Shown here: positions 1-64,000 of the stretch, one piece after another
How the letters are laid out: each line of letters opens with the position of its first letter
Position numbering within the stretch: position 1 is the first letter of the stretch
Notes under the pieces: model-generated
Databases searched by the model: none
What the model saw: only the letters and a program-made list of their open reading frames with translations
Told to the model about the DNA's origin: nothing
Made by a program: the position numbers and the translations under genes
Source of the DNA: Rhodothermales bacterium
Lineage (GTDB): Bacteria; Bacteroidota; Rhodothermia; Rhodothermales; Bin80
Reading direction: 5' to 3'
Assembly (NCBI GenBank): GCA_958296045.1
Contig: CATQHT010000001.1
Span: 682,001-746,000, forward strand
DNA: 64,000 nt

Positions 1-606
1 TCCCTGATATTAAGCGGCTGACGGATCCGCTCCGACACCGCCACTGCCATCAGCCAAAACCACACACCTATAAAGGCCTCTACTCAGCCCCGAGACAGGC
101 GTCAGCAGCCCTCCACAAGTGTCCAGATTACCTCGGATTACCCGTCCAGCTTGCTTCGGATTATGCAATCGGCAGACAGGCCAAGCTACTCAACACAATT
201 GGTACGCTACGGGACACTTATTCTTCGCCGGTGACCACTACAACATGCCGAGGCCAATCCTATACAGACCTGCTTGGCAAAGCAAATCCAAGCTGTGCCG
301 TCGCGGCTGAAGATACTCCCAACCTGCCTGGAGCCAACGCTACCGCAGGAACGCGTAGCGCCCCACCAAGGAAGACATAAGATTGACACAGCGCTTGCAT
401 TGAATGCATTCTACGGGACGGTTACGTATTTCGAACATTCCAAGTCTCTAATGGTGAGTGTCCGAGTTCTCGCTGCTCATATCCAGACTTCCGCCCGATC
501 CCGGTAAGCCGAGTCATCGACGTAAATGCTCGACACGTTAAAGCGCAGATCACGGATACCCGGCTTGCACCGAACCTCCGCAGCGACGCTGCACAACATT
601 GAGACA
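1..606. other. Stretch without a recognisable gene
   Basis: Only short, overlapping reading frames of low-complexity or arginine/serine/cysteine-rich composition occur on both strands, and none resembles a known family. The stretch holds the left 50-bp repeat at 372-421. If that repeat is an element boundary, bases 1-371 are the chromosomal flank and 422-606 belong to the element. Confidence 0.6.
372..421 (+). repeat. Left direct repeat, candidate attachment site
   Basis: This 50-bp sequence matches 15133-15182 at 42 of 50 positions without gaps, in the same orientation. Both copies begin AAGACATAAGAT and end TCTACGGGACGG. The middle holds the perfect dyad TGCATT-G-AATGCA (396-408). Large serine recombinases cross over at short sites with dyad symmetry. 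With a recombinase gene ending inside the right copy, the pair is a good candidate for attL/attR. The assignment is inference; a decayed duplicate end of an older element is the alternative. Confidence 0.6.
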
Positions 607-2097
607 CTACCGTTCTGGTTCTGGACTGCGATCACGATTATCCCCCCGCCTAGCGCGGACACCCTGCCGTGCCGGGGTCGGCCTCTCCTCACCACGGGAC
701 ATCGGCGGAAGGGTCTGGGCGGAAACGGCGTATTCCTGCAACAGCCAGGTACGCATGGACGGGATCGGGATTGATAGGCTTCCATTCGGCCTCTCGCTCA
801 AGACTCCCTTGTGCAGCGCATGCTGAAAAACCGCTTGTGCGCCGTCTGGCGTCCTATGGCCAAGAAGGGCTGCGATCATGTCCGACTCCTCCAAGGTGCT
901 TCCCTCCTCTCCCAGCAAAATTGCAAGCACCCTTCTGTCCGCGAGGCTGAGACCCTCAGCCCTACCCTCGTAGTATGCGACCCTGCGGGTCTGCCCTGTT
1001 TCTAATACCTCCAATGGCACCTCTTCTCGCAGCACGCCGCCAGCACCATATAGCCATTCGGCTGCTCGCGGCGCAAAGGCCTGTATATGCTGCGGCCAAC
1101 CGTGACATTCCGCCGCAAGCGTATCAATCCAGTGCTCCAAGTGATACGGGCTACCCGTGCCACCGCCGGCCTTTACCAGCCAGTCGCGGATCACCGCCCG
1201 TTCCGCCTTCGGCGATAGCCGGCCCAAATGCTGGACGCAGTCCTGCATGAAGCGGGAAATCCCGAACGTGCCGAACACAGCCCGGGATGTGCCCAGTCCG
1301 CCAGCCAGCAGTACCACCGGCGCGCCTATCTCACCGTTGTGTATGAGGTCCAGGTTCGCCGCTATCGCGGCCGCGGCTGGCGCGCCTCGACGTATTTGGA
1401 GGTTTTGCACCTCATCCAACAGGAGGAGGAGACCGCCGGGGCGGGCTGCATCCTTCAAGAGTTCGCGTATTTCGAGCCCAGCATGCTCTGAAGATCGCCT
1501 TACCGCCCGGTAGCGAAAAAGTGCAGCCACCGACGATAGTCCAGCCCTCCATCCGGCCTCCCTGTGCACCGTTGTCTGCGTAGCGTAAGGCACATCCAGC
1601 CGTGCCGCCAGTATTCTCGGGTCATACAAGGCACTATCCTGTATCTTCGCCACCCGCCATCCGTCCCCTGTCGCCCGCTGGGCACACTCGAACAGCAGAG
1701 CCGTCTTGCCCGCCCCTGGCCCGCCCTGAATGAGGAAGATAGTCCCGCGGTTGGACTGACGCGCGTAGCCCAGCCTCTTTGCGAAAGAGCGGAGTTCACG
1801 TGTGCGCCCGTGGAAAAATGTCGCAGGCCCCCGATCGTCATCAAGTATGGGAACCAGCTGCCGCGGTGGAACCACTGGCAGCGTAGCGCTCCGAGGGGGA
1901 AGCATGTCGGAGGAATGCTTCATGTAGTGAGGTGCCAGCCCCCAAACCGTTACAGACTGTGCATGCGCGCCAACGTGGTGGTCAGCTCCCGCTGCCGCAT
2001 CCAGGTCCACCACGGACCCGGGCGTTGGTTCATTCCAAGTTGCTGGAGGAGCGGATTGGGGCTGCAGAAGCAGCCTGTCGTCTCTGCTGGACCTCAT
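607..2097 (-). CDS. AAA-type ATP-binding protein of unknown role
   Basis: This 496-residue protein has a clear P-loop, GGPGAGKT at about 125-132, and a Walker B strand near residue 222 (five leucines then DEVQNL). The fold suggested is an ORC/STAND-type AAA ATPase in which nucleotide binding drives a switch. No effector or DNA-binding domain is obvious. The C-terminal half contains helical segments like the winged-helix region that follows such ATPases. The first 60 residues are low in complexity. The ATG at 2097 has an AAAGGTG ribosome site about 10 bases upstream, which supports it; the ATG at 1923 is an alternative. The gene stands alone inside the repeat-bounded island. Defence or element maintenance are both possible; neither is shown. 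Confidence 0.65.
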   Translation of the reverse strand: MRSSRDDRLLLQPQSAPPATWNEPTPGSVVDLDAAAGADHHVGAHAQSVTVWGLAPHYMKHSSDMLPPRSATLPVVPPRQLVPILDDDRGPATFFHGRTRELRSFAKRLGYARQSNRGTIFLIQGGPGAGKTALLFECAQRATGDGWRVAKIQDSALYDPRILAARLDVPYATQTTVHREAGWRAGLSSVAALFRYRAVRRSSEHAGLEIRELLKDAARPGGLLLLLDEVQNLQIRRGAPAAAAIAANLDLIHNGEIGAPVVLLAGGLGTSRAVFGTFGISRFMQDCVQHLGRLSPKAERAVIRDWLVKAGGGTGSPYHLEHWIDTLAAECHGWPQHIQAFAPRAAEWLYGAGGVLREEVPLEVLETGQTRRVAYYEGRAEGLSLADRRVLAILLGEEGSTLEESDMIAALLGHRTPDGAQAVFQHALHKGVLSERPNGSLSIPIPSMRTWLLQEYAVSAQTLPPMSRGEERPTPARQGVRARRGDNRDRSPEPER

Positions 2098-2657
2098 ACG
2101 TAAGGGTCACCTTTCTTGTTCTTAAGTGGTTTAGCTTCACTATGGGCCTGCGCCGTAGGAACGATCACATTTGCGTTAGTGGGCTGGATTGCTGGTCAGT
2201 CGTACAGCCCAAGGCAAATGGTGTCTGTTGGCAGCCCTTTCTTGTCTTGGAGCAGCCCTATTCACCTCTCCAATTTAACTCCGAAGCGCAACATACGCAA
2301 TCGGGTCAGTGTCCTCGCAAATAGAGGCAGAGGTTAGCGAAGAGAGCAGGAAGGAGCCGTTCCATCGAAGGGAGGGCGAAGCCCGACCGGAAATGGAACG
2401 GCGTCGGGCAGACTGAAACAGCGTTTTGGGCCCCAAGAGCTACGGCGCCGGCGGGGCAATCGCCCTTTCCCATGCGCGCAGCCATTCATGATGCCGCATG
2501 TAGACGGTATCGTGCCCAACCGGTCGTTCTGGTGATACGACCGAATCAATCCATCACCTCAGGCTGGACTGCCGGGAATCGCTGATCTAGGCGCACCGGC
2601 TTCTGCTGTCGGGTCTGGCTCAGACCTTGGTGCACCATCCACAGCGGCCGCTACAGC
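2098..2657. other. Gene-free stretch between the ATPase and the IS30 remnant
   Basis: No reading frame resembles a known protein. The part next to 2097 holds the ribosome binding site of the ATPase gene. The end near 2657 should contain the right-hand (downstream) end of the IS30-type element, but I could not find a convincing terminal inverted repeat. Confidence 0.5.
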
Positions 2658-3616
2658 CTACCGCGCGCCAATGAAGACTTCCGCCGGTGTGCGGTAACCC
2701 AAGCACTTTCGTGGACGATCGTTCAGAATCGTCTGTACCCGCATTACTGCTGCTGGCTCAACAGTGCGGAAGTTGGTCGCCTTCGGAAAGTATTGCCGTA
2801 CTAGGCTATTGGTGTGCTCGTTCAGGCCACGCTCCCAGGAATGGTACGGCCGCACAAAGTAAAACGACGCTGAAGGGGCCCGGGCGATTTGCTGGTGATG
2901 GGCGAATTCCTTCCCGTTGTCCACCGTGATGGTAAGCACCCGATCCCTCACCGGTTTCAGACACGCTACGATCGCGCGGCGGACACCGCTCGCTGCCTTC
3001 GAAGATACCAGCGCAAGAAACGTGAATTTAGACGCACGGTCGACCATCGATACCAACGCACCCTGGTGCTTGCCCCCAATGATCGTATCCACCTCCCAGT
3101 CGCCTATACGCTTCTTCCTCTCCACTATGGGATCCCGTTCGCTGATGTCTACACCATTCGGTATCAGGCCGCGCCCAGCACCGCGCTGGCTACGCCTGCT
3201 GTAACGCTTACCGCTACGGCGAAGTAGCTTGTACAACAATCCTCTAGCTACCCTGTTGCTCCAAATGTACCGGTAGATCCATTTGGTGCTCAACGCAACG
3301 ACCCCATCATGACGAAGCCGACCCGCGATTGGCTCCAGACTCCAGTGCAAGGCAAGCTTCTCGCGCACCATGGCCCACAGCGCTGCGGTCATCTTACGAG
3401 GATGCAACGACGCTTTCTGGCGCCGCACACGAGCCAGTCGGTCCGCCTGCTTATACCGATAGCCTCTACCTCCACTGTTGCGCCGCACCTCTCGACTGAT
3501 CGTCGATGGCGAACGACCCAACTGCCACGCTATGGCGCGTATTGAATCCCCCGCTTCTTCAATGAATGAATCTGATACCTTTCCTCGTACGAAAGGTGAC
3601 GGTAGCCCTTTGCCAT
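2658..3616 (-). pseudogene. IS30-family transposase, frameshifted near its N-terminus
   Basis: The product is a DDE transposase of the IS30 family. Visible parts are the N-terminal helix-turn-helix (RAIAWQLGRSPSTISREVRRN), the catalytic core with GDWEVDTIIG, TVDNGKEF and the ERGLNEHTNSLVRQYFPK segment, and the typical C-terminus RPRKCLGYRTPAEVF. The expected start, MAKGYRHLSYEERYQIHSLK, is read from the ATG at 3616 but lies in another frame than the rest. The frames join at a run of five C on the plus strand (3548-3552). One extra base there would give KKRGDSIRAIAWQLG and restore a protein of about 320 residues. The copy is therefore inactive, or the run is miscounted in the assembly. Confidence 0.85.
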
Positions 3617-4025
3617 CTGATACCCTCCAATGATGAATCCACAATACATACCAACAGCCTCTGGACCTTACGCAACCATCGGGATGCCCACGCGCTCGCC
3701 AACCCATTGCTCTGCCACATCAAGTGTTGCACTTCCTTGTTAAATGGGCCCGCTTGAAATAAACGGACTTCCAGGCGGATACGGTCTGCCCAGAAATGGT
3801 ATCTTGCACCAGCCAGCAAGCTCGACCCAGATTTGCGGGAAGCACGGCGCTACTCCATCAACCTTGATGTGCAGATAATTATGCAAGCTGCGCCCGGAAA
3901 TTCGCTGGGGGTACTCTCCAGCAGGGAGTCGTGTGCGTCCTGGGACCGGACGAATGCCATGGGGCAAATGGTGCGCGGGCAGAGTCCAGAGGTATGCCTA
4001 AATCTTAACGAATCGTAGGTCCGCC
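3617..4025. other. Gene-free stretch upstream of the OLD-family gene
   Basis: No plausible protein is encoded. The left part should hold the upstream end of the IS30-type element and the right part the promoter of the nuclease gene that starts at 4026. No clear promoter hexamers or inverted repeats were identified. Confidence 0.45.
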
Positions 4026-5759
4026 ATGCTGACGAAGCTTACCATTCGCAACTTCAAGCGGTTCGAAGATGTCGAAATCGCGTTGGGCAACCCGGTAGTG
4101 TTTATCGGCCCCAACAATTCCGGGAAGACCTCAGCCATGCAGGCGCTGACCCTGTGGGATCTTGGCTTAAGACGATGGAGAGAAAAGTATGCAGACAGAG
4201 CACCTCCCGTAAGACGCCCCGGCGTGACAATCAACCGCAAAGACTTGTTCGCGATACCTCACTACCAGGCCAGACACTTATGGCGCAATTGCCGAGTCAA
4301 AGAGGGAATACACCGAGGTGGCAAGACCCGTACGACCCCCATCCGAATAGAGATTGAAGTGGAGGGCATTGATCACGGTAAGGTCTGGGAGTGCGGACTC
4401 GAATTTGATTATGCCAACGAGGAATCCTTCTACTGCAGACCGCTTCGGCTTGATGATAGCAAGCATCCAGAGCGAATGCCGATTCCTGAAGCAGCTTCAT
4501 CGTACCAGGTTGCCTATTTGCCTCCCATGTCTGGACTTGGATCAAATGAGACGCGGTTAGACCCAGGTGCGATCGATGTGCGTATCGGTGATGGCCGAAC
4601 AGCGGAAGTGCTCCGCAACTTGTGCTACCATGTAGCAACAGATACGCCTGACCACTGGGAAGACATAATAAAAGGAATCGATGACCTTTTCGGTGCAACG
4701 CTTCATGAGCCAACGTACGTAGCGGAGCGAGGTGAAATCAAGATGGCATATCAAGAGCATGGTATCGTTTTTGATCTTTCTTCTGCGGGACGAGGGCTGC
4801 AGCAGACGTTGCTCATACTGGCGTATATGTATATGCATCCCAAATCAATCATTCTTTTTGATGAGCCCGATGCACATCTTGAAATTCTGCGCCAACGTCA
4901 GATTTACAGGCTGATCTCAGAGATTGCCAGAGACAGTGGTAGCCAGATAGTTGCGGCAAGCCATTCGGAAGTGTTGCTAAGAGAAGCCGCAGGAAAGGAT
5001 ACTGTTATCGCGTTTGTTGGCAGGCCACATCTGGTGGAAGGCAAGACAAGTGACGTCCGAAAAGCGCTGAATTCCATTGGCTTTGACCAGTATTACCAGG
5101 CAATGCAAACGGGTTGGGTACTCTATCTGGAGGGGAATACGGACTTAGCGATACTTCAGGCATTTGCGAGCAGGCTTGGCAAGAAAGATGTGGAGAAAGT
5201 TCTGGCCAGACCCTTTGTGAAATACGTTGGAAATCAGCCTTCTGAAGCTATGAAGCACTTTTTTGGGCTAAAGGAGGCAGTGCCTGACCTGCAGGGCATC
5301 GCTGTTTTTGATCGCCTGGATCAGCAGTTGCCGAATTCTGGCGCACTTAGCTGCCGGTCATGGACTAAACGAGAGATTGAAAACTACCTTTGCACCCCCG
5401 CCACCGTAATGGCATACGCCCGCGAGACTGCAAGGAAGGAGGCTGGCCCACTGTCTAATAGCCAGGAAGAAGAGAGACGAACCGAAGCCATGCGTAATGC
5501 CATTGATGAGGTCTCCGGTGCACTGGCTACACTTGGCCTCGATTCTCCCTGGCACTCTGATACGAAAGTAAGCGATAATTTTCTAACGCCGCTTTTTAAG
5601 CAATATTATAAGAACCTTAGCCTGCCAAATCGCCTCAGCAAGAAGTCCTTTCATGAACTGGCCATGTATGTACCCACGGACGAAATCAATCAGGAGATCG
5701 CGGAAGTCCTTGACGCAATCGCCCTCGTGGCAGAGAGCGCTGCTGTAGAAGCAGCGTGA
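4026..5759 (+). CDS. OLD-family ATP-dependent nuclease (ABC-type ATPase plus TOPRIM)
   Basis: This 577-residue protein joins an SMC/RecF-like ATPase to a TOPRIM nuclease domain, the layout of overcoming-lysogenization-defect (OLD) proteins. The P-loop GPNNSGKT is at 28-35. A signature-like SSAGRGLQQTLL precedes Walker B IILFDEPDAHLE near 275-286, and the switch histidine is in AASHSE near 311. The TOPRIM part begins at VLYLEGNTDLAIL (about 365), whose glutamate is the expected metal/acid residue, followed by AVFDRLDQ. OLD proteins cut DNA in phage or nucleic-acid defence. Length and layout match GajA of the Gabija system, but no UvrD-like GajB follows, so this is probably a stand-alone (class 1) OLD protein. 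The neighbours are other defence-like ATPases. Confidence 0.85.
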   Translation: MLTKLTIRNFKRFEDVEIALGNPVVFIGPNNSGKTSAMQALTLWDLGLRRWREKYADRAPPVRRPGVTINRKDLFAIPHYQARHLWRNCRVKEGIHRGGKTRTTPIRIEIEVEGIDHGKVWECGLEFDYANEESFYCRPLRLDDSKHPERMPIPEAASSYQVAYLPPMSGLGSNETRLDPGAIDVRIGDGRTAEVLRNLCYHVATDTPDHWEDIIKGIDDLFGATLHEPTYVAERGEIKMAYQEHGIVFDLSSAGRGLQQTLLILAYMYMHPKSIILFDEPDAHLEILRQRQIYRLISEIARDSGSQIVAASHSEVLLREAAGKDTVIAFVGRPHLVEGKTSDVRKALNSIGFDQYYQAMQTGWVLYLEGNTDLAILQAFASRLGKKDVEKVLARPFVKYVGNQPSEAMKHFFGLKEAVPDLQGIAVFDRLDQQLPNSGALSCRSWTKREIENYLCTPATVMAYARETARKEAGPLSNSQEEERRTEAMRNAIDEVSGALATLGLDSPWHSDTKVSDNFLTPLFKQYYKNLSLPNRLSKKSFHELAMYVPTDEINQEIAEVLDAIALVAESAAVEAA

Positions 5760-5980
5760 TTGCCTCAGGTCTTCAGGCAACACCAGCCCACCATATTCAT
5801 GAGTGGGAAATCGTGAGCGGTCGCTGGGGTGACTCCCTACCATTTAAGCAAGGCCTTGGAAGACAAGAAGTGGGCCTAGCAGGCAATCGATTCATCCGTG
5901 ACCAGGGTCTTGATTTAGGCACCCGGGCTGGATACTCGGTGCCTAGTGGAAGCGGTCTAGGCCATATGCATATTCCGGGA

Positions 5981-6040
5981 AAATAAACCACTCATTCCGG
6001 TGCAAATCGACCACCGATTCCAGAGTTAATCGACCACTGG
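5981..6040 (+). repeat. Tandem repeat, three units, IS21-end-like
   Basis: Three head-to-tail units of about 23-24 bp occur at 5981-6003, 6004-6027 and 6028-6040, the last partial. Units two and three share AATCGACCAC; unit one has AATAAACCAC at the same place. Units one and two also share ATTCCRG. Read on the minus strand this gives repeated GTGGTCGATT blocks. Multiple terminal repeats of this kind are a known feature of IS21-family elements. No istA or istB gene lies next to it, so it would be a solo end. Confidence 0.5.
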
Positions 6041-6108
6041 TTATTGGGCACTGAGTCCGGCCTGGGCGGCTCTGCATCGTGGCGTTTCTGGGTACCATTT
6101 TCACAGCT

Positions 6109-6207
6109 GCATAATCCGACGAATTCGTGCACCTAATCCGATCCAAGCTGGACACCCGCACTGGAGGCTGACCAGCCGCGTTATGGTGGTGACGTAGGCT
6201 GCCATGC
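6109..6207 (+). repeat. Dispersed repeat, copy A
   Basis: This sequence pairs with 28515-28611 in the same orientation at roughly 80% identity with a 2-bp gap. The most conserved part is GTTATGGTGGTGACGT followed by GGCTGCCATGC. The left part contains CGTGCACC-AATCCGA, a motif like the inner terminal repeats of IS21-type elements. No transposase is attached. Confidence 0.6.
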
Positions 6208-6868
6208 CCGGTGGTTGCTGGGAGTATGTGGTTAGAATGAAGATGAGTCCCCCGGGTTTTCCGGCACGGTCACGCTAGCCATTTGCTTTCGCATCGCGGC
6301 GCCGGTCAGTTGGATGCGGTGGCAGCGCCGGCGCTAAGTGTGATGTCAAAGCTCGGTTCAGCACCAGAGCCTACGGCATCGGCGCTGCCGGATCCGCTGG
6401 CCTCCCTGGGGAGCGTCTGGGCTTTACCATACGTGGTCGCGCCGACGACAGAAGATGTTGCGGTCACCACAGTGGGTCCGCCCCTTCTGAAATTGTCGTC
6501 GCACTGACGCCGAGCATAATGTAGCGACTAACCGCGTACAGAGGGGCACTGCTTAGGTCTTGCAGCGACAGGTAACGCAGTTTGCCCAGGCTGTCCTCAC
6601 TGATCGGGAGCGTAATTGAATCGCATGGGCTTCATGTGGAAGCCCCACCGCATCTGGTGTACACATGGAATTCAGGGGATGGCACGGCTCTCGTGAGGAC
6701 TTGTATGTACCACACCGCGTTACACAGCCGCTGATCGAGCTGCGAAAAGTCATCTGACAACATCTTGGGCGATAACGGTTGGATCGTGTGATTGGCTCGG
6801 GCTGTCCCAATCTGAGCGCAACAAGTCAACCCCTATGTACAACGACACTCGACACCATTCCAAGAATA

Positions 6869-9800
6869 TCAAGAGGTGCTGTCGGAGCGGCTTACGTCCA
6901 CAACGATGACGGCAATGCGCGCCAAACGTTCTTCAGGTAACAATTCTTTGATCATCTCCCTCATCTCTCTGGGGCTCTTCGGCTTGCGACCCTGAGGCGG
7001 CACCCTCTTCGTGTAACTCCGACCGAACCATAAGACCAGGTATATGCCGAAACCTTCAGATTCTGGCGCCCGCATGTACTTTGTTGCAAGCTGATCGGTC
7101 GCCGCCTTCCAGAGGTCTTTGGCCAAGTTCCGTTTGATCTCGACCGGTATGGCCATTTCCGCACGGTACGCCACACGGATATCCGCCCGCTTGTTCTCCG
7201 CGTAATATCCTTCCTTATGCGCGTCAACATCATGATGCTTAAGCAGCAACCGCAAGTCAGACAGCAGCCTGTCACGGCATTCATCTTCATACCGAGGCGA
7301 CCATTCCTCCTTGCACTTAACCCAATACTGCCGCCAGTCATCGGTCTGCCCATGCCGGATACGCTTTGCAAGTCGCCCAAAGTTGTCGATGAGAAGCGCT
7401 TGAAGGTCAGCTGCGCCAGACGGAGGCCCGCCCCGAAGCGTCCTTTGAATCTGACTTAGCGTCAGTGCACCATGCAGATCGTTACGACGTCTCTGAGCCT
7501 GCTGTAGGGCAGCGCGCTCCAGATTTTCATTCCATGTAGCTAAGGCAGGACTCCCAGCCAGCGAGTCAAGCACGCGGCGCGCTACATCGTCCGTGCGCAA
7601 GGCGAGTTCTTGGACCCACAAATGTATCAGAGAATCAAAGTGCAACTCTGCCCCCTCCTTATCGGTTAGGAAACCGGCGCGCAGCTTTGGCTTGGGCGGT
7701 CGAATTCGTGCACCAAGGGCACGGATCACGCTTGCCAATTCCTCCGGCTTCCAGAGTGAATAGTCTGGTTTGAACTGCGTTGCCTTGCCAAACAGCTCCA
7801 TGCACTTAACCACATTCCACACACGCACTTCGCCTCCGCTTGCCAGGTAATCCTCCAGCGCAGATAGGCTCGCTTCCCGAGCCACAAACAGACCTGCGCA
7901 CAGCCAGTGAGCCCGCTGAGCAACATCCATGCCCTTGCGGCGGAGCCGCCTAGTCACCAGCGCACGAAGTCGTCTGACCAGCATCCCGCTCTTGCAGAGT
8001 GCAGCCGCAAGCGTCAGGCGCAAGCTGTCAACCTGCGGCGCGGTGCACCGCGACGGAAATACGCTGAACATCCGGTGCACCGCCAGTGGTCTAACATGGT
8101 CGAATTCCGCTTCCATTATCATATCGAAAAGTATCGGAATCGGTGAATCTTTGATGCGAACACGAGCGATGTGCACCGCGACCACGGCATCTGCCACTGC
8201 TTGCGGGTGTTTCGTCAAGGCGCGCTCAACCCAGTCTGGACGCGGGCTCCGCAAACCGATGGATCCAAGCATATGCTGCGGGCGAGGCAATGGTGTGAGC
8301 AGATAGAATCCTATTGCGCGCCTCCTCCCTGTCTGTCCCAGACGTGCCAGGGGTTGCCCACCCATTCGCTCCTCCTCTTCGATTCCTGCAAGAAACGGGC
8401 GTGCAAAGAGCGACCTCCTGTTGCGCTCAAGCATTTTAGCCATCTCGGCCAGATCAGGCAGGTCATCACGATCTAGCAGGCTGCGAAAACCCGATAGCGT
8501 CGCATCTAAGAGAGCGCTGTCACCGTCTAGCGCCGCCGCCAGCGGCTCTAGCGGACTGCCGCGAGGCACCGACCCACCTAGTCCATCCATGTACCACCCT
8601 GCCAATTCGTAGAGTAGGTCGGGCGCACAAGTGCCTGTCTTAAGAGCTTCAATGTTGGTGCGCAGTGCCTTAAGCCAAGCCTGCTTGCGCTCTTCGAACA
8701 CGGTCAAATCCTTAGCCAAACGCTTTTTGTCGTCGGCTTCCATCCGGCGTATTCGCTCATTGGCCTTAAGCCGCTCGTGGTTCCACTGCGATAGTACGGG
8801 GCATCCTCTTACGGCACGCGCCACGTCAGCATCCGGCAACGGTTTGCCCCAGCCATCATTTTGGAATGTTGACCACGCAGCAAGCTTCGAAGCCACGTTG
8901 CTCTGACTGTCTGACAGCTCTAATGCCCGTTCTAGGCACCACCGGCGAAACCCTTCCGGCGCCCTCTCGCCAATGAACTTATACCCAATTGACTGCCTGA
9001 GAGACCCTGCGACCGGTTTGGGCTCCTGCTGTTGCAGGCCGTACTCAACCAGGTTGCGCTGAATCTGCCGGTGCGAATCAAGCCACGACCTAATCATCTT
9101 GTTGGAATCAGGATCGGCGACGTTATACTCTGCCTTGCTGCCTACTGCGATGACCAACTGCTTTGCCGCAAGGTCAAATGTTACCAGATCGAACCACCGG
9201 TAAAGGTTAGCGATCTCCATACCTTTGCCGAAGTGGTTGAGTCCCCTATTCAAGAGCGCTATGACAACATCATTGCCGATTCTGTGGCTGGCCAGCCTCG
9301 GGATCAATGTGGATGCCTGATCACAGAGTGAGTCCAGCAAGGCCCTGACCTGCTTGGCGCTCGATCGGTGTACAACACGATTCCAACTTTTCTTGAAGTG
9401 TACCTGTGCCGTCACAATTGCGCTTGGCTGCACATCGAGATACGCCCAGACTTCGGACGGCGATACATCATTCGGATACATGGTGTCCAGAAGCTTGCTG
9501 ATGAGCCGAAAATCTTCGTCTCGCAGCCGCCCAGCCACTATGCCCGCGACGATATTCTGGAGGGTGGCTTTACGGGTCGCCTGGCATGTAAGAAGGCTGG
9601 CCAAAGATTCTAACGCTGCACAACGAATACTTGGCCACCAAGTTGTGTCGTGGATTACTTTCAGCAACTCCGCTCGATCCCGGTCCCGATCTCCCACTGC
9701 TCCCTTGCGTCTGTCCTCGATTCCTGTTGTAAACAACTGCAAAGCACCGCGTATGAGGTACAGTACTAGCATTTGCCCTGCATCACTGCGATTCGACTCA

Positions 9801-11074
9801 GCGACGAGTGTCCATATAGTCGACATCCCGAGCTGACCCACGAGGGACGCAACCACGCCCGCCGGAATCCATTCTGACTCAATTGAGATCCTGAGCTCAA
9901 GGCATTCCAGCAGAGCCTCACACTCATGTTTGGAAAACGTGCTCGTATCACCGTAGCATACGATAGCCATCGGATCCTTTTGGATCAGGACCTGCCTTAC
10001 GTCAGCATTCAGGGCTGCAAGCCACCCAGACAGTCCGCGAAGGTCCTGCATGGGAATCCCGTCATGTCCCAAGACCAGCGCCTGCACGCGCCGGGCTGAT
10101 ACACCATCCTTTGCGCGAATTCGGCTATCCAGGTACCGGGCTCCCAGGTACTCCGCGATGCGCCGGTGTGCCGGCTCTCTCTGTTTGGCGGGGCCTCGGA
10201 ACAGCGCCGAATTAAGGCTGGCGAGCAGTGCATCCCGCTTATCGCCTTCGACTTCGGCTAAGGAAAGGATATCGGCGTCATCGGAATCGGGTGCGGTCCA
10301 GCCACCCTTGCCTGCTATAAGCATCAAGGCTGACAGCCTTCCGGCTGCATCAATCACCGCATCGCGTGAAGGCCGAACAGCACTAGTCTGCGCCACGCGA
10401 TACCCTTTGCTGTGTTCTTTGGCCCATTCCTTGCAAGCAAATTCGAATGCTTCCGTCGGACTCGCAGGCCAGCCAGATAATCCCGTGGATTTGAGCAGAA
10501 CATCAAGCAGCTGCGGATTCCACAGCAGGGACTCCAATCCGTTCTCGAACGCCTCCGAAACAAATTCGACAGGCTCAACCCCGTGGCTAGCCACGATCTG
10601 GCGAACGTCGATAGGAGTGAGCGGGTTTAGCTCCAAAACGACCAGATTCGCATACCCGTCCAGCGAGGAGAGCGCCTCTCTGTCATGCTTTCCTAGCCAA
10701 CGCCCGGTACGACACGACAAACGAAACCGTGGGCATCCCCGCGTCCACAGTTTGTTCACTAACGTGTCTGACACCCGTCGTGGATCTGAATCGACGCTGC
10801 GGACCTCGTCAAATCCGTCAATGAATAGCGGTTCAGAACCGTGATTTACGCTAAAGTCCGCGTTACCGCTCAAGAACCGTCTCGCTGAAACAATCGGGGC
10901 GCCCGCTCCACCTGCCGCTGCCTCTTCCTCCAAAGCCGTCGTCTTTCCGATGCCCGGCTCCCCAATTAGGATATAGCAGCGATCCGAGCGAAAATCGGCC
11001 AGCGAAAGGTCCTTCCGTCCAGACCGATCATCATCCTTCGGATCAATCACTCTGACGGTACGTGCTACTCGCAT
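6869..11074 (-). CDS. NACHT-like STAND NTPase with C-terminal PD-(D/E)XK-like motif
   Basis: This very large protein (1401 residues from the ATG at 11074) has an N-terminal NTPase with Walker A GEPGIGKTT at about 38-46. A Walker B of NACHT type, PLFIDGFDEV, follows near 82-91, then a sensor-like FRLSCRTGRW. A long helical, repeat-like region without obvious motifs covers about residues 330-1230. Near residues 1295-1315 it has ADIRV followed by IPVEIKRN, the D...ExK pattern of a PD-(D/E)XK nuclease. STAND NTPases of this sort sense phage proteins and trigger an effector. Here the candidate effector is C-terminal, whereas most Avs proteins carry it N-terminally. The ATG has AAGGGA just upstream; a GTG at 11089 is the alternative. 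The start overlaps the upstream DUF4143 ATPase gene by 10 bp (ATGCGAGTAG), which suggests coupled translation. Confidence 0.75.
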   Translation of the reverse strand: MRVARTVRVIDPKDDDRSGRKDLSLADFRSDRCYILIGEPGIGKTTALEEEAAAGGAGAPIVSARRFLSGNADFSVNHGSEPLFIDGFDEVRSVDSDPRRVSDTLVNKLWTRGCPRFRLSCRTGRWLGKHDREALSSLDGYANLVVLELNPLTPIDVRQIVASHGVEPVEFVSEAFENGLESLLWNPQLLDVLLKSTGLSGWPASPTEAFEFACKEWAKEHSKGYRVAQTSAVRPSRDAVIDAAGRLSALMLIAGKGGWTAPDSDDADILSLAEVEGDKRDALLASLNSALFRGPAKQREPAHRRIAEYLGARYLDSRIRAKDGVSARRVQALVLGHDGIPMQDLRGLSGWLAALNADVRQVLIQKDPMAIVCYGDTSTFSKHECEALLECLELRISIESEWIPAGVVASLVGQLGMSTIWTLVAESNRSDAGQMLVLYLIRGALQLFTTGIEDRRKGAVGDRDRDRAELLKVIHDTTWWPSIRCAALESLASLLTCQATRKATLQNIVAGIVAGRLRDEDFRLISKLLDTMYPNDVSPSEVWAYLDVQPSAIVTAQVHFKKSWNRVVHRSSAKQVRALLDSLCDQASTLIPRLASHRIGNDVVIALLNRGLNHFGKGMEIANLYRWFDLVTFDLAAKQLVIAVGSKAEYNVADPDSNKMIRSWLDSHRQIQRNLVEYGLQQQEPKPVAGSLRQSIGYKFIGERAPEGFRRWCLERALELSDSQSNVASKLAAWSTFQNDGWGKPLPDADVARAVRGCPVLSQWNHERLKANERIRRMEADDKKRLAKDLTVFEERKQAWLKALRTNIEALKTGTCAPDLLYELAGWYMDGLGGSVPRGSPLEPLAAALDGDSALLDATLSGFRSLLDRDDLPDLAEMAKMLERNRRSLFARPFLAGIEEEERMGGQPLARLGQTGRRRAIGFYLLTPLPRPQHMLGSIGLRSPRPDWVERALTKHPQAVADAVVAVHIARVRIKDSPIPILFDMIMEAEFDHVRPLAVHRMFSVFPSRCTAPQVDSLRLTLAAALCKSGMLVRRLRALVTRRLRRKGMDVAQRAHWLCAGLFVAREASLSALEDYLASGGEVRVWNVVKCMELFGKATQFKPDYSLWKPEELASVIRALGARIRPPKPKLRAGFLTDKEGAELHFDSLIHLWVQELALRTDDVARRVLDSLAGSPALATWNENLERAALQQAQRRRNDLHGALTLSQIQRTLRGGPPSGAADLQALLIDNFGRLAKRIRHGQTDDWRQYWVKCKEEWSPRYEDECRDRLLSDLRLLLKHHDVDAHKEGYYAENKRADIRVAYRAEMAIPVEIKRNLAKDLWKAATDQLATKYMRAPESEGFGIYLVLWFGRSYTKRVPPQGRKPKSPREMREMIKELLPEERLARIAVIVVDVSRSDSTS

Positions 11075-12357
11075 AATTCCCTTATCCACTCTTCGGTGCC
11101 GCCCGACAGAAATTCGCCCAATGGCATGTCGTCCGAACCTACCGCCACCGTGATAGCCTTTGGAAACCGCTTCGCAAAGGCTTGCAGCCCTCTTAGATTC
11201 CGTCGCTTCCCGCTCTTGACCTCTACTCCAACTAAGTGTGGCCCGCGTACAATGATGAAGTCGACCTCAAGCGATAAATCACGTGAGGAATGCCGCCAGT
11301 AGTGAATCTTTGTCGCTGGGCCGCACGTGTTGAGCAGGTGTGCACCGACGGAGGTTTCAACTATCCGTCCCCACCAGGTTCGATCCGCACATGCCTCCTC
11401 GAACGAATATCCTGACGGCGCCGTCATTAGAGCCGAATTGAGCACAAGGAGCTTGCGCGGCTGTGCCTTGCCGAAGTGTGGCGCTGGTGTGTAACGGGTT
11501 AAGCCGACCATTAGTCCTGCGCTCTTTAGAAGATCCAGATAGCGAGTCAGCGTCATCGTGTTGCCAGCACCTCGCAATTGGCCAAGCAGCTTGTTGAATG
11601 CGATTATCTGGCCGGAATAATGGGCCCCGAGCTCCATCAGCTGCCGCAAAAGCGCCGGCTTTCGGACGCGGTTCAGTCCGAGTATGTCGCGTTCAATGGT
11701 AGGCTCAATGATCGACTCCTTAACGTAGCGCCGCCACATGCTGAGGCGACTAATATCTCCTTCCCGCACAATCGAACCAGGATATCCGCCGAAGAAGAGG
11801 TATTCATCGACAGATAGATCAAATGCATTCGCCATCTCGCTGAGCGACCAGTGTGCAGCAGGCAGAGGATTGAATCGGCCCACAAGGCTATCGCTAAGTC
11901 CAGTCATCATCTTCCATGGGACAGATCCCAGGATCACTACGCGCAGCGGACAATTCTCCCTCCGATCTCTGTCCCAGAGCCCTTTAACTACGTCTGACCA
12001 CCCTGGTACTCTTTGAATCTCGTCGAGCACAAGCACCACATCTGGACCTGACCATGCAGCAGCTCGGCGAGCGCGCTCCCACACTTCGATTAGCCATGCC
12101 CGATCGGGGGCCATTCCACCCGGGAGCACTTCGATAGCTGCCCTTACTTCAAGAGAACCAAAGGTGCCTGGCGTGGGGTCGTCTAATGCCACGTAGAGGC
12201 AACGATGACCGCGCTCGGCAAGCACCCGGCAGGCCTGCTGCGCCAGCGTCGTTTTTCCGGTCTGGCGCGGGCCAGTAATTGCAGTGATCCGCATCGTGGA
12301 TCGGTCTTGAACGAGATCAACTACGCGTTGCACCTGGAGGCGCTGGTACGTAATCAT
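11065..12357 (-). CDS. AAA ATPase of the DUF4143 type
   Basis: This 430-residue protein starts with an AAA_14-type ATPase: Walker A GPRQTGKTT at about 29-37 and Walker B VVLVLDEIQRV near 105-115. After the ATPase it has DEYLFFGGYPGSIV, the usual link to a DUF4143 domain. The C-terminus carries LEVDFIIVRG then VGVEVKSGKRRN, the D...ExK pattern of a restriction-endonuclease-like fold. Such proteins are widespread in bacteria and archaea and poorly understood; many DUF4143 domains are thought to be inactive nuclease folds or DNA-binding modules. The gene is the first of a two-gene unit, and its stop codon overlaps the start of the NACHT-like gene, so the two products probably act together. Confidence 0.8.
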   Translation of the reverse strand: MITYQRLQVQRVVDLVQDRSTMRITAITGPRQTGKTTLAQQACRVLAERGHRCLYVALDDPTPGTFGSLEVRAAIEVLPGGMAPDRAWLIEVWERARRAAAWSGPDVVLVLDEIQRVPGWSDVVKGLWDRDRRENCPLRVVILGSVPWKMMTGLSDSLVGRFNPLPAAHWSLSEMANAFDLSVDEYLFFGGYPGSIVREGDISRLSMWRRYVKESIIEPTIERDILGLNRVRKPALLRQLMELGAHYSGQIIAFNKLLGQLRGAGNTMTLTRYLDLLKSAGLMVGLTRYTPAPHFGKAQPRKLLVLNSALMTAPSGYSFEEACADRTWWGRIVETSVGAHLLNTCGPATKIHYWRHSSRDLSLEVDFIIVRGPHLVGVEVKSGKRRNLRGLQAFAKRFPKAITVAVGSDDMPLGEFLSGGTEEWIRELCE

Positions 12358-13042
12358 GCGTGACTGGTCTTGATCTGAGTTGGATATCTCTATAACAGTT
12401 GCTTGTAGTCACTAAGCTCCCCTGCACATTCGCACACGGCATTGCGCATGTTTCGACAGTTTGGCCTTCGCAGTCCATTGACTTTCCAGCCCTTAGGTAC
12501 CCCCCGCGGTGGGTTGGGCCCGGGTCCGCTGGACCGCGCCTCGCATCTATGGGCTTGCAGTGTATGCATTTCAGAAGATACTAATATAAGTACACATACT
12601 CAGATAGGTATCTAGACCATTTTACGACACCGTCACACCGGCTGTTCCAAGAACCGAGTATGCGGATCCTGATGCAGCGGTTCTGCCGACTGGGATGGAT
12701 CCGCCTCGCTGTCCACCTATGCGCAAGCCGTGCGCGGCATCGGCCAGATCATTGGTGTACGGAGCCCGCGTAAAGCATAGCTCATCCGTTTCTCAACTCT
12801 ATCACTGGTAGTGAAATGAAGGGTCGGACCTCTCCTTTCCCCGGTTCGAGGAGCATGGTTTCGGGGGCTTTGGAACCTCGCTGTATACCTGGAAACGCCT
12901 AGCCGAATGGCTCCCCCAAGACTACGCAGGGCCCCTTAACAACATGGAACCAAAAAGACTGTTGCGGCTGGATCGTGTTTTCGCTCGGCCCTGATGATGA
13001 ATCTCTTGCATGTGATCGTATACCAGATGTATTATAAGATGC
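12358..13042. other. Gene-free stretch between divergent genes
   Basis: No plausible protein is encoded. The stretch separates the minus-strand ATPase/NACHT pair from the plus-strand recombinase operon and must carry both promoters. A possible promoter for the recombinase side is listed separately at 13006-13035. No longer repeat was found here. Confidence 0.5.
13006..13035 (+). promoter_or_regulatory. Possible promoter of the recombinase operon
   Basis: TTGCAT (13006-13011) and TATTAT (13030-13035) are separated by 18 bp. The ATG of the next gene is only 7 bases past the second hexamer, so transcription from here would give a leaderless or nearly leaderless message. The call rests on hexamer similarity alone. 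Confidence 0.3.
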
Positions 13043-13363
13043 ATGAAGCGAGCTTCACTGACCGAGCGTGCCGCACGCGTGGCTGCGGCCAAGTCGCTGT
13101 GTCGGGAGCACAGCACCGCAGAAGCGGCGCGCATCCTTGCCGCACGGTACGGCATCTCCCGAGTGCAGGCTTCGCGTTATGTCCGTGCGGCGCGCGAAGC
13201 GGATTCTTCGCTGGCTCGGGCGGAGGCTACCGCGCCCCTGAGTGTCCGGATTCCTGTGGCTCTGCTTGCGCGTGCGCGGGCTCGTGCACGCCATACCGGT
13301 ATGAGTCTGGGGGCGCTGGTGGCTCGAGCGCTGGCGCGTCTCTTGGACAGCGATCCACCGTGA
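13043..13363 (+). CDS. Small HTH / ribbon-helix-helix DNA-binding protein
   Basis: This 106-residue basic protein has two visible DNA-binding segments. Residues about 22-52 (STAEAARILAARYGISRVQA...) look like a helix-turn-helix. The C-terminal part, LSVRIPVALLARARARARHT and the following helix, looks like a ribbon-helix-helix (CopG/MetJ) domain. The stop TGA is followed directly by the ATG of the next small frame. Just ahead of a serine recombinase, it is best read as a regulator or a directionality/accessory factor of the recombinase. That role is inferred from position. No close named family is recognised. Confidence 0.65.
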   Translation: MKRASLTERAARVAAAKSLCREHSTAEAARILAARYGISRVQASRYVRAAREADSSLARAEATAPLSVRIPVALLARARARARHTGMSLGALVARALARLLDSDPP

Positions 13364-13588
13364 ATGCGTCCTATCCGCCTGACATACAAACCGGACCGGG
13401 CTGCGCAGCAGCGCATAGCACAGGCCTACGAGCTGTTGGTGCAGCACCGGATTTCGGAAGACCATACCTCCTCGCATGAAGCAAGAAGAGAAGATCGCGG
13501 CAGTGTACGTGCGTGTATCAACCGAACTCCAGCGGCGTCAGCAGACGATAGACAGTCAGCTGGAGGCCGTGCTGATGAACGCGCGTGA
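13364..13588 (+). CDS. Possible small protein overlapping the recombinase start
   Basis: This 74-residue frame begins at the ATG immediately after the TGA of the preceding gene and runs 113 bp into the recombinase gene in another frame. The first 30 residues (MRPIRLTYKPDRAAQQRIAQ..., then AYELLVQHRI) look protein-like: basic, then helical. The rest is the shifted frame of the recombinase and looks like shadow. It may be a short coupled leader peptide, a small recombinase accessory protein, or chance. Confidence 0.4.
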   Translation: MRPIRLTYKPDRAAQQRIAQAYELLVQHRISEDHTSSHEARREDRGSVRACINRTPAASADDRQSAGGRADERA

Positions 13589-15146
13589 GCGTGGCTGGGC
13601 CATTGATAAGCAGCAGATCTTTGCTGACAACGGCTACAGTGGTGCCACCCTCGCCCGCCCCGGCTTGGACGCCTTGCGCGACCTGGTCGCCCACGGAGTC
13701 CTCGCGTATGTGTTGGTCCTATCTCCCGATCGGCTCAGTCGCAGTTTCGCCTATCAGGTTCTGCTTCAGGAAGAGTTTGAACGCAACAATACCCGTCTCG
13801 TCTTCGTTGAGGAACCCGATAACGCGACGCCGCAGCAGGTAATGCTGCGCCAGCTTCTGTCCGTACTGTCAGAGTATGAGCGTGCGCAGATTATCGAGCG
13901 CTGTCGCCGCGGTAAAATCTACAAGGCCCGCCAGGGCTCTCTGAACATGATCAGCAGGCCTCCCTATGGTTATGACCTGATTCGTAAGACGGAGACCTCC
14001 GGCGCACGATTGGTGATCAATGCGTCCGAAGCTGCGGTGGTGCGCCTGATTTTCAAGCTTTATACCGAACCGGGCGGCACCCTGCCGTCAGTAGCACGGA
14101 AACTGGATGCACTGGGCCACCCCCCTCGGCACGCAAAGTACTGGAGCTCCTCCACCGTTTCTGTCATCCTGCGCAATGAGGCCTACATTGGTAAGGCAGC
14201 GTATCAGAAGACGACCAAGGCGGACAAGCGTGCTCGGCGCAATCGCACCGGGCGCAGCAAGAACGGTGCCGTACGGCGCATGAATTCACGAAAGGCTCGT
14301 CCACGAGAAGAGTGGATTATCTTGCGCGTGCCACCAATTGTTGACGAAGAAATCTTCCAACGTGCGCAAGAGCGGCGCAAACATAACACTCGCTTTTCCG
14401 GGCGAAACACGCGTACGCCAAGCCTCTTGCAGGGGCTATGTATCTGCGAGCAATGCGGATATTCGATGGGACGGCTCCTAGATTCGAGAGGCTCCACAAA
14501 GTACTATCGGTGTTTGGGGTCGGAGCCTTGGCGTTTTCCCGAAGGCGCCGTATGCGACAATCCCAAAATCAACGCCGATGCTATCGACGCAGAGGTGTGG
14601 AAGGCGGTGGTGGAATTGCTGGAAGCTCCTGAACTCATTCAGGCCGAGATTGATCGTCGAATCAAAGCGACTCGGGACCAGGGCCCAGCGCAACGGCGCA
14701 AGGACGAGCTGCAGAAGGAGCGTATGAGCTTTGGAAAACAAAACCGCCGACTGGTTGACGCATACCAGCAAGGCGTTATAAGTCTGGACGAGCTGCGCGA
14801 TCGAACCGGACCGCTGCAAACGCGACTGCGGGCCATCGACTCCGAGCTCCGGGCACTAAAGGCCTATCAGATGGATGCCACGTCTACCTTGACGTTCGCC
14901 CACAGCGTTCAGAAATTTGTAGCGCGGATGCGTGAAGGCGAAAAGGACATGTCCATCACGGAACGTCAGCAGTTGGTTCGGCTCTTGGTTCGCGAAGTAC
15001 GCGTCGGCAAAACTGAAGTCACGGTATGCCATTGCATTCCGCTGGCACCCTCGGCAGACCCCAAGCAACGCTCCGACACGCCCCTGGCCTCGCCAGCCAG
15101 CGAAAATGACCATTTGGTTACATGTCGTGATCAAGACATAAGATGA
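13476..15146 (+). CDS. Large serine recombinase (integrase)
   Basis: This 556-residue site-specific recombinase has an N-terminal resolvase domain whose catalytic serine is Ser15 in YVRVSTELQ, with LSPDRLSRS further on. A recombinase domain follows (RQGSLNMISRPPYGYDLI to about 290). A zinc ribbon spans about 323-362, with CICEQCGYSM and later cysteines in YYRCLG and AVCDNP. A coiled-coil region covers about 390-480. Length and layout match phage- and island-type large serine integrases. These join attP and attB without high-energy cofactors and need a partner factor for excision. The stop codon lies inside the right 50-bp repeat, the position expected if that repeat is an attachment site. Start chosen at the ATG before KQEEKIAAVY. 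Confidence 0.93.
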   Translation: MKQEEKIAAVYVRVSTELQRRQQTIDSQLEAVLMNARERGWAIDKQQIFADNGYSGATLARPGLDALRDLVAHGVLAYVLVLSPDRLSRSFAYQVLLQEEFERNNTRLVFVEEPDNATPQQVMLRQLLSVLSEYERAQIIERCRRGKIYKARQGSLNMISRPPYGYDLIRKTETSGARLVINASEAAVVRLIFKLYTEPGGTLPSVARKLDALGHPPRHAKYWSSSTVSVILRNEAYIGKAAYQKTTKADKRARRNRTGRSKNGAVRRMNSRKARPREEWIILRVPPIVDEEIFQRAQERRKHNTRFSGRNTRTPSLLQGLCICEQCGYSMGRLLDSRGSTKYYRCLGSEPWRFPEGAVCDNPKINADAIDAEVWKAVVELLEAPELIQAEIDRRIKATRDQGPAQRRKDELQKERMSFGKQNRRLVDAYQQGVISLDELRDRTGPLQTRLRAIDSELRALKAYQMDATSTLTFAHSVQKFVARMREGEKDMSITERQQLVRLLVREVRVGKTEVTVCHCIPLAPSADPKQRSDTPLASPASENDHLVTCRDQDIR

Positions 15147-15182
15147 GTACATCGCCTGCATTAAATGCACTCTACGGGACGG
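15133..15182 (+). repeat. Right direct repeat, candidate attachment site
   Basis: This is the partner of 372-421. It contains the perfect dyad TGCATT-A-AATGCA (15157-15169) and the shared 12-base end TCTACGGGACGG (15171-15182). Its first 14 bases code for the last residues and stop of the recombinase (QDIR, then TGA). Mismatches to the left copy cluster at four adjacent positions next to the first conserved block, plus four scattered positions. Confidence 0.6.
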
Positions 15183-15414
15183 ATGCCGTGCGGCGCTCAA
15201 ACGTACGCCACCCTGTTGCGGCCGAGCCACCGCTCTAGCCCGTTAGCAGCTGAGGTTACTTCATGGCTACGGACGACTGCGCCGATACAAAGGCAGCGCG
15301 CTTGCCTCGTGTGCCATCCGCTCTACGAGACGAGAACAGCGTAGCCATCGGTTCCACCGCACCGGTTGCCTACGCACTGCGGAAGTCCCGTGCCCTACGG
15401 CTAACGGCTGCGCG

Positions 15415-16431
15415 CTACGAAACTCCGGTGCTCATTGCCATCATGCGCTCAATGGGAGCGAGCGCGCGGATACGCAGGTCCTCCTTAAGCGTGATTTCCG
15501 GCAGCTCGTGCTTTAGGCACAGGTACACCTTCTCCAAGGTGTTCAGCCGCATGTGCGGGCACTGACTGCAGTTGCATCCGCTCTCCGGCGGCGCCGGAAT
15601 GAAATGCTTGCCCGGACAGTCCTTACGCATCTGGTGCAGGATGCCCTCCTCGGTCGCCACAATAAACTGGTGAGCCTCACTCTCACGCGCAAATCTGCGG
15701 ATGGCACTGGTAGAGCCGACGAAGTCGGCGTGGCGAAGTATAGGCTCTTCACATTCCGGGTGCGCAAGCACCAGCGCGTCTGGATAACGCATCCTGAGGC
15801 CGACTAGCTTTCGCTCACTGAAGGTTTCATGCACAATGCAGGCGCCATCCCAGACCCGCATCGGCCGCCCGGTCTGGCGTATAAGCCAGCGCCCCAGGTT
15901 GCGGTCTGGCGCAAACAGGATCGGCTGATCCGGTGGAATCTGACGCACCAGATGCTCAGCATTAGTGGATGTGCATATGATGTCGCTTAGCGCCTTAACA
16001 CCCGCCGTACAGTTGATATAGGAGATCACGACGTGGTCTGGATGACGCTGGCGAAAATCCGCAAACTCGTCCGCAGGACAAGAATCTGCCAAGGAGCACC
16101 CTGCATTGAGATCGGGCAGGATCACCTTCTTGTCTGGGTTCAGAATTTTGGCGGTCTCCGCCATGAAATGGACGCCCGCAAACAATATGATGGCCGCGTC
16201 CGTGGCAGCCGCCTGACGGGAAAGCCCAAGAGAGTCGCCGATAAAGTCCGCGATATCCTGGATTTCAGGCTCCTGGTAATAATGCGCCAGAAGAACCGCA
16301 TCCTTCTCGTGCTTGAGCCGCTCAATCTCCTCGTATATGTCCAACGCAGGATCCACAGCCTCCTGCACGAAGCCATACTGCCCTAGCTGAAATTCCATGG
16401 CCCCATCCCATTGAAGAAGTTCCCGGGCCAT
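15415..16431 (-). CDS. nadA: Quinolinate synthase
   Basis: NadA condenses iminoaspartate with dihydroxyacetone phosphate to quinolinate, the precursor of NAD, using an oxygen-sensitive [4Fe-4S] cluster. The protein shows [20 protein letters not shown] near the N-terminus, [27 protein letters not shown] and the C-terminal [19 protein letters not shown]; one cysteine from each third of the protein is the usual cluster ligand set. The start is taken at MARELLQW (16431), seven bases past the lolD stop; starting further upstream would overlap lolD. No nadB or nadC lies nearby. It is the last gene of a compact minus-strand run and abuts the right edge of the island. Confidence 0.95.
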
Positions 16432-16438
16432 AAGAACG

Positions 16439-17140
16439 TCAGATCGAGCTCCTTTGTTCAGGGGTTCCTCTGATGGTTCCGCCGGCGAGGTACAGCACGC
16501 GGTCACAGATCGCAGCAAGCGCCAGGTTGTGCGTCACAATCACGAACGTCTGCCCCTGGTCCCGGCACAGCATACCGATAATCTCGTGGAGCACCGAGGC
16601 GTTGCGGACATCCAGGTTGCCAGTCGGCTCATCGGCCAAGACCAGGCCAGGCTCATTCATCAAGGCTCGTGCAACCGCTACGCGCTGCTGCTCCCCGCCG
16701 CTGAGCGCATTGGGCCTGTGCGAAGCCCTGTCGGCCAGTCCTACCTGCTCTAAAAGGTGTAGCGCCCGGCCGCGGGCCGCGCTAAGACGCAACCCTCGAA
16801 TCAGCGCTGGCATCGCCACATTCTCCAAAGCGGAAAACTCGGGCAACAGGTGATGGAACTGGAAAACAAAACCCAGGGAAGCATTCCGAAAGCGCGCCAG
16901 CGCACGATCTCCCTTCTTGAAAACGTCTTCGCCCGCGTAGAGGACACGCCCCGCATCCGGCCGGTCTAAGGCTCCTAGGATATGGAGCAGCGTGCTTTTG
17001 CCCGATCCGCTCTCGCCTACGATCCCGACAACCTCGCCGCGAGCTACCTCAACCGAAGCACTGGTCAGAACCTGAAGCTGTCCGCCGGTACCCGTCGGAT
17101 AGGCCTTGCTGATCGCAAGCGCAGAGAGCAAGGCGGCCAT
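16439..17140 (-). CDS. lolD: Lipoprotein-releasing ABC transporter ATPase LolD
   Basis: LolD is the cytoplasmic ATPase that powers LolC/LolE release of lipoproteins from the inner membrane. The 233-residue protein has Walker [10 protein letters not shown] at 42-50, the Q-loop region [20 protein letters not shown] typical of LolD, the signature [15 protein letters not shown] and Walker [13 protein letters not shown]. It starts two bases after the stop of the outer-membrane-type gene and ends just before nadA. The membrane partners LolC/E are not in the window, so the subunits must be encoded elsewhere. The related MacB-type ATPases share these motifs, but the Q-loop wording favours LolD. Confidence 0.85.
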
Positions 17141-17142
17141 AC

Positions 17143-18438
17143 CTAGAATCGCGTGTTAACGATATTCGCGAAACGGGATCCGAAGGTATACGTGAAGGCG
17201 ACAGATGCGGAGAATGAGTAGTCGGTCGCAAGCTCGCGTTGCTGAAGCAGAATCTCCGACAGCAAAGCATCGCCCTTCGGTAGCGACAGCTGATCCCGAA
17301 TCATTTCATACTCGCCTTGAAACTGCACAGAAAACCCCTCAAACAGGCGGACAGAAATGTAGCCGCCAAACTCCGCCCGCAACAGAGAAGTGTCGTGCAG
17401 GTACTGAAGCAACTCGACGCCACCGAAGATATCCCCCCAGGGGCGGCGTAGTACAACAGAGAAGTCAACCGTGTGCTGCGGCAGCCACTCTTGGTCCACG
17501 TCGTAGATGGTGGTGTCATAATAGTCCGCGAACGAGACGCCCACCACATAGGACAACGTGATGGTACGCCGGGTCGCTTCGGAGTATGGCAAGAAGCTGT
17601 ATTCCACCCCTGGCAGCAGCGAGCCGCGGTGCCTCAGGTTACGGTCATTTCTGGAGATATACGTCCCGAATATGGCTGCAGACCAGTGAGGACCCAAGCT
17701 GCGAATCACATACGTGTCCAGGCCATGACGGGATATGCTGCTGCGCACATCCTCCCTCCCTTCGCGCCGGACTATGAATAGGTCATAGTTGAAGTAGGGC
17801 CGGACACGCACTTTCCAGTCTTCACTGCGATGATCTGCAAAAAAGCCCCAGCGTGAGTCGAACACCTCGCGGTTCGATTCCAGATCCAGCTCAAAGTCGC
17901 CGCCATATAGTGTGAATGTCCAGTAACGCCACGGATCGCGCTCTACCAGGACGGCATCTTCGCGCCTGAGGCTCTCATCATATGACACCGATACGGCCTT
18001 CGGATCAAGCTGCGCGACAAATGGCGCCAGCCCCGTCTGCAAAGCCGCATTGACCAGCTCACGCGTTTCGTCCATGGTGGTCGCCTGGTCGACCGTACGT
18101 GCAAACGAAATCTGTGTGTCCTGGTAGGCATCAAGCCCGATAAAGGAGAACTCGAACTGCTCCCCGCTGAGCACCGTGCGGGCTGTAGTAACAAAGACAT
18201 GCACCTGCGCCTGCTGAGGGTCGCGCACGTATTCCACAAACCTCAGCTCAGAGCGGATATGGTCATCATCACAATCGTTGCAATCCAGATAGACCTGTAG
18301 CAGCCGTGCCTGCGCCGGCTCCTCCACGTCCCCCTGGGCATGGACACAGCGTGCAGAAGCCAACAGAGCAGCACCCACCTGGAGTGCGACGAGTGCTGCG
18401 CAAAGTCGTCCGCTGCGTCGCAGCCAGTCAAGTTGCAT
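17143..18438 (-). CDS. Exported, probable outer-membrane beta-barrel protein
   Basis: From the ATG at 18438 the protein (431 residues) begins with a signal peptide: RRSGR, a hydrophobic stretch and a cleavage-like ARCVHAQG. An acidic domain with a CNDCDDD motif follows, then alternating polar/aromatic segments (FTLYGGDFELDLESN, RVRPYFNYDLFIVRR, SASVAFTYTFGSRF). It ends in phenylalanine, as outer-membrane barrels do. No named family is recognised. It sits between a sigma-54 regulator and lolD with gaps of only a few bases, which suggests an envelope role. The first 150 residues may form a periplasmic domain. Confidence 0.7.
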   Translation of the reverse strand: MQLDWLRRSGRLCAALVALQVGAALLASARCVHAQGDVEEPAQARLLQVYLDCNDCDDDHIRSELRFVEYVRDPQQAQVHVFVTTARTVLSGEQFEFSFIGLDAYQDTQISFARTVDQATTMDETRELVNAALQTGLAPFVAQLDPKAVSVSYDESLRREDAVLVERDPWRYWTFTLYGGDFELDLESNREVFDSRWGFFADHRSEDWKVRVRPYFNYDLFIVRREGREDVRSSISRHGLDTYVIRSLGPHWSAAIFGTYISRNDRNLRHRGSLLPGVEYSFLPYSEATRRTITLSYVVGVSFADYYDTTIYDVDQEWLPQHTVDFSVVLRRPWGDIFGGVELLQYLHDTSLLRAEFGGYISVRLFEGFSVQFQGEYEMIRDQLSLPKGDALLSEILLQQRELATDYSFSASVAFTYTFGSRFANIVNTRF

Positions 18439-18442
18439 GGTC

Positions 18443-19834
18443 TTAGTCGGTGCTATCACGCTCAATGCCCAGTCGCCGGATTCTGGAGTAAAGGTTAGAC
18501 CGCTGGATGCCAACACGCTCCGCAGTGCGGCTGATATTCCAGTCGTTTTCGCGCAGCTTATGCACGAGAAACAGCTTCTCGGCTTGGCTGCGGAATTCTC
18601 CCAGGTTGTCGCACTCATGCGTCAGCCTGTGGAGCCTGTCGCCACGGATGGGGCCAGCATGCACATAGGTCTCCACATCCTGGGCGGTGATCTCCGCGGC
18701 GCTTCCCAGAATCAGTAGCCGTTCAGCCACGTTGTGGATCTCGCGCACGTTGCCGCGCCAAGGCAGCTTCGATAGGCGGCGCATAGCGCCTGGTGACACC
18801 TCCTTCGACGGCAGCCCGTTGCGGCGCGCGAGATGTGTCAAGAAGTGCTTCAGCAACACCGGCAGGTCTCCGCGACGCTCTCGTACCGGAGGCAGCTGCG
18901 CCAGAATCACGCTCAGCCTATGGTACAGGTCCTCCCGAAACGTGCCCTCTTCGATGCACTCGCGCAGCGCCTTGTTGGTAGCCGCCACTACGCGGACATC
19001 CACCTTGATCGGACGATCCCCGCCCACACGCATAATGACGCTCTCCTGGAGCGCACGCAGCACTTTGGCCTGGGCCGACAGGCTCATATCTCCAACCTCG
19101 TCGAGAAATAGCGTGCCGCCGTTGGCCTGCTCAAACTTGCCGATACGCTGCTTGATGGCACCGGTGAATGAGCCCTTCTCGTGGCCGAACAGCTCGCTTT
19201 CGATAAGCTCGGCCGGGATCGCCGCGCAGTTGACCGCAACCAGCGGGCCTTTGCGTCGGGGGCTGAGGTGGTGGATCCATTTCGCGACGAGCTCCTTGCC
19301 CGTACCGGCTTCTCCGGTGATCAGCACGCGCGCCTCGGTCGGCGCCACTCGCTCGATGATCTGCTTTATGCGACCGATAGCGGTGCTGCTCCCTAGGATG
19401 GGCGTCAGCTCATCCTCCCTGCGCTGGGTGATGGTCTGGCGCATGCGCCGGTTTTCTAGCACCAGGCGTCCCCGCACCAATGCAGACCGGATGGTGACGA
19501 GCAGCTGGTGAAGATCCGGCGGCTTCTCGATAAAATGAAAAGCGCCGGTGCGCGTCGCTTCCACGGCCGTCTTGACATCCGCGTGGCCGCTGATCATGAT
19601 AACCGGTAGCTCAGGCCAGCGCTCGACCAGCTCTGCAAGTGTCTCAAGGCCGTCTTTGCGCGGCATCTTGATGTCAAGCAGTGCGACATCATACGAATGC
19701 GCGCGCACCTTGCGCAATGCCTCTACGCCATCACGGGCCTCATCCACTTTGAGACCTTCGTATTCCAAGATCTCTCGAAGCGTTCGCCGGATGCTGGCTT
19801 CGTCGTCGACAACCAGGATAGACTGCGCAGCCAT
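18443..19834 (-). CDS. Sigma-54-dependent response regulator, NtrX-like
   Basis: This is a 463-residue transcription activator of the NtrC family. The receiver domain has SILVVDDEASIRRTL and the phospho-acceptor aspartate in VALLDIKMPRKDG near residue 54. The AAA domain has Walker A GEAGTGKE, the sigma-54 contact loop as GSFTGA (the serine variant common in NtrX) and Walker B GGTLFLDEVGDM. The C-terminus is a Fis-type helix-turn-helix, NWNISRTAERVGIQRSNLYS. No histidine kinase is adjacent. Upstream is a TPR membrane protein (13-bp gap) and downstream the outer-membrane-type gene (4-bp gap), so all are probably co-transcribed. Confidence 0.9.
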   Translation of the reverse strand: MAAQSILVVDDEASIRRTLREILEYEGLKVDEARDGVEALRKVRAHSYDVALLDIKMPRKDGLETLAELVERWPELPVIMISGHADVKTAVEATRTGAFHFIEKPPDLHQLLVTIRSALVRGRLVLENRRMRQTITQRREDELTPILGSSTAIGRIKQIIERVAPTEARVLITGEAGTGKELVAKWIHHLSPRRKGPLVAVNCAAIPAELIESELFGHEKGSFTGAIKQRIGKFEQANGGTLFLDEVGDMSLSAQAKVLRALQESVIMRVGGDRPIKVDVRVVAATNKALRECIEEGTFREDLYHRLSVILAQLPPVRERRGDLPVLLKHFLTHLARRNGLPSKEVSPGAMRRLSKLPWRGNVREIHNVAERLLILGSAAEITAQDVETYVHAGPIRGDRLHRLTHECDNLGEFRSQAEKLFLVHKLRENDWNISRTAERVGIQRSNLYSRIRRLGIERDSTD

Positions 19835-19847
19835 CCGAATATTCAGG

Positions 19848-20549
19848 CTATTTCAGCTTCGCGCGCACGTAGCTGAGATAAAAGTCGATGTTTGTGGCTT
19901 CCTCAGCGTCTGGGTAATCCGTCAGCACCGCCAGAAGCACAGCCTCGGCTTTGTCAAATGCACCCTGCTTTCGGTAGGCGCGTGCGGCCTTCATTAGGTA
20001 CTCAGGGCTGCGGAGCGCATTCTCGTGCGCGCGCGCAGCACGTTCGTAATACGCTCCAGCCTCACCATAATCCTCTCGCATCTCATAGACGGCTGCCTGT
20101 CCTGCGAGTGCGCTCGCGCCGAGCATATCGTCTTTGCCGCGAAAACCTTTGAACCACTCAAAGGCCTGATCATACTCTCCGAGCCGGAATGCCGCGTCCG
20201 CGGCATAGAATCTGGCCATGCTGCCAGGCCTCGTGCTTCCGTACTGATCCACAATGTCTGCCAGTCCCAAAAGGTCAATGGCACCATCTAACGCCGTGCG
20301 GTAGTCTCCCTGCTCATAGTACAGGAGGATGCCTCCAAGCTGCTCGTTGGCTTGCGCTGCACGCGTCCTTTGCACAAAGGCGTAGCTTACGATGACCACC
20401 GCGAGAGCAACGGCGCCGATGCCCGAATACGTGATGAGCCGCTTGTACTCATCAAAAAAGTCCTGAATGCGCACGAAGGCGGTCGTGGCCGCATCCTTGC
20501 GGAGCTCGGTCCGCCGGGAGATCGTTTTGGGTGCCTTGTAGGTTGCCAT
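19848..20549 (-). CDS. TPR-repeat membrane-anchored protein
   Basis: The 233-residue protein has a charged N-terminus, one membrane segment at about 38-58 (LITYSGIGAVALAVVIVSYA) and then a row of helical repeats. AARAYRKQGAFDKAEAVLLAVL near the end is a standard TPR unit. Layout and length resemble YfgM/AncA-type or BamD-like helper proteins that face the periplasm. It is the first gene of the minus-strand run and is divergent from gapA. The exact role is not known. Confidence 0.75.
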   Translation of the reverse strand: MATYKAPKTISRRTELRKDAATTAFVRIQDFFDEYKRLITYSGIGAVALAVVIVSYAFVQRTRAAQANEQLGGILLYYEQGDYRTALDGAIDLLGLADIVDQYGSTRPGSMARFYAADAAFRLGEYDQAFEWFKGFRGKDDMLGASALAGQAAVYEMREDYGEAGAYYERAARAHENALRSPEYLMKAARAYRKQGAFDKAEAVLLAVLTDYPDAEEATNIDFYLSYVRAKLK

Positions 20550-20735
20550 AACGGGAGTGCTTCAGCGCAATAGGCCGGCGCATTATGTAAGCCAGCAGCG
20601 CATGTTAAACAGATCAGGCGGGCTTCGTTTCCCTTTTGCACGGTGCGCTGCGCCCTCCTGCGGCTCTTCACAACTTGTTGACGGATCAGCACCTTTCGGG
20701 GTGCGTTCTAACGCGCCGCACACTGCAACATCGCC

Positions 20736-21755
20736 ATGGCTATAAGACTTGCAATCAACGGATTCGGCCGCATCGGCCGCCTAGTTCTTCGCGCTGTCCT
20801 AGAGCGGGACGCCCGCGCATTTGACGTGGTCGCCGTCAATGACTTGGCCGATTCCTCTACGCTTGGGCATCTATTCAAATTCGACTCGGTGCACGGGCGG
20901 TTTCCAGGCACCGTGGAGGTACGCGACCAGAATCTGGTCCTCAACGATACGCACGCAATCCCGGTGCTTTCGCAGCGGGATCCTGCCCAGCTGCCATGGA
21001 AAGACCTAGGTGTGGACCTGGTGGTAGAGTCCACTGGTTTTTTCCGGACACGGAGTGGGGCTCAGAAGCATCTGGACGCAGGAGCTAAGAAGGTGATCAT
21101 CTCTGCTCCTGCCAAAGACGGCGTGGATGCTACGGTGGTGCTGGGGGTCAACGACAGCATCCTTACTGGTCGCGAGGAGATGATCTCCAACGCGAGCTGC
21201 ACCACGAACTGTCTCGCACCGATGATCAAAGTGCTTGACGACACCTTTGGCGTCATAAGCGGGCTGATGACTACGGTGCATGCCTACACCAGCGATCAGC
21301 GTATCCAGGATGCACCACACCGGGACCTGCGGCGGGCGCGTGCTGCAGCCTACTCCATCGTTCCCACCTCCACGGGTGCGGCCAAGGCGGTGGGCAAGGT
21401 GCTGCCGCATCTGGAAGGAAAGCTGGACGGTATGGCCTTGCGGGTACCTATCCCTGACGGCTCGCTGACCGACCTGACCGTCGAGGTGGCGCAGGCCACA
21501 GACCGTGACGAGGTCAACGCGGCATTCAAGGCTGCAGCGGACAACGCCCTGGATGGCATCCTGGAATACTCGGAGGATCCGCTGGTGTCGGTCGACATAG
21601 TGCGCAGATCTCACTCGGTCATCTTCGACAGCCTTTCCACCATGGTTAAGGGAACGACCGTCAAGGTGCTGGGCTGGTATGATAACGAGTGGGGTTATGC
21701 CAACCGCATCGTGGATCTGGCACAACGGGTGTTCGCGCTGGCCAGCCAGGACTAG
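20736..21755 (+). CDS. gapA: Glyceraldehyde-3-phosphate dehydrogenase, type I
   Basis: The enzyme oxidises glyceraldehyde 3-phosphate to 1,3-bisphosphoglycerate with NAD(P). The 339-residue protein has the Rossmann start INGFGRIGRLVLRA, the active-site SNASCTTNCLAPMIKVL with the catalytic cysteine near residue 153, the histidine region MTTVHAYTSDQ and the C-terminal WYDNEWGYANRIVDL. After the NAD-binding glycine motif it has VVAVNDLADSST; the acidic residue there is usual for NAD preference. pgk follows directly, so two successive glycolytic steps are co-transcribed. Confidence 0.97.
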   Translation: MAIRLAINGFGRIGRLVLRAVLERDARAFDVVAVNDLADSSTLGHLFKFDSVHGRFPGTVEVRDQNLVLNDTHAIPVLSQRDPAQLPWKDLGVDLVVESTGFFRTRSGAQKHLDAGAKKVIISAPAKDGVDATVVLGVNDSILTGREEMISNASCTTNCLAPMIKVLDDTFGVISGLMTTVHAYTSDQRIQDAPHRDLRRARAAAYSIVPTSTGAAKAVGKVLPHLEGKLDGMALRVPIPDGSLTDLTVEVAQATDRDEVNAAFKAAADNALDGILEYSEDPLVSVDIVRRSHSVIFDSLSTMVKGTTVKVLGWYDNEWGYANRIVDLAQRVFALASQD

Positions 21756-21776
21756 GAGTTCGTCTGCCGGTTGGGC

Positions 21777-22976
21777 ATGAAGAAGCTTACGCTGGACGAC
21801 CTTGAGGTGCGCGGGCAGCAAGTCCTGGTGCGCGTGGATTTCAACGTGCCGCTGCAGCGCAACGCGGACGGACAGATGGTTGTGGCAGATCCGACTCGCA
21901 TCAGGGCTGCCACACCGACCATCAATGCCATTGCGCGGGCTGGTGGCAAGGCGATCCTGATCAGCCACCTCGGCCGCCCCAGAGGCAAGGTCGACGCGGC
22001 GTTGAGCCTGGCTCCGGTAGCCCAGTGCACGAGCCAGGAGCTGCAGATGCCCGTGCACTTCTGTCCTGCTACGGTGGGCGAGGAGGCGAGAGCTGCCGTG
22101 CGTGCGCTACCGGACGGCGGTGTGGTGCTCTTGGAGAATACGCGGTTTGATCCTGGCGAGACGCGCAACGCTTCATCCTTCGCAGCCGCGCTGGCCGCGC
22201 TGGGCGACCTGTTTGTCAATGACGCGTTCGGAACGGCCCACCGCGCGCATGCATCCAACGTGGGTGTTGCTCTACGCATGCGGCAGGCCGCAGCAGGTTA
22301 CCTGCTGCAGCAAGAGCTGGCCGAGTTGCGCCGCATCACTGTCGACCCTGCGCGCCCCGTAGTGGCGCTGGTAGGCGGCGCGAAAGTGTCCGATAAGATC
22401 GGAGTTCTGGGCGCTCTGGCATCGTCGTCGGATGCCTTGCTCGTGGGAGGTGCCATGAGCTATACGTTGCTTAAAGCCCAGGGGTATTCTATCGGCCACT
22501 CTCTAGTCGAAGACGACCGGCTTAGTGACGCCGCAGGAATTATCGCTGTAGCGGGTTCCAAGCTGCATCTGCCCTCGGATCATGTAACCAGCACTGCATT
22601 CGGCAATGTGGAAAATCGCGCAATTCATGTGGGTGACGTGCCGGATGACCGCCTTGGGCTGGATCTCGGACCAGCCACGGCAGCGGCATACCGCCGTGCG
22701 ATTATGGAGGCGAGCACGGTGGTGTGGAATGGTCCCATGGGTGTCTTTGAGCAGCCCGCATTCGCTGCAGGTACGCTGGCGATGGCCAGGGCGATCGCAG
22801 ATGTCACGCGACGTGGTGCGACCACGGTCGTGGGGGGTGGCGATTCCGTCCGGGCGCTACGGCAGTCGGGTCTGGACCGCGAGGTCACCCATGTTTCCAC
22901 CGGCGGTGGCGCCATGTTGACCTTCCTGGAAGGCGGTGCATTGCCGGGTGTTGAGGCTCTGACCAGCCGGGTCTGA
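21777..22976 (+). CDS. pgk: Phosphoglycerate kinase
   Basis: This enzyme transfers phosphate from 1,3-bisphosphoglycerate to ADP. Visible motifs are [46 protein letters not shown] and the nucleotide-binding [11 protein letters not shown]. Length (399 residues) is normal. The ATG at 21777 gives the standard N-terminus [24 protein letters not shown] at 21771 would add two residues and sits closer to the AGGAG that overlaps the gapA stop codon (21754-21758), so it is a real alternative start. Confidence 0.97.
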
Positions 22977-23406
22977 TGCGTCTGCTATTTGGCCATAGTC
23001 CCGCCCCCGGTGGCGTGCACCATCTCGGGAGCATTCGGCATGCATGCTGTACGCGTTGATAAAGGCAGTGCGTCGAAGCAAGAGGCCACGCCAATAGGCT
23101 TGCGGCAAGGACTGCTGCTGGGTGATACAAGGTCTGGACCGTCAGTTCACCGTGCCTTGACTGTTGGCGCGTAAACTTGGTACTCTTAAGGCTTTGCTCA
23201 AGTTTGTCAATTGCGCCCCATGCGCAGCGAAATCGGGGTTTATTTTGTGGCAATATGGCCTCAAATTATGTGTTATACCTATGATCCATATGGCTTTGAT
23301 ACCTTTTTTTCTCAAAAATACCCAATGTAGTGGAATTATCCAGAACCATTTCGCTGCTAAGCCGTATATTGACGCATGGGCACCCGATACCCGCACGCTC
23401 ACACGC

Positions 23407-25215
23407 ATGTACATCCGCGCCAAGACACGCATCCTTAAATCAGGTGCCAAGGCCACTAGCTACGCGCTGGTCGAATGCCACCGTATCAAGGGCGCTCCTA
23501 AACAGCGGACCGTCCTCAACCTGGGCCAATCCTTCGCAATCCCCAAAGAACAATGGCGCGCATTGATCCTCCATATTGACGAGGGCTTACGAGGACAGAG
23601 CCGCCTAACGTTTGAGAGTGAAGGCCTCCGCCATGCCAGCGAGACCATCGTGGAGAAGCTGCTGGAAAAGGGCTACAACGTGGACGACCCACGCGACGAC
23701 CGGGATGCCGTCATCATTGATGAAGTCCATCATACCGACACTCGTACCGTCGGAGGCGAACGTGTGGCTCTGAAAGCGTTGCAGCTGTTGGGATTCGCAA
23801 AGTCCTTGCGAATGCTGAAGTTGCGCGAAGATCAGATTCACTTGGCGACGGCGCTGGTGGTCGGGCGCATGCTCTTGCCCGGCAGTGAACGACATACGCA
23901 TGAATGGATGCACGAACGATCCAGCATCCTGGAGTTACTGCACTGCGACCTCCCCAGTCTGAGCAGCCTTTACCGTATCGGAGATGCCCTCTACGAGCAC
24001 CGTCAGTCGATCATGGATGCACTCTTCGGCACCACGAAGGAGCTCTTGGGATTCAGCGAAACCATGGCCTTCTTTGACCTGACCAATGTTTTCTACACGG
24101 GCCGCAAGAAAGGGGACTTGCTGCGGCATGGTCGCAGCAAGGAAAAACGGTCCGATTGCCCACTGGTGACGTTGGCCTTGATGATGGATGCATCGGGGTT
24201 CCCCCGCACGGCGGAAATCCTCCCGGGCAATGCCAGTGAGCCTGCCACGTTGCACCAGGCCATTGCACAGCTGAACGGAGCCAAGCCCACGGTGATTATG
24301 GACGCTGGCATCGCTACAGAGGCCAATCTGGCGTATTTGAACGAACAGGATCTGGACTGGATCTGCGTGCAGCGTACGAAGACCCCGCCGGTACCCAAAG
24401 ACGCACCAGATCAAGTTTTCAAAACCGCCAGCGATGTCGACGTGCGTGCCTGGGCACTCCCAGACGAAGGAGGAGAACGGCGCGTGTATCTGCACAGTGA
24501 AGCCCGACAAGCAGTCAGCGACCAGATTGTTGGAGCACAGCGTGTGAAATTCGAGGAGGCCATCGCGCACCTGAACGCGGGACTTGCGCTGCCCAGACGT
24601 CTGAAGAACTTCGATAAAGTGCAGATCCGGGTGGGCCGACTCATAGAAAAGTACAAGCAGGTTGCCTACCAGTATGATGTTAAAGTGACCAGGAAGGCTG
24701 GCAGCACCCACGCCGAAAAGATTTGCCTCACACAGAGGCCTGCCTACGAGGCATGTACGGAGGCGCTCGGCGGGTATGTACTGCGCACCAGCCATGTGGA
24801 ATGGTCGGTCAAGAAAATCGCACAGACCTATTGGCAGCTAGGAGAGATCGAACGCACGTTGGGCACCATGAAATCCGATCTTGGATTACGTCCGATCTAC
24901 CACAGTCGGGACCTTCGCATAGAAGCCCACCTCTTCCTGTCCATTCTCGCCTTTCACGCAGCGCATCTGATACGCAGCCTATTGAGAACCGTCGACATCC
25001 ACAGCAGCTGGGGCACACTCAAGGTCAAGCTCAACCAGATGCATCGTGTAACAACCGTGCTCCCACAAAACGCAACCCATTGCACCCTGCTCAAGAAAGA
25101 CCAGGACCTCAAGCCGTTCCACCGTAAAGTCTTCCGCGCGGTGGGGCTCAAAACCGGCACGTACACCCGCAGAATGAAAGCAAGACGCCCCGCTAAAGGG
25201 CACGCGAACATGTAA
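23407..25215 (+). CDS. IS1634-family transposase
   Basis: This 602-residue DDE transposase belongs to the IS4-superfamily branch IS1634. The N-terminus (MYIRAKTRILKSGAKATSYA, then LVECHRI) is typical. Catalytic candidates are the aspartate in AFFDLTNVFYTG, the aspartate in TVIMDAGIATEANLAYL and the glutamate in LGEIERTLGTMKSDLGLRPIYH. The frame is open further upstream, but the ATG at 23407 fits family length. No frameshift or internal stop is seen, so the copy may be active. Confidence 0.92.
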   Translation: MYIRAKTRILKSGAKATSYALVECHRIKGAPKQRTVLNLGQSFAIPKEQWRALILHIDEGLRGQSRLTFESEGLRHASETIVEKLLEKGYNVDDPRDDRDAVIIDEVHHTDTRTVGGERVALKALQLLGFAKSLRMLKLREDQIHLATALVVGRMLLPGSERHTHEWMHERSSILELLHCDLPSLSSLYRIGDALYEHRQSIMDALFGTTKELLGFSETMAFFDLTNVFYTGRKKGDLLRHGRSKEKRSDCPLVTLALMMDASGFPRTAEILPGNASEPATLHQAIAQLNGAKPTVIMDAGIATEANLAYLNEQDLDWICVQRTKTPPVPKDAPDQVFKTASDVDVRAWALPDEGGERRVYLHSEARQAVSDQIVGAQRVKFEEAIAHLNAGLALPRRLKNFDKVQIRVGRLIEKYKQVAYQYDVKVTRKAGSTHAEKICLTQRPAYEACTEALGGYVLRTSHVEWSVKKIAQTYWQLGEIERTLGTMKSDLGLRPIYHSRDLRIEAHLFLSILAFHAAHLIRSLLRTVDIHSSWGTLKVKLNQMHRVTTVLPQNATHCTLLKKDQDLKPFHRKVFRAVGLKTGTYTRRMKARRPAKGHANM

Positions 25216-25244
25216 AACACACGGGTCAAACCCGCCCTTCTGAC

Positions 25245-25265
25245 CATCCCTGTATGTCAGGGATG
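25245..25265 (+). other. Stem-loop downstream of the IS1634 transposase
   Basis: An 8-bp perfect stem, CATCCCTG and CAGGGATG, encloses a 5-base loop just after the transposase gene and inside the element. There is no T-run after it, so a normal intrinsic terminator is unlikely. It may act as an RNA end structure or protect the element from read-through. Confidence 0.45.
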
Positions 25266-25454
25266 TGTTACCTCACGTAAAAAATCCACTACATTGACAA
25301 ACTTGGGTTTGGTTCTCCAGACAAGCCTTGAGCCTCTCGCCCTGTCGGCGCCACGACTGGGTATGCGGGCCGGTGTTCCGCGAGTCCCTGGCGCATTCCC
25401 ATCACGCGCCGCGGACGCGTATCTTCCTTCATGTCTTGCTATCTAGTCTGAACT

Positions 25455-26759
25455 ATGCGTGCCCTCCTGGTGATGTCGGCGCTTCTGGTGAGTGCCCCAC
25501 ATGCATTTGCCCAGTGGACTCCTCAGAATCCCGGGTCAGAAAACGTTTCGGTTGTAGGGCATGTGCCCCTAGGTGGCCGTATGACGGTGACCGATATGGA
25601 GCTCGAACAGGAGTTGCATCGTCCGTATGCCTACGTTGGTCGCGCCTCAATCTTGGAGGAAGGCCCAAAGGGCATGGACATCATTGACCTTAGCAACCCC
25701 AGTGCCCCCAACGTGCTACTGCGGTGGCGCCTGGAGGATCAGGACCTGCACATGAACCGTGGCGGGATGGACGTGAAGTACTTCAAGTGGGAGGACCGAT
25801 ACTATGTGGTTCAGTCGTTTGAGTTTGGCCAGGGTCCGAACACCGATCTGGGTGCAGTCGTCTTTGATGTTACCGGGCTTCCCGATCCAGAACAGGTGAA
25901 GGAAGTGACACGCATCCGCGTGCCGGAATACCCTGGAGGCTTCCACAACATCTTTATCTACAAGCACTCCAACGGGCGTCCGTTGCTCCTTACCACCGTG
26001 CGCACAGGCAAAGCGCATGTGTATGATCTAGTAGAAATCGTCAACGGCAATGTAGACGGTGCGCTGGCTGGCGAGATTCCGGTGCCTGAAGTGACTGGCC
26101 GCTCCGCGCGCGCCACCTCCTACCATGACCTGTATGCTGCCTACCATCCAGATACCGGCGAAGACCGGTTCTATGGGGGTGGTACGGGCGGGTACTATGT
26201 CTTTGACATCAGTGACCTCAAGGAGCCGGAGCTGAGAATCTCACTGGTAGGCGTCTCGGGAGTAGACTGGGGCCACACGTTCACCCCCAGCCCCGATGGT
26301 CGCTATGTCGTGGCTGAAGCCGAATACCAGTATGCTCCGCTGAGGATATTCGATCTGGAGCTGGCGCTCAAAGGCGACCGAACCGTGATTCGCGAACCGA
26401 TTTCTGCATGGACGGCGGACTGGAAGAACCTCGTGCACAACCACGAGGTCCGGTGGCCATACGTATTTGTTTCCGGGTACCTGGACGGCCTGCAGGTCTT
26501 CACTTTGGAAGATCCTCTCAATCCCAGAACTGTTGGGTATTACGACACCTACATCGGACCGCCGACGCATGAATGGATATCGGTAATCAATGGCGCTTTT
26601 GGTGTGGATGTGCGCAACGAGGATGGCCTGATTGCGGTTTCAGACATGACTACTGGGTTCTGGACATTCCGCATGGATGGGTTTGACGGCTGGGACGGTG
26701 CCAGCTACGGAGTGCCGGACATCTCCAGCGTCCAGAAATGGGATGACGCGGCGCAGTAG
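25455..26759 (+). CDS. Exported LVIVD-repeat (beta-propeller-like) protein
   Basis: This 434-residue protein has a clear signal peptide (MRALLVMSALLVSAPHAFAQ). Repeating blocks follow, of the kind GMDIIDLSNPSAPNVLLRW, GAVVFDVTGLPDPEQVKEV, YYVFDISDLKEPELRI and LQVFTLEDPLNPRTVGYYD, each a strand pattern ending in a short xVxDxSxPxxP-like phrase. This is the LVIVD repeat, thought to build a beta-propeller on secreted proteins. Its function is unknown. The stop codon is followed at once by the ATG of the oxidoreductase gene (TAGATG), so the two are translationally coupled and both products are exported. Confidence 0.8.
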   Translation: MRALLVMSALLVSAPHAFAQWTPQNPGSENVSVVGHVPLGGRMTVTDMELEQELHRPYAYVGRASILEEGPKGMDIIDLSNPSAPNVLLRWRLEDQDLHMNRGGMDVKYFKWEDRYYVVQSFEFGQGPNTDLGAVVFDVTGLPDPEQVKEVTRIRVPEYPGGFHNIFIYKHSNGRPLLLTTVRTGKAHVYDLVEIVNGNVDGALAGEIPVPEVTGRSARATSYHDLYAAYHPDTGEDRFYGGGTGGYYVFDISDLKEPELRISLVGVSGVDWGHTFTPSPDGRYVVAEAEYQYAPLRIFDLELALKGDRTVIREPISAWTADWKNLVHNHEVRWPYVFVSGYLDGLQVFTLEDPLNPRTVGYYDTYIGPPTHEWISVINGAFGVDVRNEDGLIAVSDMTTGFWTFRMDGFDGWDGASYGVPDISSVQKWDDAAQ

Positions 26760-28043
26760 ATGCAGCGCCGAGCCTTCATACGCGCTGCAGCCGCGGGTCT
26801 GGCGGGAGCCCCGTTGTTGCGCCTGCCGTCGCGTCGCGCCCCTTTCCGCACGGTGCTGATCGGCACCGGCTGGTGGGGCATGAACATTTTGCGCACAGCG
26901 CTCGCATCCAGGTTGGTACGGGTCGCAGGCCTGTGCGATGTAGACCGCCGTCACCTGGATGCTGCACAAACCGAGATTGATGCCCTTACAGGGACGCGAC
27001 CAGCTGTGTACGAAGACTACCGCGAGCTGCTCGAGTCAGAGCGGCCTGATATAGCGATCGTCGCCACACCGGACCACTGGCATGCGCTCTGTGCCATCGC
27101 TGCTATTCGGCGCGGTGCCCATGTGTACCTGGAAAAGCCCATTTGCCATACGCTTGACGAAGGCAAAGCCATCCTGGCGGCGGCGCGCGACCAGGATCGG
27201 GTGGTCCAGGTCGGAACGCATCGTCGGGTGTCGCCGCACAACATGTCGGCGATGCGATTCCTGCGCTCGGGCAGTGTCGGGGACATTGGGATGGTACGAG
27301 CATTCGTCCACTACGGGGGTGGCCCAGGCAGTGTAACGCCTGACTCACAGCCACCGGAGGGGTTGAACTGGGACCTGTGGTGCGGTCCCGCGCCTTATCG
27401 GCCATTCAATGCCCGCATTCATCCGCGCGGTTTTCGCCAGTACCTGGACTATGCCAACGGGCAGCTGGGCGACTGGGGTATTCACTGGCTGGACCAGGTT
27501 TTGTGGTGGACCGAAGAGCGCTTCCCGCATACTGTCTATTCCACTGGAGGGCGTCACGTCAAAGCAGACGGTACGGATGCTCCAGATACACAGGTGGCCA
27601 CGTTTTCGTTTGCATCATTCACCGCCACTTGGGAGCATCGGCTGTATGCAGCCAATCGGGCGGAGCGTACCAACATCGGCTGCTACTTCTATGGCACCCG
27701 CGGCACGCTGCACTTGGGTTGGCGCGACGGATGGACCTTCTACCCTTCACGCCAAGCGGACCCTGAGGTACACGAAGCAGCGGAGCTGGACGCTCCCGAT
27801 GATCAGAACATCCGGGCGTTGTGGGACGACTTTATACGCGCGATTAACACCGGATCGCGACCTGTGTGCGACATCGACCATGGGTATCGCGCCACAGCTA
27901 TGTGCCTGTTAGCAATGATCTCGCTGCGGACTGGGCGAAGCCTGAGCTGGGATGGAGAGCAGGGTCGCATCCTAGGAGACGTGGAGGCCGCAACTATGAT
28001 GCGGCGGCCGTACCGAGAGCCTTGGGTATATCCCGAGGTCTAA
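26760..28043 (+). CDS. Tat-exported Gfo/Idh/MocA-family oxidoreductase
   Basis: This 427-residue protein begins with a twin-arginine signal (RRAFIRAAAAGLAGAPLL). A Rossmann domain follows, with nucleotide-binding VLIGTGWWGMNIL and, later, the family hallmark VYLEKPICHT with the EKP motif. Then come the oxidoreductase C-domain and DWGIHWLDQVLWWTEERFP. Members usually oxidise or reduce sugars or inositols with NAD(P). Tat export lets the enzyme leave the cytoplasm with its cofactor bound, as seen in many planctomycete and Bacteroidota paralogues. The substrate cannot be told from the sequence. It is coupled to the upstream LVIVD protein. Confidence 0.88.
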   Translation: MQRRAFIRAAAAGLAGAPLLRLPSRRAPFRTVLIGTGWWGMNILRTALASRLVRVAGLCDVDRRHLDAAQTEIDALTGTRPAVYEDYRELLESERPDIAIVATPDHWHALCAIAAIRRGAHVYLEKPICHTLDEGKAILAAARDQDRVVQVGTHRRVSPHNMSAMRFLRSGSVGDIGMVRAFVHYGGGPGSVTPDSQPPEGLNWDLWCGPAPYRPFNARIHPRGFRQYLDYANGQLGDWGIHWLDQVLWWTEERFPHTVYSTGGRHVKADGTDAPDTQVATFSFASFTATWEHRLYAANRAERTNIGCYFYGTRGTLHLGWRDGWTFYPSRQADPEVHEAAELDAPDDQNIRALWDDFIRAINTGSRPVCDIDHGYRATAMCLLAMISLRTGRSLSWDGEQGRILGDVEAATMMRRPYREPWVYPEV

Positions 28044-28985
28044 TCGTCGCGGCCGCACCCCAGCTACCGACGCCGGGTGATTGTTACGTGCAGCCCGCAT
28101 GCGGGTGAAGCCATATGTCCGCCAAGGATCACCACCATTGGCGCGCGATGCCCAGCACTTGGTGAGTCCGCTGACCTGCTCCGGTGCGCCTATCTAACTG
28201 GTCTGCCTGGGATGCGCGTCACACCCGGCTACATGGTGGTCGCTGCAGGATTGCGCACCACTGAGGCCGCCTGGGCTTCGGAATCTGGCGGCATCGTTGG
28301 AACTCAGCAGCGTGGGTTGGAAGACTCTTATGCCACACCTTTGGGCCCGAACACCGCGGTAGAGTTCCGAGCGGCCTCTCTAACCTGGTCCAAGCTTTAC
28401 TGCCTGAGCAGCATGCTGTCGCTCGATTGTGGTGCTGTTCCAGCTATCACGTGGCCCGAGAGGCGCCCCTAATGACCTTCGGATCCCAGCGCAATAGACT
28501 CACCCCGCTGGCATGCATATTCCGACTTTCGTGCACCCAATCCGAGGCAAGCTAGACAGTGGTGCTGGAGGTTGTCCAGCTGAGTTATGGTGGTGACGTG
28601 GGCTGCCATGCTCCTGGCAAAATGCCTCCGCACGCTGCGTGCCACGGAAATAACGCGCGATCAACGGAAATATCACCGCTGATGTGCCCCGGCTCTCGTT
28701 GCCATGCCCCGACCTCACGGATTGGTCAATAGGACCTCTCACAAGGTCGGGCAATAATGCTATCTGTTCAAGATGCAGACCTTCGGACGGATACTGCGAG
28801 CCCATGGTCTACTCAACACTTCTTGGCGCAGCAACTGGTGTTCACGTATGGTAACGCGCCCCGACCCGAGGGGAGTCTCCCCAGAATATGATCAGGTGGC
28901 CGCGCAGCAGGCGTTGCACAAGGCACTCGGGCGCATCGGTGGCGGGGGTCGCCACGCAGTCGCTCTTTGCGCATCACCGGCTACC
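28044..28985. other. 0.9-kb gene-free stretch containing repeat copy B
   Basis: No convincing gene is present. Bases 28515-28611 match the repeat at 6109-6207. The rest holds nothing I recognise; short frames on both strands have biased composition and no motif. It looks like a former insertion site. Confidence 0.5.
28515..28611 (+). repeat. Dispersed repeat, copy B
   Basis: This is the partner of 6109-6207. Just left of the shared part it reads GCATGCATATTCCG, and the similar ATGCATATTCCGG occurs beside the tandem array at 5967. The two loci therefore share more than the core block. The element family is inferred as IS21-like from the CGTGCACC-AATCCGA motif. Confidence 0.6.
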
Positions 28986-29870
28986 TCATGGGCAAACAGA
29001 CCGGCCGCTCGCTACGTTTAGCATCCCGCGGTAATCGGCCCCCTGAGCTTGGAAGTATCCCGCCCAGAATGCGCAAAATTCCTCGCTCTGTTGCTTTTCC
29101 CCGTTGTGATCCAGCCTAGGGATACGAAAAACAGTCACAGCGACTCCCTCAAGGGCTGACTCCAAGACGTGATAGTTGGGTGAGCCCTTGAGTCGGTCAA
29201 AATCCATGCCATCGTCATAGAAACTCCAAAAGGGACTATTCTGGATCATGTCGGACACAATCAACAGACTCCGTTGGACCTCGGGGTATTTCTCGCAGCG
29301 ATCAACGCTGACCTCCGCGATGGAAACAATTATTGGGGAAGTGGAGGTGGGGGGACCCTGGAGGGCGGACTCCAGTGCGTCGTTCATCGGCTTGATGAAC
29401 TCTTTTCGGCGGTGCTGTTCATATTTCTCGTGGTTTACGTTACGAGAGCCTCTATAGTCGTCTGGAGGTCCCCAGCCGGAGGTTCCACAATAACAAGCAT
29501 CCTCTGCGCAGTCCGAGGTGTCAGACAACGTAAACACTTTGACTTCGGTTGGCCTGTGTTGGTCAGGCCCGGTAGGAGTTCGATCCAGAGCATCCAACTC
29601 GGCCTCGATTACGGCCCCGAGTCGACGCAACGCGGCATTTCTAATTCGCCGATCGATTTCATCGGACACATCCACCAGAATTGTTATCTGACCCGCCAGT
29701 TTCCCGCACGCGAGAACGTCGGAGCAGTCGGCACTTTGTCGCGAAATGGCGTTGGCGTGATCTACTCCCGCTCCGAGAAGGAGAATCGTGCCGACAAGCA
29801 GTGCAAGGCCCTGGCATCGGGCGAAGCGTTTTCCGGCACCTCTTGGGGACCATATTGCGCTATTTACCAT
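28986..29870 (-). CDS. Exported VWA-like protein of unknown function
   Basis: This 294-residue protein has an N-terminal signal or anchor (hydrophobic GLALLVGTILLLGAGV, then DHANA). It then has GQITILVDVSDEIDRRIRNA, which fits the first strand of a von Willebrand A domain with a partial metal site (DxSxx). A later LLIVSDMIQNSPFWSF fits a second VWA strand. A cysteine-rich loop (CAEDACYCGTSGWG) lies between. A full MIDAS is not evident. It is the third and most distal gene of a minus-strand cluster with two membrane proteins. No family name is recognised; a sensing or adhesion role outside the membrane is a guess. Confidence 0.6.
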   Translation of the reverse strand: MVNSAIWSPRGAGKRFARCQGLALLVGTILLLGAGVDHANAISRQSADCSDVLACGKLAGQITILVDVSDEIDRRIRNAALRRLGAVIEAELDALDRTPTGPDQHRPTEVKVFTLSDTSDCAEDACYCGTSGWGPPDDYRGSRNVNHEKYEQHRRKEFIKPMNDALESALQGPPTSTSPIIVSIAEVSVDRCEKYPEVQRSLLIVSDMIQNSPFWSFYDDGMDFDRLKGSPNYHVLESALEGVAVTVFRIPRLDHNGEKQQSEEFCAFWAGYFQAQGADYRGMLNVASGRSVCP

Positions 29871-30056
29871 AGGTCAGATGTCAAGCTTTATGTTAGTTCG
29901 TGTGCGTTTACAATCAGCGCAGCTCTGGAGCCGCAACGCCATCTGGGAGGAATGCTGGCACAGGTACTTGGCAGGAGTGCTGATCACACCTCATTTATCG
30001 ACGTCCTTCTTCAGTTCGTGCCGATCTACTTGTTCGCTGGTGCAAATGACGCATGG

Positions 30057-31436
30057 CTAGTTCGGAAGGAATGCATCAATCTCCGCCCGCAGATCTGATA
30101 CTCGTCCGCTAAACTCCTGCATTTGCGCCTCGATAGCCTCCAGCTGCTGCTTATGCCGCTCCAGTGCCACCGCCCTTGTCCCAGGGTCAGCAAGCTCCGG
30201 CGGCTCTGGCTGTTTCCAGACTAACTGATCAGCGTCAGTCCAGACTTCACCGTTGATGCCCCTACTTCGCCTGTATAACCGGATTTTCTCCTTGAACTCA
30301 TTCTGATGCCTATCGACCTGATCGAGGTAAGCCCTTTGGTGATCATCGATACGTGCAGCCACAATCGATGCAGCGTGGTGCTGAGCGATCGCATCACCAA
30401 AATGGGACTTGCAGTTCGAGGTAAAGGTATTGCGAAAGGCCACCTCTTTCTCCGCTGCTTTGCCACGCTCCTCCGTGATGCTCTCAACTAGCGCCTTAAG
30501 TGCATCGTCATGGCGTTTCTGCCACTTACGGACCTTAAGATATGGATCGAAAAACAACCAGAAGAACTTGTACGCAGCAAAGGCGCAGGCAATGAGGCCG
30601 ATCGTCATCAGCAGGTAGGACTCAAACCCGTCCAGCCTGAACGGGCTGTGAAGGAATAGGCACACCGCTTCGCTCTGCGCAGTTATTTCGGTTTGGTCTG
30701 CCGTGTAACATGTGTTGCCAGGCGGATTGCCCTCACTTGGGTATTCATTCGACAACGCACCCCGATAGTGTCCAACCAGCAGGTTCCAGCATAAAGCAAC
30801 CGCGGCAAAGGTTGCTAGACCGAACCAGCCTGTGAGTTTCTTAGCTGGGGCGGCACGCCTAGACATTCGATAAAATGCTGCAAGCAGAAAACCCAACGCA
30901 ATCACGTTAACTACGCTAATCCAGAGTGCGAGGCGTTGCCCCGCGGTCTGCCCCCCTAGCAAATTTTTTGCAAAAAGTGGCGCATTAGCGTGCTCCGTTT
31001 CAACATAGAGAACTGCGCCAAGCAGCAGCACGGTCACCCAAGGCCATTGGTACCAAGGTAGACCGAGCAGATACTTTTTCCGAAACTCCGGCACCTCCTT
31101 GGCGTCCCGCTCTGCGATGCGCTCAGCGTCACGCAGCTCCTTCTCCTTCTTAACGGCCTTGGACTGCAAGTCTCCCAGCTTTGAAAGAGTCTGGTCGCGG
31201 GACGCGCTGAGGTCAGCGACGGATTCAGTTGCTAGTTTGCGCGCTTCCCCCTTGTAATAGTCGCCAACCTCTTCGACAGGTGTATCCGGCATATGCCGGT
31301 GGCGATAATCGACGATGCTTTCTCGTTCCGCTGCGACGTTACCCCTGTACTCGCTAGACGCAGCCTCCAGAGCTTCCACGAAGGCCGTTCTTATATGGGA
31401 CTCAAGAGCGTCCGGCTGCGGTGAACCGTTATCCAT
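30057..31436 (-). CDS. Four-helix membrane protein with long coiled coils (paralogue 1)
   Basis: This 459-residue protein has an N-terminal charged, coiled-coil region (about 1-120). Four membrane helices lie near 128-147, 171-190, 205-224 and 272-295, and a second coiled coil runs to the end. Between helices three and four is a loop with NLLVGHYRGALSNEYP and a cysteine pair (TCYTADQTEITAQSEAVC). The same layout and the GHYxxAL phrase recur in the upstream gene product, so the two are paralogues. The start overlaps the end of that gene by 8 bp. The family is not recognised; a two-component membrane complex is inferred. Confidence 0.65.
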   Translation of the reverse strand: MDNGSPQPDALESHIRTAFVEALEAASSEYRGNVAAERESIVDYRHRHMPDTPVEEVGDYYKGEARKLATESVADLSASRDQTLSKLGDLQSKAVKKEKELRDAERIAERDAKEVPEFRKKYLLGLPWYQWPWVTVLLLGAVLYVETEHANAPLFAKNLLGGQTAGQRLALWISVVNVIALGFLLAAFYRMSRRAAPAKKLTGWFGLATFAAVALCWNLLVGHYRGALSNEYPSEGNPPGNTCYTADQTEITAQSEAVCLFLHSPFRLDGFESYLLMTIGLIACAFAAYKFFWLFFDPYLKVRKWQKRHDDALKALVESITEERGKAAEKEVAFRNTFTSNCKSHFGDAIAQHHAASIVAARIDDHQRAYLDQVDRHQNEFKEKIRLYRRSRGINGEVWTDADQLVWKQPEPPELADPGTRAVALERHKQQLEAIEAQMQEFSGRVSDLRAEIDAFLPN

Positions 31437-32538
31437 TCTCTCGCTTTGCTATCTCTCGCCCTATGTACTCCAGCTCTAGCGCCAAATTCTGTCCGCTCTG
31501 ACCGAACAGGCTTTGGCGATCCCCTCTCAAAGTCTTCGGAAACATCTTCGAGGGATCACTGGGCTCTTCCTCTTCCTCTTCCTCCTCTTCTTCGTCGGTT
31601 TCAATCTCGCCAGCTGCTTTCTCTTGGGCCTGTGCATCTAGATGCGTGACCCAAAGCATAGCAGCTAAGAGCAATGTGAATAACCCAGACAGCACCAGAA
31701 TAAAAGAGAAGCCATTACCAGCGGGGATGAACCGTGTTAGCAATAGGCAGCGAGCCTCTTTGCCAGCCACACTCGGCGAAGTAGACTCACTGACAAAACA
31801 GCTTTGCGCGATCTCGACGCCATTGTCAGTCACTGGAGCACCGGGAGCCGTGACCTCCTGGACGCTAGGCGCAGGAAAATCTGAAGGCAGTGCATCGCTG
31901 TAATGCCCGAAGAACAGGTTACAGACTAATCCGATACACCCTATGCCCAAGGCAAGTGCAAAGGCCCACGTCCTGGTATTTGATTGGGGTGCCTGCTCGG
32001 TCGTGGGTAGCGTCAGCGGCTCATCGGCTCCAGGATCGTCCTGGGAATGTACCTGCAATTGCGTTTCTGGGACATCCTCCTCGATGACATCAGCGGGCTG
32101 ACCGGAAGTTCCTAACGAGCTGTTCCGGTTTTGCGCGTACTGCCAGATGTGCCCCACAGTAACCCCGACAAGCACATTCACGACTCCGATCAATAGACCT
32201 TCCCTAAAGGCTATCTGATGGAATGGCCACGAGCTCGACAAGTACACGAGAAACGCCGCTCCCAGCGATTGAAGCAAGATCAGGGCCACCAGATACAGGA
32301 GGTACCTCCTCCTTTGCATCCACATCGCGAAACGCGAAGGCCTTACATCCTCTAAGTCTACCTTGGGCGGCGAATTCTGCTGCCATAGAAGGTAGATTGC
32401 AGGACCATGGCGTGACTCGAGCGCCGGACCATGGAGCGGTTCCTGGGGCCTTCGCGAGAAGGGAGACCACAACCGCTGCCAGACACGGCCTTGTGGCCGT
32501 ACCGGCTCTTCGGGAGACCTCGGCTGGTTGTCAGCCAC
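31429..32538 (-). CDS. Four-helix membrane protein with acidic tail (paralogue 2)
   Basis: This 369-residue protein (GTG start) has four predicted membrane helices near 78-100, 113-130, 190-212 and 275-300. The loop after helix three reads NLFFGHYSDALPSDFP and holds a cysteine pair 16 residues apart (SCFVSE... to ARC), as in the neighbour. The C-terminal region carries an unbroken run of ten glutamates after EIETD. The protein is shorter in coiled coil than its paralogue. It is the first gene of the cluster. The function is unknown. Confidence 0.65.
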   Translation of the reverse strand: MADNQPRSPEEPVRPQGRVWQRLWSPFSRRPQEPLHGPALESRHGPAIYLLWQQNSPPKVDLEDVRPSRFAMWMQRRRYLLYLVALILLQSLGAAFLVYLSSSWPFHQIAFREGLLIGVVNVLVGVTVGHIWQYAQNRNSSLGTSGQPADVIEEDVPETQLQVHSQDDPGADEPLTLPTTEQAPQSNTRTWAFALALGIGCIGLVCNLFFGHYSDALPSDFPAPSVQEVTAPGAPVTDNGVEIAQSCFVSESTSPSVAGKEARCLLLTRFIPAGNGFSFILVLSGLFTLLLAAMLWVTHLDAQAQEKAAGEIETDEEEEEEEEEEPSDPSKMFPKTLRGDRQSLFGQSGQNLALELEYIGREIAKRENG

Positions 32539-33311
32539 AAGTCAAGAAGCGAGTCTTAGTGTTTGGCGACATCACCAGCTGGAATCGTTTTCGGTGCGTA
32601 AGATACACTAAACGATGCCACGAGTTGATCCACCCAAGATCTGCACGAAGAATGCACAGAGGGATTGAGCATCCTTGCCTGGGGTGCAGTCGTGGCAATC
32701 ATGATCCAGACATCAACGCGGTTCGTCGCAGAACGGCCTGGAGCGCAAACCCGCACGGAGTCCTTCTTGCGAGTACTCGCCTAGCAAAAAGCTTGACAGC
32801 TAACTCTTAAACACCACACGCATTGCCGACGGAACACGGCGCACGCTCACGACACCGCCAGCAGGCGGAGTTGGCAGCCCCCTAAGGCTCTCGGATCGGA
32901 AGACCCGTTCAGCAGAGTAGGATTGCCACGGAACGCTGCCTGAGTATCGGGCAAGCTCGGCTGATTTCGTTCCTCTGAACTTGCTTCACAATGACTACTG
33001 ATGCCCACCCTGCGCATCGACACGCTAGTCGAGGCGAGAATTCCTGACTTCCGTAGCCAGCGCCCTGGGCGCGGCCGTGCTTGCTGGCGTCACCCGACTC
33101 CACTCTACTGCCTCCAACGTGCCTGTAGGCGTGAGAATGTACTGCTTCCGCTAACCTTCCAGAGCAGGATTGCAAAGGAACCCTGAAGCAGATTCACGCT
33201 CAAATTATGACGGCGTAGAGTCTGCTGGCTACTACACGACTACAACGGCGCGGAGACGCAGACCTCAGCTATGCTCCTGAGCGGGGTACGCCAAAGCGAG
33301 TTGGGTGGGCG
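32539..33311. other. 0.8-kb gene-free stretch
   Basis: Short frames on both strands have no recognisable features. The part next to 32539 should hold the promoter of the three-gene membrane cluster. No repeat or RNA gene was seen. Confidence 0.45.
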
Positions 33312-33635
33312 TCAGCTGCTCTTAAGAGCCTTCAACCCGCCCAAACCAAACTGAACGCCAAAGGCGGCGCAGGAAAGATCCCACGTCAGCGCATCGAAGC
33401 TGCCAGCTAAGGTATGGTAGACCACAAAGGCCGTTGTCATCACAGTCAATGCGGCGGCCTGAGATTCCCTGTCGCTCTTACCTACACAGAGCAAGGCAAA
33501 GGCCACCACGCACATCACGAGCATTGCCCAAGAGAGCATGCCCCAATAGTCGCCTGGTATCCAGCTTTCTAGCGCATAGTACACCAAGGCCAGAAGACCA
33601 ACAACAGCGTTGAGTGCTGCAATAAGCTTATTCAT
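33312..33635 (-). CDS. Small four-helix membrane protein, copy 1
   Basis: The product has 107 residues, almost all hydrophobic, with about four membrane spans: LIAALNAVVGLLALVYYALE, GMLSWAMLVMCVVAFALLCV, ALTVMTTAFVVYHTLAGSFD and a C-terminal span ending in KALKSS. It resembles the next gene (33759-34091) in length, in the MNK start, in the W-(M/L)SW-MLV phrase and in VxHxTLxGS. The two are tandem duplicates. The function is unknown. Confidence 0.6.
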   Translation of the reverse strand: MNKLIAALNAVVGLLALVYYALESWIPGDYWGMLSWAMLVMCVVAFALLCVGKSDRESQAAALTVMTTAFVVYHTLAGSFDALTWDLSCAAFGVQFGLGGLKALKSS

Positions 33636-33758
33636 CGTCGTTACGATTTGAGTAATTCAGGTACCGGCGGAGTCGGGCTTTGATTCGCAAGGAACAGCGC
33701 ACCACTACGGCGCTTACGCCCCAAGTGTCATAGCCCGAACTCCAAAGGATGGTCAGGG

Positions 33759-34091
33759 TCAGGATCTCAGTTTCCTTCCGATAGCAATGCCACACACCAC
33801 ATACAACACCGTGGTGATGGCCCATAGATCGCCGCTGCCCGCGCTGCCACCTAGCGTCTGGTGCACAACCAGAAGCGTCATCAGTAGCGTCCAGAAGCGG
33901 CTGCTGCCACCTCCGTCACTGTCACCGTCGAAGCCAAAACTAAAATACGTCGCCAACAGAGCAGTGACGAGCATTACCCAGCTCATCCACTCCCACTGAG
34001 AGCCATCGGTGCCTAGAATTGGATCCAGGCAAAAATAGAGCAGCACCAGAAATGCCACAAGAGTGTGAACGCCTCCTAAGACCTTGTTCAT
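33759..34091 (-). CDS. Small four-helix membrane protein, copy 2
   Basis: This 110-residue paralogue of the downstream gene has spans at GGVHTLVAFLVLLYFCLDP, WMSWVMLVTALLATYFSFGF, TLLMTLLVVHQTLGGSAGSG and LWAITTVLYVVCGIAIG. The loop between spans two and three is glycine/aspartate-rich (DGDSDGGGSS), unlike the copy. The 123-bp gap between the two genes contains no recognisable gene. Confidence 0.6.
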   Translation of the reverse strand: MNKVLGGVHTLVAFLVLLYFCLDPILGTDGSQWEWMSWVMLVTALLATYFSFGFDGDSDGGGSSRFWTLLMTLLVVHQTLGGSAGSGDLWAITTVLYVVCGIAIGRKLRS

Positions 34092-34562
34092 AGCGGTTTC
34101 CCGTTGTTTTGAAGGGGATTAGACTGGACAAATATTAACGAATCCTTCGCGGAATCGCAACGAAAGGAACCGCCACTTCACATAGTTTTCTGCCATGGGC
34201 ATGAAACGTTACTAAGATTAGGCTATAGTATCTATCTGTTTAATGTAATGCATGAACTGGGATGGGTGTGTTTTGCTCAGGGTGGCGAAGGGACGCTCTT
34301 GCTGCAGAGCGGCCGCTGCGTGCAAGAAGGATGCCGAGCATGCGCGCGAGCGACGTGACAATGCGGTCCCGTCCTCTCGGCTCATCTTGCGCGGCCAAAG
34401 AGGCGCGAAGGGTCTGCATGGCGCGGATGCGCAGCTGCGCATCCGACTCAGGAGCGAAGCCGGGTCCGTCTGCCGGTGTGCTCTACTGGATGTTCGGGTT
34501 ACAAGCGCATCACAGGCCACCAGGCAAGCACGTCGTCTCCAGCACCTATTAGCGTCAGAAAT
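34092..34562. other. Gene-free stretch with a perfect 20-bp palindrome
   Basis: Open frames exist on both strands (34262-34552 plus, 34218-34520 minus), but both are arginine/serine/alanine-rich without motifs. Bases 34425-34444 form a perfect 20-bp inverted repeat without a loop, centred between 34434 and 34435, which could be a protein-binding site or a cruciform. Confidence 0.45.
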
Positions 34563-35261
34563 CTAACGGCGCTCTAGCAGCCAGCCTCCGTACAGGAGTC
34601 CAGCCCAATATCGGTGAATGAGCCGCAGCCCCGCGTCGTGGCAGATCTGCATTATGCGCTCCTCAGGTACCCATGCGATCCCAGCAGCCAACCGCCGCAA
34701 AAGCCGTGCCTTAGCAGCATCACCATACCCTCGAAGGCTCATATAGCGCTTCCAGGCCTCATAGAAAAAGGCATGGTGAGGTGCCGACCGGTCTCCATGC
34801 AGGTCAAAGAGCGCTACCGTACCGCCCTTTGGCATTCGCTCCGACACGCTGGCCATCAACTGCTCCTTAGCACCATCGTCGCGTAGGAAATGCATCACGT
34901 TGATGACTGTGGCCGCATCGTACCGCTCAGAAGCCGGAAGCTCGTGCACATATCCGTGGTAGAAGCTGGTGCGGCCTCCAGCACCCACCTTCTGTGCCAC
35001 CCGCTGCGACAGCCGTATCATCTCCGCGCTGGGGTCGACAGCCGTAAAAGACCATCCCGGCGCACTGGGCGCAAATGACCTGAACTCCTGGCCAGTGCCA
35101 CAGCCTACAATCAGCACACGGGCCGATGCGCCCGCCCTTTCTAACAGCAGCGCCAGCGTCGCCGGAAATAACGTGTCATATCCCGGAATTACGCGGTGCG
35201 CCAGATCCTCGTAAATCTCGCCGTAGTCGCCGTCAAAGTTGAACGCCTCCGCGTTTAGCAT
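34563..35261 (-). CDS. Class I SAM-dependent methyltransferase
   Basis: This protein of about 232 residues has motif I ARVLIVGCGTGQEFRSFAP, the acidic end of strand two in WSFTAVDPSAEMIRLSQRV, and the post-motif MHFLRDDGAKEQLMASVSERMPKGG. These are standard for methyltransferases that use S-adenosylmethionine. The start is taken at the ATG of MLNAEAFNFDGDYG; a TTG 63 bases upstream is an unlikely extension. The substrate is unknown and no neighbour points to one. Confidence 0.85.
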   Translation of the reverse strand: MLNAEAFNFDGDYGEIYEDLAHRVIPGYDTLFPATLALLLERAGASARVLIVGCGTGQEFRSFAPSAPGWSFTAVDPSAEMIRLSQRVAQKVGAGGRTSFYHGYVHELPASERYDAATVINVMHFLRDDGAKEQLMASVSERMPKGGTVALFDLHGDRSAPHHAFFYEAWKRYMSLRGYGDAAKARLLRRLAAGIAWVPEERIMQICHDAGLRLIHRYWAGLLYGGWLLERR

Positions 35262-35364
35262 TCCCTTACCATTGCCCGCAGTCGCCTCAGCCACCTGAAC
35301 GAACCGGTTTGCCCTTAGTAACAACAGCCATTACCCCGCTCCCACGTATACCTTTTCGTGTGAT

Positions 35365-36399
35365 ATGGCCAACATTATCCTCCGTCCCGGCTGGCAAATT
35401 AAGGAAAGTCGGGCCACATCACTTTCCGCTTACCTGAATCGTCGGGCCTTTGTCAAGGCGATGGGTCTGGGATCCATTGGGCTCTCTACCATGAGCCTGG
35501 GATGCTCGCAGCAGGCGCGTAGCGCTACTGACCCGGATGGCCCTCTGGATACCATCCCGGATGACGCGCCGCGCGAAGGCTATCCGGCACCCCGCAACCC
35601 CGCATACGAGGTTCCCGAACGCGTCATCACGGACCGGCTCGTGACCTCTTCCTACAACAACTTTTACGAGTTCATTAACCAGGGAGACCTGAAGCGGGTC
35701 TGGCCTCATACCGAGCAGTACAACCCCTTTCCAGGGACGCTGACCGTGGGAGGCCTAGCGGAAAAGCAGACGCTGGATATCGCCGACCTGATCCGATCTG
35801 TGGACCTGGAAGAAAGGCTCTATCGATTCCGCTGCGTGGAAGCCTGGTCGATCACCGTGCCTTGGACGGGCTTCCCGCTCGCCAAACTGATCGAGCGCTG
35901 CAAACCCAGAAACAACGCCAGATTCGTCAAATTTATTTGCGTCAACCGGCCCGAAGAACTGCCCGGGCAGAAACACGCCCACTGGTACCCGTGGCCCTAC
36001 TTTGAAGGGCTCCGCATGGACGAAGCGCTTAATGAGCTGGCCTTCGTGGCTACAGGACTGTATGGCGAGCCGCTACCCAAACAGAATGGCTCTCCCCTGC
36101 GCCTAGTACTGCCATGGAAATACGGCTACAAAGGCCCCAAAGCAGTGGTACGCATCGAATTTGCGCGCCGGCAGCCAGCGACCTTCTGGAATGAGCTGCA
36201 GCCGCGGGAGTACGGGTTCTTGTCCAACGTGAATCCCAACATTCCGCATCCGCGATGGAGTCAGGCGAGCGAACGGTTCTTGTCGACCGAAGGCGTCGAA
36301 GAACGTATGCCCACCATGATGTTCAACGGGTACGATGAATGGGTCCAAGAGCTCTACCCTGACGCGCCTCGTAGCTATGCCGGCCCCATCATCCGATAG
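35365..36399 (+). CDS. msrP: MsrP-like molybdopterin oxidoreductase catalytic subunit
   Basis: MsrP (YedY) is a periplasmic molybdoenzyme that repairs methionine sulfoxide in envelope proteins. The 344-residue protein has a Tat signal (RRAFVKAMGLGSIGLSTMSL, followed by a lipobox-like LGC). Family motifs include ITDRLVTSSYNNFYEF, the molybdenum-ligand region RCVEAWSITVPWTGFPL and LVLPWKYGYKGPKAVVRIEF. Its heme membrane partner MsrQ is not adjacent; the next gene on that side is a convergent two-helix protein. Confidence 0.93.
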   Translation: MANIILRPGWQIKESRATSLSAYLNRRAFVKAMGLGSIGLSTMSLGCSQQARSATDPDGPLDTIPDDAPREGYPAPRNPAYEVPERVITDRLVTSSYNNFYEFINQGDLKRVWPHTEQYNPFPGTLTVGGLAEKQTLDIADLIRSVDLEERLYRFRCVEAWSITVPWTGFPLAKLIERCKPRNNARFVKFICVNRPEELPGQKHAHWYPWPYFEGLRMDEALNELAFVATGLYGEPLPKQNGSPLRLVLPWKYGYKGPKAVVRIEFARRQPATFWNELQPREYGFLSNVNPNIPHPRWSQASERFLSTEGVEERMPTMMFNGYDEWVQELYPDAPRSYAGPIIR

Positions 36400-36404
36400 G
36401 CGCT

Positions 36405-36438
36405 GCAAGCACCGGTGCTCAGCGCTCCGGGTGCTTGC
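36405..36438. terminator. Hairpin between convergent genes, candidate shared terminator
   Basis: A perfect 9-bp stem, GCAAGCACC (36405-36413) and GGTGCTTGC (36430-36438), lies at the meeting point of msrP and the convergent gene and overlaps the latter's stop. The left arm also starts a 12-bp palindrome (36409-36420), so two folds compete. There is no T-run on either side, so efficiency as an intrinsic terminator is doubtful. Confidence 0.4.
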
Positions 36439-36868
36439 GCAGCCAACGATTCCAGGCGAATAGCGCGACCGCCAGCATCATAGCACCTGCCAGGCTTATG
36501 CCCGCCTGCGCTGCGGCAATCAGGCGGTGGGCTGGCATGAGCGATTCTACCACGACGTCCTGAGGCGCACCGGGCTGTACCCTGACGCCCAGTGAGTCCG
36601 CGTCCTCCAACTGCGGCAGCAGCGAATAGGGTAGCGACATCCGATCCTTCACCAGCGTGCCACCGCCTGCTAAGGGCACCCGCAGGCTGATGTAGCCATA
36701 CGTGACATCAGCGCGGCGCGACTGCTCCCACGCCACTACCTTAGCAGTGGCGCTCACTCCGTGGCGCCACGTGGACTGCAGGTCACATGCCAACTTGGCC
36801 TGGTCGATGCACAGCGCTAAGAGCAGTACGGGAAACACCCACAACACGCGGGCAACGATGCGGACCAT
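36419..36868 (-). CDS. Two-helix membrane protein, DUF3592-like
   Basis: This 149-residue protein has an N-terminal membrane helix (ARVLWVFPVLLLALCID), an extracytoplasmic beta-rich domain (SATAKVVAWEQSRRADVTYG, then YISLRVPL) and a C-terminal helix (GISLAGAMMLAVALFAWN). The layout fits DUF3592-type proteins of unknown function. It ends 8 bases before... the HNH gene lies just downstream at 36876 on the other side of its start, so the two are same-strand neighbours with a 7-bp gap. Confidence 0.6.
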   Translation of the reverse strand: MVRIVARVLWVFPVLLLALCIDQAKLACDLQSTWRHGVSATAKVVAWEQSRRADVTYGYISLRVPLAGGGTLVKDRMSLPYSLLPQLEDADSLGVRVQPGAPQDVVVESLMPAHRLIAAAQAGISLAGAMMLAVALFAWNRWLRKHPER

Positions 36869-36875
36869 GTCCAGA

Positions 36876-37376
36876 TCAGCTCAAGAAGAGGTATGGCTTC
36901 CACGTGTCATCCACCGTGCCCACAAAGTCTCGGATGAACATCACATGGCTGGGGCGAAACGGGCGCCGCAGTAGCGGCATGGCTGCCTCCTCGGGTGTAC
37001 GAGAACCCTTCTTGTTGTTGCACGCCGAACACGCCGCGACGAGGTTGGTCCACACATGCCGCCCACTACGTGACCTGGGTATGACATGGTCTACCGTCAG
37101 CTTCTCGCCGCTATTGCAATACTGGCAGCGAAAACCGTCGCGCCGTAGCACATTCCTGCGCGAAAGCATAATCGCCCGATACGGAACCGTCACATAGCCG
37201 CGCAAGCGCACGATGCTCGGCCAAGGATACCTCGTGCTGGGGGACCGCATGTACCGGTCCGGTATCGTTGCCACCATGTCCGCCCGGTGCAGGTGAACCA
37301 TCACAACAGCCCGCTTGACCGTACAAACAGTAAGGGCGCTGAAGTCCTGGTTGAGGACGAGTACGTGAGGCGTCAT
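36876..37376 (-). CDS. HNH endonuclease
   Basis: The 166-residue protein carries an HNH nuclease core: CQYCNSGEKLTVDHVIPRS, then NLVAACSACNNKKGSR. It has two CxxC zinc pairs and the DH and N of the HNH motif. The start VLVLNQDFSALTVCTVKRAV matches a widely distributed stand-alone family found in many Bacteroidota and cyanobacteria. Its role is unsettled; it is usually chromosomal, not phage-linked. It lies just upstream of the DUF3592-like gene. Confidence 0.9.
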   Translation of the reverse strand: MTPHVLVLNQDFSALTVCTVKRAVVMVHLHRADMVATIPDRYMRSPSTRYPWPSIVRLRGYVTVPYRAIMLSRRNVLRRDGFRCQYCNSGEKLTVDHVIPRSRSGRHVWTNLVAACSACNNKKGSRTPEEAAMPLLRRPFRPSHVMFIRDFVGTVDDTWKPYLFLS

Positions 37377-37529
37377 CGCAGCCGCAGGGCTCCAAGACCC
37401 GCGCTCTGCCGAATCCGCAAAGAAACCTCAATATGGGATGATGCTAGGGGGAAGGCACAGGGGTTTCATGACAGATGGCGACTCTGCAGCACGCATTGCC
37501 CGTTATACCTGTCACGGCTATGCCCATAC

Positions 37530-38363
37530 CTAAAATATACGCTGAGCCGCGCTGCGCAATGCCGTCACCTCGACAGCATCACCGACCCTGACAGTGCCCA
37601 GACTAAGCGGAAGCAGGTTCTCGCCAAAATACACGTTCGTGCCACGCCGGCGAAAGGTAGCCAGCGTACGAAGCGGCTCTTTTCCTGTCTCCAAGGTGGC
37701 CTGATCCACGGTGGTGACGACGCATCGCGCACAGGGTTTGGCAACCCTGAAGGGTACGGCCCCGATACGGATGTTATGCCAGGTGTCTTCGGCAAATGGA
37801 CGCGCGCCGCTCACTACCACGTTAGGTCTGAACCGGTTCATGGGCAACGAATGCGCCATGCGGGCATTGAGGCTGCGAAGGGATTGCCTGGAGGTCAATA
37901 GCAGTGGGTAGCCGTCTGCGAAGCTGACTAGCCCAGCGTCTTGTTGCGGCGCCGCAGGATCGCTTACCGCCCTTGCGGCGAGGTTGTCCATAAACACCAA
38001 GCGGCACTGATGGCCAGTAACTTGGCTGAACCACCGGTCCGCGGCGGGCCCGGCGCGGACCGCCTCAACCGTTGATCGCCAGATGGTGACCTTCAAGCGT
38101 GGCGCACCAGACTTGGGACGGTCTATCGTAAGGCAGTCGGCGCCGGGGGCATAAACCAGAAGCCCCTCGGTCGTGATGTCGACGCGCACTGCCGCTAATG
38201 CCCGGATGCGGCGCTGGGACAGAAACCGGCCCTGTGCATCCACCAGCATCCAGCGACGATCGTTGGCCAGCCCCTGCGGCTCCACCCGCGCTTCCGTAAG
38301 ACGTAGCCGTGCGCACCCCTTCACCGGGTAGATCCAAATGCGCTCAAGGTGCATGGTCCGCAT
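37530..38363 (-). CDS. MOSC-domain protein (YcbX/mARC-like)
   Basis: The 277-residue protein has an N-terminal MOSC_N barrel (LERIWIYPVKGCARLRLTEA and ANDRRWMLVD). A C-terminal MOSC domain follows, with the conserved cysteine in KPCARCVVTTVDQATLETG and NVYFGENLLPL. Members bind a molybdenum cofactor and reduce N-hydroxylated compounds (YcbX, mARC). Two in-frame ATGs (MRT and MHLE) are possible starts. The gene is divergent from the beta-lactamase/VanX fusion and its 5' end lies 48 bp from that gene's start. Confidence 0.88.
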   Translation of the reverse strand: MRTMHLERIWIYPVKGCARLRLTEARVEPQGLANDRRWMLVDAQGRFLSQRRIRALAAVRVDITTEGLLVYAPGADCLTIDRPKSGAPRLKVTIWRSTVEAVRAGPAADRWFSQVTGHQCRLVFMDNLAARAVSDPAAPQQDAGLVSFADGYPLLLTSRQSLRSLNARMAHSLPMNRFRPNVVVSGARPFAEDTWHNIRIGAVPFRVAKPCARCVVTTVDQATLETGKEPLRTLATFRRRGTNVYFGENLLPLSLGTVRVGDAVEVTALRSAAQRIF

Positions 38364-38410
38364 CGTATCTTGTTTTGAAGAGCGTCTATCTATTCCTCGT
38401 AAGTCTCAGC

Positions 38411-40732
38411 ATGCAGCACCACGCACGCATTATACAAATCTGTTGGATTCTCGCTGGTGGCATGCTGGTGGTGGGCTGTGCCAATCCGTCCACTGACGAA
38501 TGGCAGGACCGTCTGGAATCGTATGTGGAGCATGAGCTGCAGCAGCAGGAGATACCCTCGCTCGCCCTCACCATCGTGGAAGGAAATGCCTTCGAATGGA
38601 GCCGAGGATTCGGCCAGGCACCAGACACCGTGTCCGGTGTGACGGTATTTCGCGCAGCCTCCGTGTCGAAGCTTTTCACCGCCATGGCGGTGATGCAACT
38701 GGCCGAGCAGGGAGTGGTGTCGCTCGATGCTCCTGTGACCGACTATCTGGCCGAATTCAGGCCACACAACCTGTTTGAACAGCCGGTAACGCTGCGACAG
38801 CTGCTTTCGCATCAGTCTGGAATGGTACGGGAGCCCCCGGTAGGTCACTACTTTGATGACACGGATCCGGGTTTGAAGGCCACGGTCGAAAGTCTGCACG
38901 GCACCAGCCTGACCACGCCGCCGGCTTCGGGTACCAAATATTCTAATGCTGCGGTTAGCGTGGCGGGCTATGTGGTAGAGCAGATGTCAGGCCAGCCCTT
39001 TGAGGCCTACGTGCAAGAGCACATTATTGACATCCTCCAGCTTTCCAGCACCAGCTTTTCTGCACGCCCGGACCTAAGGGCACGCCTTGGTACGGGGTAT
39101 ATGTGGAGGTACGACACGGCAACGCTTACCCGCGCCCCTGTGTTTGAGCTGGGGATGGGCCCAGCTGCCAACCTATATACCACCACGGCGGATCTGGGGC
39201 GCTTTGCCAGAGCCCTGTTTGCCATCGAGCGCGATGAGCTACCCGACATTCTGTCCGCTGCGTCGCTGCGTACCATGTGGACGCCGCAATTCACCGCGCA
39301 ATCGCCGGATCACGGCTTCGGTCTGGGGTTTCATGTCACCAGCCAAGACTCGTGGCGCATGGTGGGCCATGCCGGTGCCATGTACGGCTATGCAACCCGG
39401 ATCTGGGTCATCCCAGAGCGGCAGCTAGCTGTGGCAGCTGTTGCGACCGTCGATGCAGCCAACGCGGTGGTCGACCGCATCGCGCACTATGCGTTGTCGC
39501 TGAAGCTCGCGGAGCAGGAGCAGGCCGCGCTGCCGGAAGCTGAACAGGCCGTGCCGGTAGACTCTGCTTTGGCGCGGCATCTGGACGGGACGTACCAGCA
39601 TGGCGGTGCAACGCTGCGCCTGGTGGAACGCGATAGCCGCCTGTTTATGGATTTTGACGCATTGCGCTATGAGCTGCGGATGCAGGGAGACCATCTCGTC
39701 AACTACGGCCGCCTCGGTAGCGGCCACCTCGCCCTACACCCACTGGGTGACACACTAAGAGTCAACACGGAATCGTGGGTCCGACAGCCTGCTGCTGTGC
39801 CACCACGCGTACCATCGGCCCTGGTTGATTACATCGGAGAATACGGCTGGGACCATAACGTGCTGTATATCTACGAGGATAAGGGAGCGTTGCACGCCCT
39901 GATTGAATGGTTTTTCCGGTATCCACTCGAGCAGGCCGGGCCAGACACCTTCCGGTTCCCGGATCACGGTCTTTACCACCACGAAGGTCTTACCTTCGTG
40001 CGCGATGCTGATGGCCAAGTCACCGAAGCCAACCTCAGCGGCGTCGCATTCAAGAAGCGTGGGACAGGCCAGGCGCCGGGCAGCACTTTCCGCATAGTGC
40101 CCCAGATACCCGTTGATCAGCTGCGTGCAAAGGCCGCAGTGGCTTCACCTCCTGATGCGACGGGCGCCTTCAGGGCGCCAGACTTGGTGCCGGTCACGGC
40201 TATGGATTCCACCATCCGGCTCGATATCCGGTACGCCACCGATAACAACTTTATGGGCGCGCCTTTTTATCGGTCCGCCCAGGCCTTTTTGCAGCGTCCG
40301 GCTGCCGAAGCGCTAGCGGTAGCCAGCCGCAGACTCGCGGCCTATGGGTATGGCCTCGTAGTCTACGACGGGTACCGTCCCTGGCACGTAACGAAGATGT
40401 TCTGGGATGCGACTCCAGACTCCTTGCGCTTGTTTGTGGCGAATCCCCAAAACGGTTCGCGCCATAATCGCGGCTGCGCCATAGATGTGGGACTGTACCA
40501 TCTGGCAAGTGGCGCGCTGGCGGAAATGCCCAGTGGCTACGACGAATTCACCGCCCGCGCATTTCCAGATTATCCGGGCGGCACCTCCCGAGGCCGTTAC
40601 CACCGCGAACTGCTGCGCGATGCCATGGAAGAGTCGGGATTTACGGTCTACGCAGCCGAGTGGTGGCACTTCGACTACAAGGATTGGCGCGCCTATCCAA
40701 TCCTTAACGATACGTTTGAGGCGCTCGACTGA
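38411..40732 (+). CDS. Lipoprotein fusing a serine beta-lactamase-like domain to a VanX-type dipeptidase
   Basis: From the ATG at 38411 the protein has 773 residues. A lipoprotein signal ends at VVGC (Cys23). The beta-lactamase/DD-peptidase-like domain shows SVSK near 85 (SxxK), YSN near 176 and GHAG near 318. A linker of about 250 residues follows with DUF3471-like beta segments. The last 170 residues are an M15D D-Ala-D-Ala dipeptidase domain: DIRYATDNNFMG, the zinc site SRHNRGCAIDVG near 683 and EWWHFDY near 750. Both halves act on D-alanyl ends of peptidoglycan, so a two-step trimming enzyme at the envelope is plausible. VanX homologues outside vancomycin clusters usually serve wall recycling. 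Confidence 0.88.
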   Translation: MQHHARIIQICWILAGGMLVVGCANPSTDEWQDRLESYVEHELQQQEIPSLALTIVEGNAFEWSRGFGQAPDTVSGVTVFRAASVSKLFTAMAVMQLAEQGVVSLDAPVTDYLAEFRPHNLFEQPVTLRQLLSHQSGMVREPPVGHYFDDTDPGLKATVESLHGTSLTTPPASGTKYSNAAVSVAGYVVEQMSGQPFEAYVQEHIIDILQLSSTSFSARPDLRARLGTGYMWRYDTATLTRAPVFELGMGPAANLYTTTADLGRFARALFAIERDELPDILSAASLRTMWTPQFTAQSPDHGFGLGFHVTSQDSWRMVGHAGAMYGYATRIWVIPERQLAVAAVATVDAANAVVDRIAHYALSLKLAEQEQAALPEAEQAVPVDSALARHLDGTYQHGGATLRLVERDSRLFMDFDALRYELRMQGDHLVNYGRLGSGHLALHPLGDTLRVNTESWVRQPAAVPPRVPSALVDYIGEYGWDHNVLYIYEDKGALHALIEWFFRYPLEQAGPDTFRFPDHGLYHHEGLTFVRDADGQVTEANLSGVAFKKRGTGQAPGSTFRIVPQIPVDQLRAKAAVASPPDATGAFRAPDLVPVTAMDSTIRLDIRYATDNNFMGAPFYRSAQAFLQRPAAEALAVASRRLAAYGYGLVVYDGYRPWHVTKMFWDATPDSLRLFVANPQNGSRHNRGCAIDVGLYHLASGALAEMPSGYDEFTARAFPDYPGGTSRGRYHRELLRDAMEESGFTVYAAEWWHFDYKDWRAYPILNDTFEALD

Positions 40733-40818
40733 GCCATGCCGCCATGGTTGCAGCGCTGCGGCCGCGGTGCCCGTTTTTTTCGAACGAGGTGAAGTGCTGC
40801 CTGCAGAGGAGCCCCTGG

Positions 40819-43800
40819 CTATGCCGGCAGTACCTGGCGTCCTGACCGATCGCGCGGGGCGGGCAATGGCAGACCGAACGGCATAAGCAGCGATGCTTCT
40901 GCCCCCGTAACAGCCGTAAGCTCTTCCAGCTCCTTCTTGGAGCCCACCACCAAGTCACGCAGCCGGCGCTGACCTGTGCCTGCTGGGATCTGGTGGCCAA
41001 CAACCACATTCTCTTTCAAACCGTACAGCGGATCCTTACGCCCTTCAATCGCAGCTTCGGTCAACACCTTTGTAGTCTCCTGGAATGACGCTCCAGCCAG
41101 GAAAGACTCAGTTGCTAAGGAGGCGCGGGTAATACCCAAAAGTATCGGTTCCGCAACCGCAGGCTGTGCTTCACGCGTAATGACCGGCCGCTTGTCCTGG
41201 CGCTTCATCTCGGAGTTAACTTCGCGCAGACGGCGCCGATCAATAAGGCTCCGGATCGGTAGGTCGCTGTCGCCCGAGTTGATGACGACGAGCTTGTCGT
41301 ACAGATTGTCGTTGATCTCCTCCATATAGAAGCGCGCGATGCGCTCCTCCTCCAAAAGCGTGGTATCTCCCGGGTCTGTGACCTTCACTTTTTGCATCAT
41401 CTGGCGAACAATCACCTCAATGTGCTTGTCGTTGATGGTGACACCCTGCATGCGGTAAACCTCCTGGATGCCATTGACCAGGTACTCCTGCACCGCACGC
41501 GGCCCGCGAATGGCCAAGATGTCCTGCGGAGAGATCCGCCCGTCCGACAACGGCTCCCCAGCACGCACGAAGTCATTCTCGGCTACGAGAAGCTGCTTTT
41601 TCAGCGGCACTAGGTAGACTCGCTCTTCTGAGCCATCCCGGCTGGTTAGGATGACCTCCTGCTTGCCGGGCCGCTTGGTACCGAAGGTGACTACGCCGTC
41701 AATCTCGCTGACGATGGCTGGCTCGCTGGGCGTGCGAGCCTCAAAAAGCTCTGTCACCCTGGGAAGGCCTCCTGTGATGTCGCGCGTCCGTGCAGACTGC
41801 CGCGGGATCTTGACAAGCACCTGGCCCGCCTGAACCATCTGACCCTCCTCGACCTGGATGCGCGCCCGCACAGGAAGCGGATATTCGCGCTCGGTCATGT
41901 CGGCCAAAAAGATCCTGACGGCCGGGGTCAGACTGCGCTCCCGGCTCTCGGTGATCACCTTCTCCTTAAAGCCAGTATGGTCGTCCGACTCCTCGCGGAA
42001 GGTCTTACCTTCATGGATATCCTGGAAGGCAGCCCGCCCTTCCACCTCGGAAAGAATGACGCTGTTGTAGGGATCTACGATCGCCAGCACATCGCCTTTC
42101 TCTACGTCCTGCCTCTCCTTGACACGCAACTCAGCACCGTAAGGAATGATCGATCCGTAGAGCTGGCGTCCATCATGCTCCAGGTCAATAATCCTGATCT
42201 CACCCTGACGGGAAAGCACCACGGTGTGGGGCCCATCTTCTCCCTGGTATTCCACCGTGCGCATATTCTCAAACACAATGGCACCAGAGTGCTTGCACTG
42301 GATCGTGGTTTCAGCCTGGATGCGGCTGGCTGTACCACCCACATGGAAGGTCCGCAGCGTAAGCTGTGTCCCGGGCTCTCCGATAGACTGACCCGCTACC
42401 ACCCCAACGGCTTCCCCCTGCTCGACCAAGAGGCCTGTGCCCAAGTTGCGCCCATAACAGTTGGCGCAGGCGCCGCGCCGCGCTTCGCACGTCAGCACCG
42501 AACGGATCTCAACCGAATCAATAGAGGTCTCCGCGATCTGCGTGGCGCGCGCCTCGTCAATCACCTCGTTGGCGAGCACTATGCGCTCGCCCGTGAGCGG
42601 ATCGTAGACGTCATGCAGTGACACGCGTCCCAAGATGCGGTCGGCCAAAGGCTCGACCTCCGTTTCATGGTCCTTCAGCGCAGAAATCGCGATGCCGCGC
42701 AGCGTGCCGCAATCCTGCTGCGTGATGGTCATGTCCTGCGCCACATCCACCAGACGACGCGTCAGGTAGCCGGCATCCGCCGTCTTGAGCGCCGTATCAG
42801 CCAAGCCTTTGCGCGCACCATGCGTGGAAATGAAATACTCCAGGACGCTCAACCCTTCCTTGAAGTTGGATACGATCGGGTTCTCAATGATTTCACCTGC
42901 TTCTCCCTTCATGCTCTTCTGCGGCTTGGCCATCAAACCGCGCATCCCACCTAGCTGCCGGATCTGCTCTTTCGAGCCGCGAGCGCCTGAATCGGCCATC
43001 ATGTAGATGGCATTGAATCCGTCACGATCCTTTTCCAATGCGTCAAACAGCACTTCGGAAACCTTGTTGTTCGTGCGCGTCCAGATGTCAATGACCTGAT
43101 TGTAGCGCTCCACATCGAAGATGAAGCCAAGCTCATAGTTGGACAGCACAGCGCTGACCTCCTCGTGGGCCTGGGTGAGCAGCTCCTCCTTCTCGTCGGG
43201 CACGACAATGTCCGCGACAGAGAACGTCAGCCCGCCCATCGTGGCATACTCGAACCCTGCCTCCTTGATGTTGTCCAGGAATCGGGATGTCTCCGGGAAG
43301 CTCGTTGCGTTTAGCACGTTAGCAATGATGCGCCGCAGATTCTTCTTGGTGAGCACATCATTGATGAATCCAAGCTGGGGTGGAATAAACTCGTTGAACA
43401 ATACGCGTCCGGTCGAGGTGTTCACCTTGGTGCCGTCATCTAACCGGACGACGATCTTGGCGTGCATGTCCACCTTCTTAAGGTCAAAAGCCTGGCGCAC
43501 TTCCGCAGTAGACGAGAAGCGCATCCCCTCACCCTTAGCCCCATTGCGAGACTTCGTCAAATAGTACAGGCCTAGCACCATGTCCTGCGTAGGCACCGTG
43601 ACGGGTCCACCGTGCGCGGGGCTGAGAATGTTGTGACTGGACAGCATCAGCACGATGGCTTCCAGACACGCTTCGTGTCCGAGCGGCACATGTACCGCCA
43701 TCTGGTCCCCGTCAAAGTCCGCATTGAAAGCGGTGCAGACCAATGGATGCAGCTGAATGGCCTTGCCCTCTGTCAGGACGGGCTGAAAAGCCTGGAACCC

Positions 43801-45138
43801 GAGGCGGTGCAGCGTCGGGGCCCGGTTCAGCATCACAGGCCGCCCTTCGATCACCTTCTCCAGGATGTCCCACACCTCCGCCGTACGGCGCTCTACCACC
43901 TTCTTGGCACTCTTGACCGTCTTGACGATGCCGCGCTCAATGAGCTTGCGGATAACGAACGGCTTAAATAGCTCTACGGCCATCTCCTTGGGCAGCCCGC
44001 ATTGATGCAACTCCAGCTCTGGACCCACCACGATCACCGACCGACCGGAATAGTCGACGCGCTTGCCCAACAGATTCTGTCGGAAGCGGCCCGACTTGCC
44101 CTTGAGCATGTCGGAAAGGCTCTTCACCGGGCGGTTGTTGTCGCTGCGCACCGCGTTGGCCTTCCGGGAATTGTCAAAAAGGCTGTCGACCGACTCCTGA
44201 AGCATGCGCTTCTCGTTGCGCAAGATGACCTCTGGCGCCTTAATGTCGATCAGCCGCTTGAGCCGGTTGTTTCGGATAATGACGCGACGATACAAGTCAT
44301 TGAGATCGCTAGTCGCAAACCGACCTCCATCCAGCGGCACCAAAGGACGCAGCTCAGGCGGAATCACCGGGACCACGCGCAACACCATCCACTCTGGCCG
44401 ATTCTCCATGCGGCGGTTAGCATCGCGGAATGCCTCTACTACCTTTAGACGCTTCAACGCCGAGGCTTTGCGCGCCTGGCTGGACTCCGTCTTGATCTGG
44501 AAACGCAGCTCGTACGAGAGCATGTCAAGGTTGAGCCGCTTGAGCATGGTCTCGATGGCCTCGCCTCCCATCATCGCGATGAATTTGTCTGGATCGTCAT
44601 TGCTGAGCCGGTTGTTGTCATCGCGAATCTGGTACAGGAGGTCCAAATACTCATCCTCCTTTAGCAGGTCACCCTGCTTGACCTCGTGCACCTTGGCGCA
44701 TCCTGCCTGGACCACTACGTAGCGCTCATAGTAGATCACTTTCTCGAGCGCCTTGGACTTCATGCCCAACAGATGGCTGATCTTGTTGGGCAGGGTCTTA
44801 AAAAACCATATGTGCACCACGGGCACCGACAACAAGATGTGCCCCATGCGCTCACGGCGCACGCTCTTCTGCGTGACCTCGACGCCGCAACGGTCACAAA
44901 TGATGCCCTTATAACGGATGCGCTTGTACTTGCTACAGTAGCACTCCCAGTCTTTGACAGGACCGAAAATCCGCTCACAAAACAGCCCTTCCTTCTCCGG
45001 CTTAAAGCTGCGGTAGTTGATCGTTTCCGGCTTGAGCACTTCGCCGTGGCTCCGCTCCAGAATCGTGTTGGGCGAGGCCAGGCTTATCGTGATTCCACTG
45101 AAATCCTGCTTAAGTCTGGAAAGCTGGCCGTAGGGCAT
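40819..45138 (-). CDS. rpoC: DNA-directed RNA polymerase subunit beta-prime
   Basis: This is the catalytic subunit of RNA polymerase (1439 residues). The N-terminal zinc site is [20 protein letters not shown]. The catalytic [12 protein letters not shown] with three magnesium-binding aspartates is near residue 470. The bridge/trigger region has [20 protein letters not shown], and the second zinc site is [14 protein letters not shown]. The C-terminal part SHLLAG-type repeats end with [15 protein letters not shown]. It follows rpoB by a 70-bp gap and closes the ribosomal/polymerase operon. Confidence 0.99.
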
Positions 45139-45208
45139 ATTTCAGAGTTTCCGGGTGAAAAGATTGCTGTCTGCGGTGCGACCCACGGGGGACTGGCCCG
45201 TGCATGGC

Positions 45209-48200
45209 CTAGTCAAGGCGGATCTCAAGCCCCAAGCCTTGCATCTCGCGCACCAGCACGTTGAAGGCTTCGGGAATTCCGGCCTCGGGCATGTTGTCGC
45301 CTTTGACTACCGCTTCGTAGGCTCGGGAGCGGCCCTGGACGTCATCGCTCTTGTACGTAAGCATCTCTCGCAGCACGTTGGAGGCGCCATACGCATACAT
45401 GGCCCAGACCTCCATCTCGCCCAGGCGCTGGCCACCGAATTGTGCTTTGCCGCCCAAAGGCTGCTGCGTAATCAGGCTGTACGGACCGATCGAGCGTGAG
45501 TGAATCTTGTCATCGACCAGGTGGCTCAGCTTCATCATGTAGATCTGACCGACGGTGGTCTTCTGATCGAAGGGCTCTCCGCTGCGCCCGTCATACAGCT
45601 GTGCACGGCCGTCAGCTGGCAGCCCCGCCTCGCGAACGTACGAGTACATTTCGGACGTGTTGGCGCTTTCGAAGCTGGGTGTCGCAAACCGCTTACCCAA
45701 CACCTGGCCAGCCCATCCCAGGAGCGTCTCATAGATCTGCCCCAAGTTCATCCGCGACGGGACGCCCAAAGGATTCAGGATGATGTCGACCGGCGTACCG
45801 TCTTCCAAGAACGGCATGTCCTCCACGGGGACGATACGTGCCACAACGCCCTTGTTGCCGTGCCGGCCCGCCATCTTATCACCGACCTGGATCTTACGTT
45901 TCTTGGCGATATATACCTTGGCGAGCTGCACCACGCCATCGGGCAACATGTCGCCTATCTGTACACGATGCTCGTCCCGCTTTGCATTCGCTATGATTCT
46001 GCCGGTCTCCGCCCAATAGTTGGCAAAGAGCCTCTTGAGCAGCCGGGTGCGCCTCTTATCACCTTCGAGCACCACGCGCTGCGCGTCCATCGTGTGGATG
46101 GGTATGTCGTGGAAGGCCTCGGCCCGAATAGTCGACCCGGGCGGGACCACCTCTAGTCCCTGCTGCGTCCACATGCCGCCCGACGTCCGGCCTACCACCA
46201 GTGCAAGAAACTTTTTGCGCAGGTTTTCCTGCATTTGGTCCAGGTCCCGCTCCCGCCGCCGCTCGATTTCCGCCAGCGTCTGCTGTTCCCGCTTCTTTGC
46301 TGATAGGTCGGATTTACGACGGCTGAACAGATTCGTATCGAGAACGATACCATTCATGCCGGGAGGTGCCTTCAGCGAGGCATCCTTGACATCGCCCGCC
46401 TTGTCTCCAAAGATGGCTCTTAGCAGCTTCTCTTCCGGGGTCGGGTCCGATTCGCCTTTGGGCGTGATTTTGCCCACGATGATGTCCCCTGCCCTCACCT
46501 CGGCACCAACGCGAATAATCCCGCGCTCATCGAGGTCCTTGGTTGCCTCTTCTGATACGTTGGGAATCTCCCGCGTCAGCTCCTCATGACCCCGCTTCGT
46601 GTCGCGCACCTGTAGCTCATACTGTTCAATGTGCACCGACGTGAAAACGTCTTCAGACACCACGCGCTCAGACAGAACGATAGCATCCTCAAAGTTGAAG
46701 CCGCGCCACGGCATAAATGCCACCAGCACGTTCTTGCCCAATGCCAGCTCGCCCTGGTCGGTAGCGAATCCGTCGGTAAGCACGGTACCCTTCTGGACCT
46801 TCTGGCCCACCTTAACGATAGGCTTTTGGTTGATGCAGGTATCTTGATTGGTTCGGCGGAACTTGATCAGCGGGTATTCCCGCACCGGCTCGTTGAATGC
46901 GATCTGGCTCTGTCCGTCCTTGTACCGGTAACGGACGATGATGCGCCGTGAGTCTACATGTTGTACCGTGCCGCGCCCTTCGGCCACGATGACCGCACGC
47001 GAGTCACGTGCGACTCGGTGCTCAAGCCCGCTGCCCACGATCGGTGCTTCCGCACGAAGTAGAGGCACCGCCTGGCGCTGCATGTTCGAGCCCATCAGCG
47101 CGCGGTTGGCATCATCATGCTCCAAAAACGGGATGATGGATGCGGAAGGCGACACGATCTGGTTCGGTGCGATATCCATGTACTGGATATCGCCAGGACG
47201 CTCATTGGGGAAGTCTCCTCTATAGCGGCAGCGCACCCGCTCATCAAGGAAGTTGCCCATCTCGTCAATGCGCGCATTGGCCTGCGCGATGACCGAATCG
47301 TCCTCCTCCTCGGCGGCTAGGTAGGAAATCTCGTTGGTTACCCTGCCGTTCTTGACGCGTCGGTAGGGCGTTTCAATGAAGCCCAGCGGGTTGATCAGCG
47401 CATGGACACAGAGCGACGAAATCAGACCGATGTTCGGGCCTTCAGGCGTCTCAATCGGGCATAGCCGCCCGTAGTGGGTATAGTGCACATCGCGCACCTC
47501 AAAGCCTGCCCGGTCGCGCGTCAGTCCCCCCTTACCAAGAGCCGAAAGCCTGCGCTTATGCGTAAGCTCCGACAAAGGGTTCGTCTGGTCCATAAACTGA
47601 CTCAGCTGACTCGTGCCAAAGAAGGTGTTGATCACACTCCGGACCGTCCGTTCATTGACCAGTGTCTGCGGCGTCAGCCGGTCGGCAGACCGTTGATTCA
47701 TCCGCTCGCGGATGGTGCGCGCCATGCGCGCGAGCCCGATAGAGTACTGCTGTCCTAGCTGCTCCCCTACCGTCCGCACCCGCCGGTTGCTCAGGTGGTC
47801 GATGTCGTCGGGGCTGCCCACACCATTGCGCAGGGCTATCAGCCTGCGTGTGATGGCGACCACCATGTCAATGACATGGTGCGCCTCCAAAGAGCGGAGC
47901 CCAGCTTCCACATTGATGCTAAGCCGCTTGTTGATGCGGTGACGACCTACCTCTCCCAGATCAATTTTGGCAATCAGGCGGGCCAGCTCACGCCGCGCGG
48001 TTTCTTCGTCGGGTGCATCATGCTCCACCTCACGCAAGCGACGGTAGATGTAGTGCAGCGCCTGTGAACGGTCCGTCGTGGGGTCCTTCTGGAGCGTGGT
48101 CAGGAGCGTGCTGTTATCTGTCGCATCGTCCTGGTTGGCATCCTTCGACATCACGAAGATCTCCTTGACGCCATGCTCCTTGAGCTTTTCGTAGTCGTCC

Positions 48201-49063
48201 AGAGTGAGCTTGTGGCCAGCGGCAAACAGCACCTTTTCGGCGAACTCCTCCTCAAGGACCTCGCCGGTGTCCTGATCGACATGTTCGGCCACCTTTACGC
48301 TGACCTTGACGGGAATCGCCAGCTCACGGTCCAGACCCCGCCTGAAGTTCCGTTTGGTGTTGGACTGGATCCGGTCGGCCAGCTCAAAGATCGTTACGAT
48401 CTCATGCGTAGAGCTGTGCCCCAGACCCCGAAGCAGCGTGGTGACCGGAAGCTTTTTCCTGCGATCCAGGTACACCCAGAGCACATTGCGCACATCGGTC
48501 GAAAACTCCAGCCACGAGCCTCGGATGGGGATCACGCGTGCGGAATACAGCTTGGTCCCGTTAGGGTGCGTGTTCTGCCCGAAAAAGACGCCAGGGCTGC
48601 GGTGCAGCTGCGACACGACAACGCGCTCGGCGCCGTTGATTATAAACGATCCGCGTGGAGTCATCTGAGGGATGATCCCCAGATACACTTCTTGCTCTAC
48701 GGACTCCTCGGGATCGTCTTCGTCTTCATCCGCTTGCGATGAGAGGCGCAGTGTGGCCTTGAGCGGAACCGAATACGTGAGTCCCTGGGCGATACATTCC
48801 TCGATGGAATGCGTCGGCGCCTCCATCCCGTAGTGAAGAAACTCCAGCTTATACCGCTGCCGGGTGTCCTCTATCGGGAAGTGGCTGTTGAAGACCGCCT
48901 GGAGCCCCTGGTTGCGGCGATCGTCCGGTAGGACATTCGCCTGAACAAAGTCGCTGAACGACTTGAGCTGGACCGCGAGAAAGTCGGGGAAATCAAGGAC
49001 CGAGCGTGTGCTCGCAAAGCTGATGCGTCCGTTGTACCCCTGGAGGCCATTTCTGGTGGGCAT
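45209..49063 (-). CDS. rpoB: DNA-directed RNA polymerase subunit beta
   Basis: This subunit (1284 residues) forms one jaw of RNA polymerase. The rifampicin pocket near residue 485-510 reads GTSQLSQFMDQTNPLSELTH followed by KRRLSALGKGG. The residues most often mutated to resistance (Escherichia coli Q513, D516, H526, S531) are all wild type, so the enzyme is predicted to be sensitive. The position equal to P535 is lysine. The C-terminus GGQRLGEMEVWAMYAYGASN is standard. The gene sits 51 bp downstream of rplL. Confidence 0.99.
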   Translation of the reverse strand: MPTRNGLQGYNGRISFASTRSVLDFPDFLAVQLKSFSDFVQANVLPDDRRNQGLQAVFNSHFPIEDTRQRYKLEFLHYGMEAPTHSIEECIAQGLTYSVPLKATLRLSSQADEDEDDPEESVEQEVYLGIIPQMTPRGSFIINGAERVVVSQLHRSPGVFFGQNTHPNGTKLYSARVIPIRGSWLEFSTDVRNVLWVYLDRRKKLPVTTLLRGLGHSSTHEIVTIFELADRIQSNTKRNFRRGLDRELAIPVKVSVKVAEHVDQDTGEVLEEEFAEKVLFAAGHKLTLDDYEKLKEHGVKEIFVMSKDANQDDATDNSTLLTTLQKDPTTDRSQALHYIYRRLREVEHDAPDEETARRELARLIAKIDLGEVGRHRINKRLSINVEAGLRSLEAHHVIDMVVAITRRLIALRNGVGSPDDIDHLSNRRVRTVGEQLGQQYSIGLARMARTIRERMNQRSADRLTPQTLVNERTVRSVINTFFGTSQLSQFMDQTNPLSELTHKRRLSALGKGGLTRDRAGFEVRDVHYTHYGRLCPIETPEGPNIGLISSLCVHALINPLGFIETPYRRVKNGRVTNEISYLAAEEEDDSVIAQANARIDEMGNFLDERVRCRYRGDFPNERPGDIQYMDIAPNQIVSPSASIIPFLEHDDANRALMGSNMQRQAVPLLRAEAPIVGSGLEHRVARDSRAVIVAEGRGTVQHVDSRRIIVRYRYKDGQSQIAFNEPVREYPLIKFRRTNQDTCINQKPIVKVGQKVQKGTVLTDGFATDQGELALGKNVLVAFMPWRGFNFEDAIVLSERVVSEDVFTSVHIEQYELQVRDTKRGHEELTREIPNVSEEATKDLDERGIIRVGAEVRAGDIIVGKITPKGESDPTPEEKLLRAIFGDKAGDVKDASLKAPPGMNGIVLDTNLFSRRKSDLSAKKREQQTLAEIERRRERDLDQMQENLRKKFLALVVGRTSGGMWTQQGLEVVPPGSTIRAEAFHDIPIHTMDAQRVVLEGDKRRTRLLKRLFANYWAETGRIIANAKRDEHRVQIGDMLPDGVVQLAKVYIAKKRKIQVGDKMAGRHGNKGVVARIVPVEDMPFLEDGTPVDIILNPLGVPSRMNLGQIYETLLGWAGQVLGKRFATPSFESANTSEMYSYVREAGLPADGRAQLYDGRSGEPFDQKTTVGQIYMMKLSHLVDDKIHSRSIGPYSLITQQPLGGKAQFGGQRLGEMEVWAMYAYGASNVLREMLTYKSDDVQGRSRAYEAVVKGDNMPEAGIPEAFNVLVREMQGLGLEIRLD

Positions 49064-49114
49064 ATGTGGCGATTCTGCGATTCCTTAACCGGTCAAGGGA
49101 GCGCGGGTCTGGTC

Positions 49115-49495
49115 CTACTGGATTTCCACTTCGGCACCTACGGCTTCCAGCCGCTGCCGTACATCCTCCGCCTCCTCCTTGGACACGCCCTCCTTTACTG
49201 CTTTCGGTGCGCTATCTACTAGTCCTTTGGCCTCTTTGAGACCTAAACCGGTGATCTGACGCACCTCTTTGATAACAGCGATTTTGGCCCTGCCGAATGC
49301 CTTCAGGATCACCTCAAATTCTGTCTGCTCCTGCACGGCGGCCTCTGCCTCACCCGCGCCGCTGGCTGGCGCCATCGCGACGGCCGCGGCCGCCGGCTTG
49401 ATGCCATACTTCTCTTCGAGAAGCTGGGCCAGGTCGGCGGCTTCCTTGATCGTGAGCTGAACGAGCTGCTCAGCAAGATTCTTGATGTCTGCCAT
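49115..49495 (-). CDS. rplL: 50S ribosomal protein L7/L12
   Basis: This 126-residue stalk protein recruits translation factors to the ribosome. The N-terminal dimer domain ([20 protein letters not shown]) is followed by an alanine-rich hinge and the C-terminal domain with [20 protein letters not shown] and [20 protein letters not shown]. It lies between rplJ and rpoB, the usual place. Confidence 0.98.
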
Positions 49496-49562
49496 AACAA
49501 CGATGGTTTCCTGCGGCGGTCTCTGCTGTAGCTGCGCCGCACATTAAGGGATGGTGGTAATC

Positions 49563-50093
49563 TTAGTCTTCTGCCTTGTCCTGCAACGTTTCCAGGATGC
49601 CTGCCAACGCTGCGCCCGGCGCCTGCAAGGCACCCACAACGTTGGACATCGGCGACAGCAGCAGTCCGACGACATCGCCCAGTAGGTCCTCTTTCGACTT
49701 CAGGGCGGCGAGCGTATCAATCTGGTCGTCGGCGAATACGGCGCCGTCAACCCAGGCTGCCTTCAGCGTGGGACGAAGCTGGTTCGTGTCCCGATGGAAC
49801 CGCTTAATGACGCGCGCTGGTGTGGCAGGCGTTTCGCTAAGCGCCACTGCCGTAGGACCATTAAGGAAGTCTAATAGCCCGTCAAAGCCGCCCGCTTCCG
49901 TGAGTGCGTGGCGCAGCAACGTATTCTTAACCACGCGGTACTTCACCTCCGACTCGTGGAACTCCCCGCGAAGACGGTTCATCTCCTCTACAGTCAGCCC
50001 CTTGAAGTCGGTGAGGTATACCGCGGCAGCATGCTGCAAGAGCTGAGACACGGCTGCTACCTGCGCTTCCTTCTGTTTTCTTTGCAGTGGCAT
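49563..50093 (-). CDS. rplJ: 50S ribosomal protein L10
   Basis: The 176-residue base of the L7/L12 stalk starts with MPLQRKQKEAQVAAVSQLL and has the conserved VYLTDFKGLTVEEMNRLRGE and VKNTLLRHAL. Its C-terminal helix binds L7/L12 dimers. It is four bases from rplA and 67 bases from rplL. In many bacteria L10 represses its own message in the leader; with so short a gap here, any such control would have to act inside or upstream of rplA. Confidence 0.98.
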   Translation of the reverse strand: MPLQRKQKEAQVAAVSQLLQHAAAVYLTDFKGLTVEEMNRLRGEFHESEVKYRVVKNTLLRHALTEAGGFDGLLDFLNGPTAVALSETPATPARVIKRFHRDTNQLRPTLKAAWVDGAVFADDQIDTLAALKSKEDLLGDVVGLLLSPMSNVVGALQAPGAALAGILETLQDKAED

Positions 50094-50097
50094 TGGG

Positions 50098-50808
50098 CTA
50101 GCGCGCGATGTTGATCGCTTCGGTACGAGCGACAGGGATGGCAGGCCCCATGGTGGAAGAAAGCGTGATGGACCTCACATACATGCCGCGAGCCGCAGCT
50201 GGCCTGAGGCGCAGCACCTCCTGAATAAAGGCGCGAGCGTTTTCTCGCAGCTGCTTCTCCGAAAACGATAGCCGTCCAATGCCGGTATGAAGGTTGCCCA
50301 GCTTATCTACGCGAAAGTTGATCTTACCAGCCTTAACCTGCTTAACGGCGGCGGCCACATTCATGGTCACCGTGCCGCTCTTGGGGTTTGGCATCAGGCC
50401 ACGCGGCCCCAGGATACGCCCCAGCCGACCTACCATGCGCATCACGTCGGGGGTGGCCACGACGACCTCAAACTCGATCCATCCTCCCTGAATCCGCGTG
50501 ATGTAGTCTTCTAGGCCCACAAGGTCAGCACCTGCCAATATGGCTTCTTCCTGCTTGGCCGGGTTGGCCAGCACCAGCACGCGGCGCTGTTTCCCGGTGC
50601 CATGCGGAAGAGTCACGCTGCCGCGAACCATCTGGTTGGCATGGCGCGGATCCACCCCAAGACGCAGATCGATGTCCACGGACTCGTTAAACCGATTGGC
50701 CGCGGTCCGCTTGAGTACGGAGGTGGCCTCAGCAATGGTGAATGGTCCGGCGCCAGCATCTTTTATGGCTTGCCGTACTTTAAGGTAACGCGTTCCTCGT
50801 TTCGGCAT
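50098..50808 (-). CDS. rplA: 50S ribosomal protein L1
   Basis: This 236-residue protein of the mobile L1 stalk binds 23S rRNA at the E site and often represses the rplK-rplA message. Motifs are [53 protein letters not shown] and the end [19 protein letters not shown]. It lies between rplK and rplJ. Confidence 0.98.
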
Positions 50809-50853
50809 ACTGTTTCTAATACGCGGACACGTGCGCAGCAGGTCTGTTGCGCG

Positions 50854-51279
50854 CTATCGCCGTACAGCCAATCCCATGGACCGGGCGGTGCCGGCGATCA
50901 TGGATGCCGCTTTGTCCAGGTCGAAGGCGTTCAGGTCTTCCATCTTCTGCTGAGCGATGTTGCGGCAGTCTTCCCACGTCACCGCCCCAACAAGCTGCCG
51001 GATAGAATCGCCAGACCCCTTTTCTATGCCTGCCGCTTTCTTAAGCAAAACAGCCGCTGGCGGACTCTTGACAATGAAGCTGAACGTCTTGTCCCGGTAT
51101 ACCGAGATCACCACCGGAAGCACCAGCCCCATGCGGTCCTGGGTTGCCGCATTGAACTGTTTGCAAAACTCCATTATGTTGACGCCGTGCTGGCCCAGCG
51201 CTGGCCCAATTGGCGGTGCTGGATTGGCCTGACCTGCCTTGATCTGAAGCTTGATCAGGCTATCGACGGGTTTTGCCAT
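50854..51279 (-). CDS. rplK: 50S ribosomal protein L11
   Basis: This 141-residue protein binds the GTPase-associated rRNA with L10. The N-terminal thiostrepton-site segment [20 protein letters not shown] and the C-terminal RNA-binding part ([30 protein letters not shown]) are normal. It starts the rplKAJL group, 97 bp downstream of nusG. Confidence 0.98.
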
Positions 51280-51376
51280 AAAGCTGAACAGTGTTCTCGG
51301 GGCCCAGACCAGACATGCAGCCTTCTGCTACGACTCCACAACGGCTTGGTTCCACTCTTGCAGTCTTTGCAGAATC

Positions 51377-51943
51377 TTAACTTGCGCGTTCGACCTGGAG
51401 GTAATCAAGCTCCAGTGGGGTTTTGCGGCCGAAGATGGACACCATCACGCGCACCTTCATCTTGTCGGGAAACACTTCGTCTACCATTCCGCTGAAGTTG
51501 TTAAACGGGCCGTCAACCACCTTCACCGAATCGCCGGGCACGAACGGCATTTCCGGCTTTTCGCCACCCTCTTTGGCATCGGCCACGCGCCCGAGTATGC
51601 GATCCACCTCGTTGGGGCGCAGCGGAACCGGCTCATTGTTGGGACCCAGGAAGTTGACTCTTGACGGCCAGAGCCTATAGCGGTCACTAAAGAAGTGCCG
51701 CAGCTCGCTGTCCATCGCCATCCGGATCAGGATATAGCCTGGGAAGAAGGACCGTTCGCGGGTGCGCTTTTTTCCCTGGCGCATCTCGAAGACGGTTTCG
51801 GTAGGGATCAGGATATCCTCGATCCTGTCCTGCCACCCCTCTTCCTGCACCTCCTTTTCGAGGAAGGCCTTGATCTTCTTCTCGTGCCCGGAAAAGGTGC
51901 GGAGCACGTACCACCGCATGGACGGTTCGCTCTTGGGCTTCAT
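51377..51943 (-). CDS. nusG: Transcription termination/antitermination factor NusG
   Basis: This 188-residue factor links RNA polymerase with Rho or the ribosome. The NGN domain starts at MRWYVLRTFSGHEKKIKAFL and contains RSFFPGYILIRMAMDSELRH. The KOW domain is VPGDSVKVVDGPFNNFSGMV. The annotated ATG at 51943 gives an extra MKPKSEPS; the internal methionine before RWYVL is a possible start. It follows secE by 22 bp. Confidence 0.97.
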   Translation of the reverse strand: MKPKSEPSMRWYVLRTFSGHEKKIKAFLEKEVQEEGWQDRIEDILIPTETVFEMRQGKKRTRERSFFPGYILIRMAMDSELRHFFSDRYRLWPSRVNFLGPNNEPVPLRPNEVDRILGRVADAKEGGEKPEMPFVPGDSVKVVDGPFNNFSGMVDEVFPDKMKVRVMVSIFGRKTPLELDYLQVERAS

Positions 51944-51965
51944 GCCAAATCGGGTAGGACCTGTA

Positions 51966-52166
51966 TCACGCGCCGGGGTAAATCAGGTCCAGAAGGGTGC
52001 TGATCACCTGGTCCGCCCCAAATATGAACAGAGCCAATGCGACGCTTGCCAACAGCGTAATCACGGTGTGGCTGGTTAGCTCTCTGCGCTTGGGCCAGGA
52101 TGTCTTGCGCATCTCCGTCATCACGTCGGAGTAATAGGCGTCTATCTTGCCGATCAGCTTCTTCAT
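51966..52166 (-). CDS. secE: Preprotein translocase subunit SecE
   Basis: This small 66-residue, single-helix form of SecE clamps SecY. The amphipathic DVMTEMRKTSWPKRRELTSH is the family signature and is followed by one membrane span (TVITLLASVALALFIFGADQ). It is placed between the tRNA-Trp gene and nusG. No rpmG gene is found in the gap to tuf, where it often occurs. Confidence 0.96.
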   Translation of the reverse strand: MKKLIGKIDAYYSDVMTEMRKTSWPKRRELTSHTVITLLASVALALFIFGADQVISTLLDLIYPGA

Positions 52167-52197
52167 ACCCTTTGGACTCTGGGATCCACGCTATATG

Positions 52198-52270
52198 CAC
52201 GGGCGGTAGGACTTGAACCCACAACCTGCGGTTTTGGAGACCGCCGCTCTACCACTTGAGCTACGCCCGT
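52198..52270 (-). tRNA. tRNA-Trp (anticodon CCA)
   Basis: This is a 73-base cloverleaf. The acceptor ACGGGCG pairs with CGCCCGT, the D-arm is GCTCAAGTGGTAGAGC, and the anticodon stem-loop is GCGGT-CTCCAAA-ACCGC with CCA at the centre. The T-arm has GTTCAAG. The discriminator is G, as tryptophan tRNAs of bacteria require. The 3' CCA is not encoded. It lies between tuf and secE. Confidence 0.97.
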
Positions 52271-52343
52271 ATGTTCTTGGTTCCTGATGGTCTGTTCTTT
52301 CTTCACCCCTGATTGATTCCTGTCCGCTGCCGGTGTTCAAGCG

Positions 52344-53534
<1,191 letters not shown>

Positions 53535-53585
53535 AACTCGTTACCGACACCCGCTGTTGCTACTGTGGGCTGTGCCCTGTTGCCG

Positions 53586-53657
53586 AGCCGCCTCTCGGGA
53601 TCGAACCGAGGGCCCCTTCCTTACCATGGAAGTGCTCTACCCCTGAGCTAAGGCGGC
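53586..53657 (-). tRNA. tRNA-Thr (anticodon GGU)
   Basis: This is a 72-base cloverleaf. The acceptor GCCGCCT pairs with AGGCGGC, the anticodon stem-loop is CTTCC-ATGGTAA-GGAAG with anticodon GGT, and the T-arm is CTCGG-TTCGATC-CCGAG. The CCA is not encoded. It is the tRNA closest to tuf, the place of thrT in Escherichia coli. Confidence 0.97.
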
Positions 53658-53658
53658 A

Positions 53659-53734
53659 TGGAGCGGGAGACGAGACTCGAACTCGCGACCCTCAGCTTGG
53701 AAGGCTGATGCTCTACCAACTGAGCTACTCCCGC
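53659..53734 (-). tRNA. tRNA-Gly (anticodon UCC)
   Basis: The acceptor GCGGGAG pairs with CTCCCGC, and the anticodon stem-loop is TCAGC-CTTCCAA-GCTGA with TCC. The discriminator U is followed by an encoded CCA (53661-53659), the only one of the five tRNAs in this window to have it. It starts one base from the neighbouring Thr tRNA. Confidence 0.97.
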
Positions 53735-53739
53735 AGCCG

Positions 53740-53821
53740 TGGGCAGGGAAGGATTCGAACCTCCGAAGGCTTAGCCAGCAGATTTACAGTCTGCCCCCGT
53801 TGACCGCTTGGGTACCTGCCC
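53740..53821 (-). tRNA. tRNA-Tyr (anticodon GUA)
   Basis: This 82-base class II tRNA has a long variable arm between the anticodon and T stems. The acceptor GGGCAGG pairs with CCTGCCC, and the anticodon stem-loop is GCAGA-CTGTAAA-TCTGC. The T-arm has GTTCGAAT. The discriminator is A, and CCA is not encoded. Confidence 0.96.
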
Positions 53822-53890
53822 CCAATGCAGCCTTGTTATACACTGCCTATGCGATTCTTGTGCCCGATAGTCTGTGCAGATTCTGTGAAG

Positions 53891-53963
53891 AGCTGGCGAA
53901 GGGACTCGAACCCCCAACCTGCTGATTACAAATCAGCTGCTCTGCCTGTTGAGCTACGCCAGC
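53891..53963 (-). tRNA. tRNA-Thr (anticodon UGU)
   Basis: This is a 73-base cloverleaf. The acceptor GCTGGCG pairs with CGCCAGC, and the anticodon stem-loop is GCTGA-TTTGTAA-TCAGC with anticodon TGT. CCA is not encoded. It is the first tRNA of the cluster and lies 19 bases downstream of the DedA gene, so it may be read through from that operon. Confidence 0.97.
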
Positions 53964-53982
53964 GTGAGGTCCATATGATCGG

Positions 53983-54600
53983 TTAGACTCGTTTCTTTTT
54001 CCGGTAAATGCTGCGCCATATGGATGCGCCGATCAGCACCGCGGCAAGGGCTAGCACAACTTGGCTATATCGCGCAAGAAGCGCTTCAATCTGTTCCCAG
54101 TTTTCGCCAGCCACGAAGCCGGCGCCAGCCAGGAGCACCGTCCATATGAGCGCCGCGACGGCGCTCAGCAGGAGCGCTTTGGAGCTTCGCATGCTACCCA
54201 TCCCGACACTTAACGGCACCACGCTTCGCACTGCGGCCAGAAACCGGTTGATGAGCACAACCCCTGCGCCCCAGCGCGCGGTCCAGGCGGAAACCTTGGC
54301 TACCGCATTCGCATTGATCCAGCGGATCCTTCCCGATGCCACCAGTCGTGGTCCGGCCGCGCGCCCCACATGGAACACTGTCATAAATCCCAGCACCCCA
54401 GTGGCGGTGGCGACAGCCACGACAAGCGGTAGGGTGAGCGACCCAGCGGCTGCCATGTATCCTGCAAAGACGATGCAGAGATCTCCCGGCACCGGCGGGA
54501 AGACATTCTCCACATAGGCGGCAAGCGCGAGTAGCCCGTAAGACCATGCCACCGGAACCTCTTCGAGCCACAAGACCAGGTCAGGCATAAAGCTGTCCAT
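53983..54600 (-). CDS. DedA-family membrane protein
   Basis: The 205-residue inner-membrane protein has the DedA/VTT motif set: YVENVFPPVPGDLCIVFAGY near the N-terminus and NRFLAAVRSVVPLSVGMGSM. It has about five membrane helices and a basic tail (YRKKKRV). DedA proteins include the lipid scramblases that recycle undecaprenyl phosphate. The start overlaps the end of ispF by 20 bp; both belong to the isoprenoid operon, so a role in returning the isoprenoid lipid carrier would fit. Confidence 0.93.
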   Translation of the reverse strand: MDSFMPDLVLWLEEVPVAWSYGLLALAAYVENVFPPVPGDLCIVFAGYMAAAGSLTLPLVVAVATATGVLGFMTVFHVGRAAGPRLVASGRIRWINANAVAKVSAWTARWGAGVVLINRFLAAVRSVVPLSVGMGSMRSSKALLLSAVAALIWTVLLAGAGFVAGENWEQIEALLARYSQVVLALAAVLIGASIWRSIYRKKKRV

Positions 54601-55084
54601 ACCTTCCCCTTTCTGTTATTTCTATAAGACAGATCGCCCAGGCGGCGACGCCCTCCTGGCGGCCAGTAAAGCCTAGGCTATCGGTGGTGGTCGCCTTCAC
54701 AGACACCAGCGCTACGTTGATGTCCAGCGAGGCCGCGATGGATTCGCGCATCGCCTCAATATGGGGCCGCAGGCGCGGCCGCTCAAGCGCCACGGTAGCA
54801 TCTACATTGGTGACGCGGTAGCCTGCGCTGGAGACCATCTGGGCCACTGACTGTAGTAGCTGGCTGCTTTGAGCGTCTTTCCATCGTGCATCCGAGCTGG
54901 GAAAGTGCAGGCCGATATCCCCTAGCGCCGCAGCGCCCAAGAGGCTGTCGGCGATGGCATGCAATAGCACATCCGCATCGGAATGCCCCGACAGCCCATG
55001 AGAATGAGGGATGCATACTCCGCCGATCCATAGGGGACGCCCCTGCACCAACCGGTGTACATCATACCCGAATCCTACACGCAT
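54581..55084 (-). CDS. ispF: 2-C-methyl-D-erythritol 2,4-cyclodiphosphate synthase
   Basis: This is step five of the MEP isoprenoid pathway. The 167-residue protein has the zinc ligands in GYDVHRL (Asp8, His10) and the later histidine in GHSDADVLLHAIADSLLGAA, then GDIGLHFPSSD and KATTTDSLGFTGRQEGVAAW. It overlaps ispD by 10 bp, so the two enzymes are coupled, as in many bacteria where they are fused or adjacent. ispE, the step between them, is not in the window. Confidence 0.97.
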   Translation of the reverse strand: MRVGFGYDVHRLVQGRPLWIGGVCIPHSHGLSGHSDADVLLHAIADSLLGAAALGDIGLHFPSSDARWKDAQSSQLLQSVAQMVSSAGYRVTNVDATVALERPRLRPHIEAMRESIAASLDINVALVSVKATTTDSLGFTGRQEGVAAWAICLIEITERGRYGQLYA

Positions 55085-55758
55085 ATGTCTTGCATAGCAG
55101 CGTACTGGTTGGCTAAGGCCCAGTCATCTTCGGTGGTGATTTTCATGTTTGTGCGGCTTCCTGGAACGATGGCCACCGGGTATCCCAGCTCCTGCACCAG
55201 TCGAGCTTCGTCGGTGGCCCCGGTGTCGGGCAGCGCCAAGGCTTCTGCCAGAATCGACCGCCGAAAGCCCTGCGGCGTCTGCACATGGTACAGGTCGTCA
55301 CGGCAGATGGTGCGCCCGAAGCGGCCACTCTGACCGTAGCGCATCGTGTCGGAGACAGGTACCGCCAAAGCGGCAGCACCTACCTGGCGCGTTTTGGCTA
55401 TGACGGCGCTCACGTGCGCTTCTAATACAAATGGGCGTACCGCATCGTGCACCAGCACTATATCCGCCGTCAAAGGAACCGCGCGCATCGCCTGGGCCAC
55501 CGACTCCCTGCGTGTTGCGCCTCCGCCGGTGACTGCTGCGACGCGCAGCGCCGGATAGAAGCGGTGGGCTTTCGCGTCCTTAGTAACGGCCACCACGATG
55601 CCGTCGACCTCAGGGCAGCCTGAGAGCGCACGAAGCGTGTGAATGAGCACGGGCTCGCCGCCCAATAGACGAAACTGTTTCGGAGTACCGCCCAAGCGGG
55701 TGCCGCGACCTGCAGCTGGCACAATGACATAGACCTGCAAACAGGCTGAAACGCTCAC
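55075..55758 (-). CDS. ispD: 2-C-methyl-D-erythritol 4-phosphate cytidylyltransferase
   Basis: IspD makes CDP-methylerythritol from CTP and MEP. The 227-residue protein has the nucleotide-binding start VIVPAAGRGTRLGGTPKQFR, VHDAVRPFV and the C-terminal DEARLVQELGYPVAIVPGSR followed by TNMKITTEDDWALA. The start is the GTG that shares GTGA with the queA stop codon, giving a 4-bp overlap. Confidence 0.97.
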   Translation of the reverse strand: MSVSACLQVYVIVPAAGRGTRLGGTPKQFRLLGGEPVLIHTLRALSGCPEVDGIVVAVTKDAKAHRFYPALRVAAVTGGGATRRESVAQAMRAVPLTADIVLVHDAVRPFVLEAHVSAVIAKTRQVGAAALAVPVSDTMRYGQSGRFGRTICRDDLYHVQTPQGFRRSILAEALALPDTGATDEARLVQELGYPVAIVPGSRTNMKITTEDDWALANQYAAMQDICV

Positions 55759-56801
55759 GTAATTAGCATAGCGTCTCCAAAGGAGAATAGGCGGTATTCT
55801 GACGCTACGGCCTCCTTGTATGCCTCCATCAGGAACTCGTGACCCGCAAAGGCGGATGCTAACATCAGCAGGGTGCTTTTGGGCCGGTGAAAGTTGGTGA
55901 TTAGCCGCTCAGTGATACAGAAGTCGTACGGCGGATAGATAAACTTGTCCGTCCACCCGCTCGCGCCCTTGAGCCTACATGCCACCGTCAGATTGGTTTC
56001 CACAGAGCGCACCACCGTGGTTCCGATGGCGGTCACCGTGTTAGTCTTCGAATCCAGTGCCTGGTTGACCACCTTAGCAGTGTCGGGCGCAATGAAGTAG
56101 TACTCCGAAAACATCCGGTGCTTCGTCAGGTCTTCCACCTCCACCCTTCGAAACGTGTCGAGCCCCACATGCAGCGTGACGGGCGCCGTCTTTACGCCTT
56201 TCTTGCGCAGCGCGGCAATCAGCTCCGGCGTGAAGTGCAGCCCCGCGGTCGGTGCGGCAACGGCTCCCCGCTTCTCGGCGAAGATCGTCTGGTATCGGGT
56301 GCGGTCATCTGTTTCTACCTCGCGCTTGATGTAAGGCGGCAGTGGTGTCTTCCCCACCGCATCAATGCGGTCGTACAGGTCCTGGTTGGTGCCGCTAAAC
56401 ACAAAGCGGATGGTGCGTCCGCGTGACGTGGTGTTATCAATAACCTCTGCGGCCAGGTCGTGCGGGAAGAGCAGCTTATTGCCGATGCGGATCTTGCGCG
56501 CCGGCTTGACAATCACGTCCCAAAGGCGACTCTCCGGGTTAAGCTCACGCAGCAAAAACACCTCGATGTCGGCGCCTGTCTTCTCTTTCTCACCAAGAAG
56601 GCGCGCGGGAAACACTTTCGTGTTGTTGTAGATCAGCACATCACCCTTGCCGAAATACTCCAAGATGTCGTAGAAGCGTCGATGCGTGACGGTCTTCCTT
56701 TTCCGGTCCAGCACCATCAGTCTGGAATGGTCGCGCGGCTCAGCTGGATAGCGCGCAATCAACTCCTTCGGGTATTCGTAGATGAAGGCGGAAAGCTTCA
56801 T
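55755..56801 (-). CDS. queA: S-adenosylmethionine:tRNA ribosyltransferase-isomerase
   Basis: QueA adds the ribosyl part of SAM to preQ1 in tRNA to make epoxyqueuosine. Motifs include MKLSAFIYEYPKELIARYPA, the phrase HRRFYDILEYFGKGDVLIYN, AAPTAGLHFTPELIAAL, HVGLDTFRRV and TNFHRPKSTLLMLASAFAGH. Start is put at MKLSAF (56801), the usual N-terminus; an ATG at 56822 would add seven residues. It is the first gene of the queA-ispD-ispF-dedA overlap series. Confidence 0.96.
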   Translation of the reverse strand: MKLSAFIYEYPKELIARYPAEPRDHSRLMVLDRKRKTVTHRRFYDILEYFGKGDVLIYNNTKVFPARLLGEKEKTGADIEVFLLRELNPESRLWDVIVKPARKIRIGNKLLFPHDLAAEVIDNTTSRGRTIRFVFSGTNQDLYDRIDAVGKTPLPPYIKREVETDDRTRYQTIFAEKRGAVAAPTAGLHFTPELIAALRKKGVKTAPVTLHVGLDTFRRVEVEDLTKHRMFSEYYFIAPDTAKVVNQALDSKTNTVTAIGTTVVRSVETNLTVACRLKGASGWTDKFIYPPYDFCITERLITNFHRPKSTLLMLASAFAGHEFLMEAYKEAVASEYRLFSFGDAMLIT

Positions 56802-56955
56802 CCGGTTAAACGAACTACGCATGCATCATCACATCTGAATTGGGAACGGCAGCGTGCGCTTGAGCGCCTCAGGCAAAGCGGGAACCATCAGTTGGGCGTG
56901 GTGCACCGAACCGAAACGGCAAAATGGCAGACGCCTACAGACCGGGCGCGGGCAG

Positions 56956-57525
56956 CTACCCATCCTGCTGGCACTGCGGCAGCATATGACTATGAGCGCA
57001 TATTGAGCCGACACCAAGCGAAACTCCAACCATTGACTTGGGTGTGGGTTCGGCTTCGTGCGCCTTGCGCATGGGCTTGACCTTGAATCCCCGGAGTCCG
57101 ACTTCTTCTATGGGCCGCTGATCCTTCCAGGGAATCCAGAAAAGTCCGTCATTGTCACCGGCTTTGCGCTGACCGCTACGCAGCTCTCCCTGCGTTAAGC
57201 GCACGGCTTCCTCATTTCGGCTGCGGAACACGGCCTTGAACGCATACGTTACTGGATACTCGTTGGTGTTCTCCACCATCATCACCACACCGGCATTCTC
57301 GCTGTCGGCCTTCGGATAGTGAAGGTATCTAAAGATGACGCCTTCATGGTCGAGCAGTGTGGTCCAGTTCGCTTCGCCCGGAAACCGCTGTGCGTATGCC
57401 CTATCGCACATCACCAGCAGCACGGCTGTCATAGCAGCAGCTGCCACTAGGCGCCTTGGACCGCGCCGGGGGTGCGCCAAGAGTTGTGCAGACTCGTGTG
57501 GGGATTCCGTAGCGTGGGTTATCAT
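56956..57525 (-). CDS. Small exported protein of unknown function
   Basis: The 189-residue protein has a long n-region, a hydrophobic segment ([20 protein letters not shown]) and a YAQR cleavage-like site. The mature part has [20 protein letters not shown] and [18 protein letters not shown], which look like a beta-sandwich, and a WIPWKD phrase. No family is recognised. It overlaps the transketolase stop by 4 bp and lies 154 bp upstream of the queA start, so it is probably co-transcribed with both. Confidence 0.6.
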
Positions 57526-59510
57526 GTGCGTAAGACTGCGTGTACGGCATTGACCACCCTATCGGGGGTGAACCCGAACTCCTGCATTAGGCGCGCCCCC
57601 GGTGCTGAGGCGCCAAAATGATTCAAGCCCAGCATTCTGCCCTCCGGTCCGACGAAGCGTTCCCACCCCAGCGTGATGCCAGCTTCTACCGCTACGCGGC
57701 GCGTGCACTGGGAAGGAAGCACGGCTTCTTTATACGCGGCGGACTGCTCAGCAAAGAGCTCCCACGATGGTATGCTGATGACACGCGCCTTAATACCATC
57801 TTGATCTAGCATTTCGTGTGCCCGAACCGCCAACGGCACTTCACTGCCGGTTCCTAGAATCAGGACATCAGGATCGGGGCCCGCCATACGTACCACATAG
57901 GCCCCCTTAGCCAGCCCTTTGGCAGCTTCGGTGCTGGTCACCGTTGGCACGGCTTGGCGCGTCAGGATCAGAGCGGTCGGGCCTGTTTGGTTGTTAAGTG
58001 CTACCAGCCAAGCCTCGGCTGTTTCGCATGCATCTGCAGGCCGTATGACCGTCAGGTTGGGGATGGCCCGCAAGGCCATCAGGTGCTCAATAGGCTGGTG
58101 CGTGGGACCGTCTTCTCCTACTCCGATGGAATCATGCGTGAACACGTAAATCACCGGCAGTTCCATCAGTGCACTCAGCCGGATGGCTGGACGCATATAG
58201 TCGCTGAAAACCAAAAACGTCCCGCAATACGGGCGCAACATGCCCTGCAGGCTTATGCCGTTGCAGATGGCGGCCATCGCATGTTCTCTGACGCCGAAGC
58301 GCAAGTAGGTACCTTGTGGCGTGGTTGGCGAAAAGTCGTACTGCGCTGGCGTGCGCGTCTTGTTGGATGGGGTCAGGTCCGCTGAACCACCAATAAGGTT
58401 GGGCTCCTCACCCATAAGCGCGGCAAGCGCCTTGCCGCTGGCGACGCGCGTGGCCAGCGTGCTTCCCCGCTCAAAGCGTGGCAGGACTGCGCTGCGTCGC
58501 GCCTCGGAAGCGGTCTGCCCCTCAAGCCAGCGGTCAAAGGTGTCCGCCAGCCCCGGATAGGCCTCGCGGAAGCGGGTAAGAAGCGACTGCCACTGTGCGG
58601 AGCGCTCCTTGCCGTGTGGCCGCGCATCCAGCGCATGGCGTACTGATGCATCCACATGAAAATGCAGGGCGTCAGGGTATCCCAGCTTCCGTTTGGTGCT
58701 AGCGACCTCGGCTTCGCCCAGTGGCGCGCCGTGAGCCGCAGCGGTACCGGCCTTAGTCGGACTCCCGTACCCGATCGTTGTGCGAACGCGAATCAGCGAA
58801 GGGCGTGTGCCATCGCCCAGCGCTTGGTGCAGCGCACCGTCCACCGCGCCGATGCTGTTGCCATCATCTACATGGAGCACCTGCCACCCATAGGCGGCAA
58901 ATCGCTTGCCTGGATCCTCGGAAAAGCAGAGGTTCGTGCTCCCGTCAATGGTGATCCCGTTGTCATCCCACAGGCATATCAGTTTGCTAAGCTTGAGGTG
59001 TCCCGCCAGTGCGGCAGCCTCGTGGGAGACCCCTTCCATAAGGTCGCCATCGGACAGGATGACAAACGTGCGGTGGTCCACCACAGGATAACCGGTACGG
59101 TTAAATCGGGAAGCCAGGTGGCATTCGGCGATCGCCATGCCGACCGCATTGGCGAAGCCTTGCCCCAGAGGGCCCGTAGTGGTTTCCACGCCGGGCGTAC
59201 GTCCGTATTCGGGGTGGCCGGGCGTTCGACTGTTCCATTGGCGGAAGGCTTGGAGCTCCTCCATCGGCAGGTCATAACCGCTCAGATGCAGCAGTGCATA
59301 CAGCAGCATCGACCCATGGCCAGCGGAAAGGACGAAGCGATCCCTGTTTGGCCAACTGGTCCAAGCCGGGTCATGCCGCAGATGCCGTTGCCAGAGGACG
59401 TACGCCATCGGCGCTGCTCCCATAGGCATTCCGGGATGCCCGCTGCGAGCGCGTTGTACAGCATCTGCGGCCAGTAGCCGGATTGTGTCGATGCAGGCCT
59501 GGTCAATCAT
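57522..59510 (-). CDS. tkt: Transketolase
   Basis: This enzyme moves two-carbon units in the pentose phosphate pathway with thiamine diphosphate. The 662-residue protein has [20 protein letters not shown], the ThDP/Mg motif [20 protein letters not shown] with the expected asparagine region [30 protein letters not shown] and [19 protein letters not shown]. All three domains are complete. It follows the VKOR gene with a 4-bp overlap. Confidence 0.97.
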
Positions 59511-60712
59511 TCCGATGGCTTAAACACCTCTGGGAGCTCTTCTGCCACGAGGTGGCTGAGGCAGCCCAGCGATCGGTCTCGGGCATGTACTTTACGGCCG
59601 TTAATTAGGATGGCTGGTACACCACCTAGGGACATCGCATCAAATATGCGCCGTGTGCTGCGAGCCTTGGGCTCCAGGCGCCGGCTTAAGAGCTCCTGGC
59701 GAAACTCCCGGCGATTCATGCCTACGTCGCTAGCAAGGTCAGCCAGTTCATCTACAGAGAGCCCTTGCTGCGGCGATTGGGCTTCGAACATGGCATCTAT
59801 CATCCGGTCATAGCGCCCCTGCTCGTTGGCCAGCCACAACGCCATTACTTCGTCTAGCGAAAACAAGAGGCTCCCGGTTATCAGCGCCACCGGCTTGGTC
59901 ACGATGCGGACGAGCTGCGGATACTTGGCTGCTAGCGCTTTCATCACCGGATGCTGATTCTTGCAGGCCGGACAGTTGGGGTCAATAAATTCGATGATGG
60001 TGACCGGAGCAGACGGGTAGCCTGTCACTGGATCATCGTCGCTGATGAATTGATCAAGGTTTTCGAATCTGGAGTGTGAGGCATCGTATTCGCACAGCTC
60101 CGGGTTATATACCTGACCGGCCAATTGATCCGGCGATGGCGCAGGGGCCCGGGCCCTGTAAATCGTGTAGTCAGTTACCACCGCTGCCGCCAGAATCGCG
60201 GCTGTGATGCCGAAGAAAGCCATCTCGCTGGGTTGCCGGCCAGCAGTCGAACGTCGTGCCAGGGGCACGGGCTTGCGCACCATGATGACTAGGACCGCTG
60301 TCATCGCTGATACCAGAAGGAATGACCCCAGACACAGCACGCAGAAGTCCTCCAGCGCAAACAGCTGTAGGATGGTCAGAAACGTGGAATAAGCCATACC
60401 GGCGATCACGAGAATCAAGCGTAGAACTTTGAGCGTGCGCCGTAGATCGAACCAGTCCCGAGTGATCGCCAGCGTGAACATAGCCACCAGTCCATAGAAT
60501 ATCAGGCCAGCATGCGCACTTGATAACCCCAAGAACGTCGGATCATTGGCGATCACGGCCGCGCAGTCGCTGGCGCCTGTGCAGATCGGGTCAGCCACCT
60601 CTGTATCTCCGTACCAATAAGACAGATGTGCAGTAAGCAGGATGCCGAGAGACGCCAGGATCAGCAGCGTCCGTTCGAGGCCCCTGCGGTACGGGGAGCC
60701 GTGCTGTTTCAT
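59507..60712 (-). CDS. VKOR-thioredoxin (DsbA-like) fusion membrane protein
   Basis: The 401-residue protein makes and recycles disulfides in the cell envelope. The first 165 residues are a vitamin K epoxide reductase-like membrane domain with the loop cysteines (ICTGASDC) and the active CVLC motif in [15 protein letters not shown]. After a further hydrophobic segment the periplasmic part has a DsbA/thioredoxin domain with CPAC ([20 protein letters not shown]) and [13 protein letters not shown]; the cis-proline precedes the Ala. Such fusions replace the DsbA-DsbB pair. It is the first gene of the tkt-queA-isp train. Confidence 0.92.
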
Positions 60713-61348
60713 GTCTGGACGGTTCGAATAGGTAATCGGTCGCGCGGAAAATGCAAATCAGGGGAGCATGTTCCGCAACCGCGGGTGGGACCAGGCGACC
60801 CTGCGGCCACATCAGGGAAAGTTAGTGGCATATTTTGCCCGCCGCGAAGCGGCCTTATGCCTCACCACCCGCCGGTAGTGCACTATGCGAGGAGCGGGCT
60901 GAGGAGGGTAAGTTACACTGCAAACACCACAATGTGTCCGATGACAGCGCTACCCCTCTCATTCATGGCTGGCGCAAACGTGCCGGTCTTGTATGTATCT
61001 TGGCCCACGCCCTGTGTCTTTGAGACCATGACTTGGGGGCTGGCCCAAGGATCTTTGAATTCCAGCCCCTTCTGACCCCGTCGACTTCTGTGCCCTTACG
61101 CCTGCTATACCATCTGGAGTGGACGTTTCCGTTCCTGACGTGAATGAGCGCGGCTTCGCGCGGCAGGTAAGCCGCGATGTGCAGGGCTCGGGGCACTGCC
61201 CGACTTGGCTCCCAGCTCTTTGGGCCTTGCGCTGGGGTCGGCAGCCAAGGCCCACAGGTATGCCCGGTTCTTACTTCTCGCCTCGCCTGTCCTGTTTCCA
61301 CGATGGCTTGCTACCTTACGAGGCGAATAACTTGACCGAACCCACGCC
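60713..61348. other. 0.6-kb gene-free stretch upstream of the DUF262 gene
   Basis: No known protein or RNA gene is seen. It contains the promoters of two divergent genes (VKOR fusion and DUF262 protein). The sequence just upstream of 61349 lacks a good ribosome binding site. Confidence 0.45.
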
Positions 61349-63040
61349 ATGAAAGCATCTGAAGGAAAACTGCTGGACTTTCTCAGAAAGCCCGTTAGGC
61401 TCGAAATTCCGGTATTCCAGCGCCAGTATACCTGGTCGAAAAAGGAATGCGGCAGGCTATGGGACGACATCCTGCGAGTTGGCAGGCGCGAGGAAGCTAA
61501 AACGCATTTCATCGGCTCTGTTCTCTATGTCACCGGGAGCGCACTCTCAAGCACGGGGCTTCCGTCTGCGCAGGTCATCGATGGTCATCAGCGCCTGACC
61601 ACGGTTACACTGCTACTAGAGGCCCTGGCGCGGCACGTCGAAGATTCCGAGCCGGTACCAGGTTTCTCAGCCAGGAACATTCGCGACTACTATCTTCTGG
61701 ACCCATTAGAAAAGGGGATGGATCGGTATAAGCTCGTGCTATCCCGGTCTGATAAGGAATCATTGATAAGGCTGCTGCGCCAGGACGACTTGAGCAGCCC
61801 CTTACCGCCGGACAGGTCTTCACAAGTAGACGAAAATTTCGACTTTTTCACCAACCAGATCAGGCGGCTGGGTGGTGACTTGGCCGCGCTATGCAACGGG
61901 TTGAACAGGCTCATCATTGTCGATATCAGCTTGAATCGCGCTCAAGACAATCCCCAGCGCATTTTTGAGAGCCTGAATGCTACAGGGGTTGCCCTGGCCA
62001 GCGTGGACCTTGCCCGCAACTATACATTGATGGGGTTGGCCCCTGCCGTACAGCAGGATCTGTATGACAGGTTTTGGTGCAAAATGGAGCGAGGGTTCAG
62101 CATATTTAAAGAGGGCGCAAGCTCGGCCTTTGACGAATTCCTGCGGCACTACGTTAGGTTACGAACGGACAGGCCCACGACATTTCCGCAATTGTCCGAC
62201 GAATTCAAGCGCTATGTGCAGCGCTTGATGGATAAGGGCAAGAGCATGGAGGACGTTCTTCGCGATGTTCACGCGATGGCCAATCATTACTTAGCTGTTC
62301 GCAACGCTGATGTACATGACGTTCAGCTGAAGGAGGCGCTTGAGGACCTCCGCGTGCTTGATTATTATGGCGTCACGGTCCAGCTTCTGCTACCCCTGCG
62401 TGAATACCGTGCCCAGGGCCTTATTCAAACACAAGAGTTGGTACGGGCAGTCCGCCTGCTCGAGTCGTACGTCTTCAGGCGGACAGTCTGCGGTTGGCCA
62501 CCGAATTCGTTGATGTACACCTTTACACTAGCGCGCCGAAAATTAGACAAGGATCGATGCGTCCAAAGCCTGCAGGGATTCCTAGTAGCTCAGAATGGAT
62601 TGAGGGTTTTTCCAGACGACGATGTGTTTACCAAGTGCCTTGTTGAGCGTGATCTATTCAAATTCGAGCACTGGCGGTACCTGTTCCGCCGAATGGAGAA
62701 TCGAAACCGCAAGGAGCCCATCAACGTGGACGAGTACTCCGTCGAACATATCATGCCGCAACAGCTGCCGCAAGCGTGGAAACGAGACCTCGGGCCCGAA
62801 TGGCGCCGGATTTATCGGGATTACCGGCATACCCTTGGGAACCTGACGCTAACAGGGTACAACTCTGAATACAGCAATCGGCCATTCAAGGAAAAGCGTG
62901 ACATGGTTGGAGGCTTTCATGAAAGCCCGTTGAGGTTGAACCAAGGGCTGGGACAATTGGAAAAGTGGGACGAGCCAGCCATAGGTGAGCGCGCCGCGCG
63001 CTTGGCGGAATGGGCGCTGGATATCTGGCCTCGCCCATAG
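61349..63040 (+). CDS. DUF262/DUF1524 protein, GmrSD-type (type IV restriction-like)
   Basis: The 563-residue protein has an N-terminal DUF262 domain with EIPVFQRQYTWSKKECGRLW and the ParB-like nucleotide motif VIDGHQRLTTVTLL (DGxQR is the usual form). The middle is helical. The C-terminal DUF1524 nuclease has EYSVEHIMPQQLPQAW, then HTLGNLTLTGYNSEYSNRPF, with the histidine of an HNH site. GmrS and GmrD are fused here, as in many type IV restriction enzymes that cut modified phage DNA. It stands alone between two gene-poor stretches, with no methyltransferase near it. Confidence 0.9.
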   Translation: MKASEGKLLDFLRKPVRLEIPVFQRQYTWSKKECGRLWDDILRVGRREEAKTHFIGSVLYVTGSALSSTGLPSAQVIDGHQRLTTVTLLLEALARHVEDSEPVPGFSARNIRDYYLLDPLEKGMDRYKLVLSRSDKESLIRLLRQDDLSSPLPPDRSSQVDENFDFFTNQIRRLGGDLAALCNGLNRLIIVDISLNRAQDNPQRIFESLNATGVALASVDLARNYTLMGLAPAVQQDLYDRFWCKMERGFSIFKEGASSAFDEFLRHYVRLRTDRPTTFPQLSDEFKRYVQRLMDKGKSMEDVLRDVHAMANHYLAVRNADVHDVQLKEALEDLRVLDYYGVTVQLLLPLREYRAQGLIQTQELVRAVRLLESYVFRRTVCGWPPNSLMYTFTLARRKLDKDRCVQSLQGFLVAQNGLRVFPDDDVFTKCLVERDLFKFEHWRYLFRRMENRNRKEPINVDEYSVEHIMPQQLPQAWKRDLGPEWRRIYRDYRHTLGNLTLTGYNSEYSNRPFKEKRDMVGGFHESPLRLNQGLGQLEKWDEPAIGERAARLAEWALDIWPRP

Positions 63041-63625
63041 CGCCCGTTAGCGCGAAGTCCGTTGGTGCTGATTTGAGTCGAGTATGGCTGTCTGTGCCTG
63101 AGCGAAGACGCGACTACACACGATCGCCTGCGCTTTGCACATGCGTAACTGCTGGGCGAAGCACAACGCTACCCTGCGCCAAGGCGCTTTCCAGCCATCA
63201 CGCAGCCGTATTACAATCGTATTCGGTTGCGCGATGAACATCAGACGAAGGTCGGCAACGTGGTGGACGAGGTCACCGTGGTGACTCATATGTCCCGCAC
63301 GTCCAAACGGAGGCGTAGCCTGAACGGCACAATCGCGTCGGAGCATCCTCCTGGCGGAGTAGGCGTCTGCCTCGTGGACAAGGCACAAGTTCGGCCCCTT
63401 AGTGGTTGTACGGCTCGCGGCGCCACGGGCCGGGGTCGCAGCCAGGAATGACTGTCCGAACAACGGGCAAGGAAGGTCACGCCCGGCTGCTGTTACAGCG
63501 CCCTTGATCGTGATGTAATTCCGCCAATCAATGCCCTTCTGAAGAATGCTGCGCTTCAGCGTGCGACGTAACGTCCCGGGTATTAGCCAAAAGCGATGCC
63601 GACCTCAGCTACAGCCCAAGAACGG
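63041..63625. other. Gene-free stretch between the DUF262 gene and trpE
   Basis: Only short overlapping frames are present, none with a motif. The right part should hold the trpE promoter. I looked for a tryptophan-rich leader peptide and a T-box and saw neither. Confidence 0.45.
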
Positions 63626-64000
63626 ATGCTCAGGCCTTTTAGGCACATAAGTCCCACAACGTTTGAGGAGTTCCAAGCCATGGCTGCTCCTTACCACCAG
63701 GGTGGGCGTCACGTAGTACCGGTATCCAAAAGGCTGAGCGCAGACCTCTTGACGCCTGTGTCGGCGTTTCTGTTGCTCAGGCAGGAAGGTCGCTTTCCTT
63801 TCCTACTAGAAAGCGTCGAGGGTGGGGAGCAGCTGGCACGTTACTCGTTTCTGGGCCGCAGCCCGTACCGCATTGTGCGTGCCGTAGGGTCCAGCACCGT
63901 GGTGACGGACGGACTGGGCCAGCCGGAGCCAGATGCGCCCGAAGGCGATGTCTTCAGCGTGATGGAGCACCTTCTGGCCAGATACCAGGAGATCTCGCAC
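63626..64000 (+). CDS. trpE: Anthranilate synthase component I (partial, cut by the window end)
   Basis: The first 125 codons of trpE are present. From the ATG at 63626 the protein reads MLRPFRHISPTTFEEFQAMA, then VVPVSKRLSADLLTPVSAFL and FLLESVEGGEQLARYSFLGR, which is the standard tryptophan-sensing N-terminal half. The LLES segment holds the residues that bind feedback tryptophan in this family. A downstream ATG at 63680 would remove the TFEEF helix, so 63626 is preferred. The gene runs off the window. Confidence 0.93.
   Translation, partial: MLRPFRHISPTTFEEFQAMAAPYHQGGRHVVPVSKRLSADLLTPVSAFLLLRQEGRFPFLLESVEGGEQLARYSFLGRSPYRIVRAVGSSTVVTDGLGQPEPDAPEGDVFSVMEHLLARYQEISH

What the first reader, a model, noticed from the sequence alone, without database searches (positions are those of the whole stretch)
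28986..32538. Unrecognised three-gene envelope cluster with two paralogous four-helix proteins
An exported VWA-like protein follows two membrane proteins that share topology, the phrase NLxxGHYxxALxx(E/D)(Y/F)P and gene overlap. One has long cytoplasmic coiled coils, the other a run of ten glutamates. This looks like a membrane complex with an external sensing partner, and I know no named system with this set.
Basis: partly seen in the sequence, partly recalled or inferred. Interest (0 to 1): 0.62.

Follow-up and report, generated by a model that had tools for sequence, protein, structure and literature searches.

The report
Unnamed membrane module with vWA partner
Three adjacent bacterial genes encode two related four-helix membrane proteins and an exported vWA-fold protein; relatives of the pair are built into a Zorya-like motor operon in Alphaproteobacteria and sit inside CRISPR-Cas loci (mostly type III) of related bacteria, so this is probably an undescribed membrane arm of bacterial defence or envelope stress.

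Summary
P3 (31429-32538), P2 (30057-31436) and P1 (28986-29870), all on the minus strand, encode two paralogous four-helix membrane proteins and an exported vWA-fold protein. No Pfam, NCBIfam, PADLOC or PHROG family claims them. Homologues prove the pair is real. A four-helix gene directly precedes the vWA gene in every relative examined. There are three contexts. (1) Relatives of the window's own order: stand-alone pairs or triples. (2) Alphaproteobacteria: a strict four-gene operon, 4TM, vWA, MotA/ZorA-like, OmpA/ZorB-like, in 83 of 83 loci collected with the third gene. (3) More distant genomes of the window's phylum: a diverged 4TM plus vWA-lipoprotein pair, 8 of 14 loci inside CRISPR-Cas loci (Cas10, RAMPs, Cas6, Cas1/RT-Cas1, csx3 or arrays). 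The window genome lacks the motor gene, and its two type III systems are elsewhere. Best reading: a membrane effector module, a four-TM complex with cytoplasmic coiled-coil arms capped in the periplasm by a vWA domain, which other lineages plug into CRISPR signalling or a proton-driven motor. Families, fold and linkage are shown; the trigger and the membrane effect are inferred. The main rival is an envelope force-transducing machine. New variant of known kinds; interest 0.68.

The parts
31429..32538 (-). P3, 369 aa, four-TM membrane protein, second paralogue, GTG start
   Evidence: ORF; homologous to the G010 second 4TM gene, E 3e-10, and to P2, E 8e-7
31564..31593 (-). ten consecutive Glu (P3 residues 316-325), cytoplasmic side if N-in
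   Evidence: sequence
31873..31920 (-). shared motif NLFFGHYSDALPSDFP in P3, end of TM3
   Evidence: conserved as NLxx(G/A)H(Y/F)R(D/E) through the family
30057..31436 (-). P2, 459 aa, four-TM protein with long cytoplasmic helical arms
   Evidence: ORF; window-free HMM E 1.2e-23; AF2 model
30963..31043 (-). P2 TM1 (residues 132-158)
   Evidence: AF2 helix
30861..30953 (-). P2 TM2 (residues 162-192)
   Evidence: AF2 helix, hydropathy
30750..30848 (-). P2 TM3 (residues 197-229)
   Evidence: AF2 helix, hydropathy
30552..30626 (-). P2 TM4 (residues 271-295)
   Evidence: AF2 helix, hydropathy
30738..30785 (-). shared motif NLLVGHYRGALSNEYP in P2; the TM3-TM4 loop that follows holds a Cys pair (243, 259)
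28986..29870 (-). P1, 294 aa, exported vWA-fold protein
   Evidence: ORF; window-free HMM E 4.6e-27; vWA fold
29745..29825 (-). P1 N-terminal hydrophobic segment (residues 16-42), signal peptide or anchor
   Evidence: hydropathy, AF2 helix 15-43
29016..29705 (-). P1 vWA domain (about residues 56-285): MIDAS-like D67-x-S69, SPI 178-180, SD 206-207
   Evidence: invariant columns; fold search

Best explanation
The cluster encodes a stand-alone version of a widespread, unnamed inner-membrane module whose core is a four-TM protein with cytoplasmic coiled-coil arms plus a vWA protein on the periplasmic side. Most likely P2 and P3 form a mixed helical complex in the inner membrane; the P1 vWA domain binds the periplasmic face (the conserved NLxxGHYRxAL / TM3-TM4 loop) and holds or couples it; a cytoplasmic trigger acting on the coiled-coil arms switches the complex and perturbs the membrane, arresting the cell as a defence or stress response. 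Related lineages attach the same pair to CRISPR-Cas (mostly type III) loci or to a ZorAB-like proton-driven motor. Shown: genes, homology, vWA fold, predicted topology, fixed gene order, CRISPR and motor contexts. Inferred: complex formation, docking surface, trigger, membrane effect, and that the window copy keeps the defence role.
For: Every vWA relative examined is directly preceded by a multi-TM gene. In the window's phylum the lipoprotein-type pair lies in CRISPR-Cas loci in 8 of 14 loci (7 of 13 if the near-identical G155/G769 loci count once): Cas10, Csm/Cmr RAMPs, CARF and Cas6, Cas1/RT-Cas1, Cas2 and csx3, arrays, G615 and G769. These are true relatives by profile-profile comparison: vWA prob 97.6%, E 4.7e-12 over 210 columns; 4TM prob 98%, E 2.8e-13. 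In Alphaproteobacteria and a few others 83/83 loci keep 4TM-vWA-MotA-MotB; the fourth gene matches ZorB2 at 5.7e-25 in Paracoccus, the third matches ZorA2 at 1.3e-6, and the fourth keeps a Glu in 82/82 readable copies where ZorB has its essential D24 (PMC11890865). Some alphaproteobacterial copies lie near defence genes (type IIG restriction, Gabija GajA).
Against: No defence gene or CRISPR array lies beside the window copy. G000 has two Cas10 genes but on another contig. In G010 and G013 the cluster lies beside rpoC, and the window copy is in the same chromosomal neighbourhood, as for a long-resident gene set. No motor homologue exists in G000. MIDAS is degenerate at the third position in the window and alphaproteobacterial branches. 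P3 lacks the long coiled-coil arms. No experiment supports membrane perturbation. Flank enrichment for defence genes in Alphaproteobacteria was not measured against a control.
Confidence: 0.5

Rival explanations
1. Envelope force-transducing or cell-wall machine: the vWA protein is a periplasmic force transducer or wall anchor, and the four-TM protein is a structural scaffold, with housekeeping use rather than defence.
For: The four-gene operon has a MotA/ZorA-like and an OmpA/ZorB-like motor pair; tethered vWA proteins beside TolQR-like motors have been proposed as force transducers, Rhodothermota included (PMC12204202); position near rpoBC in three same-family genomes.
Against: No motor homologue in G000, G001, G010 or G013. 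The published vWA transducers are syntenic with TolQ/TolR and carry an SHLS motif or a transpore Asp, neither of which is evident in P1. Strong CRISPR linkage of the diverged pair. Patchy distribution: 7 of 114 genomes of the order.
Confidence: 0.3
2. A regulatory or signalling membrane complex (stress sensor) that reports envelope damage to the cytoplasm through the coiled-coil arms, with vWA as the external ligand-binding part.
For: Exported vWA plus coiled-coil cytoplasmic arms; one relative sits beside a vWA/PP2C-like set (L163).
Against: No recognisable output domain (kinase, cyclase, DNA-binding) in P1-P3; fixed linkage of relatives to a motor or to Cas genes fits effector or coupling roles better.
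Confidence: 0.15
3. Chance neighbours, not a functional set.
For: A 186-bp gap between P2 and P1.
Against: 4TM-vWA adjacency and order kept across Alphaproteobacteria and several families of the window's phylum.
Confidence: 0.02

Closest known systems
Zorya anti-phage system (ZorAB stator)
   Same: The alphaproteobacterial operon of the family has a ZorA-like channel protein with coiled-coil tail and a ZorB-like OmpA protein (ZorB2 5.7e-25, ZorA2 1.3e-6 in Paracoccus); aligned TM motif SID..I...A..TSI.G.....LFN.M with E. coli ZorA2
   Different: No ZorC/D or ZorE recognised; adds 4TM and vWA genes; Glu instead of Asp in the transpore helix; NCBIfam cut-offs not met; the window version lacks the motor altogether
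vWA force transducers with TolQ/TolR-like motors (PMC12204202)
   Same: Inner-membrane-tethered periplasmic vWA protein encoded with a 5:2-type motor in the alphaproteobacterial version
   Different: Published sets are TPR-TolQ-TolR-TolR-vWA or TolQ plus paired transpore-helix vWA; here the partner is a four-TM coiled-coil protein and an OmpA-type MotB, or no motor
Type III CRISPR membrane effectors (Cam1, Cam2, Cam3, Csx23, CorA)
   Same: Membrane proteins encoded within type III loci (relatives in G155, G349, G615, G769)
   Different: Always paired with a vWA lipoprotein; not among the effectors described in the main text of PMC11229360; no CARF or CorA-type domain seen in the alignments, though the CRISPR-linked proteins were not scanned against Pfam
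CRISPR-linked 'vWA-related systems' with transmembrane proteins (FLSHclust, PMC10910872)
   Same: That survey reports vWA-related sets with transmembrane proteins near CRISPR loci (UAS-7, -87, -91 and others); the CRISPR-linked pair here may be one of them
FtsZl1/vWA/OmpA/GTPase membrane-remodelling operon (PMC2875224)
   Same: vWA and OmpA genes in one operon with membrane proteins of unknown function
   Different: No tubulin-like or GTPase gene recognised in the operons studied here (not searched with a model)

Membership tests
Zorya | ZorA and ZorB genes present in the locus | tested here: not met
   No ZorA/ZorB-like gene in or near the window cluster; no MotA-like homologue of this family in G000
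Zorya | effector ZorC/D or ZorE (alphaproteobacterial version) | tested here: inconclusive
   4TM and vWA take the extra gene places of the operon; neither matches a PADLOC model; immediate flanks scanned only in tally form and in part
ZorAB-like motor (alphaproteobacterial version) | MotA/ZorA channel core with coiled-coil tail | tested here: met
   ZorA2 1.3e-6 over TM core and tail in Paracoccus; hhalign P 1.5e-4 to 2.9e-4; weak, but with an aligned motif
ZorAB-like motor (alphaproteobacterial version) | ZorB: one TM with ion-binding acid, OmpA domain | tested here: met
   ZorB2 5.7e-25; Glu kept in 82/82 readable copies; OmpA Pfam hits E 1e-5 to 1e-6
vWA domain protein | vWA fold | tested here: met
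   Foldseek best E 5.6e-5, probability 1.0, TM-score 0.35/0.46
vWA domain protein | intact MIDAS DxSxS | tested here: not met
   Window DVSDE, alphaproteobacterial mostly DVTDP; DxSxS/T intact only in some CRISPR-linked and distant relatives
vWA force transducers (PMC12204202) | adjacent TolQ-like motor gene | tested here: not met
   None beside the window cluster; no homologue of this family's motor in G000
Type III CRISPR ancillary effector | encoded in a type III locus | tested here: not met
   Not met for the window copy; met for relatives G155, G349, G615, G769
Type III CRISPR ancillary effector | binds a cyclic nucleotide or SAM-AMP messenger | not testable with these tools
   No CARF/SAVED domain found in window P1-P3 by Pfam; the CRISPR-linked 4TM and vWA proteins themselves were not scanned; binding needs biochemistry

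The most novel reading that the evidence does not exclude
The 4TM coiled-coil plus periplasmic vWA pair is one portable membrane executor that has been coupled independently to RNA-guided signalling (type III CRISPR) and to a proton-driven ZorAB-like motor, and that in the window lineage works on its own with a duplicated four-TM subunit: a new class of bacterial immune membrane complex.
Probability: 0.35. Interest if true: 0.85.

Novelty: new variant of a known kind. Interest (0 to 1): 0.68.

Why it matters
If right, it names a membrane module that recurs in CRISPR-Cas loci and in a Zorya-like motor operon kept in many Rhizobiales, linking two defence families through one shared output. The alphaproteobacterial operon, present for instance on pRL11 of Rhizobium johnstonii 3841, makes the question testable in a tractable plant symbiont.

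Tried and rejected
Pfam, NCBIfam, PADLOC and PHROG scans of P1-P3: no significant family; the Yip1, LeoBC and EF0750 hits are weak coiled-coil or acidic-run matches. PDB sequence search with 4TM and vWA profiles: nothing; apolipoprotein and spike hits of the MotA-like profile are coiled-coil artefacts, and its TM core alone found nothing convincing. P2 fold search: no match below E 0.28. Profile seeding of the search for related loci with the vWA alignment failed, no conserved stretch. mad3/mad8/AriA hits in alphaproteobacterial flanks look like generic ATPases. The G180 hit is false (118-aa unrelated ORF); the G608 hit (E 7.6e-4) was not pursued. Many weak hits of the motor profile in the order fall on its coiled-coil part and were not counted. 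A tubulin/FtsZl1 link was considered from the literature; the Pfam model was not searched for. Promoter and terminator scans were uninformative. A named alphaproteobacterial locus is not accepted as a search centre, so frequency in Alphaproteobacteria was not measured.

Full report
What is there. On the minus strand the window holds P3 (31429-32538, 369 aa), P2 (30057-31436, 459 aa) and P1 (28986-29870, 294 aa). P3 and P2 overlap by 8 bp; a 186-bp gap separates P2 from P1. P2 and P3 share NLxxGHYxxALxx(E/D)(Y/F)P at the end of the third membrane helix and are paralogues (BLASTP E 8e-7). P3 carries ten Glu in a row at 316-325. P1 has an N-terminal hydrophobic segment and a vWA fold: AlphaFold pLDDT 80, Foldseek matches to BatB, NorD VWA, vWF A3 and integrin I domains, best E 5.6e-5. 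P2 is modelled as four membrane helices with long helices on both sides (overall pLDDT 67). No library family covers any of the three.

Close relatives. In 114 genomes of the order, 7 carry the vWA family. G010 and G013 (same family) have two 4TM genes followed by vWA, next to rpoC; G001 has one long 4TM protein whose second half matches the C-terminal arm of the other paralogue, then vWA; G029 and G054 have one 4TM gene then vWA. P3 is closest to one G010 paralogue (E 3e-10) and P2 to the other, so both paralogues probably predate the split, with swapped order. G000 itself has a second pair on contig C2 (L027). The window cluster and the G010 cluster lie on either side of one conserved block (methyltransferase, oxidoreductase, HNH, MOSC) near rpoBC: same neighbourhood, different slot.

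The four-gene operon. Plasmid searches found the pair in Paracoccus, Rhizobium, Sinorhizobium, Microvirga and Tistrella, followed by two more genes. The third is a membrane protein with a coiled-coil tail, the fourth an OmpA-family protein. Searching genome and viral collections with the third gene gave 83 loci, all in the order 4TM-vWA-MotA-MotB on one strand (in two of them a gene is split by a frameshift). The sample is nearly all Rhizobiales, with one Flavobacteriaceae MAG and three contigs classed as viral. One relative in the window's own order (G037) has the same set, with a fourth gene that the MotB profile did not recognise. PADLOC matches the Paracoccus fourth gene to ZorB2 (5.7e-25) and the third to ZorA2 (1.3e-6). 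The TM core aligns to E. coli ZorA2 with matching TM3-TM4 motifs (pairwise P about 1e-4, so only suggestive alone). A Glu is kept in 82 of 82 readable copies in the transpore helix, where ZorB has the essential D24 (PMC11890865). No homologue of this motor gene is found in G000 or its family members.

The CRISPR link. A search of the phylum found weaker vWA relatives, each directly downstream of a multi-TM gene. Two lay in CRISPR loci; Pfam confirmed Cas10, Csm3/Csm4-type RAMPs, a CARF protein and Cas6 in one, and Cmr2, Cmr3, RAMP, Cas6 and RT-Cas1 in the other. Wider searches gave 14 lipoprotein-type loci, of which 8 are in CRISPR loci by Cas genes or arrays: G155, G769, G349, G555, G615 twice, G558, G456 contig 95. 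G155 and G769 are nearly identical, so 7 of 13 independent loci is safer. In G555, G558 and the array-bearing G615 locus only adaptation genes or arrays are in view, and in G456 only csx3 and an array, so type III is not proven there. No background rate was computed, but by general knowledge only a small share of a bacterial genome lies within 10 kb of a CRISPR locus. Homology of these pairs to the window proteins rests on profile-profile comparison: vWA E 4.7e-12 over 210 columns, 4TM E 2.8e-13, and on a shared G..(D/N)G....P motif in the N-terminal arm.

Mechanism. The parts suggest a four-TM complex with cytoplasmic arms and a periplasmic vWA cap. In type III CRISPR loci a cytoplasmic signal is made by Cas10; in the alphaproteobacterial operon a proton-driven motor is at hand. 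A common output, switching the four-TM complex so that the membrane is perturbed, explains both, and known type III membrane effectors (Cam1, CorA and probably Csx23) are described as acting on the membrane in PMC11229360. This step is inference. The rival, a force-transducing envelope machine, rests on published vWA transducers beside TolQR motors (PMC12204202) and on the long-resident chromosomal setting in the window's family. The data do not exclude it.

Literature. PMC11229360 and PMC12669027 mention no vWA effector in their main text. Searches for a paper joining these families found none, within the open library only.

Verdict. Observation confirmed; interpretation partly supported. A real, unnamed family module, new variant of known kinds, with a defence role more likely than not in relatives and open in the window.

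Noticed in passing
window 33312-33635 and 33759-34091 (-): Two small tandem paralogous-looking membrane proteins (107 and 110 aa) just upstream of P3, no clear family.
   Followed up: no
window 23164-25215 (+): Large transposase-like ORF (IS1634-type by eye) near the cluster.
   Followed up: no
window 34563-38363 and 40897-49063: Block methyltransferase, oxidoreductase, HNH, MOSC, then rpoC and rpoB, syntenic with same-family genome G010.
   Followed up: partly
L027:9777-12423 (G000 contig C2): Second 4TM-vWA pair in the same genome; genes resembling a GHKL ATPase and a DNA methylase lie a few kb away (by eye).
   Followed up: partly
L172 and L173 (G000 contig C3): Two Cas10-bearing type III CRISPR loci in the window's genome, unlinked to the cluster.
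   Followed up: partly
L138, L139, L141, L145: More distant pairs: a protein with 5-6 hydrophobic segments followed by a vWA protein, no CRISPR array found.
   Followed up: no
L163:8356-12705: 4TM-vWA pair followed by another vWA protein and PP2C- and kinase-like ORFs (by eye), reminiscent of Ter-type sets.
   Followed up: no
L142:5948-6928: Additional multi-TM ORF between a CARF protein and the 4TM-vWA pair in a type III locus.
   Followed up: no
L110, L111, L112: Full four-gene operon on three contigs classed as viral in IMG/VR; viral nature not checked.
   Followed up: no
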